A DNA stretch of 64,000 nt from Granulicella sp. L46 (GTDB lineage Bacteria > Acidobacteriota > Terriglobia > Terriglobales > Acidobacteriaceae), in assembly GCF_009765785.1 (NCBI RefSeq), contig NZ_LMUT01000012.1:1460654-1524653 (forward strand). Direction: 5' to 3'. The translations under genes were made by a program, and so were the position numbers. Shown here piece after piece: positions 1 to 64,000 of the stretch; the first letter of the stretch is position 1; each line of letters begins with the position of its first letter. The notes under the pieces were generated by a model, which did no database searches, had not been told where the DNA came from, and saw only the letters and a program-made list of their open reading frames with translations.

Positions 1-2
1 AC

Positions 3-629
3 GCCACGCCCCTCTACCTTCTCATCGACAACATCCCCCAGGCCGTCTTCTTCGCCACCGACGAACTCCGCCCCAGCGCCCCCTCTGCCATCACCCAACT
101 CAACGCCCTCAACATCCACCCCGTCCTCCTCACCGGAGACATCGCCGCCTCCGCCTCTCCCATCGCCCAGGCCGCCGGCATCACCGACATCCAATCCCAT
201 CTCCTCCCCGCCGAAAAACTAGCCGCCATCCGCACTCTCCAATCCTCCGGCCACAGCGTAGCCATGGTCGGCGACGGCATCAACGACGCAGCCGCCCTCG
301 CGCAAGCCAACGCGGGCCTCGCGATGGCCTCCGGCTCCGACCTCGCCCGCGAAGCCGGCGACATCCTCCTCCTCCACCACGACCTCCGCCTCATCCCGCT
401 CTCCATCCAGATCGCCCGCCGCACCACGCACATCATGCGCCAGAATCTAGGCTGGGCCGTCATCTACAACCTCATCGGCATCCCGCTCGCCGCCGGCGTC
501 CTCTACCCCCACTTCCACATCCTCCTAAGCCCTATCCTCGCGAGCGCCGCCATGGCCCTAAGCTCCGTAAGCGTCCTCGCCAACTCCCTCCGCCTCCGCC
601 GCCTCAAACCAATTTCTACGCCGCGATAG
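3..629 (+). CDS. Copper-type P1B ATPase, C-terminal part (5' end outside window)
   Basis: Partial gene, reading frame open from base 3, 208 residues visible. It is the end of a heavy-metal pumping P-type ATPase of the inner membrane. The P-domain TGD motif is at visible residues 44-46 and the hinge motif GDGINDAAAL begins at residue 90. Two C-terminal membrane segments follow. The last contains AMALSSVSVLANSLRL, which resembles the M-x-x-S-S signature of Cu+-exporting P1B-1 enzymes; copper specificity is therefore an inference. The phosphorylated DKTG and the CPC-type metal site lie upstream of the window. Codon use is extremely C-ending, as in the neighbouring genes to 12 kb. Confidence 0.9.
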   Translation, partial: ATPLYLLIDNIPQAVFFATDELRPSAPSAITQLNALNIHPVLLTGDIAASASPIAQAAGITDIQSHLLPAEKLAAIRTLQSSGHSVAMVGDGINDAAALAQANAGLAMASGSDLAREAGDILLLHHDLRLIPLSIQIARRTTHIMRQNLGWAVIYNLIGIPLAAGVLYPHFHILLSPILASAAMALSSVSVLANSLRLRRLKPISTPR

Positions 630-663
630 ATTCCTCAGGCTGAGGAAACAGCACTCCAGTGCG

Positions 664-707
664 TTGACCGATTTGACAATTTGACAAACGAATGACAAAT
701 AGATGAC
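664..707. repeat. Cluster of five short TGAC direct repeats
   Basis: Five near-direct copies of TTGAC/ATGAC start at 664, 673, 681, 692 and 703, in an AT-richer patch between the ATPase stop and the next gene. The spacing (9, 8, 11, 11) is not constant. The sequence could be a regulator site or include a -35 box. The rest of 630-1022 shows no gene. Confidence 0.4.
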
Positions 708-1022
708 ACCGCGGTTACGGTGATTTTGCTCTCATCAGGCAAGTCATGAACTGCTCGCGAGCCGACGAACGACCTTTCTGGGAGTATTTCCCGGACCCTC
801 GCCTTATCCTCTTCTCCTGGTCACCCAATACCCAAGAACAGAACCGTGAAACAGCCACCTTAAACCCCTACAGACGAAGCGGCAGGTGCCGTTGCGCAGC
901 GGTGCGCGTATAAACCGATCCCGCTGGCACTGCGAACACATGTGCAGGAATCCATCTGCACATCGAAGCCTCCTGCCGATCACCTACAACTACACAACCT
1001 GATATCAGAGAGGAACATCATC

Positions 1023-1547
1023 GTGAAAAAGATCGGCATGTTATTCGCCGCAGTTTTCGTCCTCGGAACCATGGCTCAATCGGCCCTGGCCCAGAACTTG
1101 GTCGCGTTCAGCGGAGGGATTGGCGACATTACCACTGGTTCAGCAGATACAGCCGTGTTTGGCGTCCCAGCTGCCGGCCAGATCTGGGTGATCCGGGACC
1201 TTCAAGCCGAAGTGAGGGTGGGCGGGCTCATCCAGGTCGACGGCCAGGGTCTCCTTCTGGGCGCAGGCAATGGCGTCGGGACCAACGCCGGCGCGAGCGT
1301 ATTTGCGACGCTGTTCTGCGCAAATGACGGCGATGTCCAGCACAGCACCAATGCCGTAGGCGTACCGCTTCGGGCAAACGGCGATTTTCGCATTCAGGAC
1401 TCGCTTTCGCCTGCCCCGCCGGATACCTGCACTAGCCCGGTGCTCCTCATCCGGGTCACAGCAAACGGGTCTTGGTTTGCCGCCGGGATTCCCTTCCTCA
1501 CTCCCCCTTCCCCTCCCCTCCCCCATCTCCCCTTTCCCCCCAAATAG
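1023..1547 (+). CDS. Small secreted protein of unknown function
   Basis: Start chosen at GTG 1023, not at the upstream ATG 942: AGAGAGGA at 1007-1014 is well placed as ribosome site, and the product then begins with a clean signal peptide (MKKIGMLFAAVFVLGTMAQSALA, cut near residue 23). The mature part, about 150 residues, is rich in Gly, Val and Asp and predicted beta. It contains two Cys (LFCANDGD and DTCTSP) that could form a disulfide. I recognise no family. The last 17 residues are mostly Pro, Leu and Ser, because the frame runs into a polypyrimidine tract at 1500-1540; the natural end may once have been earlier. It stands alone between the ATPase and lptFG. Confidence 0.65.
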   Translation: MKKIGMLFAAVFVLGTMAQSALAQNLVAFSGGIGDITTGSADTAVFGVPAAGQIWVIRDLQAEVRVGGLIQVDGQGLLLGAGNGVGTNAGASVFATLFCANDGDVQHSTNAVGVPLRANGDFRIQDSLSPAPPDTCTSPVLLIRVTANGSWFAAGIPFLTPPSPPLPHLPFPPK

Positions 1548-1706
1548 CTTCAGGTCGTCCAGAATGCAGCCGGTGCCATCCTCTCTCCGTTTGATTCCGG
1601 GCTTGGGATGCGCGGAATCAAGACACCGTCGGATGGCCCACACCTAACCCTTTCCACAAAATCGAGTGGCTGGTGGCTCATACACAATGACCACCCATAC
1701 CTCGGG

Positions 1707-1743
1707 TGCCCCATTCATGCGGCCTCATCGCATGAGTGGGGCA
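1707..1743. repeat. REP-like hairpin upstream of lptFG
   Basis: Inverted repeat with 15-bp arms (1707-1721 and 1729-1743), one mismatch and a 7-base loop. The core is CCCCATTCATGCG / CGCATGAGTGGGG. It lies in the 306-bp gap 1548-1853 and lacks a T-tract, so it is not a typical terminator. It looks like an interspersed palindrome. Nothing else is evident in the gap. Confidence 0.6.
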
Positions 1744-1853
1744 TCGCACGGCAGCGCGACCCGTCTTCTCTCCCTCAACGACCAACCCCGCCGCCACCTT
1801 CCCTCATCCCTGTTCTTCGATACACTAAAATCACCGCCTCCCGCGGATCAAAC

Positions 1854-4247
1854 GTGCGCATCTTCACTCGCTACATCCTCCGCGAAGTCACCGGCTACGC
1901 CCTGCTCGGCGGCGTGCTCTTCACCTTCATTCTGTTCATGCGCTACCTGCTCCCGCTCATGGAGCTCACTGTCCGCGGCGTCGCTTCCCCTTTCGACATC
2001 GTTCGCCTTATCGGCTATCTCCTTCCCGGGTTCTTCTCCTTCACCATCCCCATGGCCGTGCTCATCGGCATCCTGCTTGGACTCAGCCGCCTCGCAGCCG
2101 ACAGCGAAATCACCGCGATGCGCGCCTCCGGCCTCGGCATCCTCTCCTTCGTCCGCATCGTCAGCGTCTTCGCCATCTCCTTCTGGATCCTCGGCCTCGC
2201 CAACTCCCTCTTCGTCGCCCCCCACGCCGCCCAGGCCCTTCTCAATTATGAAGACGCCTCCAAGACCAGCCAGGCCACCGTCGAGATCCAGCCGCGCGTC
2301 TTCTACGAAGACTTCAAAAACTACGTCCTCTACGCACAGGACGTTATCCCCGGCGCCAACGGCACCGCCATCTGGCGCCACGTCTTCATCGCCGACCTCA
2401 CCAAGCCCGAATCCCCCCACATCATCACCGCGAACGAGGCCACCGTCCTCGCCGGCGGCGCTCAAACCCTCCGCCTCGAACTCGCGGACGCCAGCCGCCA
2501 CGACATCTCCGTCACCGACCCCAACCAGTACGACCTCGTCAGATTCAAGACCACCGAGCTCCCCATGGAGACCGGTCAGCAGGAAGGAGGCTCTCACCTC
2601 ACTCGCCTCAACACCCGTAACGAGGCCATCGCCCTCCCTCAACTCTGGCATCTCGCCCACACTCCCGGCCCAGCCGCTCGCCCCTACCTCATCGAGCTGC
2701 ACAATCGCTTCGCCTTCCCCACCGCCTGCCTCGTCCTCATGCTGGTCGGTGTTCCCCTTGGCCTCTCCTCCAAGCGCGGCGGCAAGGGAGCAGGCTTCGT
2801 CGCAACCCTTGGCCTGGTCTTCGTCTACTACTTCCTGTCCTCTGTAGGCATAGCCTTTGCGCGCCAGGGCAAGCTCCCGCCCGCACTCGGCGTCTGGGGA
2901 GCCAACATCCTCTTCGCTCTCGCCGGCCTTCTCCTCCTGCAGCAGATGTCCCGCGGCGGTGCCGTCCTCGAACTCTTCGCCAACGTCGGCCACGCGTTCA
3001 CCAAACTCTTTGACCGCATGCGCCGCAACACCGCCGCCGGCGATCAGCTCCGCGCCCAGCACATCGGCGATGGCGCCATCATGCAGCGCATCCGTCGCGC
3101 CCTCCGCATCCGCTTTCCCCTCATCCTCGACGAGTACGTCATGGGCAGCTTCCTCCGCAACTTCGCCCTCGTCCTCTTCTCGCTCACCATCCTCTTCATC
3201 ATCTTCACCTTCTTCGAGCTCATCGGAGACATCCTTCGCTATCGCACTCCCCTCGTCGTCGTCGGCGACTATCTGCTCAACCTCGTCCCCTTCATCCTCA
3301 ACACCATCCTTCCCCTCTGCTCGCTCGTCGCCGTCCTCATCACCTTCGGCGCGCTCAATCGCAACAGCGAGCTCACCGCCATGAAGGCCACCGGCATCAG
3401 CCTCTACCGCATCGTCGCTCCCATGCTCGTAGTCGCCACCCTGCTCTCCGGCCTGCTCTTCATCTTCGACGAGACCTACCTCCCCGCAGCCAACCGCCGC
3501 CAGGAAGCCCTCCTCTCCGAAATCAAAGGCAAGCCCGCCCAGACCTTCCTCCGCCCCGATCGAAAATGGATGTCCGGTCAAACGAGTAGCTCCGGCTCCG
3601 GCCCAACCACCGCCACCAGCCAACCAACCCGCATCTTCTACTACCAGTTCTTCGATCCCGACCGGAACGTCTTCGCCAATCTCACCGTCTTCGAGTTCCA
3701 GCCTGGCACCTTCAATCTCACCCGCCGCATCTTCGCCCAGAGCGCGCGCTGGGACGACAATCTCAACGGATGGATCTTCGAAGACGGCTGGCAGCGTACC
3801 TTCCAGGGCGAATCCGTCGCCAGCTACCAGCCCTTCTCCATCTCCGCCTTCCCCGAGATCCACGAACAACCTTCTTACTTCAAGAAAGAAGATCGCCAGT
3901 CCGAACAGATGTCCTACACCGAGCTGGCCACCTACATCAACGACTTGAAGCAAAGTGGTTTTGACACCATGCGTCTCCGCGTCCAGCTAAATCGCAAGCT
4001 CGCGTACCCGCTCATGACGCTGGTCCTCGCCATCCTCGCCATCCCCTTCTCGCTCTTCGCCGGCAAGCGAGGCGGCATCGCCGGCGTCGGCACCGCCATC
4101 GGCGTAGCCATCTCTTATTGGGTCATCGCAGGCATCTTCGAAAACCTAGGCGACGTAAACTCCCTCCCCGCTATCCTCGCGGCCTGGTCCCCCGACCTAC
4201 TCTTCGCCATAGCCGGCACCTATCTCCTCCTCCGCACCCCCACCTAG
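1854..4247 (+). CDS. Fused LptF-LptG lipopolysaccharide export permease
   Basis: Inner-membrane permease of the Lpt bridge, which with the LptB ATPase extracts LPS and hands it to the periplasmic LptC/A proteins. Two YjgP/YjgQ modules lie in one chain: residues ~1-390 and, after a short linker, ~410-797. Each has an N-terminal membrane segment pair, a periplasmic beta-jellyroll-like middle and a C-terminal pair. Both modules carry the family motif in which a Ser-Glu-Leu/Ile-Thr-Ala-Met-(R/K)-A stretch follows the second helix (SEITAMRASG, SELTAMKATG). GTG 1854 starts right at the conserved RIFTRYILRE segment. The ~82 residues open upstream are low-complexity and not family-like. LptF and LptG are separate genes in Escherichia coli; the fusion fixes their 1:1 ratio. 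Confidence 0.9.
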   Translation: MRIFTRYILREVTGYALLGGVLFTFILFMRYLLPLMELTVRGVASPFDIVRLIGYLLPGFFSFTIPMAVLIGILLGLSRLAADSEITAMRASGLGILSFVRIVSVFAISFWILGLANSLFVAPHAAQALLNYEDASKTSQATVEIQPRVFYEDFKNYVLYAQDVIPGANGTAIWRHVFIADLTKPESPHIITANEATVLAGGAQTLRLELADASRHDISVTDPNQYDLVRFKTTELPMETGQQEGGSHLTRLNTRNEAIALPQLWHLAHTPGPAARPYLIELHNRFAFPTACLVLMLVGVPLGLSSKRGGKGAGFVATLGLVFVYYFLSSVGIAFARQGKLPPALGVWGANILFALAGLLLLQQMSRGGAVLELFANVGHAFTKLFDRMRRNTAAGDQLRAQHIGDGAIMQRIRRALRIRFPLILDEYVMGSFLRNFALVLFSLTILFIIFTFFELIGDILRYRTPLVVVGDYLLNLVPFILNTILPLCSLVAVLITFGALNRNSELTAMKATGISLYRIVAPMLVVATLLSGLLFIFDETYLPAANRRQEALLSEIKGKPAQTFLRPDRKWMSGQTSSSGSGPTTATSQPTRIFYYQFFDPDRNVFANLTVFEFQPGTFNLTRRIFAQSARWDDNLNGWIFEDGWQRTFQGESVASYQPFSISAFPEIHEQPSYFKKEDRQSEQMSYTELATYINDLKQSGFDTMRLRVQLNRKLAYPLMTLVLAILAIPFSLFAGKRGGIAGVGTAIGVAISYWVIAGIFENLGDVNSLPAILAAWSPDLLFAIAGTYLLLRTPT

Positions 4248-4301
4248 CTCATCTACCCTGTCATCTCGACCGGAGCGAAGTGCAGTGGAAAGACCCCTGT
4301 A

Positions 4302-4403
4302 TTTGCCTTTGCTCTTGCCTTTGCTCTTGCCTTTGCCTTTGCTCTTGCCTTTGCTCTTGCCTTTGCCTTTGCCCTTGTCTTTGTCTTTGTCTTTGCTTTT
4401 GCC
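4302..4403. repeat. Hexanucleotide tandem array (TTTGCC/TTTGCT/CTTGCC)
   Basis: Seventeen consecutive 6-bp units of the form (T/C)TTG(C/T)(C/T), in the gap between lptFG and the FKBP gene. The array is flanked on the left by a degenerate element beginning TCATCTCGACCGGAGCGAAG (4261) and on the right by GTCATTCCGAGCGCAGCGAG (4415). Such arrays slip easily, so copy number may vary between strains. Open frames through it are low-complexity and I do not call them genes. Confidence 0.8.
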
Positions 4404-4444
4404 TTTCTGTCTGTCATTCCGAGCGCAGCGAGGAACCTGCTTCT

Positions 4445-4461
4445 CGCTCGCGCAGCGAGCG
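4445..4461. repeat. GC-rich hairpin before FKBP gene
   Basis: CGCTCG-cgcag-CGAGCG inverted repeat at the right edge of the hexamer array region. It has no T-tract, so a terminator role for lptFG is only possible. Confidence 0.4.
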
Positions 4462-4529
4462 CCCGTTCTAGCCTTACTCAAACCTAAAAACTAGAACCCC
4501 TCCCCCAACCGAGCTAAACTAAACTCGAC

Positions 4530-5306
4530 ATGAAAACACAGACCCTCCCCCTTGCATCCCTCATCCTTGCTTTAGCTGCGCTTCCTCTGGGAGCCCAAAC
4601 CACCGCAACGCCGACCGCCCATCACACCACCACAGCCGTACACCACGCCGCCACCCCCGGCTGCGTCAAGCTACCTGAGCTCTCCCCCAAGATCCCAGCC
4701 CTTCCCGCCAGCGCGCCCTGCGCCAAGATTCTCTACACCCTCACCCACACCCCCGACACCCATCTCGATTACGTATCCCCGCTCGTCTCCCCTGAGGTCC
4801 GCGCCGACCTCGCCGGCCAGAAGACCACCTACTCCCTCACCTACGTCGACACCGTCCTCGGCACAGGCGCGCTAGCCCAGCCCGGCAAGTTCTATACCGT
4901 CCACTACACCGGCTACCTCCCCGACGGCAGCAAGTTTGACTCCTCCGTCGACCGCGGCGAACCCATCAGCTTCCCCTACGGCAAGCACCGCGTCATCCAG
5001 GGGTGGGACACCGCCTTCGAAGGCATGCGCATTGGCGGCAAGCGCCGCCTCTTCATCCCCTACCAGCTCGCCTACGGCGAAGCCGGTCGCCCTCCCGTCA
5101 TCCCCGCCAAGGCTGAACTCATCTTCGACGTAGAGTTCATCGCCCAGGGCGACGAAATGCCCAAGCCCAAGACCCCGCCCGCACCCATGGCCCGCCCCCT
5201 CAACCAGAAGCCAATAACACCTCCTCCCGCACCGCCCGCGGCCAAGCCAGCAACCCCACCGCCGACGTCCAGCACAACGCCCCCAGCCACCCAGCCCCAG
5301 AAGTAA
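4530..5306 (+). CDS. Secreted FKBP-type peptidyl-prolyl isomerase
   Basis: Folding helper that isomerises X-Pro bonds, predicted periplasmic. Signal peptide at residues 1-22 (ends LPLGAQ). A helical N-terminal region follows to about residue 105. The FKBP domain, residues ~110-206, has the recognisable VHYTGYLPDGSKFDSS, VIQGWDTAFEGM, GGKRRLFIP and LAYGEAG stretches, with the active-site Tyr, Asp, Trp and Phe-equivalent positions in place. The C-terminal ~50 residues are a Pro/Ala/Thr-rich tail, probably disordered. The N-terminal dimerisation domain of FkpA/Mip proteins is not clear. The gene stands alone. Confidence 0.92.
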   Translation: MKTQTLPLASLILALAALPLGAQTTATPTAHHTTTAVHHAATPGCVKLPELSPKIPALPASAPCAKILYTLTHTPDTHLDYVSPLVSPEVRADLAGQKTTYSLTYVDTVLGTGALAQPGKFYTVHYTGYLPDGSKFDSSVDRGEPISFPYGKHRVIQGWDTAFEGMRIGGKRRLFIPYQLAYGEAGRPPVIPAKAELIFDVEFIAQGDEMPKPKTPPAPMARPLNQKPITPPPAPPAAKPATPPPTSSTTPPATQPQK

Positions 5307-5358
5307 CTCAATCCCAACGGCGGCCGCAAGCATCCAACACGCGGCCGCCTCTTCGTTT

Positions 5359-5396
5359 CTCTACTCTCTACCCTCTACGCTCTACACTCTGCCCTT
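5359..5396 (+). promoter_or_regulatory. Five CTCTACN heptads directly before a start codon
   Basis: Perfect 7-bp phasing: units start at 5359, 5366, 5373, 5380 and 5387 (ctctact, ctctacc, ctctacg, ctctaca, ctctgcc), and three bases later comes ATG 5397. It occupies the place of a Shine-Dalgarno site, and no purine-rich site is present. The same arrangement precedes rdgB at 11484-11520. Confidence 0.7.
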
Positions 5397-7385
5397 ATGC
5401 TCTCCCGCCTCAGACCGCTCTTTCCCTACCTCCGCCGCTACTGGAGGAGCTTCGCCCTCGGCGGTCTAGCCCTCATCGTCTACAACGCCGCCAAGGCCAT
5501 GATCCCCTTGCTCATCGGGGGCGCCACCCGTGACATCCAGAACGGCCTATCCGCCGCCAAGGTCGAGCACCACGCCATCCGGATCCTCGCCGTTGCCGTC
5601 GTTGCTGCCATCACCCTCTATCTCACCCGCCAGATCATCATCGGCGCCTCTCGCGAAATCGAGTTCGACCTCCGCAACGACCTCTTCTCTCACCTGGAAT
5701 CTCAGCCACCCGAGTTCTTCCAGCGCCATCGCACGGGCGACATCATGGCGCACTCCACCAATGATTTAAACGCAGTCCGCCAACTCCTCGGCCCGGCCAT
5801 CATGTACTCGGCCAACACCATCGTCTTCACCGCCTTCGCGCTTCCGTTCATGCTGCGCATCAGTCCGCGCCTGACGATGTTCGCGTTCCTGCCGCTGCCC
5901 TTCGCTTCCGTCTTAGTGCAGTACTTCGGCGCTCGCATCCACATCCGTTTCGAGCGCATCCAGGCCATGTTCTCCGACATCTCCGCACAGGCCGAAGAGA
6001 ACTTCTCCGCCGCCCGCCTCATCCGCGCCTTCACCCAGGAAGAAGCCCAGATCGCCGCCTTCGAAACCTCCAACCAGGAGTACATCCGCCGCAGCCTGCT
6101 CCTCGCCCGCCTCATGGCCATGCTCTGGCCCACGCTCGAGTTCGTCCTCGGCGTCTCGCTCGTCGTCACCCTCCTGGTCGGCGGCCACGAAGTCGTAGCC
6201 CACCGCATCACCGTCGACCAGTTCTTCACCTACAACATCTTCATGGTCCAGCTCACCTGGCCGATGATCGCCATCGGCTGGGTCGTCAACCTGGTCCAGC
6301 GCGGCACGGCCTCAGTCACCCGCATCCACAACCTGATGACCGAAATGCCCACCATCACCGACGCCCAAGCCGACCCAGCCCTCGTCGCAGCCACCAACAA
6401 TTTGTCATCCTTCGCCCCCAACAATTTGTCATCCGCCCCCAACAATCTATCGCCCCTCGGCCCCGATAAGTTGTCATCCTTCGCCGAGGGCGGAGGATCT
6501 GCTTCTCCAACTGGCGACACTCATCGCCTCGGCGGCAACCAGGTACCCCAAGGCTTCAGCCTTGGGTTTCATACGCCCGTAGAAAGGGGAGGGGCTTTAG
6601 CCCCGGCCCTCATCACCGGCCACATCACCTTCGACCACCTAAGCTTCACTTACCCCACCGGCCCGGAAGTCCTCCACGACATCACCCTCGACATCCCCGC
6701 CGGCTCCTCCCTCGCCATCGTAGGCCCCACCGGCAGCGGCAAGTCCACGCTAGTCTCCCTCATCCCCCGCCTCTACGACGCACCGCACAACAGCGTCCTC
6801 CTCGACGATCGCCCTCTCCGCGACTACCCCCTCCAAACCCTGCGCGCGTCCATCGGCTTCGTCCCCCAGGAGACCTTCCTCTTCTCCACCACCATCGCCA
6901 ACAACATCGCCTTTGGAGTCCCCGCAGCCACCACCGACGCAGCCAAACAAATCCTCAACGAGCAGATCGAAGCCGCCGCCCGCACCGCCCACATCGCCGA
7001 CGAAATCCTCGAGTTCCCCAGCGGTTTCCGCACCATCGTCGGCGAGCGCGGCGTCACACTCTCCGGCGGCCAGAAGCAGCGCACGGCCATCGCCCGCGCC
7101 ATCCTCCGCAATCCCCCCATCCTCATCCTCGACGACGCCCTCGCCAGCGTAGACACCTACACCGAAGAACAAATCCTCGCCGGCCTCCACGAAGCCATGC
7201 AAGGCCGCACCACCATCCTCATCGCCCACCGCGTCTCCACCGCCCGCAACGCGGACCGCATCGCCGTCCTCATCGACGGCCGCATCGCCGAGCTAGGCAC
7301 CCACGACGAACTCATCGCCCGCAACGGCTACTACACCGACCTCTTCGAAAAACAATCCCTAGAAGAAGAAATCCTCACCGCCTAG
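5397..7385 (+). CDS. ABC exporter, MsbA/MdlB-like half transporter
   Basis: Inner-membrane ABC exporter with fused membrane and ATPase domains. The transmembrane domain covers residues ~1-320. The nucleotide-binding domain covers ~410-655, with Walker A GPTGSGKST from residue 443, the signature LSGGQKQR from 555, Walker B ILILDDALASVD, and the H-loop (IAHRVS). The substrate is unknown; lipid or drug export is possible for this family. The linker, residues ~331-404, is abnormal: first a fourfold NNLSS-type repeat, then a translated REP element (residues ~382-403). Without it the length would be about 590, the usual family size. The start is preceded by a heptad repeat instead of a normal ribosome site. 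Confidence 0.92.
   Translation: MLSRLRPLFPYLRRYWRSFALGGLALIVYNAAKAMIPLLIGGATRDIQNGLSAAKVEHHAIRILAVAVVAAITLYLTRQIIIGASREIEFDLRNDLFSHLESQPPEFFQRHRTGDIMAHSTNDLNAVRQLLGPAIMYSANTIVFTAFALPFMLRISPRLTMFAFLPLPFASVLVQYFGARIHIRFERIQAMFSDISAQAEENFSAARLIRAFTQEEAQIAAFETSNQEYIRRSLLLARLMAMLWPTLEFVLGVSLVVTLLVGGHEVVAHRITVDQFFTYNIFMVQLTWPMIAIGWVVNLVQRGTASVTRIHNLMTEMPTITDAQADPALVAATNNLSSFAPNNLSSAPNNLSPLGPDKLSSFAEGGGSASPTGDTHRLGGNQVPQGFSLGFHTPVERGGALAPALITGHITFDHLSFTYPTGPEVLHDITLDIPAGSSLAIVGPTGSGKSTLVSLIPRLYDAPHNSVLLDDRPLRDYPLQTLRASIGFVPQETFLFSTTIANNIAFGVPAATTDAAKQILNEQIEAAARTAHIADEILEFPSGFRTIVGERGVTLSGGQKQRTAIARAILRNPPILILDDALASVDTYTEEQILAGLHEAMQGRTTILIAHRVSTARNADRIAVLIDGRIAELGTHDELIARNGYYTDLFEKQSLEEEILTA
6393..6486. 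repeat. Tandem AACAATTTGTCATCC repeats inside ABC gene
   Basis: Four degenerate copies of a ~20-26 bp unit, in frame within the ABC exporter linker. They encode NNLSSFAP, NNLSSAP, NNLSPLGP and DKLSSFA. All are non-conserved additions between membrane and ATPase domains. Confidence 0.75.
6541..6606 (+). repeat. REP/BIME copy 1, translated inside ABC gene
   Basis: Contains both palindromes of the local element: CCCCAAGGCTtcAGCCTTGGG, then after about 30 bases GGGGCTTTAGCCCC. It begins AGGTACCCC like the copies at 9968 and 10538. It lies in the same orientation and reads in frame as linker residues. Confidence 0.85.
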
Positions 7386-7419
7386 CTCTCGTCTCTCCAC
7401 GTCTTTGCTTCTGAGATAG

Positions 7420-7475
7420 GCCCGGGCTTTAGCCCGGGCAATACGCGCCTCCCCCGAATGGGGCTTTAGCCCCTG
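7420..7475. repeat. REP/BIME copy 2 (divergent)
   Basis: Two hairpins: GCCCGGGCTTTAGCCCGGGC (7420-7439) and GGGGCTTTAGCCCC (7460-7473). It lies in the short gap between the ABC gene and yjbQ, which converge. The first palindrome differs from the other copies but keeps the central GGCTTTAGCC core. It may also act as transcription stop for both genes. Confidence 0.75.
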
Positions 7476-7496
7476 GGACTCTCCTGCGCGCGGGCC

Positions 7497-7919
7497 TCAG
7501 CTCTTTCCCACGCCCATCACCTTCACAATCACCCGCTTCGCCCGCTGCCCATCGAACTCCGCATAAAAAACCCTCTGCCAAGTCCCCAAATCCAGCCGCC
7601 CATGCGTCACCGGCAGCGTCGTCTCATGATGCAGCAGCAGCGCTTTCAAATGCGCATCGCCATTATCCTCACCCGTCCGATGATGCTTATACCCCGGCCA
7701 CCGCGGCGCCAGCTTCTCCAGCCACACGCCAATATCCTCAATCAACCCATCTTCGTTATCGTTGACATAGATCGCAGCCGTAATATGCATGGGCGAAACA
7801 AAGCAAAGCCCGTCATCGACGCCACTGCGCCGCACAATCGCCTCCACCTCCGGCGTAATGTGCACCATCTCATACTGCTCATCAGTTTTAAACGTCAGGT
7901 ATTCGGTATGAACCTTCAT
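7497..7919 (-). CDS. yjbQ: YjbQ/UPF0047 family protein
   Basis: 140 residues, the usual length for the YjbQ family, a small trimeric fold found in all domains of life. Family features are visible: an N-terminal strand pair ([17 protein letters not shown]), [19 protein letters not shown], the His-rich segment [29 protein letters not shown] and the C-terminal [20 protein letters not shown]. The E. coli member shows weak thiamine-phosphate synthase activity; the true role is unsettled. The gene converges on the ABC exporter across a REP copy. The next gene on this strand ends 19 bp upstream, so they may be co-transcribed. Confidence 0.9.
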
Positions 7920-7938
7920 GCGCCGATCTTAAACCAAC

Positions 7939-8547
7939 CTACCGTTGCGGCGCAGGCGCACCCACTGGTGGCGGAGGCGGCGGTGCAGGCTCTCCCGGAC
8001 CCTCCTGCGGCGGCATCGGCGACGGCTCACCACCCTTGCCTCTCACCGGCACATCCTTCCCATGCTCAGGATCGTAGTCATGCCGCTGCATCCACAGCTT
8101 GTACTCCGCCACCGGCTCCGAGCGCATACCGTCCCTGCCCTCCGCATACGCAAAGTCCTTCATGTCCGCATTGAAGTCACAGGTAAAGAACTTCCCTGCT
8201 TGCCCAAACACCGGCAACAGCACCACCAGCTGCTTGCCTTGTTTCTTCCACCGAGCCGGGTACGTCTCATACCCAAACGACGCCCGCACCTTGTAGTCAC
8301 ATTGGTAGTTGAAGTCCAGCCCACGCGCTTCGCCATTCTCATACAAATTGGCGCGACCATCTCCCTGCGTCTCATCCAGCGAACGCGTGCGATGGTAATA
8401 AAACGACGTCTGGCTGCGCCCAAAGATATGCAGCCGCAGCGGGTAATCCGCCGGATTTTTGCTATCCGCCAAAGCTCTCGGCGACATCGCCGCCATCATC
8501 ATCGCCGCCACCATCACCAACCCAGCCACACCCTTCGAAACGCGCAT
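7939..8547 (-). CDS. Secreted protein of unknown function, Pro-rich tail
   Basis: 202 residues. Ribosome site AAGGAG lies 8 bases before ATG. Signal peptide at residues 1-27 (ends SPRALA). The mature part carries two Cys (YQCDYKVR, FTCDFNADM) that could pair, and many aromatic residues. No known family is recognised. The last ~35 residues are a Pro/Gly-rich tail with a run of seven prolines, probably disordered and periplasmic or surface exposed. It lies just upstream of yjbQ on the same strand and probably shares its transcript. Confidence 0.7.
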   Translation of the reverse strand: MRVSKGVAGLVMVAAMMMAAMSPRALADSKNPADYPLRLHIFGRSQTSFYYHRTRSLDETQGDGRANLYENGEARGLDFNYQCDYKVRASFGYETYPARWKKQGKQLVVLLPVFGQAGKFFTCDFNADMKDFAYAEGRDGMRSEPVAEYKLWMQRHDYDPEHGKDVPVRGKGGEPSPMPPQEGPGEPAPPPPPPVGAPAPQR

Positions 8548-8768
8548 CTGGAAGACTCCTTAGGTTCTCAATGTAAGACGAAAGTCACCCCGTTTGACGT
8601 TTCCTCCCCGCATCCAGTCTCGCCCTCCGAAAATAAATTTCGCCCCACCCCAACAACCCAATCCGCCAACCCCATCCAACCCTTTAGCTCGATGCTGAAC
8701 ATTGAAAGCTTAGATCTAGAAGCTAAGCGCTGGAATTAGCCGCTGGAAGAATCGAAGGGGCACGGCTG

Positions 8769-8842
8769 GTAGCCCAAGGCTTCCGCCTTGGGTCTCCGTG
8801 CCATAAACCTCAATCCCGGCAAAGGGCTTTAGCCCCTGAGGT
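8769..8842 (+). repeat. REP/BIME copy 3
   Basis: GGTAGCCCAAGGCttcc-GCCTTGGG palindrome, a spacer, then GGGCTTTAGCCCC and GAGGTAAGC. Same orientation as the copies at 6541, 9968 and 10538. It ends 11 bp before the next start codon. The rest of the 306-bp gap 8548-8853 shows only a weak inverted repeat near 8707-8730 and no gene. Confidence 0.8.
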
Positions 8843-8853
8843 AAGCTTTCGTC

Positions 8854-9945
8854 ATGCGCGTCGCCGCCCTCCTCCTCGCTCTCGCCGCAACCGCGCCCCT
8901 CACCCTCCAAGCCCAGTGGACCATCCAGACCCCCACCACCGCAGACCTCCGCGGCATCGACAACGTAGGCAAGGGCATCGCCTGGGCCTCGGGCACCAAC
9001 GGCACCGTCCTCCGCACCGAAGACGCCGGCTACCTCTGGCAGCGCTGCACCATCCCACCCAACGCCGAGCACCTCGACTTCCGCGGCATCCAGGCCTTCG
9101 ACGCCAACACCGCCATCGTCATGTCCAGCGGCCCCGGCGACCAGTCCCGCCTCTACAAAACCACCAACGGCTGCCAAACCTGGAAGCTCCTCTTCACCAA
9201 CCCCGACAAAACCGGCTTCTGGGACGCGATCAAATTTCGAGATCAAACTCACGGATATTTGCTGGGCGATCCAGTCGCGGGGAAATTTGAAATTCTCGAA
9301 ACGAGCAACGGTGGTTCTTACTGGCAGACGTATTGGGGCGGAGTCGAGGCATCTCCCAACGAAGGCGCATTCGCTGCCAGCAATTCGTCATTGGCCTTAG
9401 GAGTAACGGAAGGTCATTCAGGCATAGGACTTATTTTTGGCACCGGCGCACCTCAACACGCCAGAGCGATTTGGATGGAAATTACGGGTGGGGGCGACGT
9501 GTTCTCATCGAATTGGAACGGGGCTGTTCTGCCAGTCGCTGCAGGTACATCGTCTGCTGGTGTTTTCGCGCTTGCGTTCGGCGATTCAACTCACCTCGTC
9601 GCCGTAGGCGGCGACTACCTCAAACCCAATGACTCCACTCGCATTACAGCCTTCACAACCAACGGCGGCAAAACTTGGCAAGCCGCCACAACCTCGCCCC
9701 ACGGCTTCCGCAGCGCAGTAGCCTACGACTCAAAGGCCAAAATCTGGATCACGGTAGGCCCCAACGGGACCGACATCTCCACCGACGACGGCCGCAACTG
9801 GCGCCCCCTCCACCCCACCAACAACGACGCCCCCGACGCCGACCAGCACTGGAACGCCCTCTCCCTCCCCTACGCCGTAGGCCCCCACGGCCGCATCGGC
9901 ATCCTCAACCCCTCCGCCCTCAAACCCATCTCAACCAAACCCTAG
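8854..9945 (+). CDS. Secreted YCF48/BNR-type beta-propeller protein
   Basis: 363 residues with a signal peptide at 1-22 (MRVAALLLALAATAPLTLQAQ). Repeated propeller blades of the photosystem II stability factor YCF48 / BNR type are visible: DLRGIDNVGKGIAWASGTNGTVLRTEDAG, SRLYKTTNGCQTW, ILETSNGGSYW, ITAFTTNGGKTWQ and DISTDDGRNWRPL, each with the Asp-box-like S/T-x-(D/N)-G-G-x-x-W pattern. In non-photosynthetic bacteria such proteins are extracellular or periplasmic and their ligands are unknown. Oddly, the middle (about 9228-9600) uses mixed, AT-ending codons, while both flanks use almost only C-ending codons. That suggests a recombined patch. Confidence 0.8.
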   Translation: MRVAALLLALAATAPLTLQAQWTIQTPTTADLRGIDNVGKGIAWASGTNGTVLRTEDAGYLWQRCTIPPNAEHLDFRGIQAFDANTAIVMSSGPGDQSRLYKTTNGCQTWKLLFTNPDKTGFWDAIKFRDQTHGYLLGDPVAGKFEILETSNGGSYWQTYWGGVEASPNEGAFAASNSSLALGVTEGHSGIGLIFGTGAPQHARAIWMEITGGGDVFSSNWNGAVLPVAAGTSSAGVFALAFGDSTHLVAVGGDYLKPNDSTRITAFTTNGGKTWQAATTSPHGFRSAVAYDSKAKIWITVGPNGTDISTDDGRNWRPLHPTNNDAPDADQHWNALSLPYAVGPHGRIGILNPSALKPISTKP

Positions 9946-9967
9946 CTCTCAAATTCCGACGACAATC

Positions 9968-10034
9968 GGGTACCCCGAGGCTTTAGCCTCCGGTCTCATA
10001 GCCCCAAACCGAAGATGGGCTTTAGCCCTGAGGT
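9968..10034 (+). repeat. REP/BIME copy 4, abutting the RAYT gene
   Basis: GGTACCCCGAGGCTTTAGCCTCCGG, a spacer, GGGCTTTAGCCC, then TGAGGTATGC. The terminal GGTATGC runs into the first ATG (10035) of the transposase, so element and gene touch. Confidence 0.85.
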
Positions 10035-10495
10035 ATGCTCTTCCACATGGTGCCCCAGCAGAGCAACACCTACGCCATCTCCATCTCGACATTCCTCCAA
10101 CATCGTCATTTCCAACACGAAGCCAACGCAGAACTATTCCTCAAAACTCTGCTCCGTTATCGTCACCAAGGAAAGTTCGAACTTCACGGCTTCGCGATCA
10201 TGCCCGATCATGTCCATCTCCTCATAACGCCAGCGCTAGATCAATCCCTCCCAAAATGTATTCAGCTCATAAAGGGCGGATATTCCTTCGCCGCGCGAAG
10301 TCTCACCCAAAGGAAATCTGGCACACCAGCTATCACGAACATCGCATTCGCGATCTGGAAGACTACGACAACCAACTCCGCTACATCGCCAACAACCCAT
10401 CAGCCGCAAAACTCGTCTCTGACTATCGGTACGTCCACACTCATCCCCAACATGCGTCATCCGTTGACGCATGCCCACAGCATCTGCTGAGATGA
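10035..10495 (+). pseudogene. REP-associated tyrosine transposase (RAYT), frameshifted
   Basis: Y1-type HUH transposase of the RAYT/TnpA-REP family, which handles single-stranded REP hairpins. The first frame (from ATG 10035 or 10047) carries GKFELHGFAIMPDHVHLLITP with the HxH metal motif, then IKGGYSFAARSL. The conserved C-terminal half continues in another frame (EIWHTSYHEHRIRDLEDYDN, then QLRYIANNP with the probable catalytic Tyr) and stops at 10495. One extra A in the AAA run 10309-10311 would join the halves, so a single-base deletion is the simplest reading. No classical slippery heptamer fits. It is flanked by direct-oriented REP copies at 9968 and 10538. It is either a recent pseudogene or a base-call error. 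Confidence 0.85.
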
Positions 10496-10537
10496 GCCAA
10501 CCGCGCGTCAGACTCCTATCTAATTGCGGCGACACGC

Positions 10538-10608
10538 AGGTACCCCAAGGCTTTAGCCTTGGGTCTCATAACCGCAAAAACAAAAGGGGCTTTAGCCCTG
10601 GGGTATGC
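10538..10608 (+). repeat. REP/BIME copy 5, downstream of the RAYT
   Basis: CAGGTACCCCAAGGCTTTAGCCTTGGG, TCTCATA, a spacer, GGGGCTTTAGCCCTGGGGTATGC. This is the cleanest copy. The outer GGTACCCC and GGGGTAT ends are also inverted to each other. It starts 42 bp after the transposase stop. Confidence 0.88.
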
Positions 10609-10626
10609 CGTCTTCGATGCTCGGCA

Positions 10627-11370
10627 TCACCGGCTAGCAATCTCGGTCCGTCTCCGCGGCACACTCCGCACCCGCAGCCCACAAGCCGCCGGCACATTCG
10701 TCATCTGCTTCGCAAACACCCGAAACCCTGCAGTCCCCGGCTGCAGCGTAGCCCAATAACTCGTGCGCGACACCAGCGGCTTCCCCTGCGTGACAATCTG
10801 GTTCTCCATAATCTTCACGCCGCACCCAAGGTTGTTCTCCGGCGACAAAATCGTTCGCCCCGGATCCTTCACCGGCAGCGTACGATCCTTCTCCCAGTCG
10901 AAGTCGCATCCATACCTCTGCGCATCTTCATACTTCACCTGCATCAAGCCTTCCTGCCTCGCCGGCCTCTTAGTCACCGGATCAACAACGTTCACCGGAG
11001 CCTGCAAATGATGCACATCGGCCGTAGGATTCAGCCCAGCCTCCGCCGCCGCGATCGCCTGAAACATATAAGCCCAGAACTCCCGCTTCTGCGCCTCCGT
11101 CTCCTGGGTAAATCGCGGACAGTACACCCTTACCGCGCGGGCCGTCTTGTCGTCTAACATATCCGCCGGCAGAGCTTTCTCCACCACCGCATCCCACTGC
11201 GGATCCCACGTCGTTCCGCCAAGCTCCGCCTTCTTCACATCCAGCGGCGTCGGCGGAGCCGGCACCACCGCCGGTTGCGCGGGCTTCTGCACCACCTGCG
11301 TCGCAGGCCGCTCACATCCCGCAAACGCAACCATCAAGCACACGCAAACCACAGACGATCGAAGAGCCAT
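10627..11370 (-). CDS. Lipoprotein with lytic-transglycosylase-like domain
   Basis: 247 residues. N-terminal lipoprotein signal with lipobox AFAGC (Cys 19), so predicted to be anchored in a membrane facing the periplasm. A Pro/Ala/Val linker follows. The C-terminal two thirds show the SLT pattern: a helix with Glu in AIAAAEAGLNP (candidate catalytic acid), GLMQV (as the G-L-M-Q motif), and NNLGCGVKIMENQI (as the N-x-x-x-G motif). Lytic transglycosylases cleave peptidoglycan glycan chains to 1,6-anhydro ends. The match is by motif order only, so the family is likely but not certain. It is convergent with the RAYT locus. Confidence 0.65.
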   Translation of the reverse strand: MALRSSVVCVCLMVAFAGCERPATQVVQKPAQPAVVPAPPTPLDVKKAELGGTTWDPQWDAVVEKALPADMLDDKTARAVRVYCPRFTQETEAQKREFWAYMFQAIAAAEAGLNPTADVHHLQAPVNVVDPVTKRPARQEGLMQVKYEDAQRYGCDFDWEKDRTLPVKDPGRTILSPENNLGCGVKIMENQIVTQGKPLVSRTSYWATLQPGTAGFRVFAKQMTNVPAACGLRVRSVPRRRTEIASR

Positions 11371-11483
11371 CTACCGCACCATCCGTTCACCGAGCGCGCA
11401 AAGCTCTGCAAGCTCTCCAATTCTCTGATGCCGCAACCGCCGCTGAGGGAATGAGCTCGTTAGATAGAACGCCTCTCGCTCTT

Positions 11484-11520
11484 CTCTACGCTCTACACTC
11501 TATCCTCTACACTCTGTCTC
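11484..11520 (+). promoter_or_regulatory. Five CTCTACN heptads directly before rdgB
   Basis: Units start at 11484, 11491, 11498, 11505 and 11512 (ctctacg, ctctaca, ctctatc, ctctaca, ctctgtc), followed by TC and ATG 11521. As before the ABC gene, the last unit is CTCTG(C/T)C and there is no purine-rich ribosome site. Confidence 0.7.
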
Positions 11521-12162
11521 ATGACCCTCTACGCCGCCACCTCCAACCCCGGCAAGCTGGCCGAGTTTGCCACCAGCGCCAGCACGTCCGGTATTGAGGT
11601 CCTCGCCCTCCCCAACCTCCATCAAATCCCCGAGCCCATAGAAGACGCCACCACCTTCCAGGGCAACGCCGACCTCAAAGCCATCGCCTACTCCCTAGCT
11701 GCCCCAAACCTCCTCGTCTTCGCCGACGACTCCGGCCTCGAAGTCCCAGCCCTCAACAGCCAGCCCGGCGTCCGCTCCGCCCGCTTCGCCGACGACTACA
11801 CAACCGAGCATCCAGAGGAGCCCGTTATCGACACCCCTGTATCACTCGGCTCTAAAGACGACCGCAACAATGCCCTCCTCCTCCAGCTCATGCAGAACGA
11901 ACCCTCCCGCACCGCCCGCTTCGTCTGCAACCTCGCCCTCGCACGCAACGGCCAGGTCCTCTTCCGCGCCGAAGGCTCAGTCGAAGGCCAACTCCTCCAC
12001 ACCCCCAGGGGCGCCGACGGCTTCGGCTACGATCCCCTCTTCCTTGTCCCCTCCCTCAACCTCACCTTTGCCGAGATCCCCCGCGAACAAAAGTGGCAGC
12101 TCTCCCACCGTGGCAACGCCTTCCGCGCACTCCTCGCTCAACTCGCTTCCAGCCACCCCTAG
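11521..12162 (+). CDS. rdgB: RdgB/HAM1 non-canonical purine NTP pyrophosphatase
   Basis: House-cleaning enzyme that hydrolyses ITP, dITP and XTP to the monophosphates, keeping deaminated purines out of nucleic acids; cytoplasmic. 213 residues, near the usual 200. Family motifs: SNPGKLAEF at the N-terminus (nucleotide binding), FADDSGLEVPAL with the metal-binding Asp pair, GVRSARFA, and GADGFGYDPLFLVP followed by SHRGNAFRAL. A short insertion (about residues 100-115, EHPEEPVIDTPVSLGSKDD) sits where other members have a loop. The start codon is preceded by the heptad array. The gene is monocistronic. Confidence 0.95.
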   Translation: MTLYAATSNPGKLAEFATSASTSGIEVLALPNLHQIPEPIEDATTFQGNADLKAIAYSLAAPNLLVFADDSGLEVPALNSQPGVRSARFADDYTTEHPEEPVIDTPVSLGSKDDRNNALLLQLMQNEPSRTARFVCNLALARNGQVLFRAEGSVEGQLLHTPRGADGFGYDPLFLVPSLNLTFAEIPREQKWQLSHRGNAFRALLAQLASSHP

Positions 12163-12202
12163 CTATATACCGCACAGAACGAACGGTATTCGCACGAGCA
12201 AC

Positions 12203-12231
12203 TTGACTGCGATATTTTGTCGTAGCAATAA
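12203..12231 (+). promoter_or_regulatory. Candidate sdh promoter
   Basis: TTGACT at 12203-12208, a 17-bp spacer, CAATAA at 12226-12231 (or AATAAT with 18). A sigma70-like pair, about 120 bp ahead of sdhC, in the only AT-rich part of the gap. Confidence 0.4.
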
Positions 12232-12261
12232 TCAGTTCCGCCGGTTCCTTCGCGACGCGAC

Positions 12262-12345
12262 ACCCGAAACTAGGCTAAAGACGTCGCTGAGTAACCCGAA
12301 ACAGGGCTAAGTATGTCGAATTCACCCCCGAAACCCAAGGCTGGG
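12262..12345 (+). promoter_or_regulatory. Three direct repeats with exact 32-bp period upstream of sdhC
   Basis: Copies begin at 12262, 12294 and 12326: ACCCGAAACtAGGCTAAAG, ACCCGAAACaGGGCTAAG, CCCCGAAACccaAGGCTGGG. Between copies a GTCG is kept. The array lies between the candidate promoter and the start codon and reaches the ribosome-site region. The same motif at the same 32-bp spacing occurs on the minus strand at 42921-42969. Confidence 0.75.
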
Positions 12346-12353
12346 ACAAATTG

Positions 12354-13043
12354 ATGAGCACCACAGAAGTTACCCCGCATCTCACTGAGCCCATTACCTT
12401 TTGGCAGTCCACCAACGGCAAGAAAGTGGTCATGGCCGTCACCGGCGTCATGATGTTCGGCTTCGTAGTGGGCCACATGCTCGGCAACCTCCAGATGTTC
12501 GAGGCCCCCGAGCACATCAACGCCTACGGCCACTTTCTCCACAACTTAGGCGAACTTTTGTGGATCGAACGCGGAGTACTGTTACTCGCTATCGCCCTGC
12601 ATATCATTGCAACCATTCAACTTGCGCTCCGCAGCAAGGCGGCCAGACCGGTCGGATACTCACGTAGACAGGCGATCAATTCCTCCTACGCCTCCCGCAC
12701 CATGTACTGGAGCGGTCCCATCGTCCTGGCCTTCATCATCTTTCATCTCCTTCAATTCACAGCCGGTTACATCCACCCACAAGCGACATTCGTACAAGGC
12801 GACGTCTATCAAAACGTGGTTTCCGGATTCCAGGTCTGGTGGGTTTCAGTCTGGTACATCTTTGCTATGTGCCTTTTAGGTCTTCATCTTAGCCACGGTC
12901 TGTGGAGCATGTTTCAATCCGTTGGACTAGCCCATCCACGCCTCTCCCCCTACCTGCTAAATGCTGCTCGTGCCGTCGCCCTTGTCATCGTTTTGGGGTA
13001 TATCTCCATTCCTATCAGTGTTTTGCTGGGGTTCATAAAATAG
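12354..13043 (+). CDS. sdhC: Succinate dehydrogenase cytochrome b subunit (type B SdhC)
   Basis: Membrane anchor of complex II, passing electrons from SdhB via haem b to quinone. ATG 12354 is preferred to the TTG just before it. 229 residues, five predicted membrane helices, as in the single-subunit, two-haem b558 anchors of Bacillus and epsilonproteobacteria. Candidate haem-ligand His residues lie in VVGHMLGN, NAYGHFLHN, IALHIIATI, FHLLQFTAGYIH and LHLSHGLWSMFQ. First gene of sdhCAB; its stop is directly followed by the sdhA ATG. No SdhD is expected with this type. Codon use is less C-biased than in the preceding 12 kb. Confidence 0.93.
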   Translation: MSTTEVTPHLTEPITFWQSTNGKKVVMAVTGVMMFGFVVGHMLGNLQMFEAPEHINAYGHFLHNLGELLWIERGVLLLAIALHIIATIQLALRSKAARPVGYSRRQAINSSYASRTMYWSGPIVLAFIIFHLLQFTAGYIHPQATFVQGDVYQNVVSGFQVWWVSVWYIFAMCLLGLHLSHGLWSMFQSVGLAHPRLSPYLLNAARAVALVIVLGYISIPISVLLGFIK

Positions 13044-14957
13044 ATGAAACTTGACGCAAGAATTCCCTCTGGACCGATTCAAGAAGCCTGGGCGAAAGCC
13101 TGCTTCGACATGAAACTCGTAAATCCGGCAAATAAACGCAAGCATTCTGTGATCGTCGTAGGCTCCGGCCTGGCCGGAGGAGCTGCAGCAGCCTCTCTCG
13201 GCGAGCTAGGCTACAACGTCAAATGCTTTTGTTTTCAAGACTCTCCAAGGCGCGCACATTCCATTGCCGCCCAAGGTGGAATCAACGCAGCCAAGAACTA
13301 TCCCAATGATGGCGAAAGTGTCTTCCGCCTCTTCTATGACACAGTCAAGGGTGGCGATTTCCGTGCGCGGGAAGCCAACGTCTATCGCTTGGCCCAGATC
13401 AGCGGAAAGATCATCGATCAATGTGTTGCTCAAGGCGTGCCATTCGCACGCGAGTATGGTGGTTCGCTGGCAAATCGCTCCTTCGGTGGCGCCCAGGTCT
13501 CGCGCACTTTCTACGCTCGCGGCCAAACCGGTCAGCAGCTTCTTTTGGGTGCCTATCAAGCTCTTGAGCGCCAGGTACATGCGGGCTCCGTCACCATGAT
13601 CCCGCGCACCGAGATGCTGGACCTCATAGTCGTCGATGGGCAGGCGCGAGGCATCGTCACACGCAGCCTTATCACCGGTGAGTTCAACGTACACATCGCA
13701 GACGCCGTCATCCTCGCCAGCGGGGGTTATAGCAACGTCTACTATCTCTCCACGAACGCGAAGGGCTCGAACGTCACGGCCAGTTGGCGCGCCTACAAAC
13801 GCGGTGCACTCTTCGCCAATCCTTGCTTTACGCAGATCCATCCCACCTGCATTCCGGTCTCGGGTGACTATCAGTCGAAACTCACGCTGATGAGCGAATC
13901 CCTGCGCAACGACGGTCGCATCTGGGTTCCGAAGAAGAAGGGCGACCCGCGTCCTCCCAATGAAATTCCAGAAGAAGAACGCGACTACTATCTCGAGCGT
14001 CGATATCCCAGCTTCGGCAATCTCGTTCCACGTGACGTAGCTTCGCGAAACGCCAAGGCTATGTGTGATGAAGGATACGGCGTCGGCAAGTCGGGCCTCG
14101 GCGTCTATCTCGACTTTTCCGAGTCGATCGCGCGTCTGGGGGAGAAGACAGTCCGCGAACGCTACGGAAATCTCTTCGACATGTATCAGCGAATCACCGA
14201 CGAGAATCCCTACAAGACCCCCATGCGGATCTACCCGGCCATCCACTACACCATGGGCGGCCTGTGGGTGGACTATCAGCTGCAGAGCAACATCCCTGGC
14301 CTGTTCGTGCTCGGTGAGGCCAACTTCTCCGATCACGGAGCCAATCGACTTGGCGCCAGCGCGTTAATGCAGGGGCTCTCGGATGGCTACTTCATCATTC
14401 CATACACCGTTGGAAACTATCTGGCCAGCAACAAGTTCGCAAAGGTTGATGAGTCGAATCCCGCGGTGCAGGAAGCTGTCACGGCGGTCAAGACAAAGAT
14501 CGACAAACTGCTCTCGATCAAAGGCAATCGTACGGTCGATTCCTTCCATCGTGAACTCGGAAAGATTGTCTGGGACTATTGCGGCATGGCTCGTACCGCG
14601 GAGGGCTTGGAAGTCGCGATTCAAAAAATCCGCGCACTGCGCGACGAATACTGGCAAAACGTTACCGTGCCTGGCAGTGGCGACGATCTGAATGAAAGCC
14701 TGGAGAAGGCTGGCCGAGTTGCCGACTTCTTCGAACTAGCCGAATTGATGTGTATCGACGCCCTCGATCGAAACGAATCCTGCGGCGGTCACTTCCGCGA
14801 GGAGTATCAGACACCGGATGGCGAAGCTCAACGTGATGATGAGCGCTATTCCTACGTCGCCGCATGGGGTTATAACGGCCCAGACGCTCCTCCCGAACTT
14901 ATCAAGGAGCCCCTCACGTTCGAATACGTTCACCCCAGCCAGAGGAGTTACAAGTAA
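13044..14957 (+). CDS. sdhA: Succinate dehydrogenase/fumarate reductase flavoprotein
   Basis: Catalytic subunit of complex II, oxidising succinate to fumarate with covalent FAD on the cytoplasmic face. 637 residues. FAD-binding [19 protein letters not shown] near residue 33, the flavin-linking His segment [15 protein letters not shown], the capping-domain region, substrate-site [10 protein letters not shown] and [21 protein letters not shown], and the C-terminal helical domain with [10 protein letters not shown]. The ~30-residue N-terminal extension and overall form resemble Bacillus/Chlorobi type B enzymes. Start abuts the sdhC stop and stop abuts the sdhB ATG, so the three are translationally coupled. 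Confidence 0.97.
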
Positions 14958-15746
14958 ATGAAACTGACACTGAAGATCTGGCGGCAAAAGAACCGTAATG
15001 AAAAGGGCGTGTTCGTGAAGTACCCCATGAACGACGTCGATCCCGAGATGTCCATGCTGGAATGCCTGGATGTATTGAACGAGTCGCTGATCCTGCGCGG
15101 CGAAGTTCCCGTGGCCTTCGAGCACGACTGTCGGGAAGGCATCTGCGGCTCCTGCGGTTTCGTGATCAATGGCGTCGCGCATGGCCCGGAACGTGGAACC
15201 ACCGCATGTCAGTTGTCGATGCGTCATTTCAAAGATGGCGACGAACTGACACTTGAACCATGGCGTGCGAAGGCGTTTCCGCTGGTCAAGGACCTCGTTG
15301 TGAATCGGCGCGCCCTGGACCACATCATCGAGGCCGGTGGATACGTTTCAGTCTCAACAGGACAGGCCCCCGAAGGAAACACGCTCCCTGTGGGGAAAGA
15401 AATTGCCGACCAGTCAATGGATGCTGCCGCCTGCATCGGGTGTGGAGCGTGCGTTGCGGCCTGCCCCAACGCATCAGCTGCGCTCTTCACAGGAGCCAAG
15501 ATTACACACCTCGGGGTTCTTCCCCAGGGCGAACCCGAGCGCGAGCGCCGAGCTTTGAGCATGGTCGCGCAGATGAATGCCGAAGCCTTCGGAAATTGCA
15601 CCAGCATTGGAGAATGCACAGGCGTGTGCCCAAAGGAAATTCCATTGGAAGTCATCGCCAACATGAATCGGGACTATGTTTGCGCGAGCTTCAAACGGCG
15701 TGAAGACCTTCCTACACCAGTCGCACCCGTGCTTCAGCACACTTAG
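14958..15746 (+). CDS. sdhB: Succinate dehydrogenase iron-sulfur subunit
   Basis: Electron wire of complex II. 262 residues. The N-terminal 2Fe-2S ferredoxin domain has CREGICGSC and a later Cys (TTACQL-type position). The C-terminal domain has [15 protein letters not shown] for the 4Fe-4S cluster and [16 protein letters not shown] completing the 3Fe-4S and 4Fe-4S sites. Last gene of sdhCAB, followed after 24 bp by a strong bidirectional terminator. Confidence 0.97.
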
Positions 15747-15770
15747 GCGACAGCAATCCTTAAACAAAAA

Positions 15771-15796
15771 AGCCTCGCGCCAAGCGAGGCTCTTTT
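15771..15796. terminator. Bidirectional rho-independent terminator
   Basis: Stem AGCCTCGC (15771-15778) / GCGAGGCT (15784-15791), 5-base loop. CTTTT follows on the plus strand; on the minus strand a run of six T follows. It serves sdhCAB and the converging small gene at 15844. Confidence 0.9.
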
Positions 15797-15843
15797 GTTA
15801 TGAACTGGAATGTAATCCCCAATTCACGAACTTGTAAAGTGGA

Positions 15844-16041
15844 TTACTTTGTGAAAATCGAAGTTCCTGGATTCTTGGCCTCATCGTCGTGAATCCGGTT
15901 CTGAGCCCGTTTGGCGCTTTCCATTGCTTCATGATCGAGGCGCTGCTCAGGAGTTTGGTTTTCTGCTTCTCCCCCAGTGCTCTCAATTGCCTCGTGAGAA
16001 GGACGATCTGCTGTTTTAGTCGAATCAAGTCCCGCTGCCAT
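15844..16041 (-). CDS. Small hydrophilic protein, 65 residues, unknown
   Basis: Very polar, rich in Glu, Ala, Asp and His, no membrane segment, predicted helical: DRPSHEAIES near residue 12 and LDHEAMESAKRAQNRIHDDE near residue 36 look like two related helices. ATG is preceded by AGAGGTGA at 5-base spacing, and the gene ends just ahead of a strong terminator; both support a real gene. A longer open frame on the same strand (15798-16265) lacks these signs. I do not recognise a named family; the NRIHDDE...GTSIFTK ending may be conserved among acidobacteria, but that is from memory only. Confidence 0.65.
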   Translation of the reverse strand: MAAGLDSTKTADRPSHEAIESTGGEAENQTPEQRLDHEAMESAKRAQNRIHDDEAKNPGTSIFTK

Positions 16042-16263
16042 ATGTCACCTCTGGTCATGTTTGAGGCACTTTGAAGCAGCAGAGTTGTATGCAACCCTTG
16101 CTTGATCGGAAGTTCGAACAACATGGAAATTTCATGCATCCCACATTGGGGATAAGTAGTTTGCGTGCAGCGCTTTGAGGTCGCACATGAGCGTTGGACG
16201 AATGAGTAAAAACGCGTTGTTACAATCAAGGCTCCGTAAATCAAAGGGATAAGGCTTCTTGTC

Positions 16264-17424
16264 ATGACGAATGATCCAGCGAATATTCACGCAGATGCTC
16301 TCGTAATCGACGGGCATGCAGACACCCCGCAAAGATTTTTGGATGAGGCCTGGAACTTCAGCGATCCGTTGGGAGCGGGCATGCTCAACCTCGAATCGGC
16401 GCGAGTTGGCAATCTCGCCGCGGAGTTCTTCGCTATATGGGTTGAGCCGAAAGAGTGGCGAGGCCGCTTTGCGCACCGAACATTGCAATTGCTGGACGGC
16501 GTCTACCAACAATTGCGAATACATCCTGGCTTGATGCGGTTAGGCCTGACCTCGGAAGACGTCGTTCAGGCCCACCGCGATAAGGTGTTCTGCGTATTGC
16601 TGGGCATCGAGGGTGGCCATTCTATCGAAGCGGATCTGGGAATGTTGAGAATGTACTACCAGCTAGGCGTGAGATATATGACGCTTACATGGTCCAACTC
16701 GAATGAATGGGCTGATAGTTCCGGAGATATTGACGACCCAACTGTCGTGCACCACGGGGGTCTTACAGAATTCGGACGCGACGTTGTGCGTGAGATGAAC
16801 AGATTGGGAATGATGATCGATGTGTCTCACGCTGCGGACACTACGTTCTGGCAAGTGCTGAAGACGACACATGCACCCGTGATTGCGTCGCATTCGAGCG
16901 CTCGTGCGCTCACGGATTCGCCACGAAACCTCACCGACGAGCAGTTACGAGCAATCGCGACGAACGACGGTATCGTGATGGTGAACTTCTATCCAGCGTT
17001 CATCGATGCTGCCTGGCGCGACGGTTGGTCCGCGACGAAAGCTCACCGTGATTCACTCTACGAATCAATGACAAAGGCGTACAGAGACCGCGGAGAGCCG
17101 GTTCCCTACTATGCGTCTATGTCCGCCGACCGCCAATACTATGCGGAATTCCTCCAGGACAAATTGCCGCTGGCGCCCCTGAGTGCGCTGATAGACCACA
17201 TCGACCATGTAGCGCAGGTTGCGGGAATCGATCACGTAGGGTTGGGTTCGGACTTTGATGGATTCCCGATCCTGCCCGAGGGCCTGAATAGCGCAGCCAA
17301 TCTGCCGAAGATAACAGCGGCGCTCGCAGAACGTGGCTATCGTCCCGAGCAGCTGCACAAACTTCTCGGAGGAAATTTGCTGCGTGTTTTTGCGGCTGTC
17401 CAGGCCGAGGCCACCATTGCGTAA
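16264..17424 (+). CDS. Peptidase M19 (renal-type membrane dipeptidase family)
   Basis: Zinc dipeptidase of the amidohydrolase fold, hydrolysing dipeptides, in some members also D-amino-acid-containing ones. 386 residues without signal peptide, so cytoplasmic as far as can be seen. Metal-site and family motifs: VIDGHADTPQRF (HxD), the bridging Glu in LLGIEGGHSIEAD, YMTLTWSNSNEWADS, the His in MIDVSHAADTTFW, APVIASHSSARALTDSPRNLTDEQ and the C-terminal GIDHVGLGSDFDGF. All expected ligands are present. It stands alone between the small gene and the GH130 gene. Confidence 0.93.
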   Translation: MTNDPANIHADALVIDGHADTPQRFLDEAWNFSDPLGAGMLNLESARVGNLAAEFFAIWVEPKEWRGRFAHRTLQLLDGVYQQLRIHPGLMRLGLTSEDVVQAHRDKVFCVLLGIEGGHSIEADLGMLRMYYQLGVRYMTLTWSNSNEWADSSGDIDDPTVVHHGGLTEFGRDVVREMNRLGMMIDVSHAADTTFWQVLKTTHAPVIASHSSARALTDSPRNLTDEQLRAIATNDGIVMVNFYPAFIDAAWRDGWSATKAHRDSLYESMTKAYRDRGEPVPYYASMSADRQYYAEFLQDKLPLAPLSALIDHIDHVAQVAGIDHVGLGSDFDGFPILPEGLNSAANLPKITAALAERGYRPEQLHKLLGGNLLRVFAAVQAEATIA

Positions 17425-17631
17425 CGGTTACTTGTGCAATCACTCACTTTGCGTTGGGTATTAACACCTTTGGACCACTGCTTGGCCATCAAACCACCCC
17501 GCCTAATGAGATACTGCGAGAGAAAGATTGATTGCAAGTCTCAATTTGAGCTCACGCTGAGCTTCCTGTGGGCTCAGATGCACCCAATCAATCTTTGCTC
17601 GAGGACATCAATCGAAAACCCCAGGATCGTT

Positions 17632-18834
17632 ATGCGCATATTGGATGTTCTTGTGCTCGCCTCCGCGCTGCTCGCAGGCAATACCCTGTCCGCGCAATCG
17701 TGGGTGATTGGACCATTTGTGCGTCCCTCTGAAGCACCTGTGATCCAACCGAACACGTTTTATTACTTCACCGACCCGATTACGCAGGAGAAAACGTTCT
17801 GGGACGCGGGACACGCATTCAACCCGGCTGCAACCATTGCGCCAAATGGTGACGTAGCAGTCGTTTTTCGCGCCGAGGGCACCTCTGGAAAAGACGAAAT
17901 CGGAGGCCATACCTCGCGACTAGGACTTGCGACCAGCAAAGATGGTCTCTTTTTCACCATCGGAGGAGCCCCTGTCCTCTATCCGCAAAATGATGATCAG
18001 AAATCGAAGGAGTTCCCGGGGGGCGTTGAGGATCCGCGCATCGTGGTCGGGCCTGACGGTACGTACGTGATGGCCTATACACAATGGGCGAGAGACCGAG
18101 GGGAATACACCGTAGGAATCGCGACGTCGAAGAATCTTGAGGACTGGACCAAATGGGGTCCGGCCTTCGGGAACGCTAAGAATGCCAAGTATGACAACCT
18201 GCATTACAAATCGGCCGGAATCCTTACAGAGCTTCACAATGGACGGCTGCAAGCTGTGCGCCTGCACGGCAAATACTGGATGTATTGGGGAGAAGGCCAT
18301 ATTCATCTGGCCACGTCGACGGATTTGATCCATTGGACACCCGTACTGGATACGAAGACGGGTCTGCCGCAAGTGGTGATGAGCGCGCGAGCTGGACATT
18401 TTGATAGTGGATTTCCAGAGGTCGGCCCGCCTCCCGTTCTGACGAAAAAGGGCATTGTCCTGATCTACAACGGAAAGAATTCGGCAGCCGGTAAACCTGG
18501 CACACAACAAGGTTCGCTCGCCACAGATGCAGCCGCCCCCAAAGACGTCAGTACCGAGAAGACCGCAGGCGCAGACGAATTTGCCGGAGATGCCAACATC
18601 CGTCCCGGGGCCTACTCAGTTGGGGAAGCACTGTTCTCAGCTTCAGACCCTGGCAAGCTGCTCGACCGCACAGAACACCCTGTTCTGACCCCGGTATGGC
18701 CTTACGAGCGAAATGGTCAATACGCGTCGGGGGCGACGTTCGCAGAGGGTCTGGTGCCTTACAAGGGCCAGTGGCTCCTGTACTATGGCGCGGCAGATTC
18801 GGTGATTGGGGTCGCAAGCACGGAGTTGCGGTGA
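17632..18834 (+). CDS. Secreted GH130-like five-bladed propeller protein
   Basis: ATG 17632 is chosen because it opens a signal peptide (MRILDVLVLASALLAGNTLSAQ); the 66 codons open upstream are not protein-like. 400 residues. The fold pattern fits glycoside hydrolase family 130, mannoside phosphorylases and hydrolases: DAGHAFNPAATIAPNGDVAVVFRAEG, SRLGLATSKDG, GGVEDPRIVVGPDGTYVMAYT with the likely catalytic Asp, WMYWGEGHIHLATSTDLIHWTP, and a late YYGAADSVIGVAS. A periplasmic GH130 would more likely be a hydrolase or act on oligosaccharides taken up through the outer membrane. The exact substrate cannot be read from sequence. A ~50-residue insert with low complexity lies near residues 290-330. 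Confidence 0.8.
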   Translation: MRILDVLVLASALLAGNTLSAQSWVIGPFVRPSEAPVIQPNTFYYFTDPITQEKTFWDAGHAFNPAATIAPNGDVAVVFRAEGTSGKDEIGGHTSRLGLATSKDGLFFTIGGAPVLYPQNDDQKSKEFPGGVEDPRIVVGPDGTYVMAYTQWARDRGEYTVGIATSKNLEDWTKWGPAFGNAKNAKYDNLHYKSAGILTELHNGRLQAVRLHGKYWMYWGEGHIHLATSTDLIHWTPVLDTKTGLPQVVMSARAGHFDSGFPEVGPPPVLTKKGIVLIYNGKNSAAGKPGTQQGSLATDAAAPKDVSTEKTAGADEFAGDANIRPGAYSVGEALFSASDPGKLLDRTEHPVLTPVWPYERNGQYASGATFAEGLVPYKGQWLLYYGAADSVIGVASTELR

Positions 18835-18901
18835 GTGGTAACCGGCATACGGGACTGGGTGGCTTGGACGTTGGCGCTGCATGGAGTAGCCTTAAGTCTG
18901 A

Positions 18902-19726
18902 ATGAAGACTCAGAATCTCTCGCCTCGATATTTCTTCTGCGCGCTTGCTCTGCTTATCTGCCCTGCGATCGCTATCGCACAGTCCGCTCCACCAGAGTCG
19001 CCGCAACCAGCGCCTCCCGCAACGTCCGCTCCTCCGGCGAATGTTCCGTCTTCAGATGCCCTTCCGGATGCGCCTTCAACGATCGCACATGAACTCCCTC
19101 CTGCTGTCCCTACCGGACCGACGGTCCTCTTCGACACGACGATGGGAAGGCTGACGTGCAAGCTGTTTGATAAGGAAGCACCGCTGACCGTGGCGAATTT
19201 CATCGGTCTTGCAACCGGCACCAAGACATGGACCGATCCGGCGACCCTGAAAGAAGTAAGTAGCAAGCCGTTCTACGATGGAACCACGTTCCACCGCGTG
19301 ATCCCCGGCTTTATGATCCAGGGCGGCGACCGTCTGGGAACTGGCGCGGGCGACGCAGGGTACTACGTTCCGGACGAGATCTCGACCTCTCTTCGCTTCG
19401 ATGTGCCGGGACGACTCGCAATGGCCAATTCAGGACCAGGAACTGACGGGAGCCAGTTCTTCATAACTGAGAATGCGAATGCTGCTCTCGATGGCAACTA
19501 TACGATCTTCGGTCAGTGCGATCCGCACACGGTGCTCATGGTGAAAGGCATCGCGCTGGTAGACCGCAATGCACAAGACAAGCCGCTAACGCCGGTAGTG
19601 ATCAACAAAGTTACGATTGTTGCTGTGGGGCAGCCGATACCCCCGTTGCCGCCAAACCCAACGACAACCTCCACGACCGCTCCGACAGGCGAACAGAGTG
19701 AGACGCTGAAAGAGCGGCCTCATTAG
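18902..19726 (+). CDS. Secreted cyclophilin-type peptidyl-prolyl isomerase
   Basis: 274 residues. Signal peptide at 1-27 (ALALLICPAIAIAQ), then a Pro/Ala-rich linker to ~70. The cyclophilin domain at ~75-245 has the FHRVIPGFMIQGGD active-site stretch (catalytic Arg), NSGPGTDGSQFFIT and the late GNYTIFGQCD with the conserved Phe. The tail is Pro/Thr-rich. Predicted periplasmic foldase. A cytoplasmic paralogue lies 400 bp downstream. The pair resembles E. coli PpiA/PpiB in division of labour; that is inference. Confidence 0.93.
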   Translation: MKTQNLSPRYFFCALALLICPAIAIAQSAPPESPQPAPPATSAPPANVPSSDALPDAPSTIAHELPPAVPTGPTVLFDTTMGRLTCKLFDKEAPLTVANFIGLATGTKTWTDPATLKEVSSKPFYDGTTFHRVIPGFMIQGGDRLGTGAGDAGYYVPDEISTSLRFDVPGRLAMANSGPGTDGSQFFITENANAALDGNYTIFGQCDPHTVLMVKGIALVDRNAQDKPLTPVVINKVTIVAVGQPIPPLPPNPTTTSTTAPTGEQSETLKERPH

Positions 19727-19925
19727 AGCATTTGGCGTTCAACTGCCGGCGCAACGATGAACGTTTCCATGCACCGTTTCTGTTTGACATCGATATCGGA
19801 TTTGGTATCCGGTTTTATCTGTAAGATAATAAGCAGGATAGGAACGATCTACTGAGAATTGAATCCAAAGATCATCAACTTGCTTCTAAGAGCACTAGCT
19901 CGTAAGATTTGGCCTGATTTTTGGG

Positions 19926-20096
19926 ATGGTGAGGTCTCGAGTTCGGAAAGCGGCCATAGAAAATAATCGATCCAAAAGACGAACAGAAGTGCAGATGGCT
20001 TACGTTCTATCGACCGATGAAATTCGTGAAACACTTCGCTCGCCTCTTCCTAAAGAAGATGTCCTATCGATGCTGTCCAGCATCAAACTGCAATAG
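19926..20096 (+). CDS. Possible 56-residue ORF (weak)
   Basis: Open frame from ATG 19926 to TAG 20096 in the 397-bp gap between the two cyclophilin genes. N-terminal half rich in Arg, Lys and Asn; second half, from an internal ATG, reads MAYVLSTDEIRETLRSPLP and looks amphipathic. Ribosome site is poor and no family is recognised. Otherwise the gap shows only an AT-richer stretch near 19800. Confidence 0.25.
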   Translation: MVRSRVRKAAIENNRSKRRTEVQMAYVLSTDEIRETLRSPLPKEDVLSMLSSIKLQ

Positions 20097-20123
20097 ATGT
20101 CGCAATGAGAAAAAGGAGATTCA

Positions 20124-20630
20124 ATGCCGACTACCGCAACCTTCAAGACCTCTGAAGGTACGATTGTTTGTAAGCTTTATGACGTGGAGGCGCCGCAGAC
20201 CGTCGCCAACTTTATCGGCCTGGCCGAGGGTACCAAGGAATGGAACTCACGGTCCAAGAAAGGGCCGAAACTCTACGATGGCACGATCTTTCATCGCGTC
20301 ATTCCTGACTTCATGATCCAGGGCGGCGATCCGGAAGGATCAGGCATGGGCGGTCCCGGATACAAGTTTGCGGACGAGACCAAGGGCAGTCCTCATGACT
20401 TCAAAAAGCCCGGCAAACTGGCCATGGCAAATGCCGGCCCCAACACCAATGGTAGCCAGTTCTTCATCACGGTGACCGATACAAGCTGGCTCACCGGAAA
20501 GCACACGATCTTCGGCGAAGTGATCGAAGGTTATGACGTCGTGGAGAAGATCAGCCGCATTGCCCGTGGTGCGATGGATCAGCCAAAGACTCCCGTCGTT
20601 CTCGAGAGTGTGACCATCAACCGCAGCTAG
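20124..20630 (+). CDS. Cytoplasmic cyclophilin peptidyl-prolyl isomerase
   Basis: 168 residues, no signal peptide, typical PpiB size. Strong ribosome site AAAAAGGAG before ATG. Complete cyclophilin domain: IVCKLYDVEAPQTVANFIGL, IFHRVIPDFMIQGGDPEGSGMGGPGYKFADE, AMANAGPNTNGSQFFITVTDTSWL and KHTIFGEVIEGYDVV. Isomerises prolyl bonds during folding. Followed by a terminator. Confidence 0.95.
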   Translation: MPTTATFKTSEGTIVCKLYDVEAPQTVANFIGLAEGTKEWNSRSKKGPKLYDGTIFHRVIPDFMIQGGDPEGSGMGGPGYKFADETKGSPHDFKKPGKLAMANAGPNTNGSQFFITVTDTSWLTGKHTIFGEVIEGYDVVEKISRIARGAMDQPKTPVVLESVTINRS

Positions 20631-20671
20631 AGCATTCATAGACTTCATGCAAGCGTTGAGCATGCAATAAG

Positions 20672-20706
20672 AGAGGCAGGTCCATTGAAGGAGCCTGCCT
20701 CTTTTT
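20672..20706. terminator. Rho-independent terminator between ppi and mdh
   Basis: Stem AGAGGCAGG (20672-20680) / CCTGCCTCT (20694-20702), 13-base loop, TTTTT on the plus strand. Ends the cyclophilin gene and stands between converging genes. Confidence 0.9.
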
Positions 20707-20723
20707 GCTGTTCTCGGTCGTGA

Positions 20724-21680
<957 letters not shown>

Positions 21681-21850
21681 CTAGATGCGTGGCAAAATAC
21701 CAATTCGCAAAACGATCATATTCCGGGCTACTAACAGTCCGCCAGACGATGCGTGCGCTATTCGCCCATCGAGGGCGGTTTTCGTCAAGGTCGGGCGTCT
21801 ACACGCAACGATCTGCCACTCAAGCCTTTTGATGGGCCGAAAATGGAAAA

Positions 21851-21876
21851 GGCGCACCGGAAATTTCCGGTGCGCC
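21851..21876 (-). terminator. Terminator of glutamine synthetase gene
   Basis: Perfect palindrome GGCGCACCGG-aaattt-CCGGTGCGCC; on the minus strand it is followed by TTTTCCATTTT. It begins 17 bp past the stop of the glutamine synthetase gene. Confidence 0.9.
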
Positions 21877-21892
21877 CTTGAATGACGGATCG

Positions 21893-23323
21893 CTAAAACT
21901 GACCCCACAGCAACTGGTTATAAACATCGTGATGGAACTGCACTTCGCTGGCCTTCACGATCGTGCCGAGAAGGCGTGGGCAGCGATCGGCGGATGCCTG
22001 CTTGAGTTCGGCATACCGTTCCTTCACATCCGCTCCAAGCAGTTCGTCGATCCAGTTGGCCCCACGGAAGTTCTCTAGCGCGGTGTAAATATTATCGGGA
22101 AGATAGCGCTCAGCCTGGCGCAGGTTCTTGATCTTGGACGTCTGGCCATGCAAACCGGTCTTGAAGACCGAGTACAGCACTAGGTAAGGATTAGCGTCCG
22201 GGCCGACAGAACGAACTTCCACGCGCGCCGACTTCGAGTTGCCGATAGGAATTCTAATCATCGAGCCGCGATCCACGGCGGAAGCTTTGATTTGGTTAGG
22301 CGCTTCAAAATGCGGGTCGAGGCGGCGATAAGCATTCACACTCGCGTTGAGCAGGAGACAAATGTCATTGCCGTGCGTGAGGATCTTGTCCACGAAACTC
22401 CAACCAAGCTTGGAAGTCTTCTCCTCGCCCTTCGGATCCCAGAAAAGATTTTTGCCTCCCTTGGAGATAGAAACGTTTGTGTGCATACCCGAACCGTTAA
22501 CGCCCGTGACCGGCTTTGGAAGGAAACTGGCCGTCATGCCCATCTGCGTGGCCACCTGGCGACAAATCAGCTTGTACAGCTGAATCTGATCGGCGGCCGC
22601 AACGACATCGCCATACGAGTAGTTGATCTCGAACTGCGACGGAGCGACTTCCGGATGGTCTTTCTCGTTCTCGAAACCCATGGCACGCTGCACTTCGGCA
22701 GTGGTGTCGATGAACTCACGGAGCGGGTCACCCGGGAGCGAATGATAGTATCCGCCCTGGTTGACGTACTCGAATTTGCCAGTCTGATGGTAGGTGCGCT
22801 CGGCGTCGATACCATCAAAGAGGAAGCCCTCGATCTCATTCGCAGCGTTCAGAGAATAGCCATTCCTGGCAAATTGCTGATTGGCGAAATCCTTCAGGAC
22901 TCCACGGATGTCGCCAGAGTAGTGGGTGCCATTTTTGTCAATTACTTCGCCAAATACGAGAACCTTGCCCGAACCAAAAACGTCGGCTGGGGTCCAATAA
23001 AAAGCGCTCCAATCAAGAGCCAGGCGAAGATCGCTCTCCCGCTGCGCCGTGAAGCCGCGAATGGAAGACCCGTCGAATGTGAGATTATCGTAACTCTTGA
23101 CCAGAAACTTCTTGTCGTAGTCGAGCATATGAAGGCGACCTTCGAGGTCGGAGAAGAGGACGGTCACGGCCTTGATGCCGGGCGTGTCGGCGAGATACTT
23201 TAGTCGCTCTTCCTGGATGACATCGGCAGCGACTCGATTTCTGCGCTGCTCCTTTGCCCTAAGGTTCAGCTCTTCCAACTCCTCGTATGACAATTCCAGA
23301 AAGTTACGAAATTCGGTCGACAT
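21893..23323 (-). CDS. glnA: Glutamine synthetase, type I family
   Basis: ATP-dependent amidation of glutamate; main ammonium assimilation route. 476 residues. Beta-grasp N-terminal domain with FDGSSIRGFTAQRESDLRL, catalytic domain with NEIEGFLF, DHPEVAPSQFEINYSYGDVVAAADQIQLYK-type ATP site, NGSGMHTNVSI and IPIGNSKSARVEVRSVGPDANPYLVL. No clear NLYDLP adenylylation loop is seen, so GlnE-type control is unlikely. Ribosome site GAAGGAG before ATG. A small inverted repeat just upstream may be an operator. Confidence 0.93.
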   Translation of the reverse strand: MSTEFRNFLELSYEELEELNLRAKEQRRNRVAADVIQEERLKYLADTPGIKAVTVLFSDLEGRLHMLDYDKKFLVKSYDNLTFDGSSIRGFTAQRESDLRLALDWSAFYWTPADVFGSGKVLVFGEVIDKNGTHYSGDIRGVLKDFANQQFARNGYSLNAANEIEGFLFDGIDAERTYHQTGKFEYVNQGGYYHSLPGDPLREFIDTTAEVQRAMGFENEKDHPEVAPSQFEINYSYGDVVAAADQIQLYKLICRQVATQMGMTASFLPKPVTGVNGSGMHTNVSISKGGKNLFWDPKGEEKTSKLGWSFVDKILTHGNDICLLLNASVNAYRRLDPHFEAPNQIKASAVDRGSMIRIPIGNSKSARVEVRSVGPDANPYLVLYSVFKTGLHGQTSKIKNLRQAERYLPDNIYTALENFRGANWIDELLGADVKERYAELKQASADRCPRLLGTIVKASEVQFHHDVYNQLLWGQF

Positions 23324-23337
23324 GGCACTCCTTCATT

Positions 23338-23351
23338 GGCAGTCAACTGCC
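23338..23351 (-). promoter_or_regulatory. Inverted repeat GGCAGT-ca-ACTGCC before glnA
   Basis: Perfect 6-bp arms with a 2-base centre, 14 bp upstream of the glnA start. Possible operator or leader structure; the binding protein is unknown. The rest of 23352-23639 shows no gene; GATAAT near 23566 could be a -10 box for the next gene. Confidence 0.3.
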
Positions 23352-23639
23352 GCGGTTAATTTAGTGGTGCTTTGAAACGAAAATGCTGTTTCCTGGGGCA
23401 ATTCGGGGGCATCACTCAAAAAGTTTCTGTCTTTACTTTAAGGTAGCAGAAGCCGCCATTAAGAAATCATAAAGCCTGCAAAGGTTTGGGCAACCGGGAG
23501 CCGCAGCCGCGCTATCTACAAGGCGTCAGCGGAACACCGTTCCACACGCTCGACCCTTGACATGGGATAATTCCACTGAGTCACCGCGGCCAAATAGAGA
23601 ATCACTCGATCACCACCCGCCTAAGGGAGGAGCCCGAAA

Positions 23640-24203
23640 TTGGGAAAAAACATGGTCCCTACACGCCTGTTCTTCACCAAGGGCGTAGGCAAGCATAAGG
23701 AGCGACTGACCTCGTTCGAGCTCGCGTTGCGCGATGCAGGCATCGCGGCACAAAATCTGGTGCGAGTCTCTTCGATTTTCCCGCCAAACTGCAAGATGAT
23801 CACGCGCAAAGAGGGGCTCAAATATCTGAACCCCGGCGAGGTGGTGTTTGCAGTTGTGGCAGAAAATTCCACCCGCGAACCTCACAGGCTCCTGGTGAGT
23901 TCAATCGGCGTCGCAATTCCGGCCGACAAGAATACCTATGGCTATCTTTCGGAACATCATAGCTTCGGCGAGACGGAGGACCAGGCGGGAGACTACGCGG
24001 AGGAATTGGCGGCAGAGATGCTTGCGACGACCCTCGATGTCGACTTTGATCCGGATAAAAGCTGGGACGAGAAGAAAGAGATCTACCGCATCTCCAACAA
24101 GATCGTTCGGACCGCCAATGTGACCCAGTCGGCCGTGGGGGCGAAGAATGGAAATTGGACAACCACGATTGCCGCAGCGATTTTGCTCTTCGACGATAAG
24201 TGA
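23640..24203 (+). CDS. pdaD: Pyruvoyl-dependent arginine decarboxylase
   Basis: Converts arginine to agmatine, using a pyruvoyl group made by self-cleavage instead of PLP. 187 residues. The self-processing site is visible as [14 protein letters not shown] (cleavage between the two Ser), with FFTKGVGKH near the N-terminus and a late [17 protein letters not shown] 23640 is preferred over ATG 23652, because GGGAGG (23625-23630) is 9 bases from the TTG and 21 from the ATG. First gene of a putrescine cluster with aguB and aguA on the same strand. Confidence 0.93.
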
Positions 24204-24297
24204 ATCGCAGATAAAATGATAGGTGTGATGTGGCGCTGGCTCATTCCAGCGCCTTTTGCTTGGGCAGAATCGTCTGCCCACAGAATTGGGGGAAGTT

Positions 24298-25233
24298 ATG
24301 GCTACCAAGCGCGTTGCGCTCATTCAGATGTCCTGCGAAGCCTCGACCGACGCAAATCTAGCGAAGGCCGTAGCGCGAGTGCAAGAAGCCGCCCAGGGCG
24401 GCGCAAAAGTGGTCTGCCTCCCAGAATTGTTTCGTGCACAATACTTCTGCCAACGTGAAGATCACGCACTATTCTCGACGGCAGAGCCGATTCCGGGACC
24501 CTCCACTGCTGCGCTAAGCAAGGTAGTGCGCGAATATGACTTGGTGTTGATCGCGAGCTTATTTGAACGCCGCGCGCCCGGGCTCTACCACAACACTGCC
24601 GCGATTCTCGACCACGCTTCCACCGCGCCGGATAACATCGCGTCTATCTACCGCAAGATGCATATCCCCGACGACCCTCTCTACTACGAGAAGTTTTACT
24701 TCACCCCGGGAGACCTCGGATTCCTCGCCCAGCACACCTCGGCGGGACCCATCGGAACACTGGTTTGCTGGGACCAATGGTATCCAGAGGGTGCTCGGGT
24801 CACCGCACTCAAGGGTGCCGAAACTCTCTTCTTTCCTACAGCGATTGGCTGGCATCCAAGCGAGAAGGTCGAGTTCGGCGAGCGGCAGTATGACGCCTGG
24901 CAGACGATCCAGCGCTCACACGCCATCGCCAACGGAGTCTTCGTCTGCGCAGTGAATCGCGTGGGACACGAGCATGGAGATGTGGAACACAACGGCAAAA
25001 TGATGCGTGGGCCAGGCGACCACACCGCGGCAGACGGGATCGAGTTCTGGGGTGGAAGCTTCATCGCGGATCCGTTCGGTCGAGTCCTTGCGAAGGCATC
25101 TCATGACCAGGAAGAGATCCTGTATGCCGACCTCGATGCGAATGAAGTTGAGGTTACCCGACAGCATTGGCCGTTCCTGCGGGATCGTCGAATCGACGCC
25201 TACAGCGGTATTACCAGCCGGTTCTTGGACTAA
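24298..25233 (+). CDS. aguB: N-carbamoylputrescine amidase
   Basis: Last step of the agmatine route: N-carbamoylputrescine to putrescine, CO2 and ammonia. 311 residues from ATG 24298, which has GGGGGAAG in front. Nitrilase fold with the catalytic triad Glu (VCLPELFRAQYF), Lys (YRKMHIPDDP) and Cys (GTLVCWDQWYPEGAR). DDPLYYEKFYFTPGD is characteristic of AguB rather than other nitrilases. Co-directional with pdaD, 94 bp downstream. Confidence 0.94.
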   Translation: MATKRVALIQMSCEASTDANLAKAVARVQEAAQGGAKVVCLPELFRAQYFCQREDHALFSTAEPIPGPSTAALSKVVREYDLVLIASLFERRAPGLYHNTAAILDHASTAPDNIASIYRKMHIPDDPLYYEKFYFTPGDLGFLAQHTSAGPIGTLVCWDQWYPEGARVTALKGAETLFFPTAIGWHPSEKVEFGERQYDAWQTIQRSHAIANGVFVCAVNRVGHEHGDVEHNGKMMRGPGDHTAADGIEFWGGSFIADPFGRVLAKASHDQEEILYADLDANEVEVTRQHWPFLRDRRIDAYSGITSRFLD

Positions 25234-25253
25234 AACAGAAAGGTGGATTCAAC

Positions 25254-25745
25254 ATGTTTCGATCGCTTGTCCTCTTCGCGCTGATCTCGCTGCAACAGAC
25301 GCCCGATCCCACCCTTCCACCGCCCAATGCTCATGTGAAAGCTACTGCCGTTGGGCTCGGCGTACAGGTATACAAGTGTGCGCCGCAAGATGGAGGCTTC
25401 CAGTGGGCGCTCGAGATGCCAGTGGCGAAGCTCTTCGACCCGACAACCCGTCAAGAGGTAGGAACACACAGCGTCGGGCCAACCTGGACGTGGACTGACG
25501 GCAGCTCGATTACGGGGAAGGTCCTCCAAAAGCGGGCAGCCTCTGACCCCGTCAACATTCCCTGGCTACTAGTCGAGACGCACTCCACCGGAACAGCCAC
25601 AGGCATTCTGGCAGATGTAACCCTGGTGCGCCGGTCCGATACCCAGGCGGGCGTCCCCCCCATGGCATGCGATGCAGAGCACCAAAATAACGAAGTGCGA
25701 GTTCCCTATCAGGCAACGTACACTTTTTATACGACGAGCAAATGA
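25254..25745 (+). CDS. DUF3455-like protein in the putrescine cluster
   Basis: 163 residues from ATG 25254 (AAAGGTGG ribosome site). The N-terminus is a short hydrophobic stretch (MFRSLVLFALISLQQ), probably a signal peptide. The rest matches the DUF3455 pattern as I know it: LGVQVYKCAP...FQWALEMPVAKLFD, GTHSVGPTWTWTDGSSITGKV, and PPMACDAEHQNNEVRVPYQATYTFY with two Cys (residue ~43 and near 140) that may pair. The function is unknown. It starts 20 bp after aguB, and its stop overlaps the aguA start (ATGA), so it is coupled with the pathway genes. Confidence 0.75.
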   Translation: MFRSLVLFALISLQQTPDPTLPPPNAHVKATAVGLGVQVYKCAPQDGGFQWALEMPVAKLFDPTTRQEVGTHSVGPTWTWTDGSSITGKVLQKRAASDPVNIPWLLVETHSTGTATGILADVTLVRRSDTQAGVPPMACDAEHQNNEVRVPYQATYTFYTTSK

Positions 25746-26815
25746 GTGGGAATCGAATGAGTGCAGAGGATCAGTATCGAATGCCCGCAGAGTGGTCTCC
25801 GCATGCGGCTACATGGATCGCATGGCCACATAACCCCGAGGATTGGCCGAACAAGTTCCAGCCGATTCCGTGGGTATATTGCGAGATCGTTCGGCACCTT
25901 TCGCAAGTAGAGGATGTCCACATCCTCGTGAACGATGAGAGCGACCAACGTCGCGCCCTCAACATGCTGCGCCGGCAGGGCGGGAATGCAGCTCGGCTTC
26001 ACTTCCACTGCTGGCGGACAGACCGTGTCTGGTTGCGCGACTCTGGACCAATCTTCGTCAAGAATCCCGAAGGTGAAGTTGCCCTCACAAACTGGAAGTT
26101 CAACGCCTGGGCTAAGTACGATAACTGGCGCAACGATGATCTCATTCCCAAGCATGTGGCCAAACTCTACGGTATGAAAAGCTTCGAGCCCACCGTGCCA
26201 CTCTCTGACGGTAAGACCAAACGCCTGGTGCTGGAAGGTGGCTCGATCGATACGAACGGCGAGGGCGTCTTACTTACCACCGAAGAGTGCCTGCTGAGCG
26301 ATGTTCAACAGCGCAATCCAGGCGTGAGCCGCGAACAGTTGGAGTGCGCCTTCGCCGAATATCTCGGCATTGAGAAGGTCATCTGGCTGAATCGCGGATG
26401 CGCTGGAGATGATACCCACGGCCATGTCGATGACATCTCAAGATTTGTTGGCGTGAATACGATCCTCACCGCAGTAGAACCCAATACCAAGGATGAAAAT
26501 CACTTGCCTCTAGCCGAAAATCTTGAACGCTTGCATGCTGCGCGCAATCTGAAGGGCCGTCCGTTCAACATCAAGACACTACCAATGCCCGCGCCTGTGA
26601 TGTTTGAAGGTCAGCGGTTGCCGGCGAGCTATGCGAATTTTTATATTGCGAACGACTTAGTCCTGGCGCCAACGTTCAATGATCCAAACGACCGCATCGC
26701 ACTAAATACTTTGGCGGAATGTTTTCCCGAGCGCGCGGTGACAGGTATCCACTGCACGGACTTTATCTGGGGTCTCGGTGCATTGCATTGCATGACCCAG
26801 CAGGAGCCGAGTTGA
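25742..26815 (+). CDS. aguA: Agmatine deiminase
   Basis: Agmatine to N-carbamoylputrescine plus ammonia; peptidyl-arginine-deiminase fold. 357 residues from the ATG that overlaps the previous stop (ATG 25757 is an alternative). Motifs: PAEWSPHAATWIAWPHN, DRVWLRDSGPIFV (substrate-binding Asp), LEGGSIDTNGEG, RGCAGDDTHGHVDD with the catalytic His, and the C-terminal catalytic Cys in ALHCMTQQEPS. Works between PdaD and AguB. Confidence 0.95.
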   Translation: MSGNRMSAEDQYRMPAEWSPHAATWIAWPHNPEDWPNKFQPIPWVYCEIVRHLSQVEDVHILVNDESDQRRALNMLRRQGGNAARLHFHCWRTDRVWLRDSGPIFVKNPEGEVALTNWKFNAWAKYDNWRNDDLIPKHVAKLYGMKSFEPTVPLSDGKTKRLVLEGGSIDTNGEGVLLTTEECLLSDVQQRNPGVSREQLECAFAEYLGIEKVIWLNRGCAGDDTHGHVDDISRFVGVNTILTAVEPNTKDENHLPLAENLERLHAARNLKGRPFNIKTLPMPAPVMFEGQRLPASYANFYIANDLVLAPTFNDPNDRIALNTLAECFPERAVTGIHCTDFIWGLGALHCMTQQEPS

Positions 26816-26878
26816 TGCCAAGAGCAATTGTGGAACTTGTTCGGACCAACGTGCGTATGGAACTCTAGAGAGCCAACC

Positions 26879-27478
26879 ATGACGAAGCAACTTGTTTCTG
26901 CCGCCGGCCTCCTGCTGCTAACCTTGGTGCCCGGAACACAAAGTACGCAGGTTCCAGCGGATGATGCGCCTGCCTACACAAGTGGGGGCGATCTCGTCGC
27001 GCCGATACATTATCGCGACTGGATTTATCTGACCACCGGAATCGACATGTCCTACGACGCCCCCACTGGGCCGCCCGACCATCACATCTTCTATAACGTC
27101 TTCGTAAATCCGACTGCGTATCACAGCTTTTTGGCGACAGGGACATGGCCGGATAAGACCGTCATGGTGCTCGAGGTTCGCGGCGCGGACAGCCCAATTT
27201 CAATCAACAAACAGGGGCATACTCAGAGTGCAGAGCTCATGGGGCTTGAGACCCACGTGAAAGACCACGGGAAGTGGGGCTTCTACGATGACAACGGGAA
27301 GCTGATTCCGCGGTCTGCGAGTTGCTATACATGCCATGAGGCGCATGCAGCGGTTGACACCACCTTCGTGCAGTTCTACCCTACGCTGCTCCCGCTGGCA
27401 ACGCAGAAGAAGACCCTATCCGCTGCCTACCTAACGGATCAAGGGGTAACTCCGGTCGCGCAGCCACCCGCAAAGTAG
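26879..27478 (+). CDS. Secreted cytochrome P460-like haem protein
   Basis: 199 residues from ATG 26879. Signal peptide to about residue 23 (LLLLTLVPGTQS). The body fits the cytochrome P460 family: YRDWIYLTTGIDMSY, HHIFYNVFVNPTAYHSF, GTWPDKTVMVLEVRG, and one c-type haem site CYTCH near residue 160. P460 proteins of ammonia oxidisers act on hydroxylamine; most homologues, including acidobacterial ones, have no known substrate. Co-directional behind aguA, 63 bp gap. Confidence 0.8.
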   Translation: MTKQLVSAAGLLLLTLVPGTQSTQVPADDAPAYTSGGDLVAPIHYRDWIYLTTGIDMSYDAPTGPPDHHIFYNVFVNPTAYHSFLATGTWPDKTVMVLEVRGADSPISINKQGHTQSAELMGLETHVKDHGKWGFYDDNGKLIPRSASCYTCHEAHAAVDTTFVQFYPTLLPLATQKKTLSAAYLTDQGVTPVAQPPAK

Positions 27479-27492
27479 TACAACTGTTGTCG

Positions 27493-27963
27493 ATGCCCAC
27501 CGATTTTCTTCTAAGAGATCAGGAACTGATGCAAGCAGCCATCGCGGAAGCACGCGCTTCCGAGGCTGCTGGTGAAGTGCCCGTAGGCGCGATCATCGTG
27601 TCCCCTACAGGCGAAGTGATTGCTCGCGGGTCCAATCACGTTTTGCGCGATTCAGATCCAACAGCTCATGCGGAGATCGTTGCATTACGTTCGGCAGGAA
27701 CAGCTCTCGGAAACTATCGCTTGTTGGGATGCACGTTGTATTCCACACTGGAACCCTGTTCCATGTGCGCAGGAGCGATTCTCCATGCGCGGATTGCTCG
27801 GCTCGTCTATGCAGCAGCCGACCCCAAGGCAGGCGCCTGCGGATCAGTGATCGCGGTCATGAATCATCCAGCGCTGAACCACCGCGTAGAGTTGGTAGAA
27901 GGAGTGTTGGCCGAAGAGTGCGGAAAAATGCTGACGGACTTCTTCCGTTCAAAACGAACGTAG
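27493..27963 (+). CDS. tadA: tRNA adenosine(34) deaminase
   Basis: Makes inosine at the wobble position of tRNA-Arg(ACG). 156 residues from ATG 27493. Zinc site: His and catalytic Glu in TAHAEIVALR, Cys pair in PCSMCAGAI. VPVGAIIV and ARIARLVYAA are typical. Likely at the end of the putrescine transcript by proximity, with no functional link evident. Confidence 0.95.
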   Translation: MPTDFLLRDQELMQAAIAEARASEAAGEVPVGAIIVSPTGEVIARGSNHVLRDSDPTAHAEIVALRSAGTALGNYRLLGCTLYSTLEPCSMCAGAILHARIARLVYAAADPKAGACGSVIAVMNHPALNHRVELVEGVLAEECGKMLTDFFRSKRT

Positions 27964-28022
27964 AGGACAGAGTATGCATCAGAAAATAGCGAGGAGCGAA
28001 GTTCTCTGTGCCAACTCAGAAA

Positions 28023-28376
28023 ATGGCAGCCGAGAAGTCGACCAAGCGAACCGCAAAGAAACATGAGACTTTCGCGGCGCTGCGCTGGTCAGCGAAAGTG
28101 ACCACAGACTCTACACACCCACAAAAAGGATTATTCTTAGAAAGTGCCACCATCATAGCTCACGAACTGGCGACAAAAAAGGTTTCACCAAAGGGACCAA
28201 GCTCAGGCATGCAAATGTTGACGTTCTATATCAACCGCGCTGGCAAGAACTTGGGCAACGGTCGGCTTGCTGACTTGCAGAGAGCCAAAACAATTCTCTC
28301 GGAAATTATTGCGAGCCACAAGACAGATACAGGCTCCAAAGATTATCAAAGAAGAAGGCGTCAACAAAGAAGTTGA
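28023..28376 (+). CDS. DUF3175 protein, possible 3' frameshift
   Basis: 117 residues from ATG 28023. Basic N-terminus, then the DUF3175 pattern: LRWSAKVTTDSTHPQKGLF, IIAHELATKKVSPKG, MQMLTFYINRAGKNL and LQRAKTILSEI. Function unknown; members are small basic proteins. The last ~20 residues are odd (Arg/Gln-rich). In a different frame the same DNA (28315-28396) reads SKKKASTKKLTKKKAA then stop, the Lys/Ala tail expected for such proteins, so a single-base change near 28315 may have altered the end. Confidence 0.7.
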   Translation: MAAEKSTKRTAKKHETFAALRWSAKVTTDSTHPQKGLFLESATIIAHELATKKVSPKGPSSGMQMLTFYINRAGKNLGNGRLADLQRAKTILSEIIASHKTDTGSKDYQRRRRQQRS

Positions 28377-28410
28377 CCAAGAAAAAGGCAGCATAGCGAA
28401 AGGAATCCCA

Positions 28411-29184
28411 ATGGCAGGACGATTGGATGGAAGAACTGCAGTCATCACTGGTTCCGGATCAGGAATTGGACAAGCCATCGCGGAGCGACTCGCGTCAGAG
28501 GGCGCCGATTGCGTGATCGACTATGTCGACCATGTCGAAGAGGCAGACCAGACACTCGACAAGATCAAAGCAGCTGGCGGCAAAGCTGTACTGGTGCAGG
28601 CCGACGTCTCTGTGGTCGCAGACTGCAATCGGCTAATCGAGGCCGCCTGGACCGAGCTTGGATCGTGCGACATCCTCGTCAACAACGCAGGAATTGAAAA
28701 ATCTGCGAACTTCACAGACGTCACCGAGGCAGAGTACGACGCGGTACTCGGTGTGAATCTGAAGGGCGCGTTTTTCCTCTCGCAAGCATTTGTCCGTAAG
28801 CTCATCGCCGCTAAAAAGCCGGGCCGCATCATCAATATCTCCTCTGTGCATGAGGACATGGTTTTTCCACATTTCTCGACCTACTGCGCGAGCAAGGGTG
28901 CCATGCGTATGCTTATGCGCGACCTCGCAGTAGAGCTTGGTCCGGCGGGAATTACAGTGAACAATATCGCGCCTGGAGCCATCAATACGCCGATCAACAA
29001 GTCGCTGTTAGCGGACAAACCGAAGCTCAATGCTCTGCTCACGAATATTCCGTTGGGCCGCCTGGGCGAGCCAGGCGAGGTTGCCGGGGTCGTAGCCTTC
29101 CTAGCGTCCGACGATGGTGCTTATGTGACCGGAAGCACTTACTTCATTGATGGCGGCCTCATTCGCAATTATCACGAGCAGTGA
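28411..29184 (+). CDS. Short-chain dehydrogenase/reductase
   Basis: 257 residues; ribosome site GAAAGGA. Classical SDR: TGSGSGIGQAI cofactor motif, ADVS, NNAGIEKS, catalytic Ser (INISSVH), Tyr and Lys (YCASKGAM), PGAINTP, and a FIDGGL ending. It is closest in style to glucose 1-dehydrogenase/3-oxoacyl-ACP reductase-like SDRs. The substrate cannot be assigned. The acidic residue after the second strand that favours NAD is unclear (CVIDYVDH), so cofactor choice is open. Confidence 0.85.
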   Translation: MAGRLDGRTAVITGSGSGIGQAIAERLASEGADCVIDYVDHVEEADQTLDKIKAAGGKAVLVQADVSVVADCNRLIEAAWTELGSCDILVNNAGIEKSANFTDVTEAEYDAVLGVNLKGAFFLSQAFVRKLIAAKKPGRIINISSVHEDMVFPHFSTYCASKGAMRMLMRDLAVELGPAGITVNNIAPGAINTPINKSLLADKPKLNALLTNIPLGRLGEPGEVAGVVAFLASDDGAYVTGSTYFIDGGLIRNYHEQ

Positions 29185-29235
29185 AATTTCATCAGCGCTT
29201 CCCAAGCCATCCACGGCCACGTCTTCACTGATCTG

Positions 29236-29625
29236 CTACGGCGCAGACGGGGGAGACTCAACGAAGCTGGTCTCACCTGGCCCACGCCAGGTTCTCTGAG
29301 TCGTCTTCTGGTAATCCGTTGGCTTGGAGTCGAAGATGTTCGGCACACAGGTTTGTGGATTCCGATCACATAGCGGGACCAATGTCCACTGAACCTGCGC
29401 CATCACGCGATGGCCAGGTAGGACACATGATTCGCCGTGGGCAAAGCAACCAATAGGTGAGTGGTTGTACCGGGACAATTGGTTCAGGATGTTCGAAGCT
29501 CGTGCAGTAGCGTCCGCGGAAGATACGAGCGAGATTGGTAATTCGTATCCTCCAATATCAGGGTCGCTCGGTATGGCTGGGGGAATAAACGTCGATAAGC
29601 GATCCGGGAGACCTCGGAAGGACAA
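29236..29625 (-). CDS. Hypothetical ORF after coaBC (weak)
   Basis: 129 codons from TTG 29625, in the same frame as coaBC and four codons past its stop. No ribosome site and no better start. The composition looks protein-like (GGYELPISLVSSADATARASN, three Cys in CFAHGESC and LCDR), but there is no recognised family. It could be a real small gene coupled to coaBC or a decayed remnant. Nothing else is visible in 29185-29634. Confidence 0.35.
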   Translation of the reverse strand: MSFRGLPDRLSTFIPPAIPSDPDIGGYELPISLVSSADATARASNILNQLSRYNHSPIGCFAHGESCVLPGHRVMAQVQWTLVPLCDRNPQTCVPNIFDSKPTDYQKTTQRTWRGPGETSFVESPPSAP

Positions 29626-29634
29626 GCTGCGCGT

Positions 29635-30855
29635 CTAACAGGTTTCCTGCATAAGTAAACGGCGGGAACGCAGCGAAGAAATCTGATCGAGAATTTGGGA
29701 AGCGATCTCACTCTTGGAGGCTTCCGCTAAATGCACCTCCGACTCAGGGGTGAGAAAAATGGCGACGTTCCGATCAGAATCGAAACCGATACCAGTCCCG
29801 CTGATGTCATTGAGGACTATGGCGTCTGCCCCTTTACGAAGAAGCTTCGCGCGGGCGCGAGAAACATCTAATCCCATCTCTGCCGCGAACGCGACGACGA
29901 GCGTGCCCGGGGTCTTATTCTCTACGACGCTGCGAGTAATGTCCTCGGTCGCCTCTAGCTCGAGGATCGGCGGAGCATCGCGATGCAGTTTATCCCCGGC
30001 GACATGACGCACACGAAAATCCGCCACTGCGGCGGCCTTGATGACAATCGTTGCCTCCGGCAAACGATACAGCACGGCAGCGTGCATGTCTTCTGCCGTC
30101 TCCACAGGCAGAAATTCGCAGCGCGGTGGTGGCGCCAGCGCTGTCGGTGCTGAAACGAGAATGACCCGCGCACCCCGCTGTTCGGCTGCCGCAGCCAGAG
30201 CATATCCCATTCGCCCACTCGAGCGATTCCCAAGAAACCGTACTGGATCAATCGGCTCGCGAGTTCCTCCCGCTGTAACTAGAACCGTTTCGCCGAGGAG
30301 ATCTTGCCGGTGATTCATCTGCTCAAATACCTCGCGAACAATAATCTCAATATCCGCAAGCCGGCCGTCACCCGTCATCCCGCAAGCGAGAAAACCACTT
30401 TCGGGTTGAACGATTCGATGTCCTCTTTTCTCCAGCGCCGAAATGTTTGCGCGCGTGGCCGGGTGATTCCACATGTTCACATTCATGGCAGGCGCCAAAA
30501 CAACCTTCGCTTCGGTTGCAAGATAAGTCGCTGAAAGAAAATCATCGGCGATCCCATGGGATAGCTTCGCAAGCGTGTTCGCCGTCGCCGGAGCAATCAC
30601 CAGGACGTCTGCCCACTGTGCCTGCGCAATATGTTCAATAACCGAAGCCTCAGAGGGTGAGTCCCATAGACCCGTGAAGACTCTGTGACCTGTCAGCGAA
30701 GCAAAGGTCAACGGTTGTATAAACTCCTCCGCAGATCGCGTCATCATGACACGCACCTCCGCGCCCCGGTGCTGTAGCTCGCGAACCAGTTCAGCGGACT
30801 TGTAGGCCGCGATGCCACCACACACACCGAGCAAGACTTTGCGCGCTTCAGGCAT
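29635..30855 (-). CDS. coaBC: Bifunctional CoaBC
   Basis: Joins 4'-phosphopantothenate to cysteine (CoaB) and decarboxylates the product (CoaC) in coenzyme A synthesis. 406 residues. N-terminal flavoprotein CoaC domain with GVCGGIAAYKSAELVR, His in PAMNVNMWNHPATRAN and ESGFLACGMTGDGRL (active Cys). C-terminal CoaB with VTAGGTREPIDPVRFLGNRSSGRMG, AAVADFR and VAFAAEM. Overlaps the panC stop region by 8 bp in the panB-panC-coaBC operon. Confidence 0.96.
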   Translation of the reverse strand: MPEARKVLLGVCGGIAAYKSAELVRELQHRGAEVRVMMTRSAEEFIQPLTFASLTGHRVFTGLWDSPSEASVIEHIAQAQWADVLVIAPATANTLAKLSHGIADDFLSATYLATEAKVVLAPAMNVNMWNHPATRANISALEKRGHRIVQPESGFLACGMTGDGRLADIEIIVREVFEQMNHRQDLLGETVLVTAGGTREPIDPVRFLGNRSSGRMGYALAAAAEQRGARVILVSAPTALAPPPRCEFLPVETAEDMHAAVLYRLPEATIVIKAAAVADFRVRHVAGDKLHRDAPPILELEATEDITRSVVENKTPGTLVVAFAAEMGLDVSRARAKLLRKGADAIVLNDISGTGIGFDSDRNVAIFLTPESEVHLAEASKSEIASQILDQISSLRSRRLLMQETC

Positions 30856-31744
30856 GTGTCTCCTCCATCCAGCCCTGTTGAAGATTGAGATTCTCGATCG
30901 GTAAGTTCTCCGTGAGTATGTTGTCGATCAGCCGCGTCGACCCTACCCATGCGGCCACGGCTATCAACGCTCCCCGCGCGGTGTCGGCAACCGGAAGCAG
31001 CGTATACGGATCCACGATCGCAGCATAGTCCAGGCGAATATCCTCCTGTCCCGCAAACACGCTCAACAATGCTCTCTGCAAAACATTGGAGCGAGTCTCT
31101 CCAGACTCAAGAAGTTGGCAGACCGTCTGCAGCGCTTGATGCAAGATCAGCGCACGACCACGATTTTGTGGAGACAGGTAACGATTGCGGGAACTCATCG
31201 CAAGTCCGTCTGGCTCGCGAACAATTGGGCACGCCACCAACTCTATGGGAAAGTCGAGATCACGAATCATTGCGCGTAACACCGCAATCTGCGCCGCATC
31301 TTTCTGACCAAAATACGCACGTTGCGGGCTGACGATATTGAAGAGCTTGGCAACCACCGTAGCAACGCCGCAGAAGTGACCCGGGCGAGAAGCTCCGTCC
31401 AGCCGGTCTCCAATACCCGGCACCTCAACGAACGTAGTCGAGCCCGGCGAGTACATCTCGTCTGGACCTGGCGCAAACAGCAGGTCTACTCCGGCAGCCT
31501 CCAATTTGGCACAGTCATCATCAAACGTACGGGGGTAGGTCTCGTAATCCTCGCCCGCGGCAAACTGCGTAGGATTAACAAAGATCGACACGACGACGGC
31601 ATCACACTCTCCTTGCGCACGTCGTACCAGCGAAAGATGACCTTCGTGCAAAGCGCCCATGGTCGGCACCATGCCCAGCGTGCCTTTGCGCTTGAGGTTA
31701 CGACAGGCGAGTTGCATTTCGCGGACAGTAGTAAGGATTCGCAT
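30848..31744 (-). CDS. panC: Pantothenate synthetase
   Basis: ATP-dependent ligation of pantoate and beta-alanine. 298 residues. Nucleotidyltransferase motifs: VPTMGALHEGHLSLVRRA (the HxGH type), FVNPTQF, YFGQKDAAQ and MSSRNRYLSP (KMSKS-like). Starts 3 bp after the panB stop and overlaps coaBC. Confidence 0.97.
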   Translation of the reverse strand: MRILTTVREMQLACRNLKRKGTLGMVPTMGALHEGHLSLVRRAQGECDAVVVSIFVNPTQFAAGEDYETYPRTFDDDCAKLEAAGVDLLFAPGPDEMYSPGSTTFVEVPGIGDRLDGASRPGHFCGVATVVAKLFNIVSPQRAYFGQKDAAQIAVLRAMIRDLDFPIELVACPIVREPDGLAMSSRNRYLSPQNRGRALILHQALQTVCQLLESGETRSNVLQRALLSVFAGQEDIRLDYAAIVDPYTLLPVADTARGALIAVAAWVGSTRLIDNILTENLPIENLNLQQGWMEETHA

Positions 31745-31747
31745 GGC

Positions 31748-32740
31748 TCAGTCCCTGCCTGCAGGTACAAGCTTGGTGAATTCAGCGAACGGGTCTCGGT
31801 CGTCATCCTTAAGTTCGTTCTGCACAAAATCATCGGCACGCACGAGCACATCCGGTTGGTCACCGAGAGACTTTAGCTGAGTGCGAACCTCCCGCGACAA
31901 ATGGTAGCTCTCCGCGTCTGCCGGGAAATTATGGGTTTTCACGTCCGTGCGATAACGTTCGAGCGCGCCGCCAAAAAAGGCTGCGGCATCTGCATACCGA
32001 CGCACAAATTTCGCCGGCGGCGAAAATGTCAGGTTGAACAGATCATGAAACACCAAAATCTGGCCGTCGCAGTCCGGCCCAGCGCCGATCCCGATCGTCG
32101 GTACGGAAGATCGAGCAGTCACCTCGGCAGCAACTTCGCGTGGAATTCCCTCGAGCACAATTGCAACCGCACCGGCATCCTGTAGCGCAAGCGCGTCCGC
32201 ATAGAGGCTCTCAATCGCCTCAAGCGATCGGCCCTGCACATGGTAACCCGACATGCGATGGATCGACTGCGGGGTCAGTCCAATATGAGCCACGACAGAG
32301 ATCTCCGCATCCGTCATCCGTCGGACGAGAGCCGCGCGGCGTTCCCCACCCTCGATCTTCACAGCATGTGCGCCCGATTCCTTGATGAATCGCGTGGCAT
32401 TGCGAAGAGCTTCATCCGGCGACGTGTGATATGACCCGAATGGCATGTCGGCGACCAGGAAGGCTCGCTTGACCCCACGCGCCACGGCACGGGTATGATG
32501 CAGCATCTCCTCCATCGTGACCGGCAAGGTGCTGTCGTAGCCGAGCACCGTCATACCCACGGAATCCCCGACTAGAATGAGATCGATGCCGGCCTGGTCG
32601 ACCAGACGCGCTGTAGGGTAGTCATAGGCTGTCAATGCAGTGATTGCAAGGCCAGCGAGTTTCATCTCAAGGAGGGTTTGTGCCGTCACAGGATGGACAG
32701 GCATGCTTGCTCCGTTCTCACGGAGTTGCGTAACGCTCAT
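31748..32740 (-). CDS. panB: Ketopantoate hydroxymethyltransferase
   Basis: First committed step of pantothenate synthesis: hydroxymethyl transfer to 2-oxoisovalerate. 330 residues, with a ~50-residue C-terminal extension beyond the usual 270. Motifs: ITALTAYDYPTARLVDQAGIDLILVGDSVGM, VADMPFGSY, AVKIEGG, VAHIGLTPQS, and the catalytic Glu in IVLEGIP. First gene of panB-panC-coaBC. The start could also be ATG 32704. Confidence 0.95.
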   Translation of the reverse strand: MSVTQLRENGASMPVHPVTAQTLLEMKLAGLAITALTAYDYPTARLVDQAGIDLILVGDSVGMTVLGYDSTLPVTMEEMLHHTRAVARGVKRAFLVADMPFGSYHTSPDEALRNATRFIKESGAHAVKIEGGERRAALVRRMTDAEISVVAHIGLTPQSIHRMSGYHVQGRSLEAIESLYADALALQDAGAVAIVLEGIPREVAAEVTARSSVPTIGIGAGPDCDGQILVFHDLFNLTFSPPAKFVRRYADAAAFFGGALERYRTDVKTHNFPADAESYHLSREVRTQLKSLGDQPDVLVRADDFVQNELKDDDRDPFAEFTKLVPAGRD

Positions 32741-32854
32741 GGTTCTCTCCAGTGCCGCTCCGCTCTGTTAACGCAGATGAGGCCCGAACATCCCCAAGTA
32801 TACTCTTCCCGCAAGCCCTTCCCCGTCAGGCCATGGATCGGCGACAATATTGGT

Positions 32855-33112
32855 ATGGAGCTTCTTGTCTACTCTGCCGACTGGTGCCGCGACTGCCGCG
32901 AGGCGAAGCGTTTTCTCACCCAACACGCGATCCCCTATACCGAAATCAACATCGAAAAGACTCCTGGCGCCGCAGAGCAGGTCATTGCCAACACGGGTAA
33001 ACGCGCAATCCCGCAGTTTGTCCTCGATGGAAAGTGGATTCAGCCATACAGGCCAGGACAAGGCTTTCTGCACGACGAGATGGCTGACCTGTTCGGCGTA
33101 TCTCAACCCTGA
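32855..33112 (+). CDS. Glutaredoxin-like protein
   Basis: 85 residues from ATG 32855; the 59 codons open upstream overlap panB on the other strand and are not used. Thioredoxin fold: MELLVYSADWCRDCREAKRFL with redox motif CRDC (Cys 11 and 14), IPYTEINIEK, the cis-Pro in GKRAIPQFVLDGKW, and no glutathione-specific CPYC. It may reduce disulfides or a partner reductase; the partner is unknown. Confidence 0.85.
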   Translation: MELLVYSADWCRDCREAKRFLTQHAIPYTEINIEKTPGAAEQVIANTGKRAIPQFVLDGKWIQPYRPGQGFLHDEMADLFGVSQP

Positions 33113-33140
33113 CCAAACACTGCCGGTGACCGGACACCAC

Positions 33141-35015
33141 CTAATCAGACTCGTCCAACTCCTGCGGCGAAGGAACATGCGTAATCGGTTCCGTGTGAAT
33201 GACCGAGCCCTTCGCTCGATTAGCGGGACCAAACGGCCATCGCAATCGGAGAACTCGTTCGCGATCGCTTTCGCGATGCGCTTCCTGGCTGCGCCCCTTC
33301 AGTAGATCGGTGATCGTCAGAATGCCGAGTAACTTTCCGTCCGCGCTGACGACCGGGTACGATGTCAGTTTCGACTCCGCCATCGACATGGCGCATGCCC
33401 GAAGCGTTGAGACCGGCGACACCGTCTTGGGATGGCGATTCGCATCCACTGCCAGCGGCGTCGACAGATCTTCCTTGCGCGCGGCCGCGATCAACTGCGC
33501 GCGGGTCAGCGTACCCGTCATCCGACCTTCGCTATCCACCAGGGGGAAGAGGCGCTGCCAGTGAGACCACGCCTCGCTTCCGCGTTCTTCCATCTTGCGC
33601 AACCAGTCAGCCGCATCCTTCCGCGTCGCGTCTTCAGGAAGCGCAAAGACGCTGGTATGCATCGCCTGAGACACCAGGATTGCCTCGAGAGGATCTGCGC
33701 CAAACTCGCGACTAAGATGAAGGCCCCTGCGACTGAGATTCTCTGTCAGCATCGAACGAGGCATCACAAGCACACTCACTGCGTAAGCTGCCACACACGA
33801 CAGCAGCACCGGCAGCATCAAGCCGCCATTATGCGTCAGTTCCAAGGCGAGCATTGCCGAGGTCAGTGGCGCGCCAATCGCTGCAGACAGCACCGCACAC
33901 ATTCCCACTAATACCCAGGCTCCACTACTCATCACCGGCATCAGGTGGCCGAATGCGGCGCCCAGTGCACCGCCAATCATCAGCAACGGGGAAAGAATTC
34001 CGCCCGCAGTATTCGAGCCTAACGAGAACGACCAGCTCAAACTTTTCAGGACCAGAATTCCTGCAAGCAGCTTCCATCCCGCATCACCCGAGACAAGCTG
34101 TTGAAGGACGCTGTGACCCACGCCCAGCGACTCCGGAAAGATGTAACCGCACAGTCCCACCACCACACCACCAATTGCAGGCCACCACATCCAGTGGATA
34201 GATGAGTGCTCGAACATCTTTTCAAAAAAGTGCATCGACTTGCTCAAGCCCGCGGCCACAAGCGCCGCGGCGATTCCCAGCACTAGCGCCCCCAACATCG
34301 CCGAGTGATATACCGGCGCGCCCGTCGGAACCATCTGCAGCACGCTGTCAGGTCCCAGCAGCAACCGGCGAACCGCTCCAGCCGTAACGCACGCAATAGC
34401 AACCGGGACCAGCGAGCGGGGCTTCCACTCGAAAAGGAAGATCTCCACCGCTAGCAGCGTGGCAGACATAGGACAGTTGAACGTAGCAGCCATGCCCGCC
34501 GACGCGCCCGCAACCATGAGCACAGTTCGTTCGGACCCCGTCATCGGTAACAGCTGGCCAAGCACACTGCCGACCGCGCCACCTGTAATGATCACGGGAC
34601 CTTCGGCCCCGAATGGCCCGCCGGAACCAATCGATATTGCAGTGGCGATCGGCTTCAGAATGGCAACGCGAGGCTGAACGCGGCCGCCATTGAACACGAT
34701 CGTTTCAACCGCTTCTGGCATGCCATGCCCACGAACTCGCGGAGAAAGATACCGCGCGATCAAGCCGACAATCAGGCCGCCCAAAACCGGCATCAGGATC
34801 AGCCACCAGTGCCTTCCTGCCTGCCAGGGATCCCTGTCAACAAAGCTCCACTTCTGGAAGTAGAAGAGATTTGTACATAGAGAAATCATCTCCAACAACA
34901 TCCAAGCGAGCACTGCACTTATTGCTCCCAGCCCTGCCGCCAGCGAACTGGTGTATAAAATCCGACTGTTCGCGGAGTAGTCTCGCAGCGCCGCAGGCGG
35001 GTTCGAGGTATTCAA
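33141..35015 (-). CDS. CLC chloride channel/antiporter with CBS domains
   Basis: 624 residues. About ten membrane helices to ~430, then two CBS domains. CLC signatures: GHGMPEAVE (where the classical filter motif is GSGIP), GSGGPFGAEGPVI with the gating Glu (GxEGP), AGMAATFNCPMSATLLAVE, and a late ASAAIGAPLTSAMLALE. The filter Ser is replaced by His, a variant also known in other bacterial CLCs; ion choice is therefore uncertain. CBS domains suggest nucleotide regulation. It lies 12 bp downstream of a MarR regulator on the same strand. Confidence 0.92.
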   Translation of the reverse strand: MNTSNPPAALRDYSANSRILYTSSLAAGLGAISAVLAWMLLEMISLCTNLFYFQKWSFVDRDPWQAGRHWWLILMPVLGGLIVGLIARYLSPRVRGHGMPEAVETIVFNGGRVQPRVAILKPIATAISIGSGGPFGAEGPVIITGGAVGSVLGQLLPMTGSERTVLMVAGASAGMAATFNCPMSATLLAVEIFLFEWKPRSLVPVAIACVTAGAVRRLLLGPDSVLQMVPTGAPVYHSAMLGALVLGIAAALVAAGLSKSMHFFEKMFEHSSIHWMWWPAIGGVVVGLCGYIFPESLGVGHSVLQQLVSGDAGWKLLAGILVLKSLSWSFSLGSNTAGGILSPLLMIGGALGAAFGHLMPVMSSGAWVLVGMCAVLSAAIGAPLTSAMLALELTHNGGLMLPVLLSCVAAYAVSVLVMPRSMLTENLSRRGLHLSREFGADPLEAILVSQAMHTSVFALPEDATRKDAADWLRKMEERGSEAWSHWQRLFPLVDSEGRMTGTLTRAQLIAAARKEDLSTPLAVDANRHPKTVSPVSTLRACAMSMAESKLTSYPVVSADGKLLGILTITDLLKGRSQEAHRESDRERVLRLRWPFGPANRAKGSVIHTEPITHVPSPQELDESD

Positions 35016-35027
35016 CGTCCGCTGCTC

Positions 35028-35471
35028 CTAAGGGGTCGAATGTTGCACCGCACCCTGCAGATCCTGCAACGCGTGAATGAGATGCTCGCAAAGCGGTGAT
35101 AGCTCGCTGAGATGCTCCGCAACAAGGCGATCCAGAATGTCATGCCCGTGAGAAGTTAGCAGCACCAACGAACGCCGCATATCCTTCGGGTCGCTTTCTC
35201 TTCGAACCAGCCCGGCGCGCTCTGCTCGATCCACCAATTCCACCGTGCTGTTATGCCGCAGGATCATTCGTTCCGCAAGGTACGTGATCGATGCCTGCTG
35301 CCCTTCTGGAATCGCCGCGATCACTTGCATGAGCTGATACTGCTGCGCGGGAATTCCATACCTCTCCGATGCGCTCTCGCTGAAACTAAGAAACTTCCGC
35401 ATCTGAAATCGGAACTCTGCCAGGCTCTTTAGCTTGGACTGCGCTTCCCGAACTTCAATTGAATCTGGCAT
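35028..35471 (-). CDS. MarR family transcriptional regulator
   Basis: 147 residues from ATG 35471 (GGGGAGAG ribosome site); the 80 codons upstream overlap purB and are discarded. Winged-helix MarR fold: QYQLMQVIAAIPEGQQASITYLAERMILRHNSTVELVDRAERAGLVRRESDPKDMRRSLVLLTSHG, with the D-x-R wing. It probably controls its own unit, including the CLC gene. The ligand is unknown. Confidence 0.9.
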   Translation of the reverse strand: MPDSIEVREAQSKLKSLAEFRFQMRKFLSFSESASERYGIPAQQYQLMQVIAAIPEGQQASITYLAERMILRHNSTVELVDRAERAGLVRRESDPKDMRRSLVLLTSHGHDILDRLVAEHLSELSPLCEHLIHALQDLQGAVQHSTP

Positions 35472-35620
35472 AAGGACTCTCCCCATTCTATCGCAAAACG
35501 ATAGTTCTAAACAGGCTGAAGCTGGAAAACAACTCGTTACACTAACCCTAGTCACTAGATACGTCTTCTTCTCTACCGATTGATCCTCAACGTTTCCAAC
35601 AGCCTTTCCGGAGCTCGCAT

Positions 35621-36919
35621 ATGATTGCCCGTTATACCCGGCCAGCAATGGCTGCCATCTGGTCCGAACAACGTAAGTATGAAAACTGGCTCCGGGTGGA
35701 GATAGCGGCAACTACAGCTCTGGCCCGCGCGGGGATCGTACCCCTCTCCGCTGTTGAATCGCTGCAACAACGCGCCTCCTTCACCATCGAACGCATCCAC
35801 GAAATCGAAGCAGAGACGCGCCATGACGTCCTCGCGTTCACGACGGCCGTCGCCGAGTCGGTTGGCGAAGACTCCCGCTGGTTGCACTATGGCCTAACCT
35901 CCACCGATGTCGTCGACACGGCGCAGGGATTAGCCCTGGTTCAAGCTTCTGCATTGATTCGTGAGGGTATTGTCCGTTTTCGCGACGTTCTGCGCAAGAG
36001 GGCTGTGGAATTTCAGCACACTCCGACAATCGGCCGCACCCACGGTGTCCATGCCGAACCCACTACCTTCGGGATGAAGTTGCTCCTCTGGTATGCCGAA
36101 ATGGGCCGCAATCTCAAGCGCTTCGACGCAGCAGCCGAAGATCTGCGGGTGGGTAAAATATCGGGCGCAGTGGGCGCCTTCGGTAAACTGAAGCCCTCGC
36201 ACGAGGCGGCAATCCTAGCCGAACTCGGGTTGCAGCCTGCCCTGATCTCCACTCAGGTTCTCCAGCGAGACCGCCATGCCGCCTACATCGCAACCCTGGC
36301 TGTGCTTGCCTCGACGCTGGACAAAATCGCCCTCGAAATCCGCCATCTGCAGCGGACCGAAGTCCGCGAAGCCGAGGAATTTTTCTCTGTCGGCCAAAAA
36401 GGCTCAAGCGCCATGCCGCATAAGCGAAATCCCATCACCTCCGAAAACATCTGCGGGCTCGCCCGTGTGGTGCGGGGTAACGCGCAGGTGGCCCTCGAAA
36501 ATGTAGCGCTTTGGCACGAGCGCGATATCTCCCACTCCTCCGCCGAACGCGTCATCCTTCCCGACACAACGATCCTTGCGGACTATCTCCTCGACCGTGC
36601 AGCCACGTTGATTGAACGCCTGCTCGTGTATCCCGCTCGAATGCTGAAGAACCTCGAATCAACCAACGGTCTCGTATTCAGCGGGCAGTTGCTTATCGAT
36701 CTCGCAGCCGCCGGCATGAGTCGCGAGGACGCATACCGCCTCGTGCAAGGACATGCAATGAACGCCTGGACCAACGACCTCAACTTCCGGGCACTTATAG
36801 AGTCTGACCCCGAGATCAACCAGCGCATGTCGCTTGAGAACATTGCGGCGGCCTTCGACGTCAGGCGACAACTGACGAACATCGACGAGGTCTTTGCCCG
36901 GGTCTTGGCGGAGGGTTGA
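35621..36919 (+). CDS. purB: Adenylosuccinate lyase
   Basis: Cleaves SAICAR and adenylosuccinate to fumarate plus product, in two steps of purine synthesis. 432 residues, the short bacterial type. MIARYTRPAMAAIWSEQRKY at the N-terminus, HYGLTSTDVVDTA, catalytic His in GRTHGVHAEPTTFG, and the signature GSSAMPHKRNPITSENI. Divergent from the marR-clc unit. Confidence 0.97.
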   Translation: MIARYTRPAMAAIWSEQRKYENWLRVEIAATTALARAGIVPLSAVESLQQRASFTIERIHEIEAETRHDVLAFTTAVAESVGEDSRWLHYGLTSTDVVDTAQGLALVQASALIREGIVRFRDVLRKRAVEFQHTPTIGRTHGVHAEPTTFGMKLLLWYAEMGRNLKRFDAAAEDLRVGKISGAVGAFGKLKPSHEAAILAELGLQPALISTQVLQRDRHAAYIATLAVLASTLDKIALEIRHLQRTEVREAEEFFSVGQKGSSAMPHKRNPITSENICGLARVVRGNAQVALENVALWHERDISHSSAERVILPDTTILADYLLDRAATLIERLLVYPARMLKNLESTNGLVFSGQLLIDLAAAGMSREDAYRLVQGHAMNAWTNDLNFRALIESDPEINQRMSLENIAAAFDVRRQLTNIDEVFARVLAEG

Positions 36920-36955
36920 CCTCTCCACAATCACTCCTACACCGCTCAATCCACC

Positions 36956-37540
36956 ATGGCACCTTTATTCTCCATCCTCGATGACGCACTCGCTTCGACC
37001 ACCGAGCGCTCCGGCGACTGGCTGGCCTGCCGCCCCGGCTGTCACCAATGCTGCGTAGGCGTTTTCGCGATCTCGCAATTCGACGCAAATCAATTGCGCG
37101 AAGGCCTCGCAAAGGCCCCTGCAGACGTTGCAGAACGAATCCGCTCCCGTGCAGCTCAATCACGGATGCGTCTGATCGAAGAATTCCCCGGTGATCCTGT
37201 GACCGGCCTTCTCTTCACCGATCCGCAACATGAAGAGGCCTTCGTCGAATTCGCCAACGACGAGCCCTGCCCCGTACTTGATCCCGATACCGGCACTTGT
37301 GATCTATACGCATTCCGGCCCATCCAATGCAGAACGTTCGGCCCGCCCGTTCGAGACGCGGACGACCAACTGACCGTATGCGAACTTTGCTTCGTGAATG
37401 CGCCCGCCGAAGAAGTCGCGCGCTGCGAGATGGATCAGGACTGGCGTTTGCAGGAGGAGGCGCTCATTGAGGATGCCCAGAAGCAGTCTGGCCTCTTTGG
37501 GCCGACACTCGTGGCATTCGCGTTGGCTCCGGTGAAATAA
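36956..37540 (+). CDS. YkgJ-type cysteine cluster protein
   Basis: 194 residues. CRPGCHQCC near residue 26, and a second Cys group CPVLDPDTGTCDLYAFRPIQCRTFG and CELCF: the pattern of the zinc- or iron-chelating YkgJ/Fli B-like family. The function is not established; members may bind a metal cluster. It starts 36 bp after purB. Confidence 0.85.
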   Translation: MAPLFSILDDALASTTERSGDWLACRPGCHQCCVGVFAISQFDANQLREGLAKAPADVAERIRSRAAQSRMRLIEEFPGDPVTGLLFTDPQHEEAFVEFANDEPCPVLDPDTGTCDLYAFRPIQCRTFGPPVRDADDQLTVCELCFVNAPAEEVARCEMDQDWRLQEEALIEDAQKQSGLFGPTLVAFALAPVK

Positions 37541-37632
37541 AGACTGCAATATTCTTATCCAGCAGTTTCCATTGGCAAATGCTTGTGAAGACTCCACCAA
37601 TGCGTCCGCAATTTGCGAGATAATCGTTCTCT

Positions 37633-38307
37633 ATGGCCTTCGCGACCATCTCGCACAGAGCGCCGGATTGGGCGGAATCTTCCGCGGTCCCAGCAAGCAA
37701 GACCCTCGTTCTCGCCATCACCGGCGCCAGCGGTTCTATCTTTGCTGTCGAAACGCTGCGAGCCCTCGAACGTGACCCGCGCGTCAACCGCGTTCATCTA
37801 ATCGTCTCGCCAAGTGCCCTTCGAGTTCTGGCCGAAGAGAGTGGCATAAGTGCGCGGAACTCGGTCCTGGAGAAGCTCCTGGGTCGGCCATCCGAAAAAA
37901 CCACGCTGCTGGCTCATGAGGATATTGGAGCTCCTATCGCTTCAGGCTCCTATCCCGTCGACGCCATGCTCGTTCTGCCCTGCTCGATGGGAACGCTTGC
38001 CGGAATCGCACACGGAATGGCCGGAAACCTGATCGAACGTGCTGCGGACGTTTGCCTGAAGGAACGACGCCGCCTCGTGCTATGCGTCCGCGAAACCCCG
38101 CTGAACCTAATTCAGATCCGCAACATGGCCGCCGCCACAGAAGCGGGCGCAACCATCTTCCCCGTTATCCCGACATTTTACAACCACCCGCAGACCGTCG
38201 ACGACATCGCACGAAACTATGCTCACCGCGTTTTACAGCATATCGGTTTACCCCAGCCAGACGCGTACGTCTGGGGAGCAGACCAGGCTTCAGAGGATTT
38301 GATCTAA
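37633..38307 (+). CDS. ubiX: Flavin prenyltransferase UbiX
   Basis: Makes prenylated FMN for UbiD-type decarboxylases. 224 residues; the first ~20 are an unconserved lead. Motifs: LVLAITGASGSIFAVETLRAL, a prenyl-phosphate site with VLPCSMGTLAGIAHGMAGNLIERAADVCLKERRRLVL, and RETPLNLIQIRNM. No UbiD partner lies in the window. Its end overlaps the converging hydrolase by 4 bp. Confidence 0.94.
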   Translation: MAFATISHRAPDWAESSAVPASKTLVLAITGASGSIFAVETLRALERDPRVNRVHLIVSPSALRVLAEESGISARNSVLEKLLGRPSEKTTLLAHEDIGAPIASGSYPVDAMLVLPCSMGTLAGIAHGMAGNLIERAADVCLKERRRLVLCVRETPLNLIQIRNMAAATEAGATIFPVIPTFYNHPQTVDDIARNYAHRVLQHIGLPQPDAYVWGADQASEDLI

Positions 38308-39266
38308 CGCGATCTGCTGAGTGTGAATGTGCCCCCCGAAGGCGGCGGATTCTCCTTAAGAAAATCTACGGTCACGGCGGCCGCCCGGTCGGGACAAGTC
38401 TTCGGCGCCAGGTGCCCACACCCTTGCAGAATATCCAGTTCGGATTGCGGATCAAGTCCGTGCATCTCCTCACCAATCGCAAGGGGCAGGAGTTGGTCGT
38501 CACTTCCCCACACGATCAACAATGGTTTGGTCAGACCTCCGAGTCGCGCATCCAGAAGATCCTTGCCTCCCTCCATCGAATCCATACTGCGGTCAACCAC
38601 CCACTGACCTTCGGAGAGATGTCGCAGCGCATCTTTGAGAACAAAGTGGGGCAAGGGCTTTTGATTCGGCTCCAGCAGATCAGCCAGATGCTGCAGCTCC
38701 GCCTCGTTGGTAGGGTGAAAGATCTGCCTCCCTCCGCCCACCTGGTGATGAACCCCGGCGCTGTCGTAGATCACGACTCGATTGACCAAATCGGGGCGGT
38801 CGAGCGCAAGCTTCAAAACGATCCAGCCGCCCATTGACCATCCCGCCACATTGGGCTTCTGGAGTCCAAGTGCCTGAATGAAGTCTGCGACGAATTGTGT
38901 CTGCGTTGAAATCGAATAATCACTGTCGGCGGGCTTGGGAGATCGGCCATATCCGAGCAAATCGGGCGCATACACATGAAATCCCGAGCGTTTCAGCCGC
39001 TCCAGCATCGGGGCCCAGCTCTCATCGCGGTCGGCTAGACCATGCACCAGCACCACAGGGATACCGCCGCCAGGAATACGAGATTCGGCCTCGTAGTAGT
39101 GCACCCGTCCCTCTGGCATCATCACGTAGTTGCTCTGCACATGATGCAGAAAAAGGCCGAAGTGTGTTTCCTGCTGCGCAACCCAGAGCGGACGCTCGTA
39201 AAACACCACACCGAACGCCACCCCAACGATGACAATCAGCAGCAACAACCGCCCCAGCGTCTTCAT
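38304..39266 (-). CDS. Membrane-anchored alpha/beta hydrolase
   Basis: 320 residues. N-terminal hydrophobic anchor at residues 4-25. Alpha/beta fold with PVVLVHGLADRDESW (oxyanion His-Gly), nucleophile elbow GWSMGG (Ser), VWGSDDQLLP (acid) and GCGHLAP (catalytic His). Complete triad; the substrate is unknown. Its start overlaps the Nudix stop (ATGA), so the pair is coupled. Confidence 0.88.
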   Translation of the reverse strand: MKTLGRLLLLIVIVGVAFGVVFYERPLWVAQQETHFGLFLHHVQSNYVMMPEGRVHYYEAESRIPGGGIPVVLVHGLADRDESWAPMLERLKRSGFHVYAPDLLGYGRSPKPADSDYSISTQTQFVADFIQALGLQKPNVAGWSMGGWIVLKLALDRPDLVNRVVIYDSAGVHHQVGGGRQIFHPTNEAELQHLADLLEPNQKPLPHFVLKDALRHLSEGQWVVDRSMDSMEGGKDLLDARLGGLTKPLLIVWGSDDQLLPLAIGEEMHGLDPQSELDILQGCGHLAPKTCPDRAAAVTVDFLKENPPPSGGTFTLSRSR

Positions 39267-39727
39267 TTCAAGTCCTCATTCATGATCAAAGCCTTACGTA
39301 TCACTGTACAGGCGCGTGGTGTCAAAGCGAAGTCCCCAAGCTCCGACACCTGCCTCACGTCGGCCCACGCCACATCACTCGCATCCGTACCCGAAAGTAA
39401 TTGTCCTCCCACCACGCGACATAAGATGTCGACGACTACGTAGTGATACTGGACGCGGCCCATCGCGTCACGGTAGATGATGTCGATAATTTCCACCTCG
39501 GCTAAAGGCTGGACCATAAGTCCGGTTTCTTCCAGCGTCTCGCGAACACAAGCCTCGCTAACGGTCTCTCCAAGCTCAATCGCGCCACCAGGCAAGCTCC
39601 AGCCTCCTGCCATGGGCTCCGATCCGCGGCGAATCAACAGAACCTCCGTCCGCCCCTCGACCTCACGCAGAACCACGGCTCCCACGCCTGGAATAGGAAA
39701 ATTTGGATATTCGCGGGACGATTCCAT
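39263..39727 (-). CDS. Nudix hydrolase
   Basis: 154 residues, ADP-ribose/NADH-pyrophosphatase-like. Nudix box: GGAIELGETVSEACVRETLEETGL (full G-x5-E-x7-REUxEE), followed by VQYHYVVVDILCRVV. Substrate not predictable. It is the middle of a likely nitroreductase-Nudix-hydrolase transcript. Confidence 0.92.
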   Translation of the reverse strand: MESSREYPNFPIPGVGAVVLREVEGRTEVLLIRRGSEPMAGGWSLPGGAIELGETVSEACVRETLEETGLMVQPLAEVEIIDIIYRDAMGRVQYHYVVVDILCRVVGGQLLSGTDASDVAWADVRQVSELGDFALTPRACTVIRKALIMNEDLK

Positions 39728-39731
39728 CGGC

Positions 39732-40379
39732 CTATTTTAACGGTTTTCCGTACTCGTCGCCGAAGACCGTATGCGATGGATCGAAGCGGCCACTGTCGAA
39801 CTTGTCCGTACCTTTTAGCCGCCCAACGGCAAGCATCGAAACGACCCAGTAGCTCATGGGAAGGCGCAGCGTCTCGCAAACACCGCGCTGCTCAAATCCT
39901 TCCAGCATGGCAGTGTCATACCCCAGCACTTCGGCCATCCACATCATCGTCGTCAACGCGACGGTCACCTGTTTATTGAGCCAGCTCGCCATCTCTTCCC
40001 GGGAAAACTCTGAAAGATACTCAGGGACATTGGCCGCTGCCTGCGCGGCGTAACTTTCGGGCATACCACCCGCACGGCCCATGCGCAACATCTCCTCCAG
40101 GTCCCGTCGCCATCCGTCGCGGTCTCCGCATGCAACGATGATCGCCGGCGCTTCCTCCACCTTTGCCTGGTTATAACTGACTGCGCGCAGCCGTCTTCGG
40201 TGTTCGGGGTCTTGCACGACAATAAAGCGCCACGGCTGCATGTTGTAGCCACTAGGGGCATGCAAACCGGCATCGAGAATCTGCCACAGATCTCTTGGCG
40301 GGATCGGCTCTCCGTCAAAACTGGGCGTCGAGCGGCGGTCACGGATGGCCTGCGCCAGGGACTTCTGAAAGCTTGCCAT
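39732..40379 (-). CDS. Nitroreductase family protein
   Basis: 215 residues, FMN-dependent oxidoreductase fold. SLAQAIRDRRSTPSFDGEPIP (FMN phosphate Arg), HAPSGYNMQPWRFIVVQD, and a C-terminal RLPMSYWVVSMLAVGRLKG. It probably reduces nitro or quinone compounds with NAD(P)H. It sits 5 bp upstream of the Nudix gene. Confidence 0.9.
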   Translation of the reverse strand: MASFQKSLAQAIRDRRSTPSFDGEPIPPRDLWQILDAGLHAPSGYNMQPWRFIVVQDPEHRRRLRAVSYNQAKVEEAPAIIVACGDRDGWRRDLEEMLRMGRAGGMPESYAAQAAANVPEYLSEFSREEMASWLNKQVTVALTTMMWMAEVLGYDTAMLEGFEQRGVCETLRLPMSYWVVSMLAVGRLKGTDKFDSGRFDPSHTVFGDEYGKPLK

Positions 40380-40531
40380 GAACTCTTCTCCGAAAGTCTC
40401 TTTTCTCGATCAATCACATACTCGCTGAAGCATTTGCAGCACGAGATGCCCTGCTCTTGCCAAATCGACGCCGGGAAATTCCATCCTCACATCAGAGCTC
40501 TATCGCTTCACAGTGAGAATCACCAACCATA

Positions 40532-41584
40532 CTAGGGGATATTGGAGATTGTTTGCTCAGTCACCAACGGCTCATGTCCTTCCGACTCCGCGAAAATCCA
40601 GACTCCACTAAAGGCCTGCCGCAATTCGATGTGCGCATCCAGCAGTGCCTGCGCCGCAGCTTTACTACGGGCGATCACCTCAGCCGGATCGCTCACGCCA
40701 TCCGCTGGAATATGAAGAATCAGGTTTAATTCCTTGCCATCATCGGATCCCTGGGCAGAAATACCAGTGAACCGATATTCGACCGCCCCCCCCTTACCAT
40801 CGCTGGCTCTCAGCACGAGCGGATGATTCGAACCGATACCGCCAATCAACTCGGGCGGCGCTGCTGCTCGCCGCTCGGAAAACAACCGGTCCAAATTCGT
40901 ACTTGTAACAAAGTTGGCAGGACGCAATAGCTCAGCCGCTTGTCCGTAGAAGATCCACGCCAGCCAAAGCTCATCGGCTTTGGCATACGTCCTCGCGCTT
41001 TTCCAATACCACTCTCCATCGTGACCAGCCGCGGTGTTTGCGCGTGGATAGAAGCCAGCCAGCTTCCACACTCCACCGTCCTGGCGCAGCAAGAAGGAAA
41101 GCAGCCACGGATGATCTCCCGCCACTTCCACCATGGCGAACCCGTAGAGCCCTCGAGGAAGACCCGAGATGGCGAAGTCGGTCTCGGATGTGGTGCCGGT
41201 AAGCGCACAACTGAAGTCAGTATCGGAGGTCTCGCTAGTCACTCGCGAGCTCGCGTCGAGCTCGTAAATCTGCACCACCCGAAGTTCGCCATTGCCCATA
41301 CGCGAAGCAGTTGACCGCATCAGGCTCTCGATAGGCCCGAAAGCTGAAGGGTTCGAAAACTCCGGGATGGTCATTCCCTGCACCTTCGTGACATCAACTG
41401 CCTGCACGGCCTGCGCCAGTGTCAGGGCGGCCGCACTCAGTCCGTCGCGGACGCCGGAGGTCATCTTGGCTTGGGTAACGCACGTCTGAGCAAATAAGAA
41501 AGAAGGCGAAAGCGCCAGAAGCCCCCCAAGAATGACCCCCGCTCGAATCCCTTGGCGACTGAGTCCGTTCCTCTCGTCTCTCAC
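40532..41584 (-). CDS. Secreted protein of unknown function
   Basis: 350 residues. The first 33 are a signal peptide (GVILGGLLALSPSFLFAQ), one Cys after it. The mature part is predicted mixed alpha/beta, with EIFYGQAAELLRPANF-like helices and a tail QAFSGVWIFAESEGHEP. It is probably conserved in acidobacteria, but I do not know its role. It stands alone; the 152-bp gap upstream (40380-40531) shows no gene. Confidence 0.6.
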   Translation of the reverse strand: MRDERNGLSRQGIRAGVILGGLLALSPSFLFAQTCVTQAKMTSGVRDGLSAAALTLAQAVQAVDVTKVQGMTIPEFSNPSAFGPIESLMRSTASRMGNGELRVVQIYELDASSRVTSETSDTDFSCALTGTTSETDFAISGLPRGLYGFAMVEVAGDHPWLLSFLLRQDGGVWKLAGFYPRANTAAGHDGEWYWKSARTYAKADELWLAWIFYGQAAELLRPANFVTSTNLDRLFSERRAAAPPELIGGIGSNHPLVLRASDGKGGAVEYRFTGISAQGSDDGKELNLILHIPADGVSDPAEVIARSKAAAQALLDAHIELRQAFSGVWIFAESEGHEPLVTEQTISNIP

Positions 41585-41764
41585 TCCAGGCTCCTCAACA
41601 CGTGCATCTTGCCTTGCCCAGCATACGGAGGCCGGGGTTGAGAGTCCAGTGAACGGCTCGTTCTACCGCTTGCCATTCCCAAAAAGGATTACGTCTCGGA
41701 ACTTTGACGGTATTCTGAAGCTGTGAAGCTACCCTCTTGCCGGCACGCACGTCCGAAGCAGAAG

Positions 41765-42520
41765 ATGCACCCAACTCACCATCTGCGAAGAATTTCCTGC
41801 GTTGTTGGAGGGCTCCTCGTTCTATTCGCCGCGGCCACTGACATGCGCGGCCAGAACCTGCCTGCCACGGCCCCGACCGCTCTACCTGGCCAAGTGGCTC
41901 CGGGCGCTCCGCAGGCCGCGACTCCTGCACCCGACCCGCCACGGCACGCCGAGGTCATCCTAACTCATGGCCTCCTGCAGATCCGTGCCGATAACTCCAG
42001 TCTGAATCAGATTCTGCGGTCGATTTCACACATTACTGGCATGAAAATCACCGGCGGCGTCGAGGAGCAGCGCGTCTTTGGAAACTACGGTCCCGCCCCT
42101 TTATCGACCATTTTGGCAACGCTTCTGGGTGGAACCGGGGCAAACATACTCTTGCTTGGTGGCAGTGCGGGCACTCCGCCGGAGCTCGTCCTTACCTCTC
42201 GTGTCGGTGGCGCCGAGCCGCCGGGACCGAATTCGCCGGCTTACGCGATGTATGACGACAGCAGCGATCGTGCAATCCGTGTTGCCCCAGCCGCAGCGCC
42301 GCCTCCGGTCACGGCCTCGCCGGCCCCAACGCCAGCCGTTCCAACCAGCGCGCCGACGGCTTCCGTGCCTCCTCCAGCGAATGGTCCCGCGAAGGTTTTG
42401 ACGCCTGAGATGGTGTTGCAGGAGCTACAGCAGATGCAGGCGCAGCAGGATCAGAAAAATAAGAACACGAACGCGACAAAGCCGCAGACCCCGCCCCCCA
42501 CAGGCTCAAATCCCCAGTAA
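41765..42520 (+). CDS. Secreted protein with STN-like domain
   Basis: 251 residues from ATG 41765 (GTG 41723 is an alternative, adding 14 residues). Signal peptide at 1-29 (VVGGLLVLFAAATDMRG). Residues ~70-140 (VILTHGLLQIRADNSSLNQILRSISHITGMKITGGVEEQRVFGNY, then LSTILATLLGG) resemble the secretin/TonB short N-terminal domain, a small periplasmic binding module of secretins and TonB receptors. The C-terminal half is Pro/Ala/Thr-rich and disordered. Such stand-alone STN proteins may help a secretin; no secretin lies in the window. Confidence 0.65.
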   Translation: MHPTHHLRRISCVVGGLLVLFAAATDMRGQNLPATAPTALPGQVAPGAPQAATPAPDPPRHAEVILTHGLLQIRADNSSLNQILRSISHITGMKITGGVEEQRVFGNYGPAPLSTILATLLGGTGANILLLGGSAGTPPELVLTSRVGGAEPPGPNSPAYAMYDDSSDRAIRVAPAAAPPPVTASPAPTPAVPTSAPTASVPPPANGPAKVLTPEMVLQELQQMQAQQDQKNKNTNATKPQTPPPTGSNPQ

Positions 42521-42536
42521 TCGAGAGATATTTAGG

Positions 42537-42707
42537 TTATTGGCTACCGGCGCTTACGCTCGCACTGGCCGTCTGGCCGCGCCGCGCTGTCGATTCGGCA
42601 TGGACGCGGAAGACGCGAAACATGGCGTGACAGATGGCATACGCGAGTAGCACTCCGAAGGCCAACGACGCAAATACAGCTCCCACCAGCAATACCGACG
42701 AATTCAT
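42537..42707 (-). CDS. Small single-pass membrane protein, 56 residues
   Basis: Reads MNSSVLLVGAVFASLAFGVL then a short rest, ending in SAGSQ. Residues 4-29 form one hydrophobic helix, and the C-terminal half is basic (MFRVFRVHAESTARRG), so positive-inside gives a cytoplasmic tail. ATG 42707 has AAGGAG at 10-base spacing. No family known to me. The leader, about 215 bp, carries the 32-bp-phased repeats (42921-42969). Confidence 0.7.
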   Translation of the reverse strand: MNSSVLLVGAVFASLAFGVLLAYAICHAMFRVFRVHAESTARRGQTASASVSAGSQ

Positions 42708-42759
42708 GCGACAACGTCTCCTTGGGTTCCATCTGCTGCACTATTGGGATGCGAGCAGA

Positions 42760-42779
42760 GGGAATCACGTTCGATTCCC
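42760..42779. repeat. Hairpin GGGAATC/GATTCCC in the small gene leader
   Basis: Perfect 7-bp arms, 6-base loop, about 53 bp before the small gene start. It resembles a T-arm at first sight but the tRNA body is missing. Possibly a leader structure. Confidence 0.45.
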
Positions 42780-42920
42780 GGGCCAAGGTTATTTTGGACT
42801 TTTCCGTCGAAACTTCCACTAGAAATCTGAGCCACGTTATTACCTAAGGATATTCCTCCTGTCCCGACACGGTGGTGGATTTCTGGACTTTCCCAGCATT
42901 TCCGCGAATTCTTGCGCGAC

Positions 42921-42969
42921 TTAGCCCCGTTTCGGGTCCCAAATCGACTGCTTTAGCCTGGTTTCGGGT
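42921..42969 (-). promoter_or_regulatory. Two 32-bp-spaced CCCGAAAC...GGCTAA repeats
   Basis: On the minus strand: ACCCGAAACcAGGCTAAAG (from 42969) and ACCCGAAACgGGGCTAAG (from 42937), exactly 32 bp apart, with GTCG retained between. They are nearly identical to the first two units before sdhC. A possible degenerate third unit follows near 42905. Confidence 0.75.
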
Positions 42970-43027
42970 AGCACTTCGGGATGTATACCACCCAATTTTC
43001 GGCGAACAGGTCAAGTGTCCTTGACAC

Positions 43028-43043
43028 TGGGTCAAATGACCCA
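43028..43043. promoter_or_regulatory. Palindrome TGGGTCA-aa-TGACCCA upstream of uvrA
   Basis: Perfect 7-bp arms, 2-base centre, immediately after a TTGACA box (43021). About 93 bp before the uvrA start. Good form for a dimeric repressor operator; whether it is a LexA site cannot be told. A second inverted repeat AGTGT/ACACT overlaps just before. Confidence 0.45.
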
Positions 43044-43135
43044 ACTGGCGTTCCGCGTGGAGGCTGGCGGGAGGATCCCGAGGTCGGCGGAGCGGCCCAG
43101 GTCGGGGCATGTCCGGAACCTAGTAGACTAGAGAC

Positions 43136-46303
<3,168 letters not shown>

Positions 46304-46318
46304 TCTGAACTCTGTCCT

Positions 46319-47197
46319 ATGAGCAATCTTCCCGTTCCCGAGGCAGTCGAGCCCAAAGTACTCGACATCCAGCACGATACCGATCCAGCGCAGGACCACG
46401 GGCCTGCCCGGCGCATTCCCCATGCTGGTCATGCGATGTTGTTCTTTTCGCTGGCCTTCCTGATGGTCGTGCTGTGTCAACTGGCGATCTTCACGCTGGC
46501 CCACATTCGTTTGGAGTCGGCGCTGCAGCATCCCGGGCTGGGACTAGCGTCGCAAGCGCTGGCCTATGTCCTTACGCTGGCGGCGTCGGCATGGCTGTTT
46601 CCTCATCTGTGGGACGTGTCGTTTTTGCAGGGCATCCATTGGAACTTTCTTGCCGCGCGGCGCTACTGGTACTGGATCGTCGGCGGAGGGGTGCTGCTGA
46701 GTGCGGCCGCGCAGGCATTGATGCAGCTGCTTCCGGCTCCGAAGACGACCGCGTTTGACAGCATTCTCACGACGCCGCATGCAGCGTGGCTGTTGATGGC
46801 GTTTGCCGTTTTGCTGGCGCCGCTGACGGAGGAGATCGCGTTTCGCGGCTTCCTTCTGCCGGCACTCGCTACGGCGTACGACTGGCTGGCGCTGGAGCGC
46901 ACACCCGCCGGCCTGGATCGCTGGCAGCGGAGTTCGCTTCATTCCACCTCGGCGCTGATCTTCTCGGCGATTTTTTCGAGCATCCCTTTCGCGCTGCTGC
47001 ATGCCGATCAGCTGGCTCACGCATGGGGAGTGCTTGGAGTGCTGTATGGCGTCAGCCTCATGCTCAGTTTTGTGCGCATTCGGACGCACTCGGTCGCCTG
47101 CTCAACGCTGATGCATGCCACGTACAACTTGACGATTTTTGTGGGCATCTTAGTTGCTACGGGTGGATTTCGGCACATGGATAAGCTAAGCCATTGA
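46319..47197 (+). CDS. CPBP family intramembrane protease
   Basis: 292 residues, about eight hydrophobic segments. The CAAX protease/bacteriocin-processing (Abi) signature is present: EEIAFRGFLLPAL (paired Glu and Arg) and FALLHADQLAHAW (His), with a late HATYN. Likely a membrane glutamate-type peptidase; the substrate is unknown. It starts 15 bp after uvrA. Confidence 0.88.
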   Translation: MSNLPVPEAVEPKVLDIQHDTDPAQDHGPARRIPHAGHAMLFFSLAFLMVVLCQLAIFTLAHIRLESALQHPGLGLASQALAYVLTLAASAWLFPHLWDVSFLQGIHWNFLAARRYWYWIVGGGVLLSAAAQALMQLLPAPKTTAFDSILTTPHAAWLLMAFAVLLAPLTEEIAFRGFLLPALATAYDWLALERTPAGLDRWQRSSLHSTSALIFSAIFSSIPFALLHADQLAHAWGVLGVLYGVSLMLSFVRIRTHSVACSTLMHATYNLTIFVGILVATGGFRHMDKLSH

Positions 47198-47244
47198 TAC
47201 CGTTCAACCAAATTCCTAACCCCATAGAGAAGGCGGGCCCGCCA

Positions 47245-47418
47245 GTGGCGAGAGTGCATAGTTGTCCGAATTGCAGTTGCAGCGATACGTTCCGCGTGCA
47301 TCGCAAACCTAAGGAGTACCTGATGTTGGGGTATCGGGCGTATTTATGTGCCGATTGCAAGAGCCGTTATCTGGTCTTCGAGCTCGGCAAAATGCTGCAG
47401 TGGCGGTCTACGCCCTAG
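47245..47418 (+). CDS. Small zinc-ribbon-like protein
   Basis: 57 residues from GTG 47245 (AGAAGG upstream); an alternative TTG 47194 overlaps the protease stop. Two Cys pairs: CPNCSC and CADC, spaced like a zinc ribbon. RVHRKPKEYLMLGYRAYLCADCKSRYLVFE shows basic and aromatic residues between. The role is unknown; perhaps nucleic-acid or protein binding. Confidence 0.6.
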   Translation: MARVHSCPNCSCSDTFRVHRKPKEYLMLGYRAYLCADCKSRYLVFELGKMLQWRSTP

Positions 47419-47488
47419 GCTGGGCTGTAGCTTGGTGGGCAACAATCTCTGACAATGCGCAGGCAAGTTCCTCTAAACTAGTAGGGAC

Positions 47489-48556
47489 ATGATTCCTACG
47501 CTCGAATGGACGCCCGCCGGCGTCAACTTCCTTGATCAGACTAAGCTTCCTCTCGAAGAGACCTACGTTCTCGCCACCGACTACCAGCAGGTAGCCACCG
47601 TCATTCGCGACATGATCGTGCGCGGAGCTCCGGCCATCGGTGTGTCCGGCGCGATGGGCGTGGCGATTGGTATTGAGCGCAGCAACGCGTCGACGTTGCC
47701 GGAGCTTACTGCCGAGGTTGAGGTGATCTGTTCTACGCTTGCGGAGACTCGTCCCACTGCTGTCAACCTCTTCTGGGGCATCGGCCAGGTGCGGGATATC
47801 TTCAACGGACTCGCCGCAAAGAATACGCCGATCCCCGAGATAAAGACCGCTGTCGTCGAACTCGCGAAGCGGCTCTATGACGAAGACATTGCCCAGTGCA
47901 AAGCGCTCGGCGCCAATGGTGCTGACTTGCTGCCGAAGCAGGGGACTGTACTCACCCACTGCAATGCGGGAGCGCTTGCCACCTGCGGCTACGGAACTGC
48001 GCTTGGCGTCATTCGTGCGGCCGTGGAGCGCGGCCATCACATTGACGTGCTCGCGGACGAGACACGCCCCTATCTTCAGGGTGCGCGACTCACCGCCTGG
48101 GAGCTGATGAAGGATTCCATTCCTACCACCGTGCTGTGCGACAACATGGCCGGGCATCTGATGAGCAAGGGCCGCATCCAGGCGGTCATCGTCGGAGCCG
48201 ATCGCATCGCCGCGAATGGGGATACGGCGAATAAGATCGGCACCTACAGCGTTTCTATCCTGGCGAAAGAGCACGGGATTCCCTTTTACGTCGCTGCGCC
48301 CTTCAATACGATTGATCTGGCCACGGCCACGGGCGCGGGCATTCCGATCGAGCAACGCAATCCGCGCGAGGTCACGCACTCCAACGGTAAGCAGATGACG
48401 CCCGACGGCGTCGGCATTGAGAACCCGGCGTTTGACGTCACGCCCGCGAAGTACATTACCGCGATTATCACTGAGCGTGGCGTGCTGCGCGCGCCGTATA
48501 ACGAGTCCATCCGAGCCATGGCCCTGGAGTCGGAGCTAACGCTCGCGGCCGTTTAG
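47489..48556 (+). CDS. mtnA: Methylthioribose-1-phosphate isomerase
   Basis: Isomerises 5-methylthioribose-1-phosphate to the ribulose form in methionine salvage. 355 residues. eIF2B-like fold: [18 protein letters not shown], catalytic Cys in [32 protein letters not shown], and catalytic Asp in [19 protein letters not shown]. No other salvage gene is near. Confidence 0.95.
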
Positions 48557-48634
48557 CCCCACTGCGTGGAGCTGATTCACCTAGCGTTGGCTCACTCGAT
48601 GTATCCTCGCGACGTCCAGGTTTGGAGACGAATC

Positions 48635-50512
48635 ATGTGCAGACGTTTCGTCCTTGTGCTGGCTTTCGCGACGCTCGGCTCCGCAAGCGGCGCGCAGTCT
48701 GCGTCGAGCTCGCCTCAGCCGGCGAACCCTCCTGCACTTCACGAGAGTCCCGGATCGGTCGCGCTGAGTGTCGCTGTGCAGGGTCAGGATGGCCACCCGA
48801 TTCGCGGACTGAAACCGCAAGATTTTCGTGTCACCGTGAGCGGCGTCCCGCAAACCATCGCGCACCTGGAAGAGCATTCGTCCCAGGCTTCACCGCTGGC
48901 GGCGCCATCCTTCCCTGCTCTACCGCCCGGCACGTTCACCAACTACACGCCCATCGCGCCCGGCGAAACGCTCAATATCCTGCTCATCGATGCTCTCAAT
49001 ACGCCGTTGAAGGATGAGGGCTTGATTCGCTCGCAGCTGCTGCAATACGTTCGCCACGCCAATCCAAACACGCGCATCGCGATTTTCGGCCTGGCGAATC
49101 GCATCATCCTTCTGCAAGGCTTCACCTCGGATCCCTCCGCGCTGCGCGACGTGGTTGAGCGCAAATTAATTGCGCGTGTGCCCGCCAGTCCGGACCAACC
49201 GGACGCCGACCAGCAGAACGGCTCCAATCTCTCCACTCGTGGCTCATCGGTGGCATCGCCGACGATCAAAGGAAGTCCGTCGGCCGTGAGCCTGGCGGCA
49301 AATTTGCGAGCGTTTGAGGAACAGCTCGGCGGAATGGAAACCGGCTTCCGCGTGCAATACACCCTCGATGCCTTCAATACGCTGGCCCACTACCTTGGAG
49401 CATTTCCGGGGCGCAAAAACCTGATCTGGTTCTCTGGATCTTTTCCATTCAACATTGTTCCCGACCCTTCGCGGCCGCACCCTTTTAGTGTTACGGATGC
49501 GGATGCGGACGAGCTCCGCGAAACGGTCAAACTACTTTCCAAGGCGCAAGTTGCCGTGTATCCCGTCGACGCTCGGAGTCTGATCGCAGCATCGACAACC
49601 AAGGCGACGGCCGCCAACCATGTCCACGGCGTCAGCATGGACCTGAGCAAGGCAAACCAATCGCAGGCAGCCGAACATGCCATGATGGAGGCAATCGCCG
49701 CAGGCACGGGAGGCCGCGCCTTCTACAATCCTGAGAGCCTGGCCGATGCGGTCAACAGTGCCATCGCCGCCGGAAGCAACTACTACACCCTGACCTATAG
49801 CCCAACCAACCTGGCCAACGACGGTTCCTATCGTCCGGTTCACGTTGACGTAACTGGAGTGGGTGTCGACCAACACCCGAACGTCTCCTATCTGCGCGGC
49901 GACTTCGGCAGCGACGCAACAACAACCGGGCAAGGCAGGGCTGCGGCCTACGGGCATGCCGCTATGACCCGGGGGGCGCCGGCGCCAGAGGACCTGATCT
50001 TCCGAGTCCGCGTTCGGCCCGCCTCTGACACAACCGAGACGACGCTAGCCCCTGACAATGAACTTGCTCCCGTTATGCCTTCGAAGGGGCCGTTCCGCCG
50101 CTACGATCTCGATTTTCTGTCGCTGCCCGGCGAACTCACCTTTACACAGCAGCCCGACGGCCGCCGCATCGCAAAGGTGGAGTTCCTCGCGTATGTCTTC
50201 GATACGGAAGGCAACCTGCTCGCCACCGCTGGCCAAGGGCTCACCCTTGAGCCCAAGACAAACGACGAGTCAAAGCTCGCGCATAGCGTCATCCGATACC
50301 ACCTCGAAGTCAGCGTGCCGGATCGCGCCGAGACCTTCCTTCGCATCGGCATGCGGGACGTCACCAGCAACAGGTTTGGCGTGGTGGAGATACCGACCTC
50401 AGCCGTAACTTTCCTGCCTCCAGCGACCTACGCACCCGTGGCGCCGCCCAGTTCCCAAGCCCCGCCCGCTCCTTCCAGTCCGGGTGGACGATCCATCCCT
50501 CCGCAGGTCTAA
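48635..50512 (+). CDS. Secreted VWFA-related protein of acidobacterial type
   Basis: 625 residues from ATG 48635; signal peptide at 1-20 (LVLAFATLGSASGAQ). Residues ~45-420 match the acidobacterial VWFA-related domain as I know it: VSVAVQGQDGHPIRGLKPQDFRVTVSG, LLIDALNTPLKDEGLIRSQLLQYVR, RIAIFGLANRIILLQGF, FNTLAHYLGAFPGRKNLIWFSGSFPF, and SNYYTLTYSPTN. A MIDAS-like D-x-x-x-S is only partial. The C-terminal third is predicted beta-rich. The role is unknown. These proteins are expanded in Acidobacteria, so this is a strong taxon marker. Confidence 0.9.
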   Translation: MCRRFVLVLAFATLGSASGAQSASSSPQPANPPALHESPGSVALSVAVQGQDGHPIRGLKPQDFRVTVSGVPQTIAHLEEHSSQASPLAAPSFPALPPGTFTNYTPIAPGETLNILLIDALNTPLKDEGLIRSQLLQYVRHANPNTRIAIFGLANRIILLQGFTSDPSALRDVVERKLIARVPASPDQPDADQQNGSNLSTRGSSVASPTIKGSPSAVSLAANLRAFEEQLGGMETGFRVQYTLDAFNTLAHYLGAFPGRKNLIWFSGSFPFNIVPDPSRPHPFSVTDADADELRETVKLLSKAQVAVYPVDARSLIAASTTKATAANHVHGVSMDLSKANQSQAAEHAMMEAIAAGTGGRAFYNPESLADAVNSAIAAGSNYYTLTYSPTNLANDGSYRPVHVDVTGVGVDQHPNVSYLRGDFGSDATTTGQGRAAAYGHAAMTRGAPAPEDLIFRVRVRPASDTTETTLAPDNELAPVMPSKGPFRRYDLDFLSLPGELTFTQQPDGRRIAKVEFLAYVFDTEGNLLATAGQGLTLEPKTNDESKLAHSVIRYHLEVSVPDRAETFLRIGMRDVTSNRFGVVEIPTSAVTFLPPATYAPVAPPSSQAPPAPSSPGGRSIPPQV

Positions 50513-50513
50513 A

Positions 50514-50846
50514 ATGTTGCCAGCGAGGACGTTCTCTCCGTCCATGACCCCGGCCATCTTCAATCCGCGTACGCGCTCCCTGGTACGCGGGAATGTTCTG
50601 GTCTTTACCAGCGTGGCCGTGGCGACTTTGCTCTCGAAGTTCCCTCACATCCGCGCAACACCGTGGCTGGTGCTGCCTTTTCTTGGCTGCCTGGCGGGCA
50701 TGGCCGACACGCTGCGGTGCATCCAAAAGCGCTGGAATCTTTACCACGGCGGCGTCATGTTCTGCCTGTACATGGACCTCATGGCCATTATGCTGGTGCT
50801 GTTCTTCCTGGTGTATCCGTACCTGGTGTGGCTGGGCGAGGCCTGA
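50514..50846 (+). CDS. Small membrane protein of unknown function
   Basis: 110 residues from ATG 50514, one base after the VWFA stop. Two or three predicted helices: VLVFTSVAVATLL, WLVLPFLGCLAGMAD, and GVMFCLYMDLMAIMLVLFFLVYPYLVWL. Basic residues lie between. No family recognised. Likely co-transcribed with the VWFA gene and perhaps metG. Confidence 0.65.
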   Translation: MLPARTFSPSMTPAIFNPRTRSLVRGNVLVFTSVAVATLLSKFPHIRATPWLVLPFLGCLAGMADTLRCIQKRWNLYHGGVMFCLYMDLMAIMLVLFFLVYPYLVWLGEA

Positions 50847-50902
50847 GGGGCTGGCACGCGCTGCCGCCCTCGAGCATCCACCCTGTAAACTGACACTTGG
50901 CA

Positions 50903-53212
50903 ATGTCAGATAAAACGTTCTACGTCACCACACCGATCTATTACGTCAACGCGCGCCCGCATATCGGCCACGCGTACACCACCATCGTCGCGGACGTGCT
51001 CGCGCGGCGTCACCGCCTGCTCGGCGACGATACTTTTTTTCTCACCGGCACCGACGAGCACGGCCAGAAGATTGAGCGGTCTGCGGCCGCGGCCGGGATT
51101 CCGCCACAGCAGTTTGCGGACCAGGTTTCGAAGTCGTTTGAGGATCTCTGGAAGCGTATGGGGATCACCAACAACGACTACATCCGCACCACCAGCGAGA
51201 AGCACAAGCGCGGCGTGCAGAAGCTGTTTTCGACGCTTTATGAGCGCGGATTTATTTATCTCGCGAGTTACACCGGCAGCTACTGCGTGTCTGATGAGGC
51301 CTTTGTTGATGCACCTGTCGGCACACCTTGCCCGGACTGTGGCCGCATCCTCGAAGAGGTCACGGAAGAGAACTTTTTCTTCAAGCTGTCGGAGTTTCAA
51401 CAGCCCATCATTGAGCTGATCGAGTCGGGCAAGCTTTCGATCACGCCTGAGTCGCGGAGGAACGAAGTGCTGAGTTTCGTGCGCGGTGGGCTCAAGGACC
51501 TCAGCATCTCGCGCTCGAGTTTTACGTGGGGGATTCCTGTGCCGGAACCCGCTGCTAACCTCGCTGCGCAGAAGCACGTGATCTACGTTTGGCTGGACGC
51601 GCTGGCGAATTACATGACCGCGCTCGGGTATGGCTCGGATGATGAGGCGCTGTTCCAGAAATTCTGGCCGGCTGATTTGCATCTGGTGGGCAAGGAGATC
51701 ATTCGCTTCCACTGTGTCTACTGGCCAGCGTTTCTGCTAGCTGCCGGTTTGCCGCTGCCGAAGGCCGTCACCGCGCATGGCTGGCTGCTCTTTGAAGACT
51801 CGAAGATGTCGAAATCCAAGGGCAACATCGTCCGGACTGAAACCATTCTCGATGCGTTCGGCGATGAGGTGTATGGAAAGCAGTTTCCGGAGAGCGCTAA
51901 GCACGAGCGCGATCTGTTTGCTTCGGACGTGCTGCGTTACTTTCTGCTGCGCGAGATTCCGTTTGGGCAGGATGGCAGCTTCAGCTTCGACGCGCTGATT
52001 ACACGGTATAACGCGGATCTGGCGAATGGGTATGGGAATTTGGTTAGCCGCACGCTCAAACTCGTTGAAACGGGTCTCGACGGCACCTTTAGCGATGTCC
52101 ATAACATGGGCTTCGTTGTCGGAATCGGTGCCACGGTAGACGAGTCGGTCACAGCGGGCAGGTACTCGTGGACACTAGGCGTTGATCCCGGCACTGGTGG
52201 ACCAGATCCGCTTTGGGACGCGTCCCCTTCTCTGGAGCAAGCTGTCGATTTCTATCTGGAGTCGCGAAGCTTCTCTCAAGCGATCGAGCTAATTGCACAA
52301 GCCATCAAACAAGTAGATGGATTCCTGAGCGAATCCGAGCCTTGGAAGATTGCGAAAGATCGGGAAGCCATCGCTCGAGGTAGGCTCAATGCTGTCCTCT
52401 ACACCGCCGCCGAATCCATCCGCATCATTACGGCCCTGCTTTATCCGATCCTGCCCTTCGCTACCGCCAAGGTCTGGGCGCAGCTTGGACTGGGCGACAT
52501 CGAAGTTGCCGCACGTGGCGGCGAACTTAAAAACCTTGAATGGGGCGGGCTTAAGCCTGGCACCCAACTTGGGCCGCTTGGGCCTATCTTCCCTCGCGCC
52601 GACAAAGGACTCGCACAAATTATGAGTGACATGGAAAACCCCACCCCCGTAGACACCAATCCCACCGACCCCGCCGCCGCACCGCCCACCACGGCGCCCG
52701 ACGCTGCGCCGCGCACCACTACGCTTGATCCGGTGCCCGTGCTCCCCGTCGGCGGCAGCACCGCGCTCACCACCGGGCCCAGCGACATCGTCTCTCACAC
52801 GCATGCCAAGGCCAGCGGCATCTTCGCCAACGAGTCCCCAGCGCCTGTGACAACGGAGAACGGAGAACTCACATCGCCGCAGATCACCATCGACGACTTT
52901 GCCAAGGTTGAGCTGCGGGTTGCGCAGATCCTCGTCGCCGAGCGCATTCCGAAGGCCGACAAGCTGCTGCGGCTCGAGGTCGACCTTGGGCCGGACTTCC
53001 CGAAGCGGCAGATTCTTTCGGGCATTGCCGAGTGGTACGAGCCCGATGAGCTTATCGGCCGCCGCATCGTCGTAATCACGAACCTCGCACCACGCAAGAT
53101 GCGGGGGCTTGAGTCGCACGGCATGCTGCTGGCCGCCTCGCACGGCGAAAATGGCAAGCCCGTCCTCGCTACATTTGGCGAAGACATTGCCCTCGGCTCG
53201 CGGCTCAAGTAA
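50903..53212 (+). CDS. metG: Methionyl-tRNA synthetase
   Basis: Charges tRNA-Met. 769 residues from ATG 50903. HIGH-type YYVNARPHIGHAY, single CxxC zinc knuckle (CPDCG), WLDALANYMTALGY, and KMSKS (DSKMSKSKGN). An unusual insertion of about 45 residues (SDVHNMGFVVGIGATVDES and so on) lies in the anticodon-domain region. A Pro/Thr/Ala linker (~590-665) precedes the C-terminal EMAP-II/Trbp111-like tRNA-binding domain (KVELRVAQILVAERIPKADKLLRLEVDLG). tatD starts 3 bases after its stop. Confidence 0.96.
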   Translation: MSDKTFYVTTPIYYVNARPHIGHAYTTIVADVLARRHRLLGDDTFFLTGTDEHGQKIERSAAAAGIPPQQFADQVSKSFEDLWKRMGITNNDYIRTTSEKHKRGVQKLFSTLYERGFIYLASYTGSYCVSDEAFVDAPVGTPCPDCGRILEEVTEENFFFKLSEFQQPIIELIESGKLSITPESRRNEVLSFVRGGLKDLSISRSSFTWGIPVPEPAANLAAQKHVIYVWLDALANYMTALGYGSDDEALFQKFWPADLHLVGKEIIRFHCVYWPAFLLAAGLPLPKAVTAHGWLLFEDSKMSKSKGNIVRTETILDAFGDEVYGKQFPESAKHERDLFASDVLRYFLLREIPFGQDGSFSFDALITRYNADLANGYGNLVSRTLKLVETGLDGTFSDVHNMGFVVGIGATVDESVTAGRYSWTLGVDPGTGGPDPLWDASPSLEQAVDFYLESRSFSQAIELIAQAIKQVDGFLSESEPWKIAKDREAIARGRLNAVLYTAAESIRIITALLYPILPFATAKVWAQLGLGDIEVAARGGELKNLEWGGLKPGTQLGPLGPIFPRADKGLAQIMSDMENPTPVDTNPTDPAAAPPTTAPDAAPRTTTLDPVPVLPVGGSTALTTGPSDIVSHTHAKASGIFANESPAPVTTENGELTSPQITIDDFAKVELRVAQILVAERIPKADKLLRLEVDLGPDFPKRQILSGIAEWYEPDELIGRRIVVITNLAPRKMRGLESHGMLLAASHGENGKPVLATFGEDIALGSRLK

Positions 53213-53214
53213 CT

Positions 53215-54054
53215 ATGCTCATCGACTCGCATTGCCATCTTGACGACTACGAGGATCTTCGGGCGATCCTCGCGCATGCGCGTGAAGCGGGCGTGGGCAA
53301 GTTGCTCGCGATCGGCATCGGCGAGGGGCCGGACACGATGCACCGCGCGCTTGAGCTCGCGCACGCGCACCCCGAGATTTGGGCTACTGCGGGCATCCAT
53401 CCGCAGGAGGCGCATCGGGCTACGGCTGAGAATCTTGCTAAGTTGGAGGCCCTGGCTGCTGACCCGCGCTGCCTGGCCGTGGGGGAGATCGGGCTCGACT
53501 ACTATCATCTCGACAACCCGGACATTGCTACGCAGCAGGCTGCGTTCGTCGCGCAGATGAAGATCGCGGCTGCAGCGGGCAAGCCCATCACGATCCATTG
53601 CCGGACCTCGGAACTGGCGATTCCTGCTGCGAAGGCAAAGTACGAGCCGGCGGACGCTTGGGAAGATCTGCTCGCGCTCATCGCGGAGCATTGGACGCCG
53701 ACGGGGCTTCCTGGCATCATGCATTGCTTCTCGGGGAATGAGGAGCAGGCCGCTCGCTCGCTGGCCGCGGGTTTCTATCTTTCGTTCGCCGGAAACGTCA
53801 CCTACCCGAAGTCGACAATCATCCAGGCTGTCGCTGCGAGCGTCCCCGCCGACCGCATCCTGGTTGAGACCGACGCGCCGTTTCTTGCGCCTATCCCGCT
53901 GCGCGGGCAGACCAACGAGCCCGCCTTCGTTGCTCACACGGCGCGCTACGTAGCCGAACTTCGCGGGATCACAATGGACCAGCTGGCGGAGCTAACCACA
54001 GCCAATTTTGGTGCGCTGTTCCCGACGTCACTGTCAGTTTCGCCGGACTTCTGA
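53215..54054 (+). CDS. tatD: TatD family metal-dependent hydrolase
   Basis: 279 residues. MLIDSHCHLDDYED (metal His), AVGEIGLDYYHL, PITIHCRTSE, GIMHCFSGNEEQA, LVETDAPFLAP: the complete TatD amidohydrolase set. Members are DNases or tRNA/D-aminoacyl hydrolases. Coupled to metG, a common arrangement. Confidence 0.94.
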   Translation: MLIDSHCHLDDYEDLRAILAHAREAGVGKLLAIGIGEGPDTMHRALELAHAHPEIWATAGIHPQEAHRATAENLAKLEALAADPRCLAVGEIGLDYYHLDNPDIATQQAAFVAQMKIAAAAGKPITIHCRTSELAIPAAKAKYEPADAWEDLLALIAEHWTPTGLPGIMHCFSGNEEQAARSLAAGFYLSFAGNVTYPKSTIIQAVAASVPADRILVETDAPFLAPIPLRGQTNEPAFVAHTARYVAELRGITMDQLAELTTANFGALFPTSLSVSPDF

Positions 54055-54112
54055 CACAATGAAGAGCAATCACCCGCCACACGGCATCTAAATCTGTAAG
54101 AGGACGAAAAAC

Positions 54113-54613
54113 ATGGCAGCGGATAACAGCTTCGATATCGTGAGCAAGGTAGAGATTCAGGAAGTAAAGAACGCGATCGACCAGGCGAGCAAGGAGGTCC
54201 ACGCGCGATTCGACCTCAAGAACTCCAAGTCGACGATTGTGCTTGAGGGCGACGACGTGGTGCAGCTGGCCTCGCAGGACGAGTACACGCTCAAGGCCGT
54301 GATCGAGATTCTCGCGCAGAAGTTCGTCAAGCGCAGTGTCTCGCTCAAGAATCTTGAGTACGAGAAGATTGAGCCGGCGTCCAACTCTTCCGTCCGGCAG
54401 AAGATCAAGCTCAAGCAGGGCATCTCGTCTGAGCCCGCGAAGAAGATCGTCGCGCTCATCAAGGATTCCAAGTTGAAAGCACAGGCCAGCATCCAGGGCG
54501 ACACCGTGCGGGTGACCAGCAAGGACCGCGATACGCTGCAGCAGATCATTGCGCTGCTGCGCGGCAAAGACATCGGCATCGACCTCCAGTTCACGAACTT
54601 CCGCTCGAACTAG
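54113..54613 (+). CDS. yajQ: YajQ family protein
   Basis: 166 residues, the usual size. SFDIVSKVEIQEVKNAIDQASKEVHARFDLKNSKSTI at the start and a repeated ferredoxin-like half: KIVALIKDSKLKAQASIQGD, VRVTSKDRDTLQQIIALLRG. The family binds c-di-GMP or nucleotides in some species. GAGGA ribosome site. Confidence 0.94.
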   Translation: MAADNSFDIVSKVEIQEVKNAIDQASKEVHARFDLKNSKSTIVLEGDDVVQLASQDEYTLKAVIEILAQKFVKRSVSLKNLEYEKIEPASNSSVRQKIKLKQGISSEPAKKIVALIKDSKLKAQASIQGDTVRVTSKDRDTLQQIIALLRGKDIGIDLQFTNFRSN

Positions 54614-54694
54614 CGTTGATTGGGCGCAATCCGGCCGGCAAACGTCTTCAAATCACACCCTGTAGATTCGTTCACCTGCTACTCTTAATCCAAT

Positions 54695-55699
54695 ATGAGC
54701 ACGATCTCCATCGCGACGGCTGCCGAAGTATTCGACCTCCTGAAGGATGATCTTGCTGCGATTGAGGTGGAGTTTTCCCGGCAGGCCGACTCACCGGTCG
54801 CCGTCGTCACCGACATCGCTAACTATTTGATTGCAGGCGGCGGAAAGCGTATTCGCCCGCTGCTGCTGCTGCTCTCGGCAAAGTCGCTGCATTGCGAGAG
54901 CGACGCACGCATCCGCCTGGGCGCGGTCGTGGAGATGCTGCATACGGCGACTCTGGTGCACGACGACATCATCGACGAGGCGAATACCCGCCGCGGCCGG
55001 CCGTCCTCGAACACTACCTGGGGCAACGCCAAATGCGTCCTTGCCGGCGACTGGCTTTACATGCAGGCTTTCCAGACCGCGTTGGCCGAACGCAACTTCC
55101 GCATTCTCGATTTGCTGATTTCGCTCACCCAGGAGATGGTCGAGGGCGAGCTGCTGCAGATGGAAAAGCTCGGGCACCTGATCAACGAGGAAGAGTACTT
55201 CGACCTGATTTACCGCAAGACCGCTTGCCTCTTCAAGGTGTCCATGCAGCTTGGCGCTGTAGTTGCGAATCCCACGCTTGGTGACGGCGAGCGGCCGTTT
55301 GAGGACACGCTCGGAGAGTACGGCCGCAACCTTGGCCTCGCGTTCCAGATTGTGGATGACGTTCTAGACCTCACCGCTAACGACGAGATTCTCGGCAAGC
55401 CCGCCGCCTCGGACCTGCGCGAAGGCAAAGCGACCCTGGCTGTGATTCATGCGCTGGAGCGCGGAACGGGAGCCGACCGCGAGGCCATCCGCACCGTGCT
55501 GGCCGACCGCAGCTTTGCGCGCGTTGCGCACGCCGACATCCTTGAGATTCTGCACCGGCACGGCTCGCTGTCTTATGCCATGGACACTGCCTGCGCCTAT
55601 GCTGAGGCTGCTCGGCAATCCATCGCCGACCTGCCCGTAAGTGATTACAAACGCGCCCTGCTTTGGGTACCCGGCTTCGTTACCAGCCGCGATCGCTAG
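54695..55699 (+). CDS. Polyprenyl diphosphate synthase (IspB-like)
   Basis: Long-chain trans-prenyl diphosphate synthase for quinone side chains. 334 residues. First aspartate-rich motif LVHDDIIDEANTRRGRPS, GGGKRIRPLLLLLSAK, second motif LAFQIVDDVLDLTANDE. Chain length (C35-C50) is not readable with certainty. Monocistronic. Confidence 0.92.
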   Translation: MSTISIATAAEVFDLLKDDLAAIEVEFSRQADSPVAVVTDIANYLIAGGGKRIRPLLLLLSAKSLHCESDARIRLGAVVEMLHTATLVHDDIIDEANTRRGRPSSNTTWGNAKCVLAGDWLYMQAFQTALAERNFRILDLLISLTQEMVEGELLQMEKLGHLINEEEYFDLIYRKTACLFKVSMQLGAVVANPTLGDGERPFEDTLGEYGRNLGLAFQIVDDVLDLTANDEILGKPAASDLREGKATLAVIHALERGTGADREAIRTVLADRSFARVAHADILEILHRHGSLSYAMDTACAYAEAARQSIADLPVSDYKRALLWVPGFVTSRDR

Positions 55700-55713
55700 C
55701 CGCTGGCTTCCAA

Positions 55714-56001
55714 CTACAGACGACCGTCGTCGTACTCGTTCTCTAACTCGTCTGCGTCTTCTTCATCCTGTTCATCCGCAACGGTCACAGCCAGATCCTC
55801 CACACGCGGGGCGCCACCCGCTTCGGGGTCCAATAACACCTGGATGCGGCTTTCGGCGCTGGCCAACTGCGCCTTGCACGCATCGGAGAGCTTCACCCCG
55901 CGCTCAAACAGGGTGACATTCTCCTCCAGGGTCAGATCGCCCTTTTCCAGCTGATCGACGACCTTCTCCAACTCAGACATCTGATCCTCAAAGCTGGCCA
56001 T
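55714..56001 (-). CDS. xseB: Exodeoxyribonuclease VII small subunit
   Basis: 95 residues, two helices, typical of XseB: FEDQMSELEKVVDQLEKGDLTLEENVTLFERGVKL. The C-terminal 25 residues are acidic. The large subunit is not in the window. Start overlaps the stop of the methyltransferase gene by one base (TAATG). Confidence 0.92.
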   Translation of the reverse strand: MASFEDQMSELEKVVDQLEKGDLTLEENVTLFERGVKLSDACKAQLASAESRIQVLLDPEAGGAPRVEDLAVTVADEQDEEDADELENEYDDGRL

Positions 56002-57896
56002 TACTTCACCTCCTGATGCAAGCCCAGAACCTCTGTGGTCAGGGCGTATTTCCCGAAGGGCGCACTCACCTGCACGCCCTGTACGGAGCCGCGAACGCTT
56101 TCCAACATCTCGCGGGCGATCGCCACACCCTCGGCCAGGGCGGCGTCCTTGTCGGGCGCCGCGGCCATGCGCGCCATGATCTCGTCGGGCATGGAGACCC
56201 GCAGATCATTTTTCATGAACTCCGCATTGCGCACGCTGGTCAGCGGCCAGATGCCGGCAATCACCGGAATCCGGAAGCCCTCGATGCGGCGCAGAAAGTC
56301 TTCCAGGAGCTTCAGATCGAAGACAGGTTGGGTGATGCAGAACTCTGCGCCCGCCTCTACCTTGTAGGCGAAGCGACGGACCTCGTGTTCGATGTCGGCG
56401 ACCCCGGGATTTGCCGCCGCGGAGATGGTAAATCCCGTCGAGCCACCGATGGGATTGCGCCCGATATCGAGGCCCTGGTTCAAGCCGTGCACAATGTTCA
56501 CGAGGCCAATCGCATCTACGTCGAAGACCGCGGTCGCATCCGGATAGTTGCCCATCTTGGGCGGATCGCCCGTGAGGCAAAGGATATTTTTCAGGCCGAT
56601 GGAAGCCGCGCCCAGCAGATCGCTTTGAATGCTCAGCACGTTCCGATCGCGGCAGGTGTAGTGCAGAATCGTCTCGATGCCGACCTTCTGCTGAATCTGC
56701 ACACAGAGGCTTTGCGCGCTCATCCGTGCACTGGCGCGCGGCGAGTCGGGCACGTTGATCGCATCCACGCCGTACCGGGCCAGCAAGGCTGCCCCGGCGA
56801 GTTCCTTCTCGCAGTCGAAGCCCTTGGGCGGAACAATCTCCACCATCGTCACGAACTTGCCGTCGGCAATGCATTGGCCAATGTGGGAGCGATCACGCAA
56901 CGGCGGAGGCTCAATGCCGGCCTCGCGCGCCGCACCGGTGGTCACGGTTACGGCCGTAGGGTTCACGGCGGCGACTGCCGTTTCGCCCGCTTGCTGTGCC
57001 TCCATAGCGCGCAGGGCACTGCGCATCGCACGAATGTGTGCGGGCGTGGTGCCGCAACAGCCGCCCACCCAATTCGCTCCGGCGCGCACAAACTTACGTG
57101 CAAAGCTGCCCATGTACTCGGGCGAGGTGAGATAGATATTCCGCCCCTCGACATTGCGCGGCATGCCCGCATTGGGCATTGCGACGATGGGCAGCATGGT
57201 CACTGCGCGCATACGCTCCACCGCGCTGAGGACAGCGGCCGGCCCGGTGCTGCAGTTGCATCCAACCGCGTCGGCGCCTACTGCGACCATTCGCTGCGCG
57301 GCAACCTCGGGGCTCGTGCCATCAAGGCAATTCGATTCCTCGTCCACCGTAAACAGCACGACCACCTTCAACTGCGGGGCTACCTTGCGCGCGGCCAGCA
57401 CGGCCTGCTCTGCCTCGTCCACCGACATCATGGTCTCGAGCATGAGCAGGTCGACGCCGCCTTCCGCCAGCGCTGCAATCTGTTCGGCGAAGGCCGCGCG
57501 GGCCTCCTCCAGGCTGGTTTTGCCCAGAGGTTCCAGCCGCAAGCCCAGCGGTCCCATCGCGCCTGCCACAAACGCCTGGGTTCCCTGCTTCTCGCGGATG
57601 GCGTCCACACACTGCCGGGCTATGGCCGCTCCGGCGCGGTTGAACTCGCTCACCTTGTCGCGGAGACCAAACCGCTCCAGCCGGAAACTATTGGCTCCAA
57701 AGGTGTTGGTCTCGATAATCTCCGCACCGGCCTGGAGATACTGCTGGTGCACGGAGCGCACCGTCTCGGCCTGGGTTACGTTCAGTTCGTCGTAACAGCG
57801 ATTGATGAACACCCCGCAGCTGTAAAGCATTGTGCCCATGGCGCCGTCGCAAAGGACGGTATCACCCTCGAAAAGTCTGTCCACCGCAGATGCCAT
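56001..57896 (-). CDS. Fused homocysteine S-methyltransferase / methylenetetrahydrofolate reductase
   Basis: 631 residues, two domains. N-terminal homocysteine methyltransferase (1-~300): LCDGAMGTMLY, Zn Cys in VGCNCSTGP and GGCCGTTPAH. C-terminal MTHFR (~330-631), a TIM barrel, from MVEIVPPKGFDCEKELAGA. It likely makes methionine from homocysteine with the methyl group from methylene-THF. This is the YitJ-type fusion known in Bacillus. No cobalamin domain is present. Confidence 0.93.
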   Translation of the reverse strand: MASAVDRLFEGDTVLCDGAMGTMLYSCGVFINRCYDELNVTQAETVRSVHQQYLQAGAEIIETNTFGANSFRLERFGLRDKVSEFNRAGAAIARQCVDAIREKQGTQAFVAGAMGPLGLRLEPLGKTSLEEARAAFAEQIAALAEGGVDLLMLETMMSVDEAEQAVLAARKVAPQLKVVVLFTVDEESNCLDGTSPEVAAQRMVAVGADAVGCNCSTGPAAVLSAVERMRAVTMLPIVAMPNAGMPRNVEGRNIYLTSPEYMGSFARKFVRAGANWVGGCCGTTPAHIRAMRSALRAMEAQQAGETAVAAVNPTAVTVTTGAAREAGIEPPPLRDRSHIGQCIADGKFVTMVEIVPPKGFDCEKELAGAALLARYGVDAINVPDSPRASARMSAQSLCVQIQQKVGIETILHYTCRDRNVLSIQSDLLGAASIGLKNILCLTGDPPKMGNYPDATAVFDVDAIGLVNIVHGLNQGLDIGRNPIGGSTGFTISAAANPGVADIEHEVRRFAYKVEAGAEFCITQPVFDLKLLEDFLRRIEGFRIPVIAGIWPLTSVRNAEFMKNDLRVSMPDEIMARMAAAPDKDAALAEGVAIAREMLESVRGSVQGVQVSAPFGKYALTTEVLGLHQEVK

Positions 57897-58079
57897 TGAT
57901 CTCCTCTACCGCCCGGCGAATTGAATCGTCTAATCCTCAATCGTATAACGCTGGGGGCTTCTCCGCCCGGCCTGGGAACAGGCCGAATCCCGGACAGATT
58001 TAGCAGTTTGCCCTGTTATACTTGGCTTACAAATTGCAAACCCCGCGTAGTTGGCGGCCGAAGTTTGGAGCGGTTCACG

Positions 58080-59693
58080 TTGAAGATAAGAAGTTTCTCT
58101 GCCCTGATTGCGTCGGGCATCCTGCTGGCCACGGCCACGCTAGCACTCTCTGGTTGCGGTGTCGTAGTGCTGTACAAGACTCCTGAGTTCGGCTATGCCG
58201 GTCGTCCTGTACCGCCCAGCAAGCTGCTTGAGCGTGTTCTTGTGGCCTTTTCTGCGACCGGAACTTCGGGAGGGCTTCAGATCCTCGATGGCCTTCGTAA
58301 CCTGCGCGGAAATGTGCAGAACACCACCAAGAGCTTCGGCGTCTCGGGCTACTCTGAGGCTCTACCTATCAGCATCATCAACTTGCCGGAACAGACGACC
58401 GGATACGTGCTCTCCTACAACGACGGCAACCTGGTCGACATCAACTACAGCAAGGAAACTGCAAGCGGAACGGTCACCAACTTCGGGGCCGAACCGGCGT
58501 CCGCAGCCGCCTCGCCCCTTGGCCTGGCCTTTGCGGGAGCCGCGCAGCAGGCCGGCCAACTGATTTTTAACACCAATGGAGCGACCTACGCCCTGAATCT
58601 TCCCGGCGTCAACAAGGTTGTCATCAATCCGGGATTCAGTGTCGTGTTGGCGATGGTGCAGAATTCGAACACGCTGTATCGCATCGTGAAACTGCCGGCG
58701 ACGCCCAATCCCGTCCTTCCTCCCGGCTACGTGGACTGTGAACCGCTGCTTCTGCCTGCTTATTGTGTGGTTCCCGTTGCCGGAACCTACGATCGCCCGG
58801 TGAACGTCGATTTCTCCATCGATGGCAATACCGCGTACGTTCTCAACTCGGGCCCGGAAAACGGCGGCACTACCGCGAGCGTCGCCCTGCTCGATACGTC
58901 GAAGCTGAACATCGACACGGTGCCGACGGTTGATCCACTGAGCATCCCTCCCACCGACCCAAGCTACCCGCTGTCCACGCTGACTAGCCCAAGCGGCGGC
59001 CCCGTCGCCAATCCCATCGCGATTCCTGGCGGCGTTACGGCCTCCGTCTCTGATGGAACCTACCTCTACCTGGCGGGTCAGCAACTGCAGGCCAGCGGCC
59101 CGTACAAAGGGCTCTTCGGCGGCAACCTGACCACGATGAACCTCAGCACGTACGCTGTGAGCGCGCCCGTCTCCATATCCGACGGCACGCACACCAAGCT
59201 GCTGTTCGCCGACAGCAACACCCTCTGGATTGCCTCCTCGAACTGCGCCAATGGCGTGCGAGCAGCAACGGCGGCCGCAGAACTGGCGTCCCAGGGCTTT
59301 ACCGATCAGGCCGGCAACTATAACTGCCTGACCATGACGACGACCGGCACCTCCACGCCGCCGGCCACGATCATTCCCGTGGTTGTTCAGTCGAACGTCT
59401 CGAGCGTAGCCGCGGTGGTTGTCCCCTACGCGAACACCAACCAGAATCAGTACTACTACGGGAGCGCGACCGGCCTGTGCTGGGTCCAGAACTACTACAA
59501 GGTGTTCACCGGGTACGGCGGCCAGGTCCACGCGTTCTATACCGGGCCCAATCCTTCGCCGATTGTTGAAACCCAGCAGATCGACGCGAATGGCGGAACT
59601 CCTGGTACGGAGATCGACAACATCAACTTTACTGTGCAAGGTACCGTCTTCGACGTAGCCTACATGGACGCCGAGACCAACGCCGCAGACTAA
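58080..59693 (+). CDS. Lipoprotein of unknown function, acidobacterial-type
   Basis: 537 residues from TTG 58080 (GGAG at 9-base spacing). Signal with lipobox LALSGC (Cys near 25). Body: repeated Gly/Asn/Thr-rich beta segments (LVDINYSKETASGTVTNFGA, YLYLAGQQLQASGPYKGLFG, YYGSATGLCWVQNYYKV), compatible with a beta-propeller such as the 40-residue YVTN type. The role is unknown. bshB1 starts 4 bp after its stop. Confidence 0.65.
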   Translation: MKIRSFSALIASGILLATATLALSGCGVVVLYKTPEFGYAGRPVPPSKLLERVLVAFSATGTSGGLQILDGLRNLRGNVQNTTKSFGVSGYSEALPISIINLPEQTTGYVLSYNDGNLVDINYSKETASGTVTNFGAEPASAAASPLGLAFAGAAQQAGQLIFNTNGATYALNLPGVNKVVINPGFSVVLAMVQNSNTLYRIVKLPATPNPVLPPGYVDCEPLLLPAYCVVPVAGTYDRPVNVDFSIDGNTAYVLNSGPENGGTTASVALLDTSKLNIDTVPTVDPLSIPPTDPSYPLSTLTSPSGGPVANPIAIPGGVTASVSDGTYLYLAGQQLQASGPYKGLFGGNLTTMNLSTYAVSAPVSISDGTHTKLLFADSNTLWIASSNCANGVRAATAAAELASQGFTDQAGNYNCLTMTTTGTSTPPATIIPVVVQSNVSSVAAVVVPYANTNQNQYYYGSATGLCWVQNYYKVFTGYGGQVHAFYTGPNPSPIVETQQIDANGGTPGTEIDNINFTVQGTVFDVAYMDAETNAAD

Positions 59694-59697
59694 GCTT

Positions 59698-60492
59698 ATG
59701 GCCACGCCGCAGGCCTCATCTTCCAGACAGGCAACGTCGCTCTCCGCTGATGCAGGTTCGCGCGATGGCCTCGATGGCCTCGACATCCTTGCCATCGCTG
59801 CGCATCGCGATGACGTGGAGCAGACCTGCGGCGGGACGCTTCTCGTCCAGCAATCGCTGGGCTGGCGCACAGGCATCCTCGATCTCACACGCGGCGAGGC
59901 TGGCACTCGGGGTACGGCCGAGGAGCGAGCCGCCGAGGCGGAAGCCGCCGCAAAAATCCTCCGCGTCTCCCATCGCGAAGCCCTCGACCTGCCTGACGGC
60001 AACGTGCAGAATACCCAGGAAAATCGCCTCAAGATCGCCGCCGTGCTGCGTCGGCTTCGTCCCCGCGTCGTGATTCTTCCTTACTGGGAGGGCCGCCATC
60101 CCGATCACTACACCGCCTCTACGCTTGGGTATGAAGCTTGCTTCGCGGCTGGCCTGTCGCGGCTGGATCTACCTGCAGAGCACGGCGCACCGCACCGGCC
60201 GTACAAGATTCTGTACGCGTCGCTGTACGCCGATGTTCGGCCAACATTTGTCGTCGACATCACCCCGCACATTGAGACGCGCCTGCAGTCTCTGCTCGCC
60301 TATCGCTCGCAGTACGGAACGCAGCCTACGGGCGCTGGCCTGTTCGTGCCGCAAGACGATATCCGCGAGCGCACCTTCGCCACCGCCCGCCACTACGGCC
60401 TGCTTGCCGGTGTCCGCTACGCCGAGCCCTTCGTCCAGCGCGAAGTCGCCTGCGTCCACGACCTGATGACGCTGCCCGTCCAAAGCATCTAG
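59698..60492 (+). CDS. bshB1: Bacillithiol biosynthesis deacetylase BshB1
   Basis: Removes acetyl from GlcNAc-malate in bacillithiol synthesis. 264 residues. LmbE-like zinc hydrolase: AIAAHRDDVEQTCGGTL (usual AHPDDVE; here Arg replaces Pro), LTRGEAGTRGTAEERAAEA, ILPYWEGRHPDHY and the C-terminal AEPFVQREV. The other bsh genes lie elsewhere. It overlaps the converging P-loop gene by 4 bp. Confidence 0.88.
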   Translation: MATPQASSSRQATSLSADAGSRDGLDGLDILAIAAHRDDVEQTCGGTLLVQQSLGWRTGILDLTRGEAGTRGTAEERAAEAEAAAKILRVSHREALDLPDGNVQNTQENRLKIAAVLRRLRPRVVILPYWEGRHPDHYTASTLGYEACFAAGLSRLDLPAEHGAPHRPYKILYASLYADVRPTFVVDITPHIETRLQSLLAYRSQYGTQPTGAGLFVPQDDIRERTFATARHYGLLAGVRYAEPFVQREVACVHDLMTLPVQSI

Positions 60493-61133
60493 TCGCGCGC
60501 GTTGACCCGCGCCTGGACCTGCTCCACCAGTACTCCCAACCGCTCCTCCACGAACCCCGCCAGCTCTGTCGTGCAATACTCCGGCGCAACGAAACAAAAC
60601 TGCCGCTTGCGTTCAATCGTCCGCAGCGACACGCCGCCCCATCCCTCCGCAAACACTGCGCCCGCCGGCACGACCAGTGCGTCTACACGGTCAAGATAGC
60701 GCAGCGCCGACGGCTTGAAATCCTCAATCGCCGGATCCAGCACGCTCAGAGACACATCAGGCTGCAGAAACCGCAGCACGCTGTTCGATTCCACAATGGC
60801 GTTCTCGGACTCCGCCAGCAGCGCACGCACCCGCGGCATCGCCTCGCTCAACTGGCCCTGCCGGGTGCGCACCCAGAAGGACCGCTCCGCCCCCGCGGCG
60901 AGATACCGCGATGAGTCTGTGCCACTCGAGCGGTCGCGCTCCTGGCTGATCGCAATCGTATGGTCCGCCGTCTCGCAATCGCACGGCTCCCCATTGGCCG
61001 AGCACACTCCATGCCCAAACTGCGTGATCTTGATTGCTGTCCAGTGCCTCTGCGGCAGGGCGGCGATCAGGCCAGCCACAATACTGGTCTTGCCGATATT
61101 CCGCGTGTGTCCGCCGACCACGACGACCGCCAT
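60489..61133 (-). CDS. MobB-like P-loop protein
   Basis: 214 residues from ATG 61133. P-loop variant GGHTRNIGKTSIVAGLI, resembling MobB and related GTP-binding proteins; FGHGVCSANGEPCDCET carries three Cys that could bind a metal. The rest is not family-typical. Function unknown; a role in cofactor synthesis is only possible. Confidence 0.65.
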   Translation of the reverse strand: MAVVVVGGHTRNIGKTSIVAGLIAALPQRHWTAIKITQFGHGVCSANGEPCDCETADHTIAISQERDRSSGTDSSRYLAAGAERSFWVRTRQGQLSEAMPRVRALLAESENAIVESNSVLRFLQPDVSLSVLDPAIEDFKPSALRYLDRVDALVVPAGAVFAEGWGGVSLRTIERKRQFCFVAPEYCTTELAGFVEERLGVLVEQVQARVNARD

Positions 61134-61165
61134 ACTCACCTCTTTACTTCAGACCCCGCCCGTCC

Positions 61166-62092
61166 CTATTTCAGACGCCGCACGCGCGCGATCGTCTTCA
61201 GATAATCCTTTAGCGGCTCGGCGGGGACGCCCATGAACATCTGTCCCGGCCCCTCCAGGTGCTTGCCCGGAAACACGCCCGCAGCCCCTCCGAGAATCAC
61301 TCCCGGCCCGATGTGCACGTGATCGCCCAGCCCTACCTGCCCCGCCAGGACGGCGCCATCCTCCACCACGCATGATCCCGAAATTCCAACCTGTGACGCC
61401 ATCAGGACATTTTTCCCGATCCTGCAGTTATGCCCGATGTGCACCTGGTCGTCGATCTTGGTCCCGCGCCCAATGCGGGTCTCTCCCAGCGCGCCGCGAT
61501 CGATTGTGGTGTTCGCGCCAATCTCTACGTCGTCCTCAATCACCAGGCGTCCCTGCTGCGGAAACAGCAGATGCTCGCCCGTCTGCGCATTGCGTGCATA
61601 GCCAAAGCCTGTTGCACCCAACACCGCGCCAGCCTGCACCACTACTCGATTCCCAATCTCCACGCCGTGCAGAATCACCGCTCCGGCGGCGATCTCCACG
61701 TCATCGCCGAGAACGACGCCTGCTTCCACCACGGCGCGCGCTCCAATCTTCACCCGCTCGCCCAGCTTCGCCGACACATCCACCACCGCGGACGGATGCA
61801 CCTCACTACCCGTCCTCGCCTCGACAAGCGCCTTCGCACAGAGCGCGAAGGCATAGCGGGGATCCTTCACCACGAGCACGCGCGCATCGGGTTGCGCGCC
61901 AACGTGCCGTGCCAGAATCAACCCCGCACTCGTCGCCATCGCCGCCAGCAAGGAGCGCACATCCTCCGCAAACACCACCGCGTCCGGCCCTGCGCTCTCA
62001 AGAGCCGACACGCGCGAAATTATCGCCGTCGAGGCCGTGGACGCTCCAAGCAGCTCTGCAATCTCCGTCGCACTCAGTGTCTTCGCGCTCAT
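61166..62092 (-). CDS. lpxD: UDP-3-O-acylglucosamine N-acyltransferase
   Basis: Third step of lipid A synthesis. 308 residues from ATG 62092, which overlaps the stop of the acyltransferase. N-terminal uridine-binding domain, then left-handed beta-helix of hexapeptide repeats ([40 protein letters not shown]) with the catalytic His in HGVEIG and HIGHN. Product made with LpxA and LpxC genes elsewhere. Confidence 0.94.
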
Positions 62093-63036
62093 CCGTACAG
62101 CCGCTCCTCGCCTTCGGGCCTGGTCTTCCAGCGGCGATGCACCCACAGCCACTGCTCGGGATAGCGTCGCACATACGCCTCGATCGTTGCCGTAAAGAGA
62201 GCGGTGTTGGCCAAAATATCGCTGGCCATGTCGCCGGTGCGAATCAGCTCCAGCTCATCACCAAAGCGGAGCACGTACTTTTTCTCCGCTGCCTCCCACA
62301 CCAGGAAGCCCGGCAGCACGGCCGCGCCTGAATGCAGCGCCACCCGCGCGAGGCCCGACGCGGTGCAGGCGTCCACTCCAAAGTAGGGCACAAACACCCC
62401 CTGCGGCGGCGTCATGTTCGTGTCCATCAGGATCCCCACCGTCTCTCCCCTACGCATCGAGCTCAGCAGCCCCCGTGCAAAGTCGTCCTTATGAATCACC
62501 CGGTTTCCATGCAGGCACCGGATCCTGTTCACAAACTCATCCACCAGAGGATTATCCAGCCGCCGGATCACCAGCGACATGGGATACCCCATCAGCGAGT
62601 GGTAAAAGCTCGAGAGCTCCCATGCTCCCAAATGGCCGGTCAACACCAGCACGCCTTTGCCCTTCTCCCGCGCGGCAAGGTAATTCTCCAGCCCGTCGTA
62701 CCGGATGAATTTTGACGCCTGCTCCGCGGTGTATCCGCTCATCTTGCAGAATTCGCCGATCTGCCATCCCAGCGAGCGAAAGACGCCGCGCAGGATTGCC
62801 TCGCGCTCCGGCGCGGTCTTCTCCGGCATGGCAAGCTCGAGATTCTGCAGGCCCACGCGACGCAGCCGGCCCAGCAATACCCATGCCGCTGCCCCAAGGC
62901 CAGCGCCAGCCCCCCTTGCCATGCCACGTGGCAGGATTCCCACCGCTCCGGCCACGAGCTGCAGCGCCAGGTTTTCCAGCCGCTCACGCAGACTGATCCT
63001 TCGCACCGCCACGTTCTGAATCGCAGTCGCCAACAT
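62089..63036 (-). CDS. LpxL/HtrB-like lipid A acyltransferase
   Basis: 315 residues from ATG 63036. LPLAT fold with [16 protein letters not shown] (catalytic His-x4-Glu), an N-terminal hydrophobic anchor and [17 protein letters not shown]. Probably adds secondary acyl chains to lipid A. Overlaps lpxD by 4 bases. Confidence 0.9.
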
Positions 63037-63097
63037 CACCCAGTGTACGCAAATTAGAGGCGAATCCGTGTTCTACGGGGCCAGTCGGAAACAAACA

Positions 63098-63117
63098 GGG
63101 ACGGCCGGAGCCGTCCC
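63098..63117 (-). terminator. Terminator of the SYLF gene
   Basis: Stem GGGACGGC / GCCGTCCC with a 4-base loop; on the minus strand it is followed by TGTTTGTTT. It lies 39 bp past the SYLF stop and before the acyltransferase start. Confidence 0.8.
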
Positions 63118-63155
63118 TTTGCTTCGTACCGGAGTTTGTCCTGCAAGATGCTGGT

Positions 63156-63851
63156 TTAGTGGTTGTCCTTCGACACTACGAAGTAGCGAGCCACGGTGCC
63201 GACAAAGCCACGCGCATTTTCAGGGGTCGGGACATCGCCGCGCAGAATTTCACTGAACGGGATATCGTGGCCGAATTCCTGGGTCGTAAACTCCTGATTC
63301 TGTGAAAGTACAGTGCCATCCAGATCGATACCCGCAAACAATCCCTTGCTCCGCGAGTAGGTGAGGAACTCAGCATTGAGCTTCCAATCCGTCCCCGCCT
63401 GCGCGTTGCGGCCAACCGGACCAGCCGAAGCTGCGGCGTCCGCGCCGAGCTTGACCTTGTTCCTCAACATGGCTTCGAGGCCGTCGTGATTCATCGCAAC
63501 CAGGATCAAATCAGTCGCCTGACCGCCAATCTGAAATCCGAAGCTGCCACCCGCCAACTGCACGAACACCGGAGCGCTCCAGCCACGAGGCGTGCGGCAG
63601 GTCGCCACACCCTGGCCATATTGCGCTCCAACCGCGAACGCTGCCTTCTTGTAGGACGGAATCACGACTACGCAGTGCGCGCCCGCCAAAATCGACTGCG
63701 GAATCGCCTTATCCGGAGTAGACATCACTTGGTCTATCACCGCGGTTGCCGCTTCAATACGGTCAGTCAGCTTGCTATCATCCTGCGCCCGAGCAGAAAC
63801 GACACTCGCGCACATCGCGAGGCCACACAGAACTCCAATAACCTTTTTCAT
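63156..63851 (-). CDS. SYLF (Ysc84) lipid-binding domain protein
   Basis: 231 residues. Signal peptide at 1-22 (ends SARAQ). SYLF domain: LAGAHCVVVIPSYKKAAFAVGAQYGQGVATCR, FVQLAGGSFGFQIGGQATDLILVAM, then GTDWKLNAEFLTYSRSKGLFAGIDLDG. The eukaryotic homologue binds phosphoinositide lipids; the bacterial secreted role is unknown. The last 149 bp of the window (63852-64000) show no gene. Confidence 0.93.
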   Translation of the reverse strand: MKKVIGVLCGLAMCASVVSARAQDDSKLTDRIEAATAVIDQVMSTPDKAIPQSILAGAHCVVVIPSYKKAAFAVGAQYGQGVATCRTPRGWSAPVFVQLAGGSFGFQIGGQATDLILVAMNHDGLEAMLRNKVKLGADAAASAGPVGRNAQAGTDWKLNAEFLTYSRSKGLFAGIDLDGTVLSQNQEFTTQEFGHDIPFSEILRGDVPTPENARGFVGTVARYFVVSKDNH

Positions 63852-64000
63852 TTAAACCTTTCGTACGAGAACCGATTTGCGGTCAAGGACATATCGTCCC
63901 GCGACCACAATCAATCTGATGGACGCCAGCCACATCGGGTTGTACCCCAGCCAGATTGGCTCAGAGAGCAAAAAAAGTGGGTTGCGAAAGTGCGCTATTA

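Follow-up and report, generated by a model that had tools for sequence, protein, structure and literature searches.

Two-hairpin elements of one orientation in strongly skewed DNA of Granulicella sp. L46, with a broken RAYT gene among them

A population of small elements that lies one way under extreme strand asymmetry is the noteworthy finding in the genome of Granulicella sp. L46 (G000; 5.48 Mb in 39 contigs) and in the complete chromosome of a related species (G006). The element unit is about 70 nt long and comprises two hairpins with the core GGCTTYAGCC. In exact elements this core reads on the locally C-rich strand in 59 of 59 cases in G000 and in 56 of 56 in G006, the skew being taken from 5 kb flanks with the element excluded and 7 of the 63 G006 elements falling outside the examined stretches. 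The window, that is, the whole stretch of 64,000 nucleotides analysed here, is regarded with moderate confidence as part of a genome-wide population of these polar elements served by RAYT (HUH, Y1) transposases, together with one old, broken RAYT; on the same reading, the single orientation relative to extreme local GC skew most likely records the direction of replication.

Profile searches of the whole window located five elements, all at 6.5-10.6 kb (Table 1), in agreement with the initial annotation, which had seen no copies in the rest of the stretch. The strict pattern GGCTTYAGCCN{16,46}GGCTTYAGCC gave 4 matches, against 0 in 100 shuffles. Folded as single-stranded DNA, the five elements tend toward two hairpins, with z-scores of -0.9 to -3.1, and the 9968 copy does not fold clearly better than shuffled sequence, being equalled by 34 of 200 shuffles. 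The bracketing of the RAYT by two direct two-hairpin copies, proposed in the same annotation, was borne out: they share 81% identity over 93 nt at a spacing of 570. The first does run into the start codon, since its 3' end, GGTATGC, includes the ATG. Three additional copies within 4 kb had also been counted; those at 6541 and 8768 belong to family A, whereas the third, tagged GATAGG, is a member of another family. The 6541 element lies inside an ABC-transporter reading frame, a detail on which the initial account differed. The G006 orthologue of this transporter is shorter (586 aa), and the alignment is interrupted across the linker that holds the element in the window. In-frame elements here (5397-7385) and in other stretches (L100, L072, L077, L159 and others) add peptides such as QVPQGFSLG and ALKGTGFSPS. 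Positions 4291-4422 of the window contain tandem TTGCCTTTGCTC-like repeats, pyrimidine-rich on the C-rich strand, and similar words like GCCTTTGCC stand immediately 5' of some family B elements.

Table 1. Coordinates of features in the window
Feature	Position	Strand	Remarks
Strongly skewed block	1..12350		GC skew -0.31; all five elements
ABC transporter ORF	5397..7385	+	PF00664 at 20-290, PF00005 at 426-582
Family A element	6541..6606	+	In frame in ABC-transporter ORF, in the interval between membrane and ATPase domains
Family B element (GAGATAGG tag)	7413..7479	+	Cognate RAYT not found in own genome
Family A element, TTCC loop in first hairpin	8768..8846	+	Adjoins YCF48-like gene
Family A two-hairpin element	9968..10038	+	5' of RAYT; element end overlaps ATG at 10035
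RAYT N-terminal part, HUH motif PDHVHLL	10035..10310	+	Y1_Tnp and REP_Tyr_transpos matches
RAYT C-terminal part, second frame, motif YIANNP	10256..10495	+	Profile positions 93-140 of 146
Family A element, direct orientation	10538..10608	+	3' of RAYT
Weak-skew block	13044..60000		GC skew -0.05; no profile hit

The ORF at 10035-10490 matches Y1_Tnp with 34 bits (cut-off 23). On the REP_Tyr_transpos model, which has 146 positions, one frame's piece covers 7-88 with 51.2 bits and the other's covers 93-140 with 39.9 bits. These parts are complementary, and each alone falls below the cut-off of 80. The intact G006 orthologue reaches 89.6 bits, which places it among the RAYTs. TnpArep (4er8) is the best sequence match among solved structures. 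The motifs PDHVHLL and YIANNP lie in separate frames in the window and in a single frame in G006; judged by these frames, the window copy is therefore a RAYT pseudogene as assembled. Near 10.31 kb the assembly, a 39-contig draft, does contain the frame break, although a sequencing error is possible. The G004 RAYT orthologue (L004:1480-1809) is independently frame-broken, near but not at the break in the window. The initial annotation was right about the REP-like elements, the RAYT and the broken frame, which has an intact relative in G006, but its statement that the transposase may just have died is not datable. It had also made its case depend on RAYT relatives in related genomes, and the G006 orthologue is such a relative.

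The neighbourhood of the RAYT is old, and the gene itself is decaying there. It lies between YjbQ-like and Ham1-like genes in both species, with identity to G006 of 81% vs 59-89% for its neighbours, and the gene pairs of the window are collinear with G006 stretches from 633 to 694 kb, except for one pair that matches elsewhere. The YCF48-like gene precedes the RAYT in the window and follows it in G006 (L075:9378-12395). The 8768 element occupies the interval between the YjbQ-like and YCF48-like genes, the very one that contains the RAYT in G006, so that a short local move of the RAYT or its neighbour is possible.

The 59 exact two-core elements of the own genome are distributed over ten contigs, against 0 matches in the reversed control. 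The initial annotation had described a local REPtron and had named such a spread of copies, regardless of RAYT genes, as evidence against it. Nor did the intact RAYT paralogues that it sought in this genome emerge, as the only Y1_Tnp match is the broken window gene. Families are defined by end tags: A, the own family of the window RAYT, has mostly GGTAC and occasionally GGTAG, and B and C, the latter mainly in G006, have different ones. REPs are characterised by a GTAG tetranucleotide 5' of the palindrome. Family B flanks RAYTs in other species (L005, L009). Its 30 profile hits in the own genome, where no corresponding RAYT turned up, make up an orphan REP family. As in REP and REPIN populations, the palindromic copies are many, dispersed and mostly intergenic, and as in a REPtron, family A stands on both sides of the RAYT, here in direct orientation on both. 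Of the profile hits, 12 of 77 in G000 and 24 of 108 in G006 fall well within ORFs with a called length of roughly 200 codons upwards, counts based on crude ORF calls, some of which may be spurious.

The orientation rule also covers diverged copies. Profile hits have the same face on the C-rich strand in 77 of 77 cases in G000 and 106 of 108 in G006, and the two exceptions are inverted copies flanking the intact RAYT of that genome. At the second G006 RAYT (L083), the inverted flank is too diverged for the profile threshold and is outside the 108. The elements are non-independent and fall into 18 (G000) and 14 (G006) polarity runs. Sixty G006 stretches were placed in gaps irrespective of elements, most other stretches having been chosen for holding them, and 28 of 28 elements in these gap stretches follow the rule; L070 overlaps the window and is excluded from all counts. 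Among single 10-mer cores, as distinct from two-core elements, ten wrong-way cases occur in the G006 stretches, and the reversed control gives 43 chance hits genome-wide. Two of the ten adjoin RAYTs (L075, L083), and only the one in L075 is a profile hit. Exact elements share the strand of their nearest gene in 26 of 59 cases (G000) and 36 of 56 (G006); in the own genome the rule is independent of gene direction. Sorted by replichore, the + strand carries 29 of the 30 exact elements of the left G006 arm, and the - strand carries 18 of the 33 of the right arm. Local skew predicts orientation better than replichore does, as expected if inversions carry both. In the literature searched, mostly outside the subscription journals, no earlier account of oriented REPs within skew blocks was recognised for Acidobacteria.

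The strand asymmetry itself is strong. Third-position GC skew (+ strand) in the first 12.2 kb of the window is -0.56 to -0.75 in 9 of 12 called genes, on either gene strand, and -0.33 in the RAYT ORF, and the skew is about zero by 16 kb. In strongly skewed G000 DNA, the fourfold sites of genes on the C-rich strand hold C 0.72, G 0.10, A 0.10 and T 0.08. Counted on the same strand, C is 0.69 in genes of the opposite strand, and neutral DNA has C 0.35 and G 0.34. Gene direction was rejected as the cause of the skew, fourfold C being 0.72 vs 0.69 for genes on either strand. Of 130 orthologous gene pairs of the own genome and G006, 93 show strong skew in both members, with opposite sign in the coding sense for 32 of the 93; skew thus follows chromosomal place and not the gene.

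The sign of the skew switches in blocks along the own contigs and the complete G006 chromosome, 51% of which was examined. With dnaA (2,139,838) taken as origin and the opposite point (0.176 Mb) as terminus, 2-kb windows below -0.1, between, and above +0.1 number 354, 117 and 66 in the left arm of G006 (n=537) and 105, 119 and 236 in the right (n=460). The arms that flank dnaA have opposite majority signs. As the map has 10 negative-to-positive switches, the position of dnaA at one of them carries little weight alone, and the right arm is heavily mixed. The simplest reading of the blocks is replication combined with many inversions. This reading does not account for large near-neutral blocks: uvrA has a skew of -0.06 here vs -0.57 in collinear G006 DNA, values that also disfavour codon selection behind the weak-skew blocks. 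Loss of mutS1 or mutY was rejected as a cause, as mutS1 is above cut-off in nine of nine genomes and mutY-like matches, none over the model cut-off, are present in nine of nine, skewed or not. Plasmid records compared with the window gave no match. In the part of one survey consulted, Acidobacteria have a very low mean bias of 0.009 (PMC4613354); blocks of opposite sign cancel, and whole-chromosome scores could hide this kind of asymmetry.

Other species differ in how firmly their elements are oriented. A bacterial genome collection yielded 184 RAYT loci, and in the best 80 of these, hairpins were concordant with skew in 16 of 17 cases at |skew| >= 0.12 and in 16 of 31 at weaker skew, with hairpins <500 bp from the RAYT excluded and the two hairpins of an element counted separately. 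Neighbour pairs within 30 kb are 22 same-strand and 1 opposite in G016, and 5 and 27 in G022. The weakly skewed G001, with dnaA at 467, has 6+/8- and 6+/9- by replichore and no orientation rule; a universal lagging-strand rule is unsupported in this genome. Inverted doublets of exact elements (<=600 bp) number 0 in G000, G006 and G016, where two inverted REPs hence do not form the unit, and 18 in G022, all among its opposite neighbour pairs, and 5 in G001. At least two of the 18 in G022 bracket RAYT matches, and one inverted pair was detected by profile upstream of the intact G006 RAYT. The doublets of G022 and G001 are often about 100 bp apart and REPIN-like.

Of 83 RAYT loci (window, L075 and L083 included), 78 passed a length filter and 58 of them have an upstream + element, and the downstream copy, direct in the window, is inverted in 39 of these 58. 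Weakly skewed loci have an inverted downstream copy in 33 of 41 cases, and loci on the C-rich strand in 4 of 15 (at a lax limit of E 1 and ignoring the kinship of loci; Fisher p 0.0003). The remaining loci on the C-rich strand comprise 8 without a downstream copy and 3 with a direct one, the window among them, and RAYT loci on the G-rich strand retain the inverted copy in 2 of 2 cases. These counts, uncorrected for kinship, suggest that wrong-way copies are lost in skewed DNA.

Taken together, the data suggest that the elements record the direction of DNA replication. Hairpins that the replication fork exposes as single strands would be the substrate of the RAYT, and the elements would thus enter, or survive, in one orientation only. 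Later inversions would move element and skew together and give rise to alternating blocks. Within each block, the skew might mark the direction of the fork. Inverted copies are depleted next to RAYTs where the DNA is skewed, which suggests that loss plays a part. The substrate of HUH Y1 transposases is single-stranded DNA. IS200/IS605 elements are reported to target the lagging-strand template, according to the part of the account consulted (PMC6006769). The tag-first strand in G006 has the nascent-lagging sense, i.e., that of the leading-strand template. In E. coli TnpAREP, the tag-first strand is the active one; if this also holds here, the polarity would be opposite to that of IS608. The lack of an orientation rule in G001 counts against strict fork targeting, which should act there too, and the near-neutral blocks that are collinear with skewed DNA of the other species, G006, also count against this reading. 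A more tentative proposal, possible though less probable than the reading given at the outset, is a common cause: a group of Acidobacteriaceae might have an unusual mode of replication that exposes or miscopies one strand far more than in ordinary bacteria, drives fourfold C to about 70% and yields one-way elements. As such a mode would produce both strong skew and strand-selective transposition, it would explain the link between skew and orientation, and each element might then permanently mark the direction of the fork, with every skew block recording an inversion.

Several other explanations could account for part of these observations. The orientation might reflect selection instead of transposition, the hairpins serving as polar fork motifs of which only correctly oriented copies are kept. 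KOPS, Chi and primosome assembly sites are motifs of this kind, and the near-perfect orientation of families A, B and C despite a single, broken Y1 match in the own genome is in its favour. We consider it unlikely, since in G001 and G022, both weakly skewed, elements occupy either strand and also form inverted doublets, and some elements lie in frame within genes, as mobile DNA would. The mobile unit of the initial annotation, in which the flanking copies and the RAYT form a local, recently dead REPtron, is improbable. The two direct copies do bracket the gene, and the altered position of the RAYT relative to the YCF48-like gene, with the 8768 element standing where G006 has its RAYT, indicates that a local move may have happened. 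Against this, the elements occur genome-wide, the overall neighbourhood is that of G006, with RAYT identity near that of its neighbours, and the inverted flanks of most kin loci reveal that a direct pair is not the usual arrangement.

Causation could also run from RAYT or element activity to the skew, e.g., if nicks and extended single-strand gaps led to asymmetric mutation. This idea gains from the absence of gap-stretch G006 elements (0 of 28) at |skew| <0.10, vs 27% of background windows, but it too has little probability: G001 and G022 combine RAYT-like matches with many elements, G001 loci are weakly skewed, two loci assigned to G022 have skews of -0.10 and -0.02, and some 20-kb stretches (L101, L133, L149) are skewed yet have no core hit. 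The least credible explanation, and a very improbable one, is a composition artefact in which the orientation is only apparent and due solely to mutation pressure with a strong bias to C. Orientation and skew are indeed tightly coupled, yet each strand of the GGCTTTAGCC core has three G and three C, conserved tags define the orientation, and reversed-pattern controls give 0 two-core matches. Decay would moreover leave some wrong-way copies, and the profiles find only two, both of them RAYT flanks.

The orientation rule holds in 183 of 185 cases in two strongly skewed genomes and is not seen in weakly skewed relatives. Because the same kind of element and the same enzyme family occur in species with and without skew, these species provide a natural experiment on the spread of REPs by RAYTs, a process that to our knowledge is unsettled. 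Asymmetry of this degree could also mislead gene finding, phylogeny and origin prediction in common soil bacteria.

RAYT/TnpAREP REPtrons resemble the present system in the REP_Tyr_transpos family, in 4er8 as the best structure match and in many small hairpin elements. REPINs and BIMEs are described, in the portions of two accounts consulted, as two inverted REPs that are paired (PMC8266576, PMC6006769). In contrast, the dispersed unit of the skewed genomes has two same-direction hairpins with different end tags and is single and one-way. RAYT-like genes with flanking terminal inverted repeats, some of them forming families, have been reported from Acidobacteria as TIRYT/TIRtron, as far as the consulted part of that account goes (PMC3733652). 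They belong to the same phylum, and their flanks are inverted, whereas those of the window are direct. The TIRYT/TIRtron account, as examined in part, has no treatment of chromosome-wide orientation, skew or fork direction (PMC3733652). IS200/IS605 elements (IS608, ISDra2) are alike in Y1 HUH chemistry and, in the consulted part of the source, in a reported lagging-strand bias (PMC6006769). They differ in that the hairpin elements here come without the gene, and the G006 transposase has only 23.5 bits vs the IS200 cut-off of 55. IS200/IS605 elements carry hairpins near both ends, in the same sense. Rickettsia palindromic elements are hairpin repeats that lie in frame inside protein genes; we know of no link between them and RAYTs. 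They share with the present elements the in-frame hairpins and differ from them in phylum and sequence.
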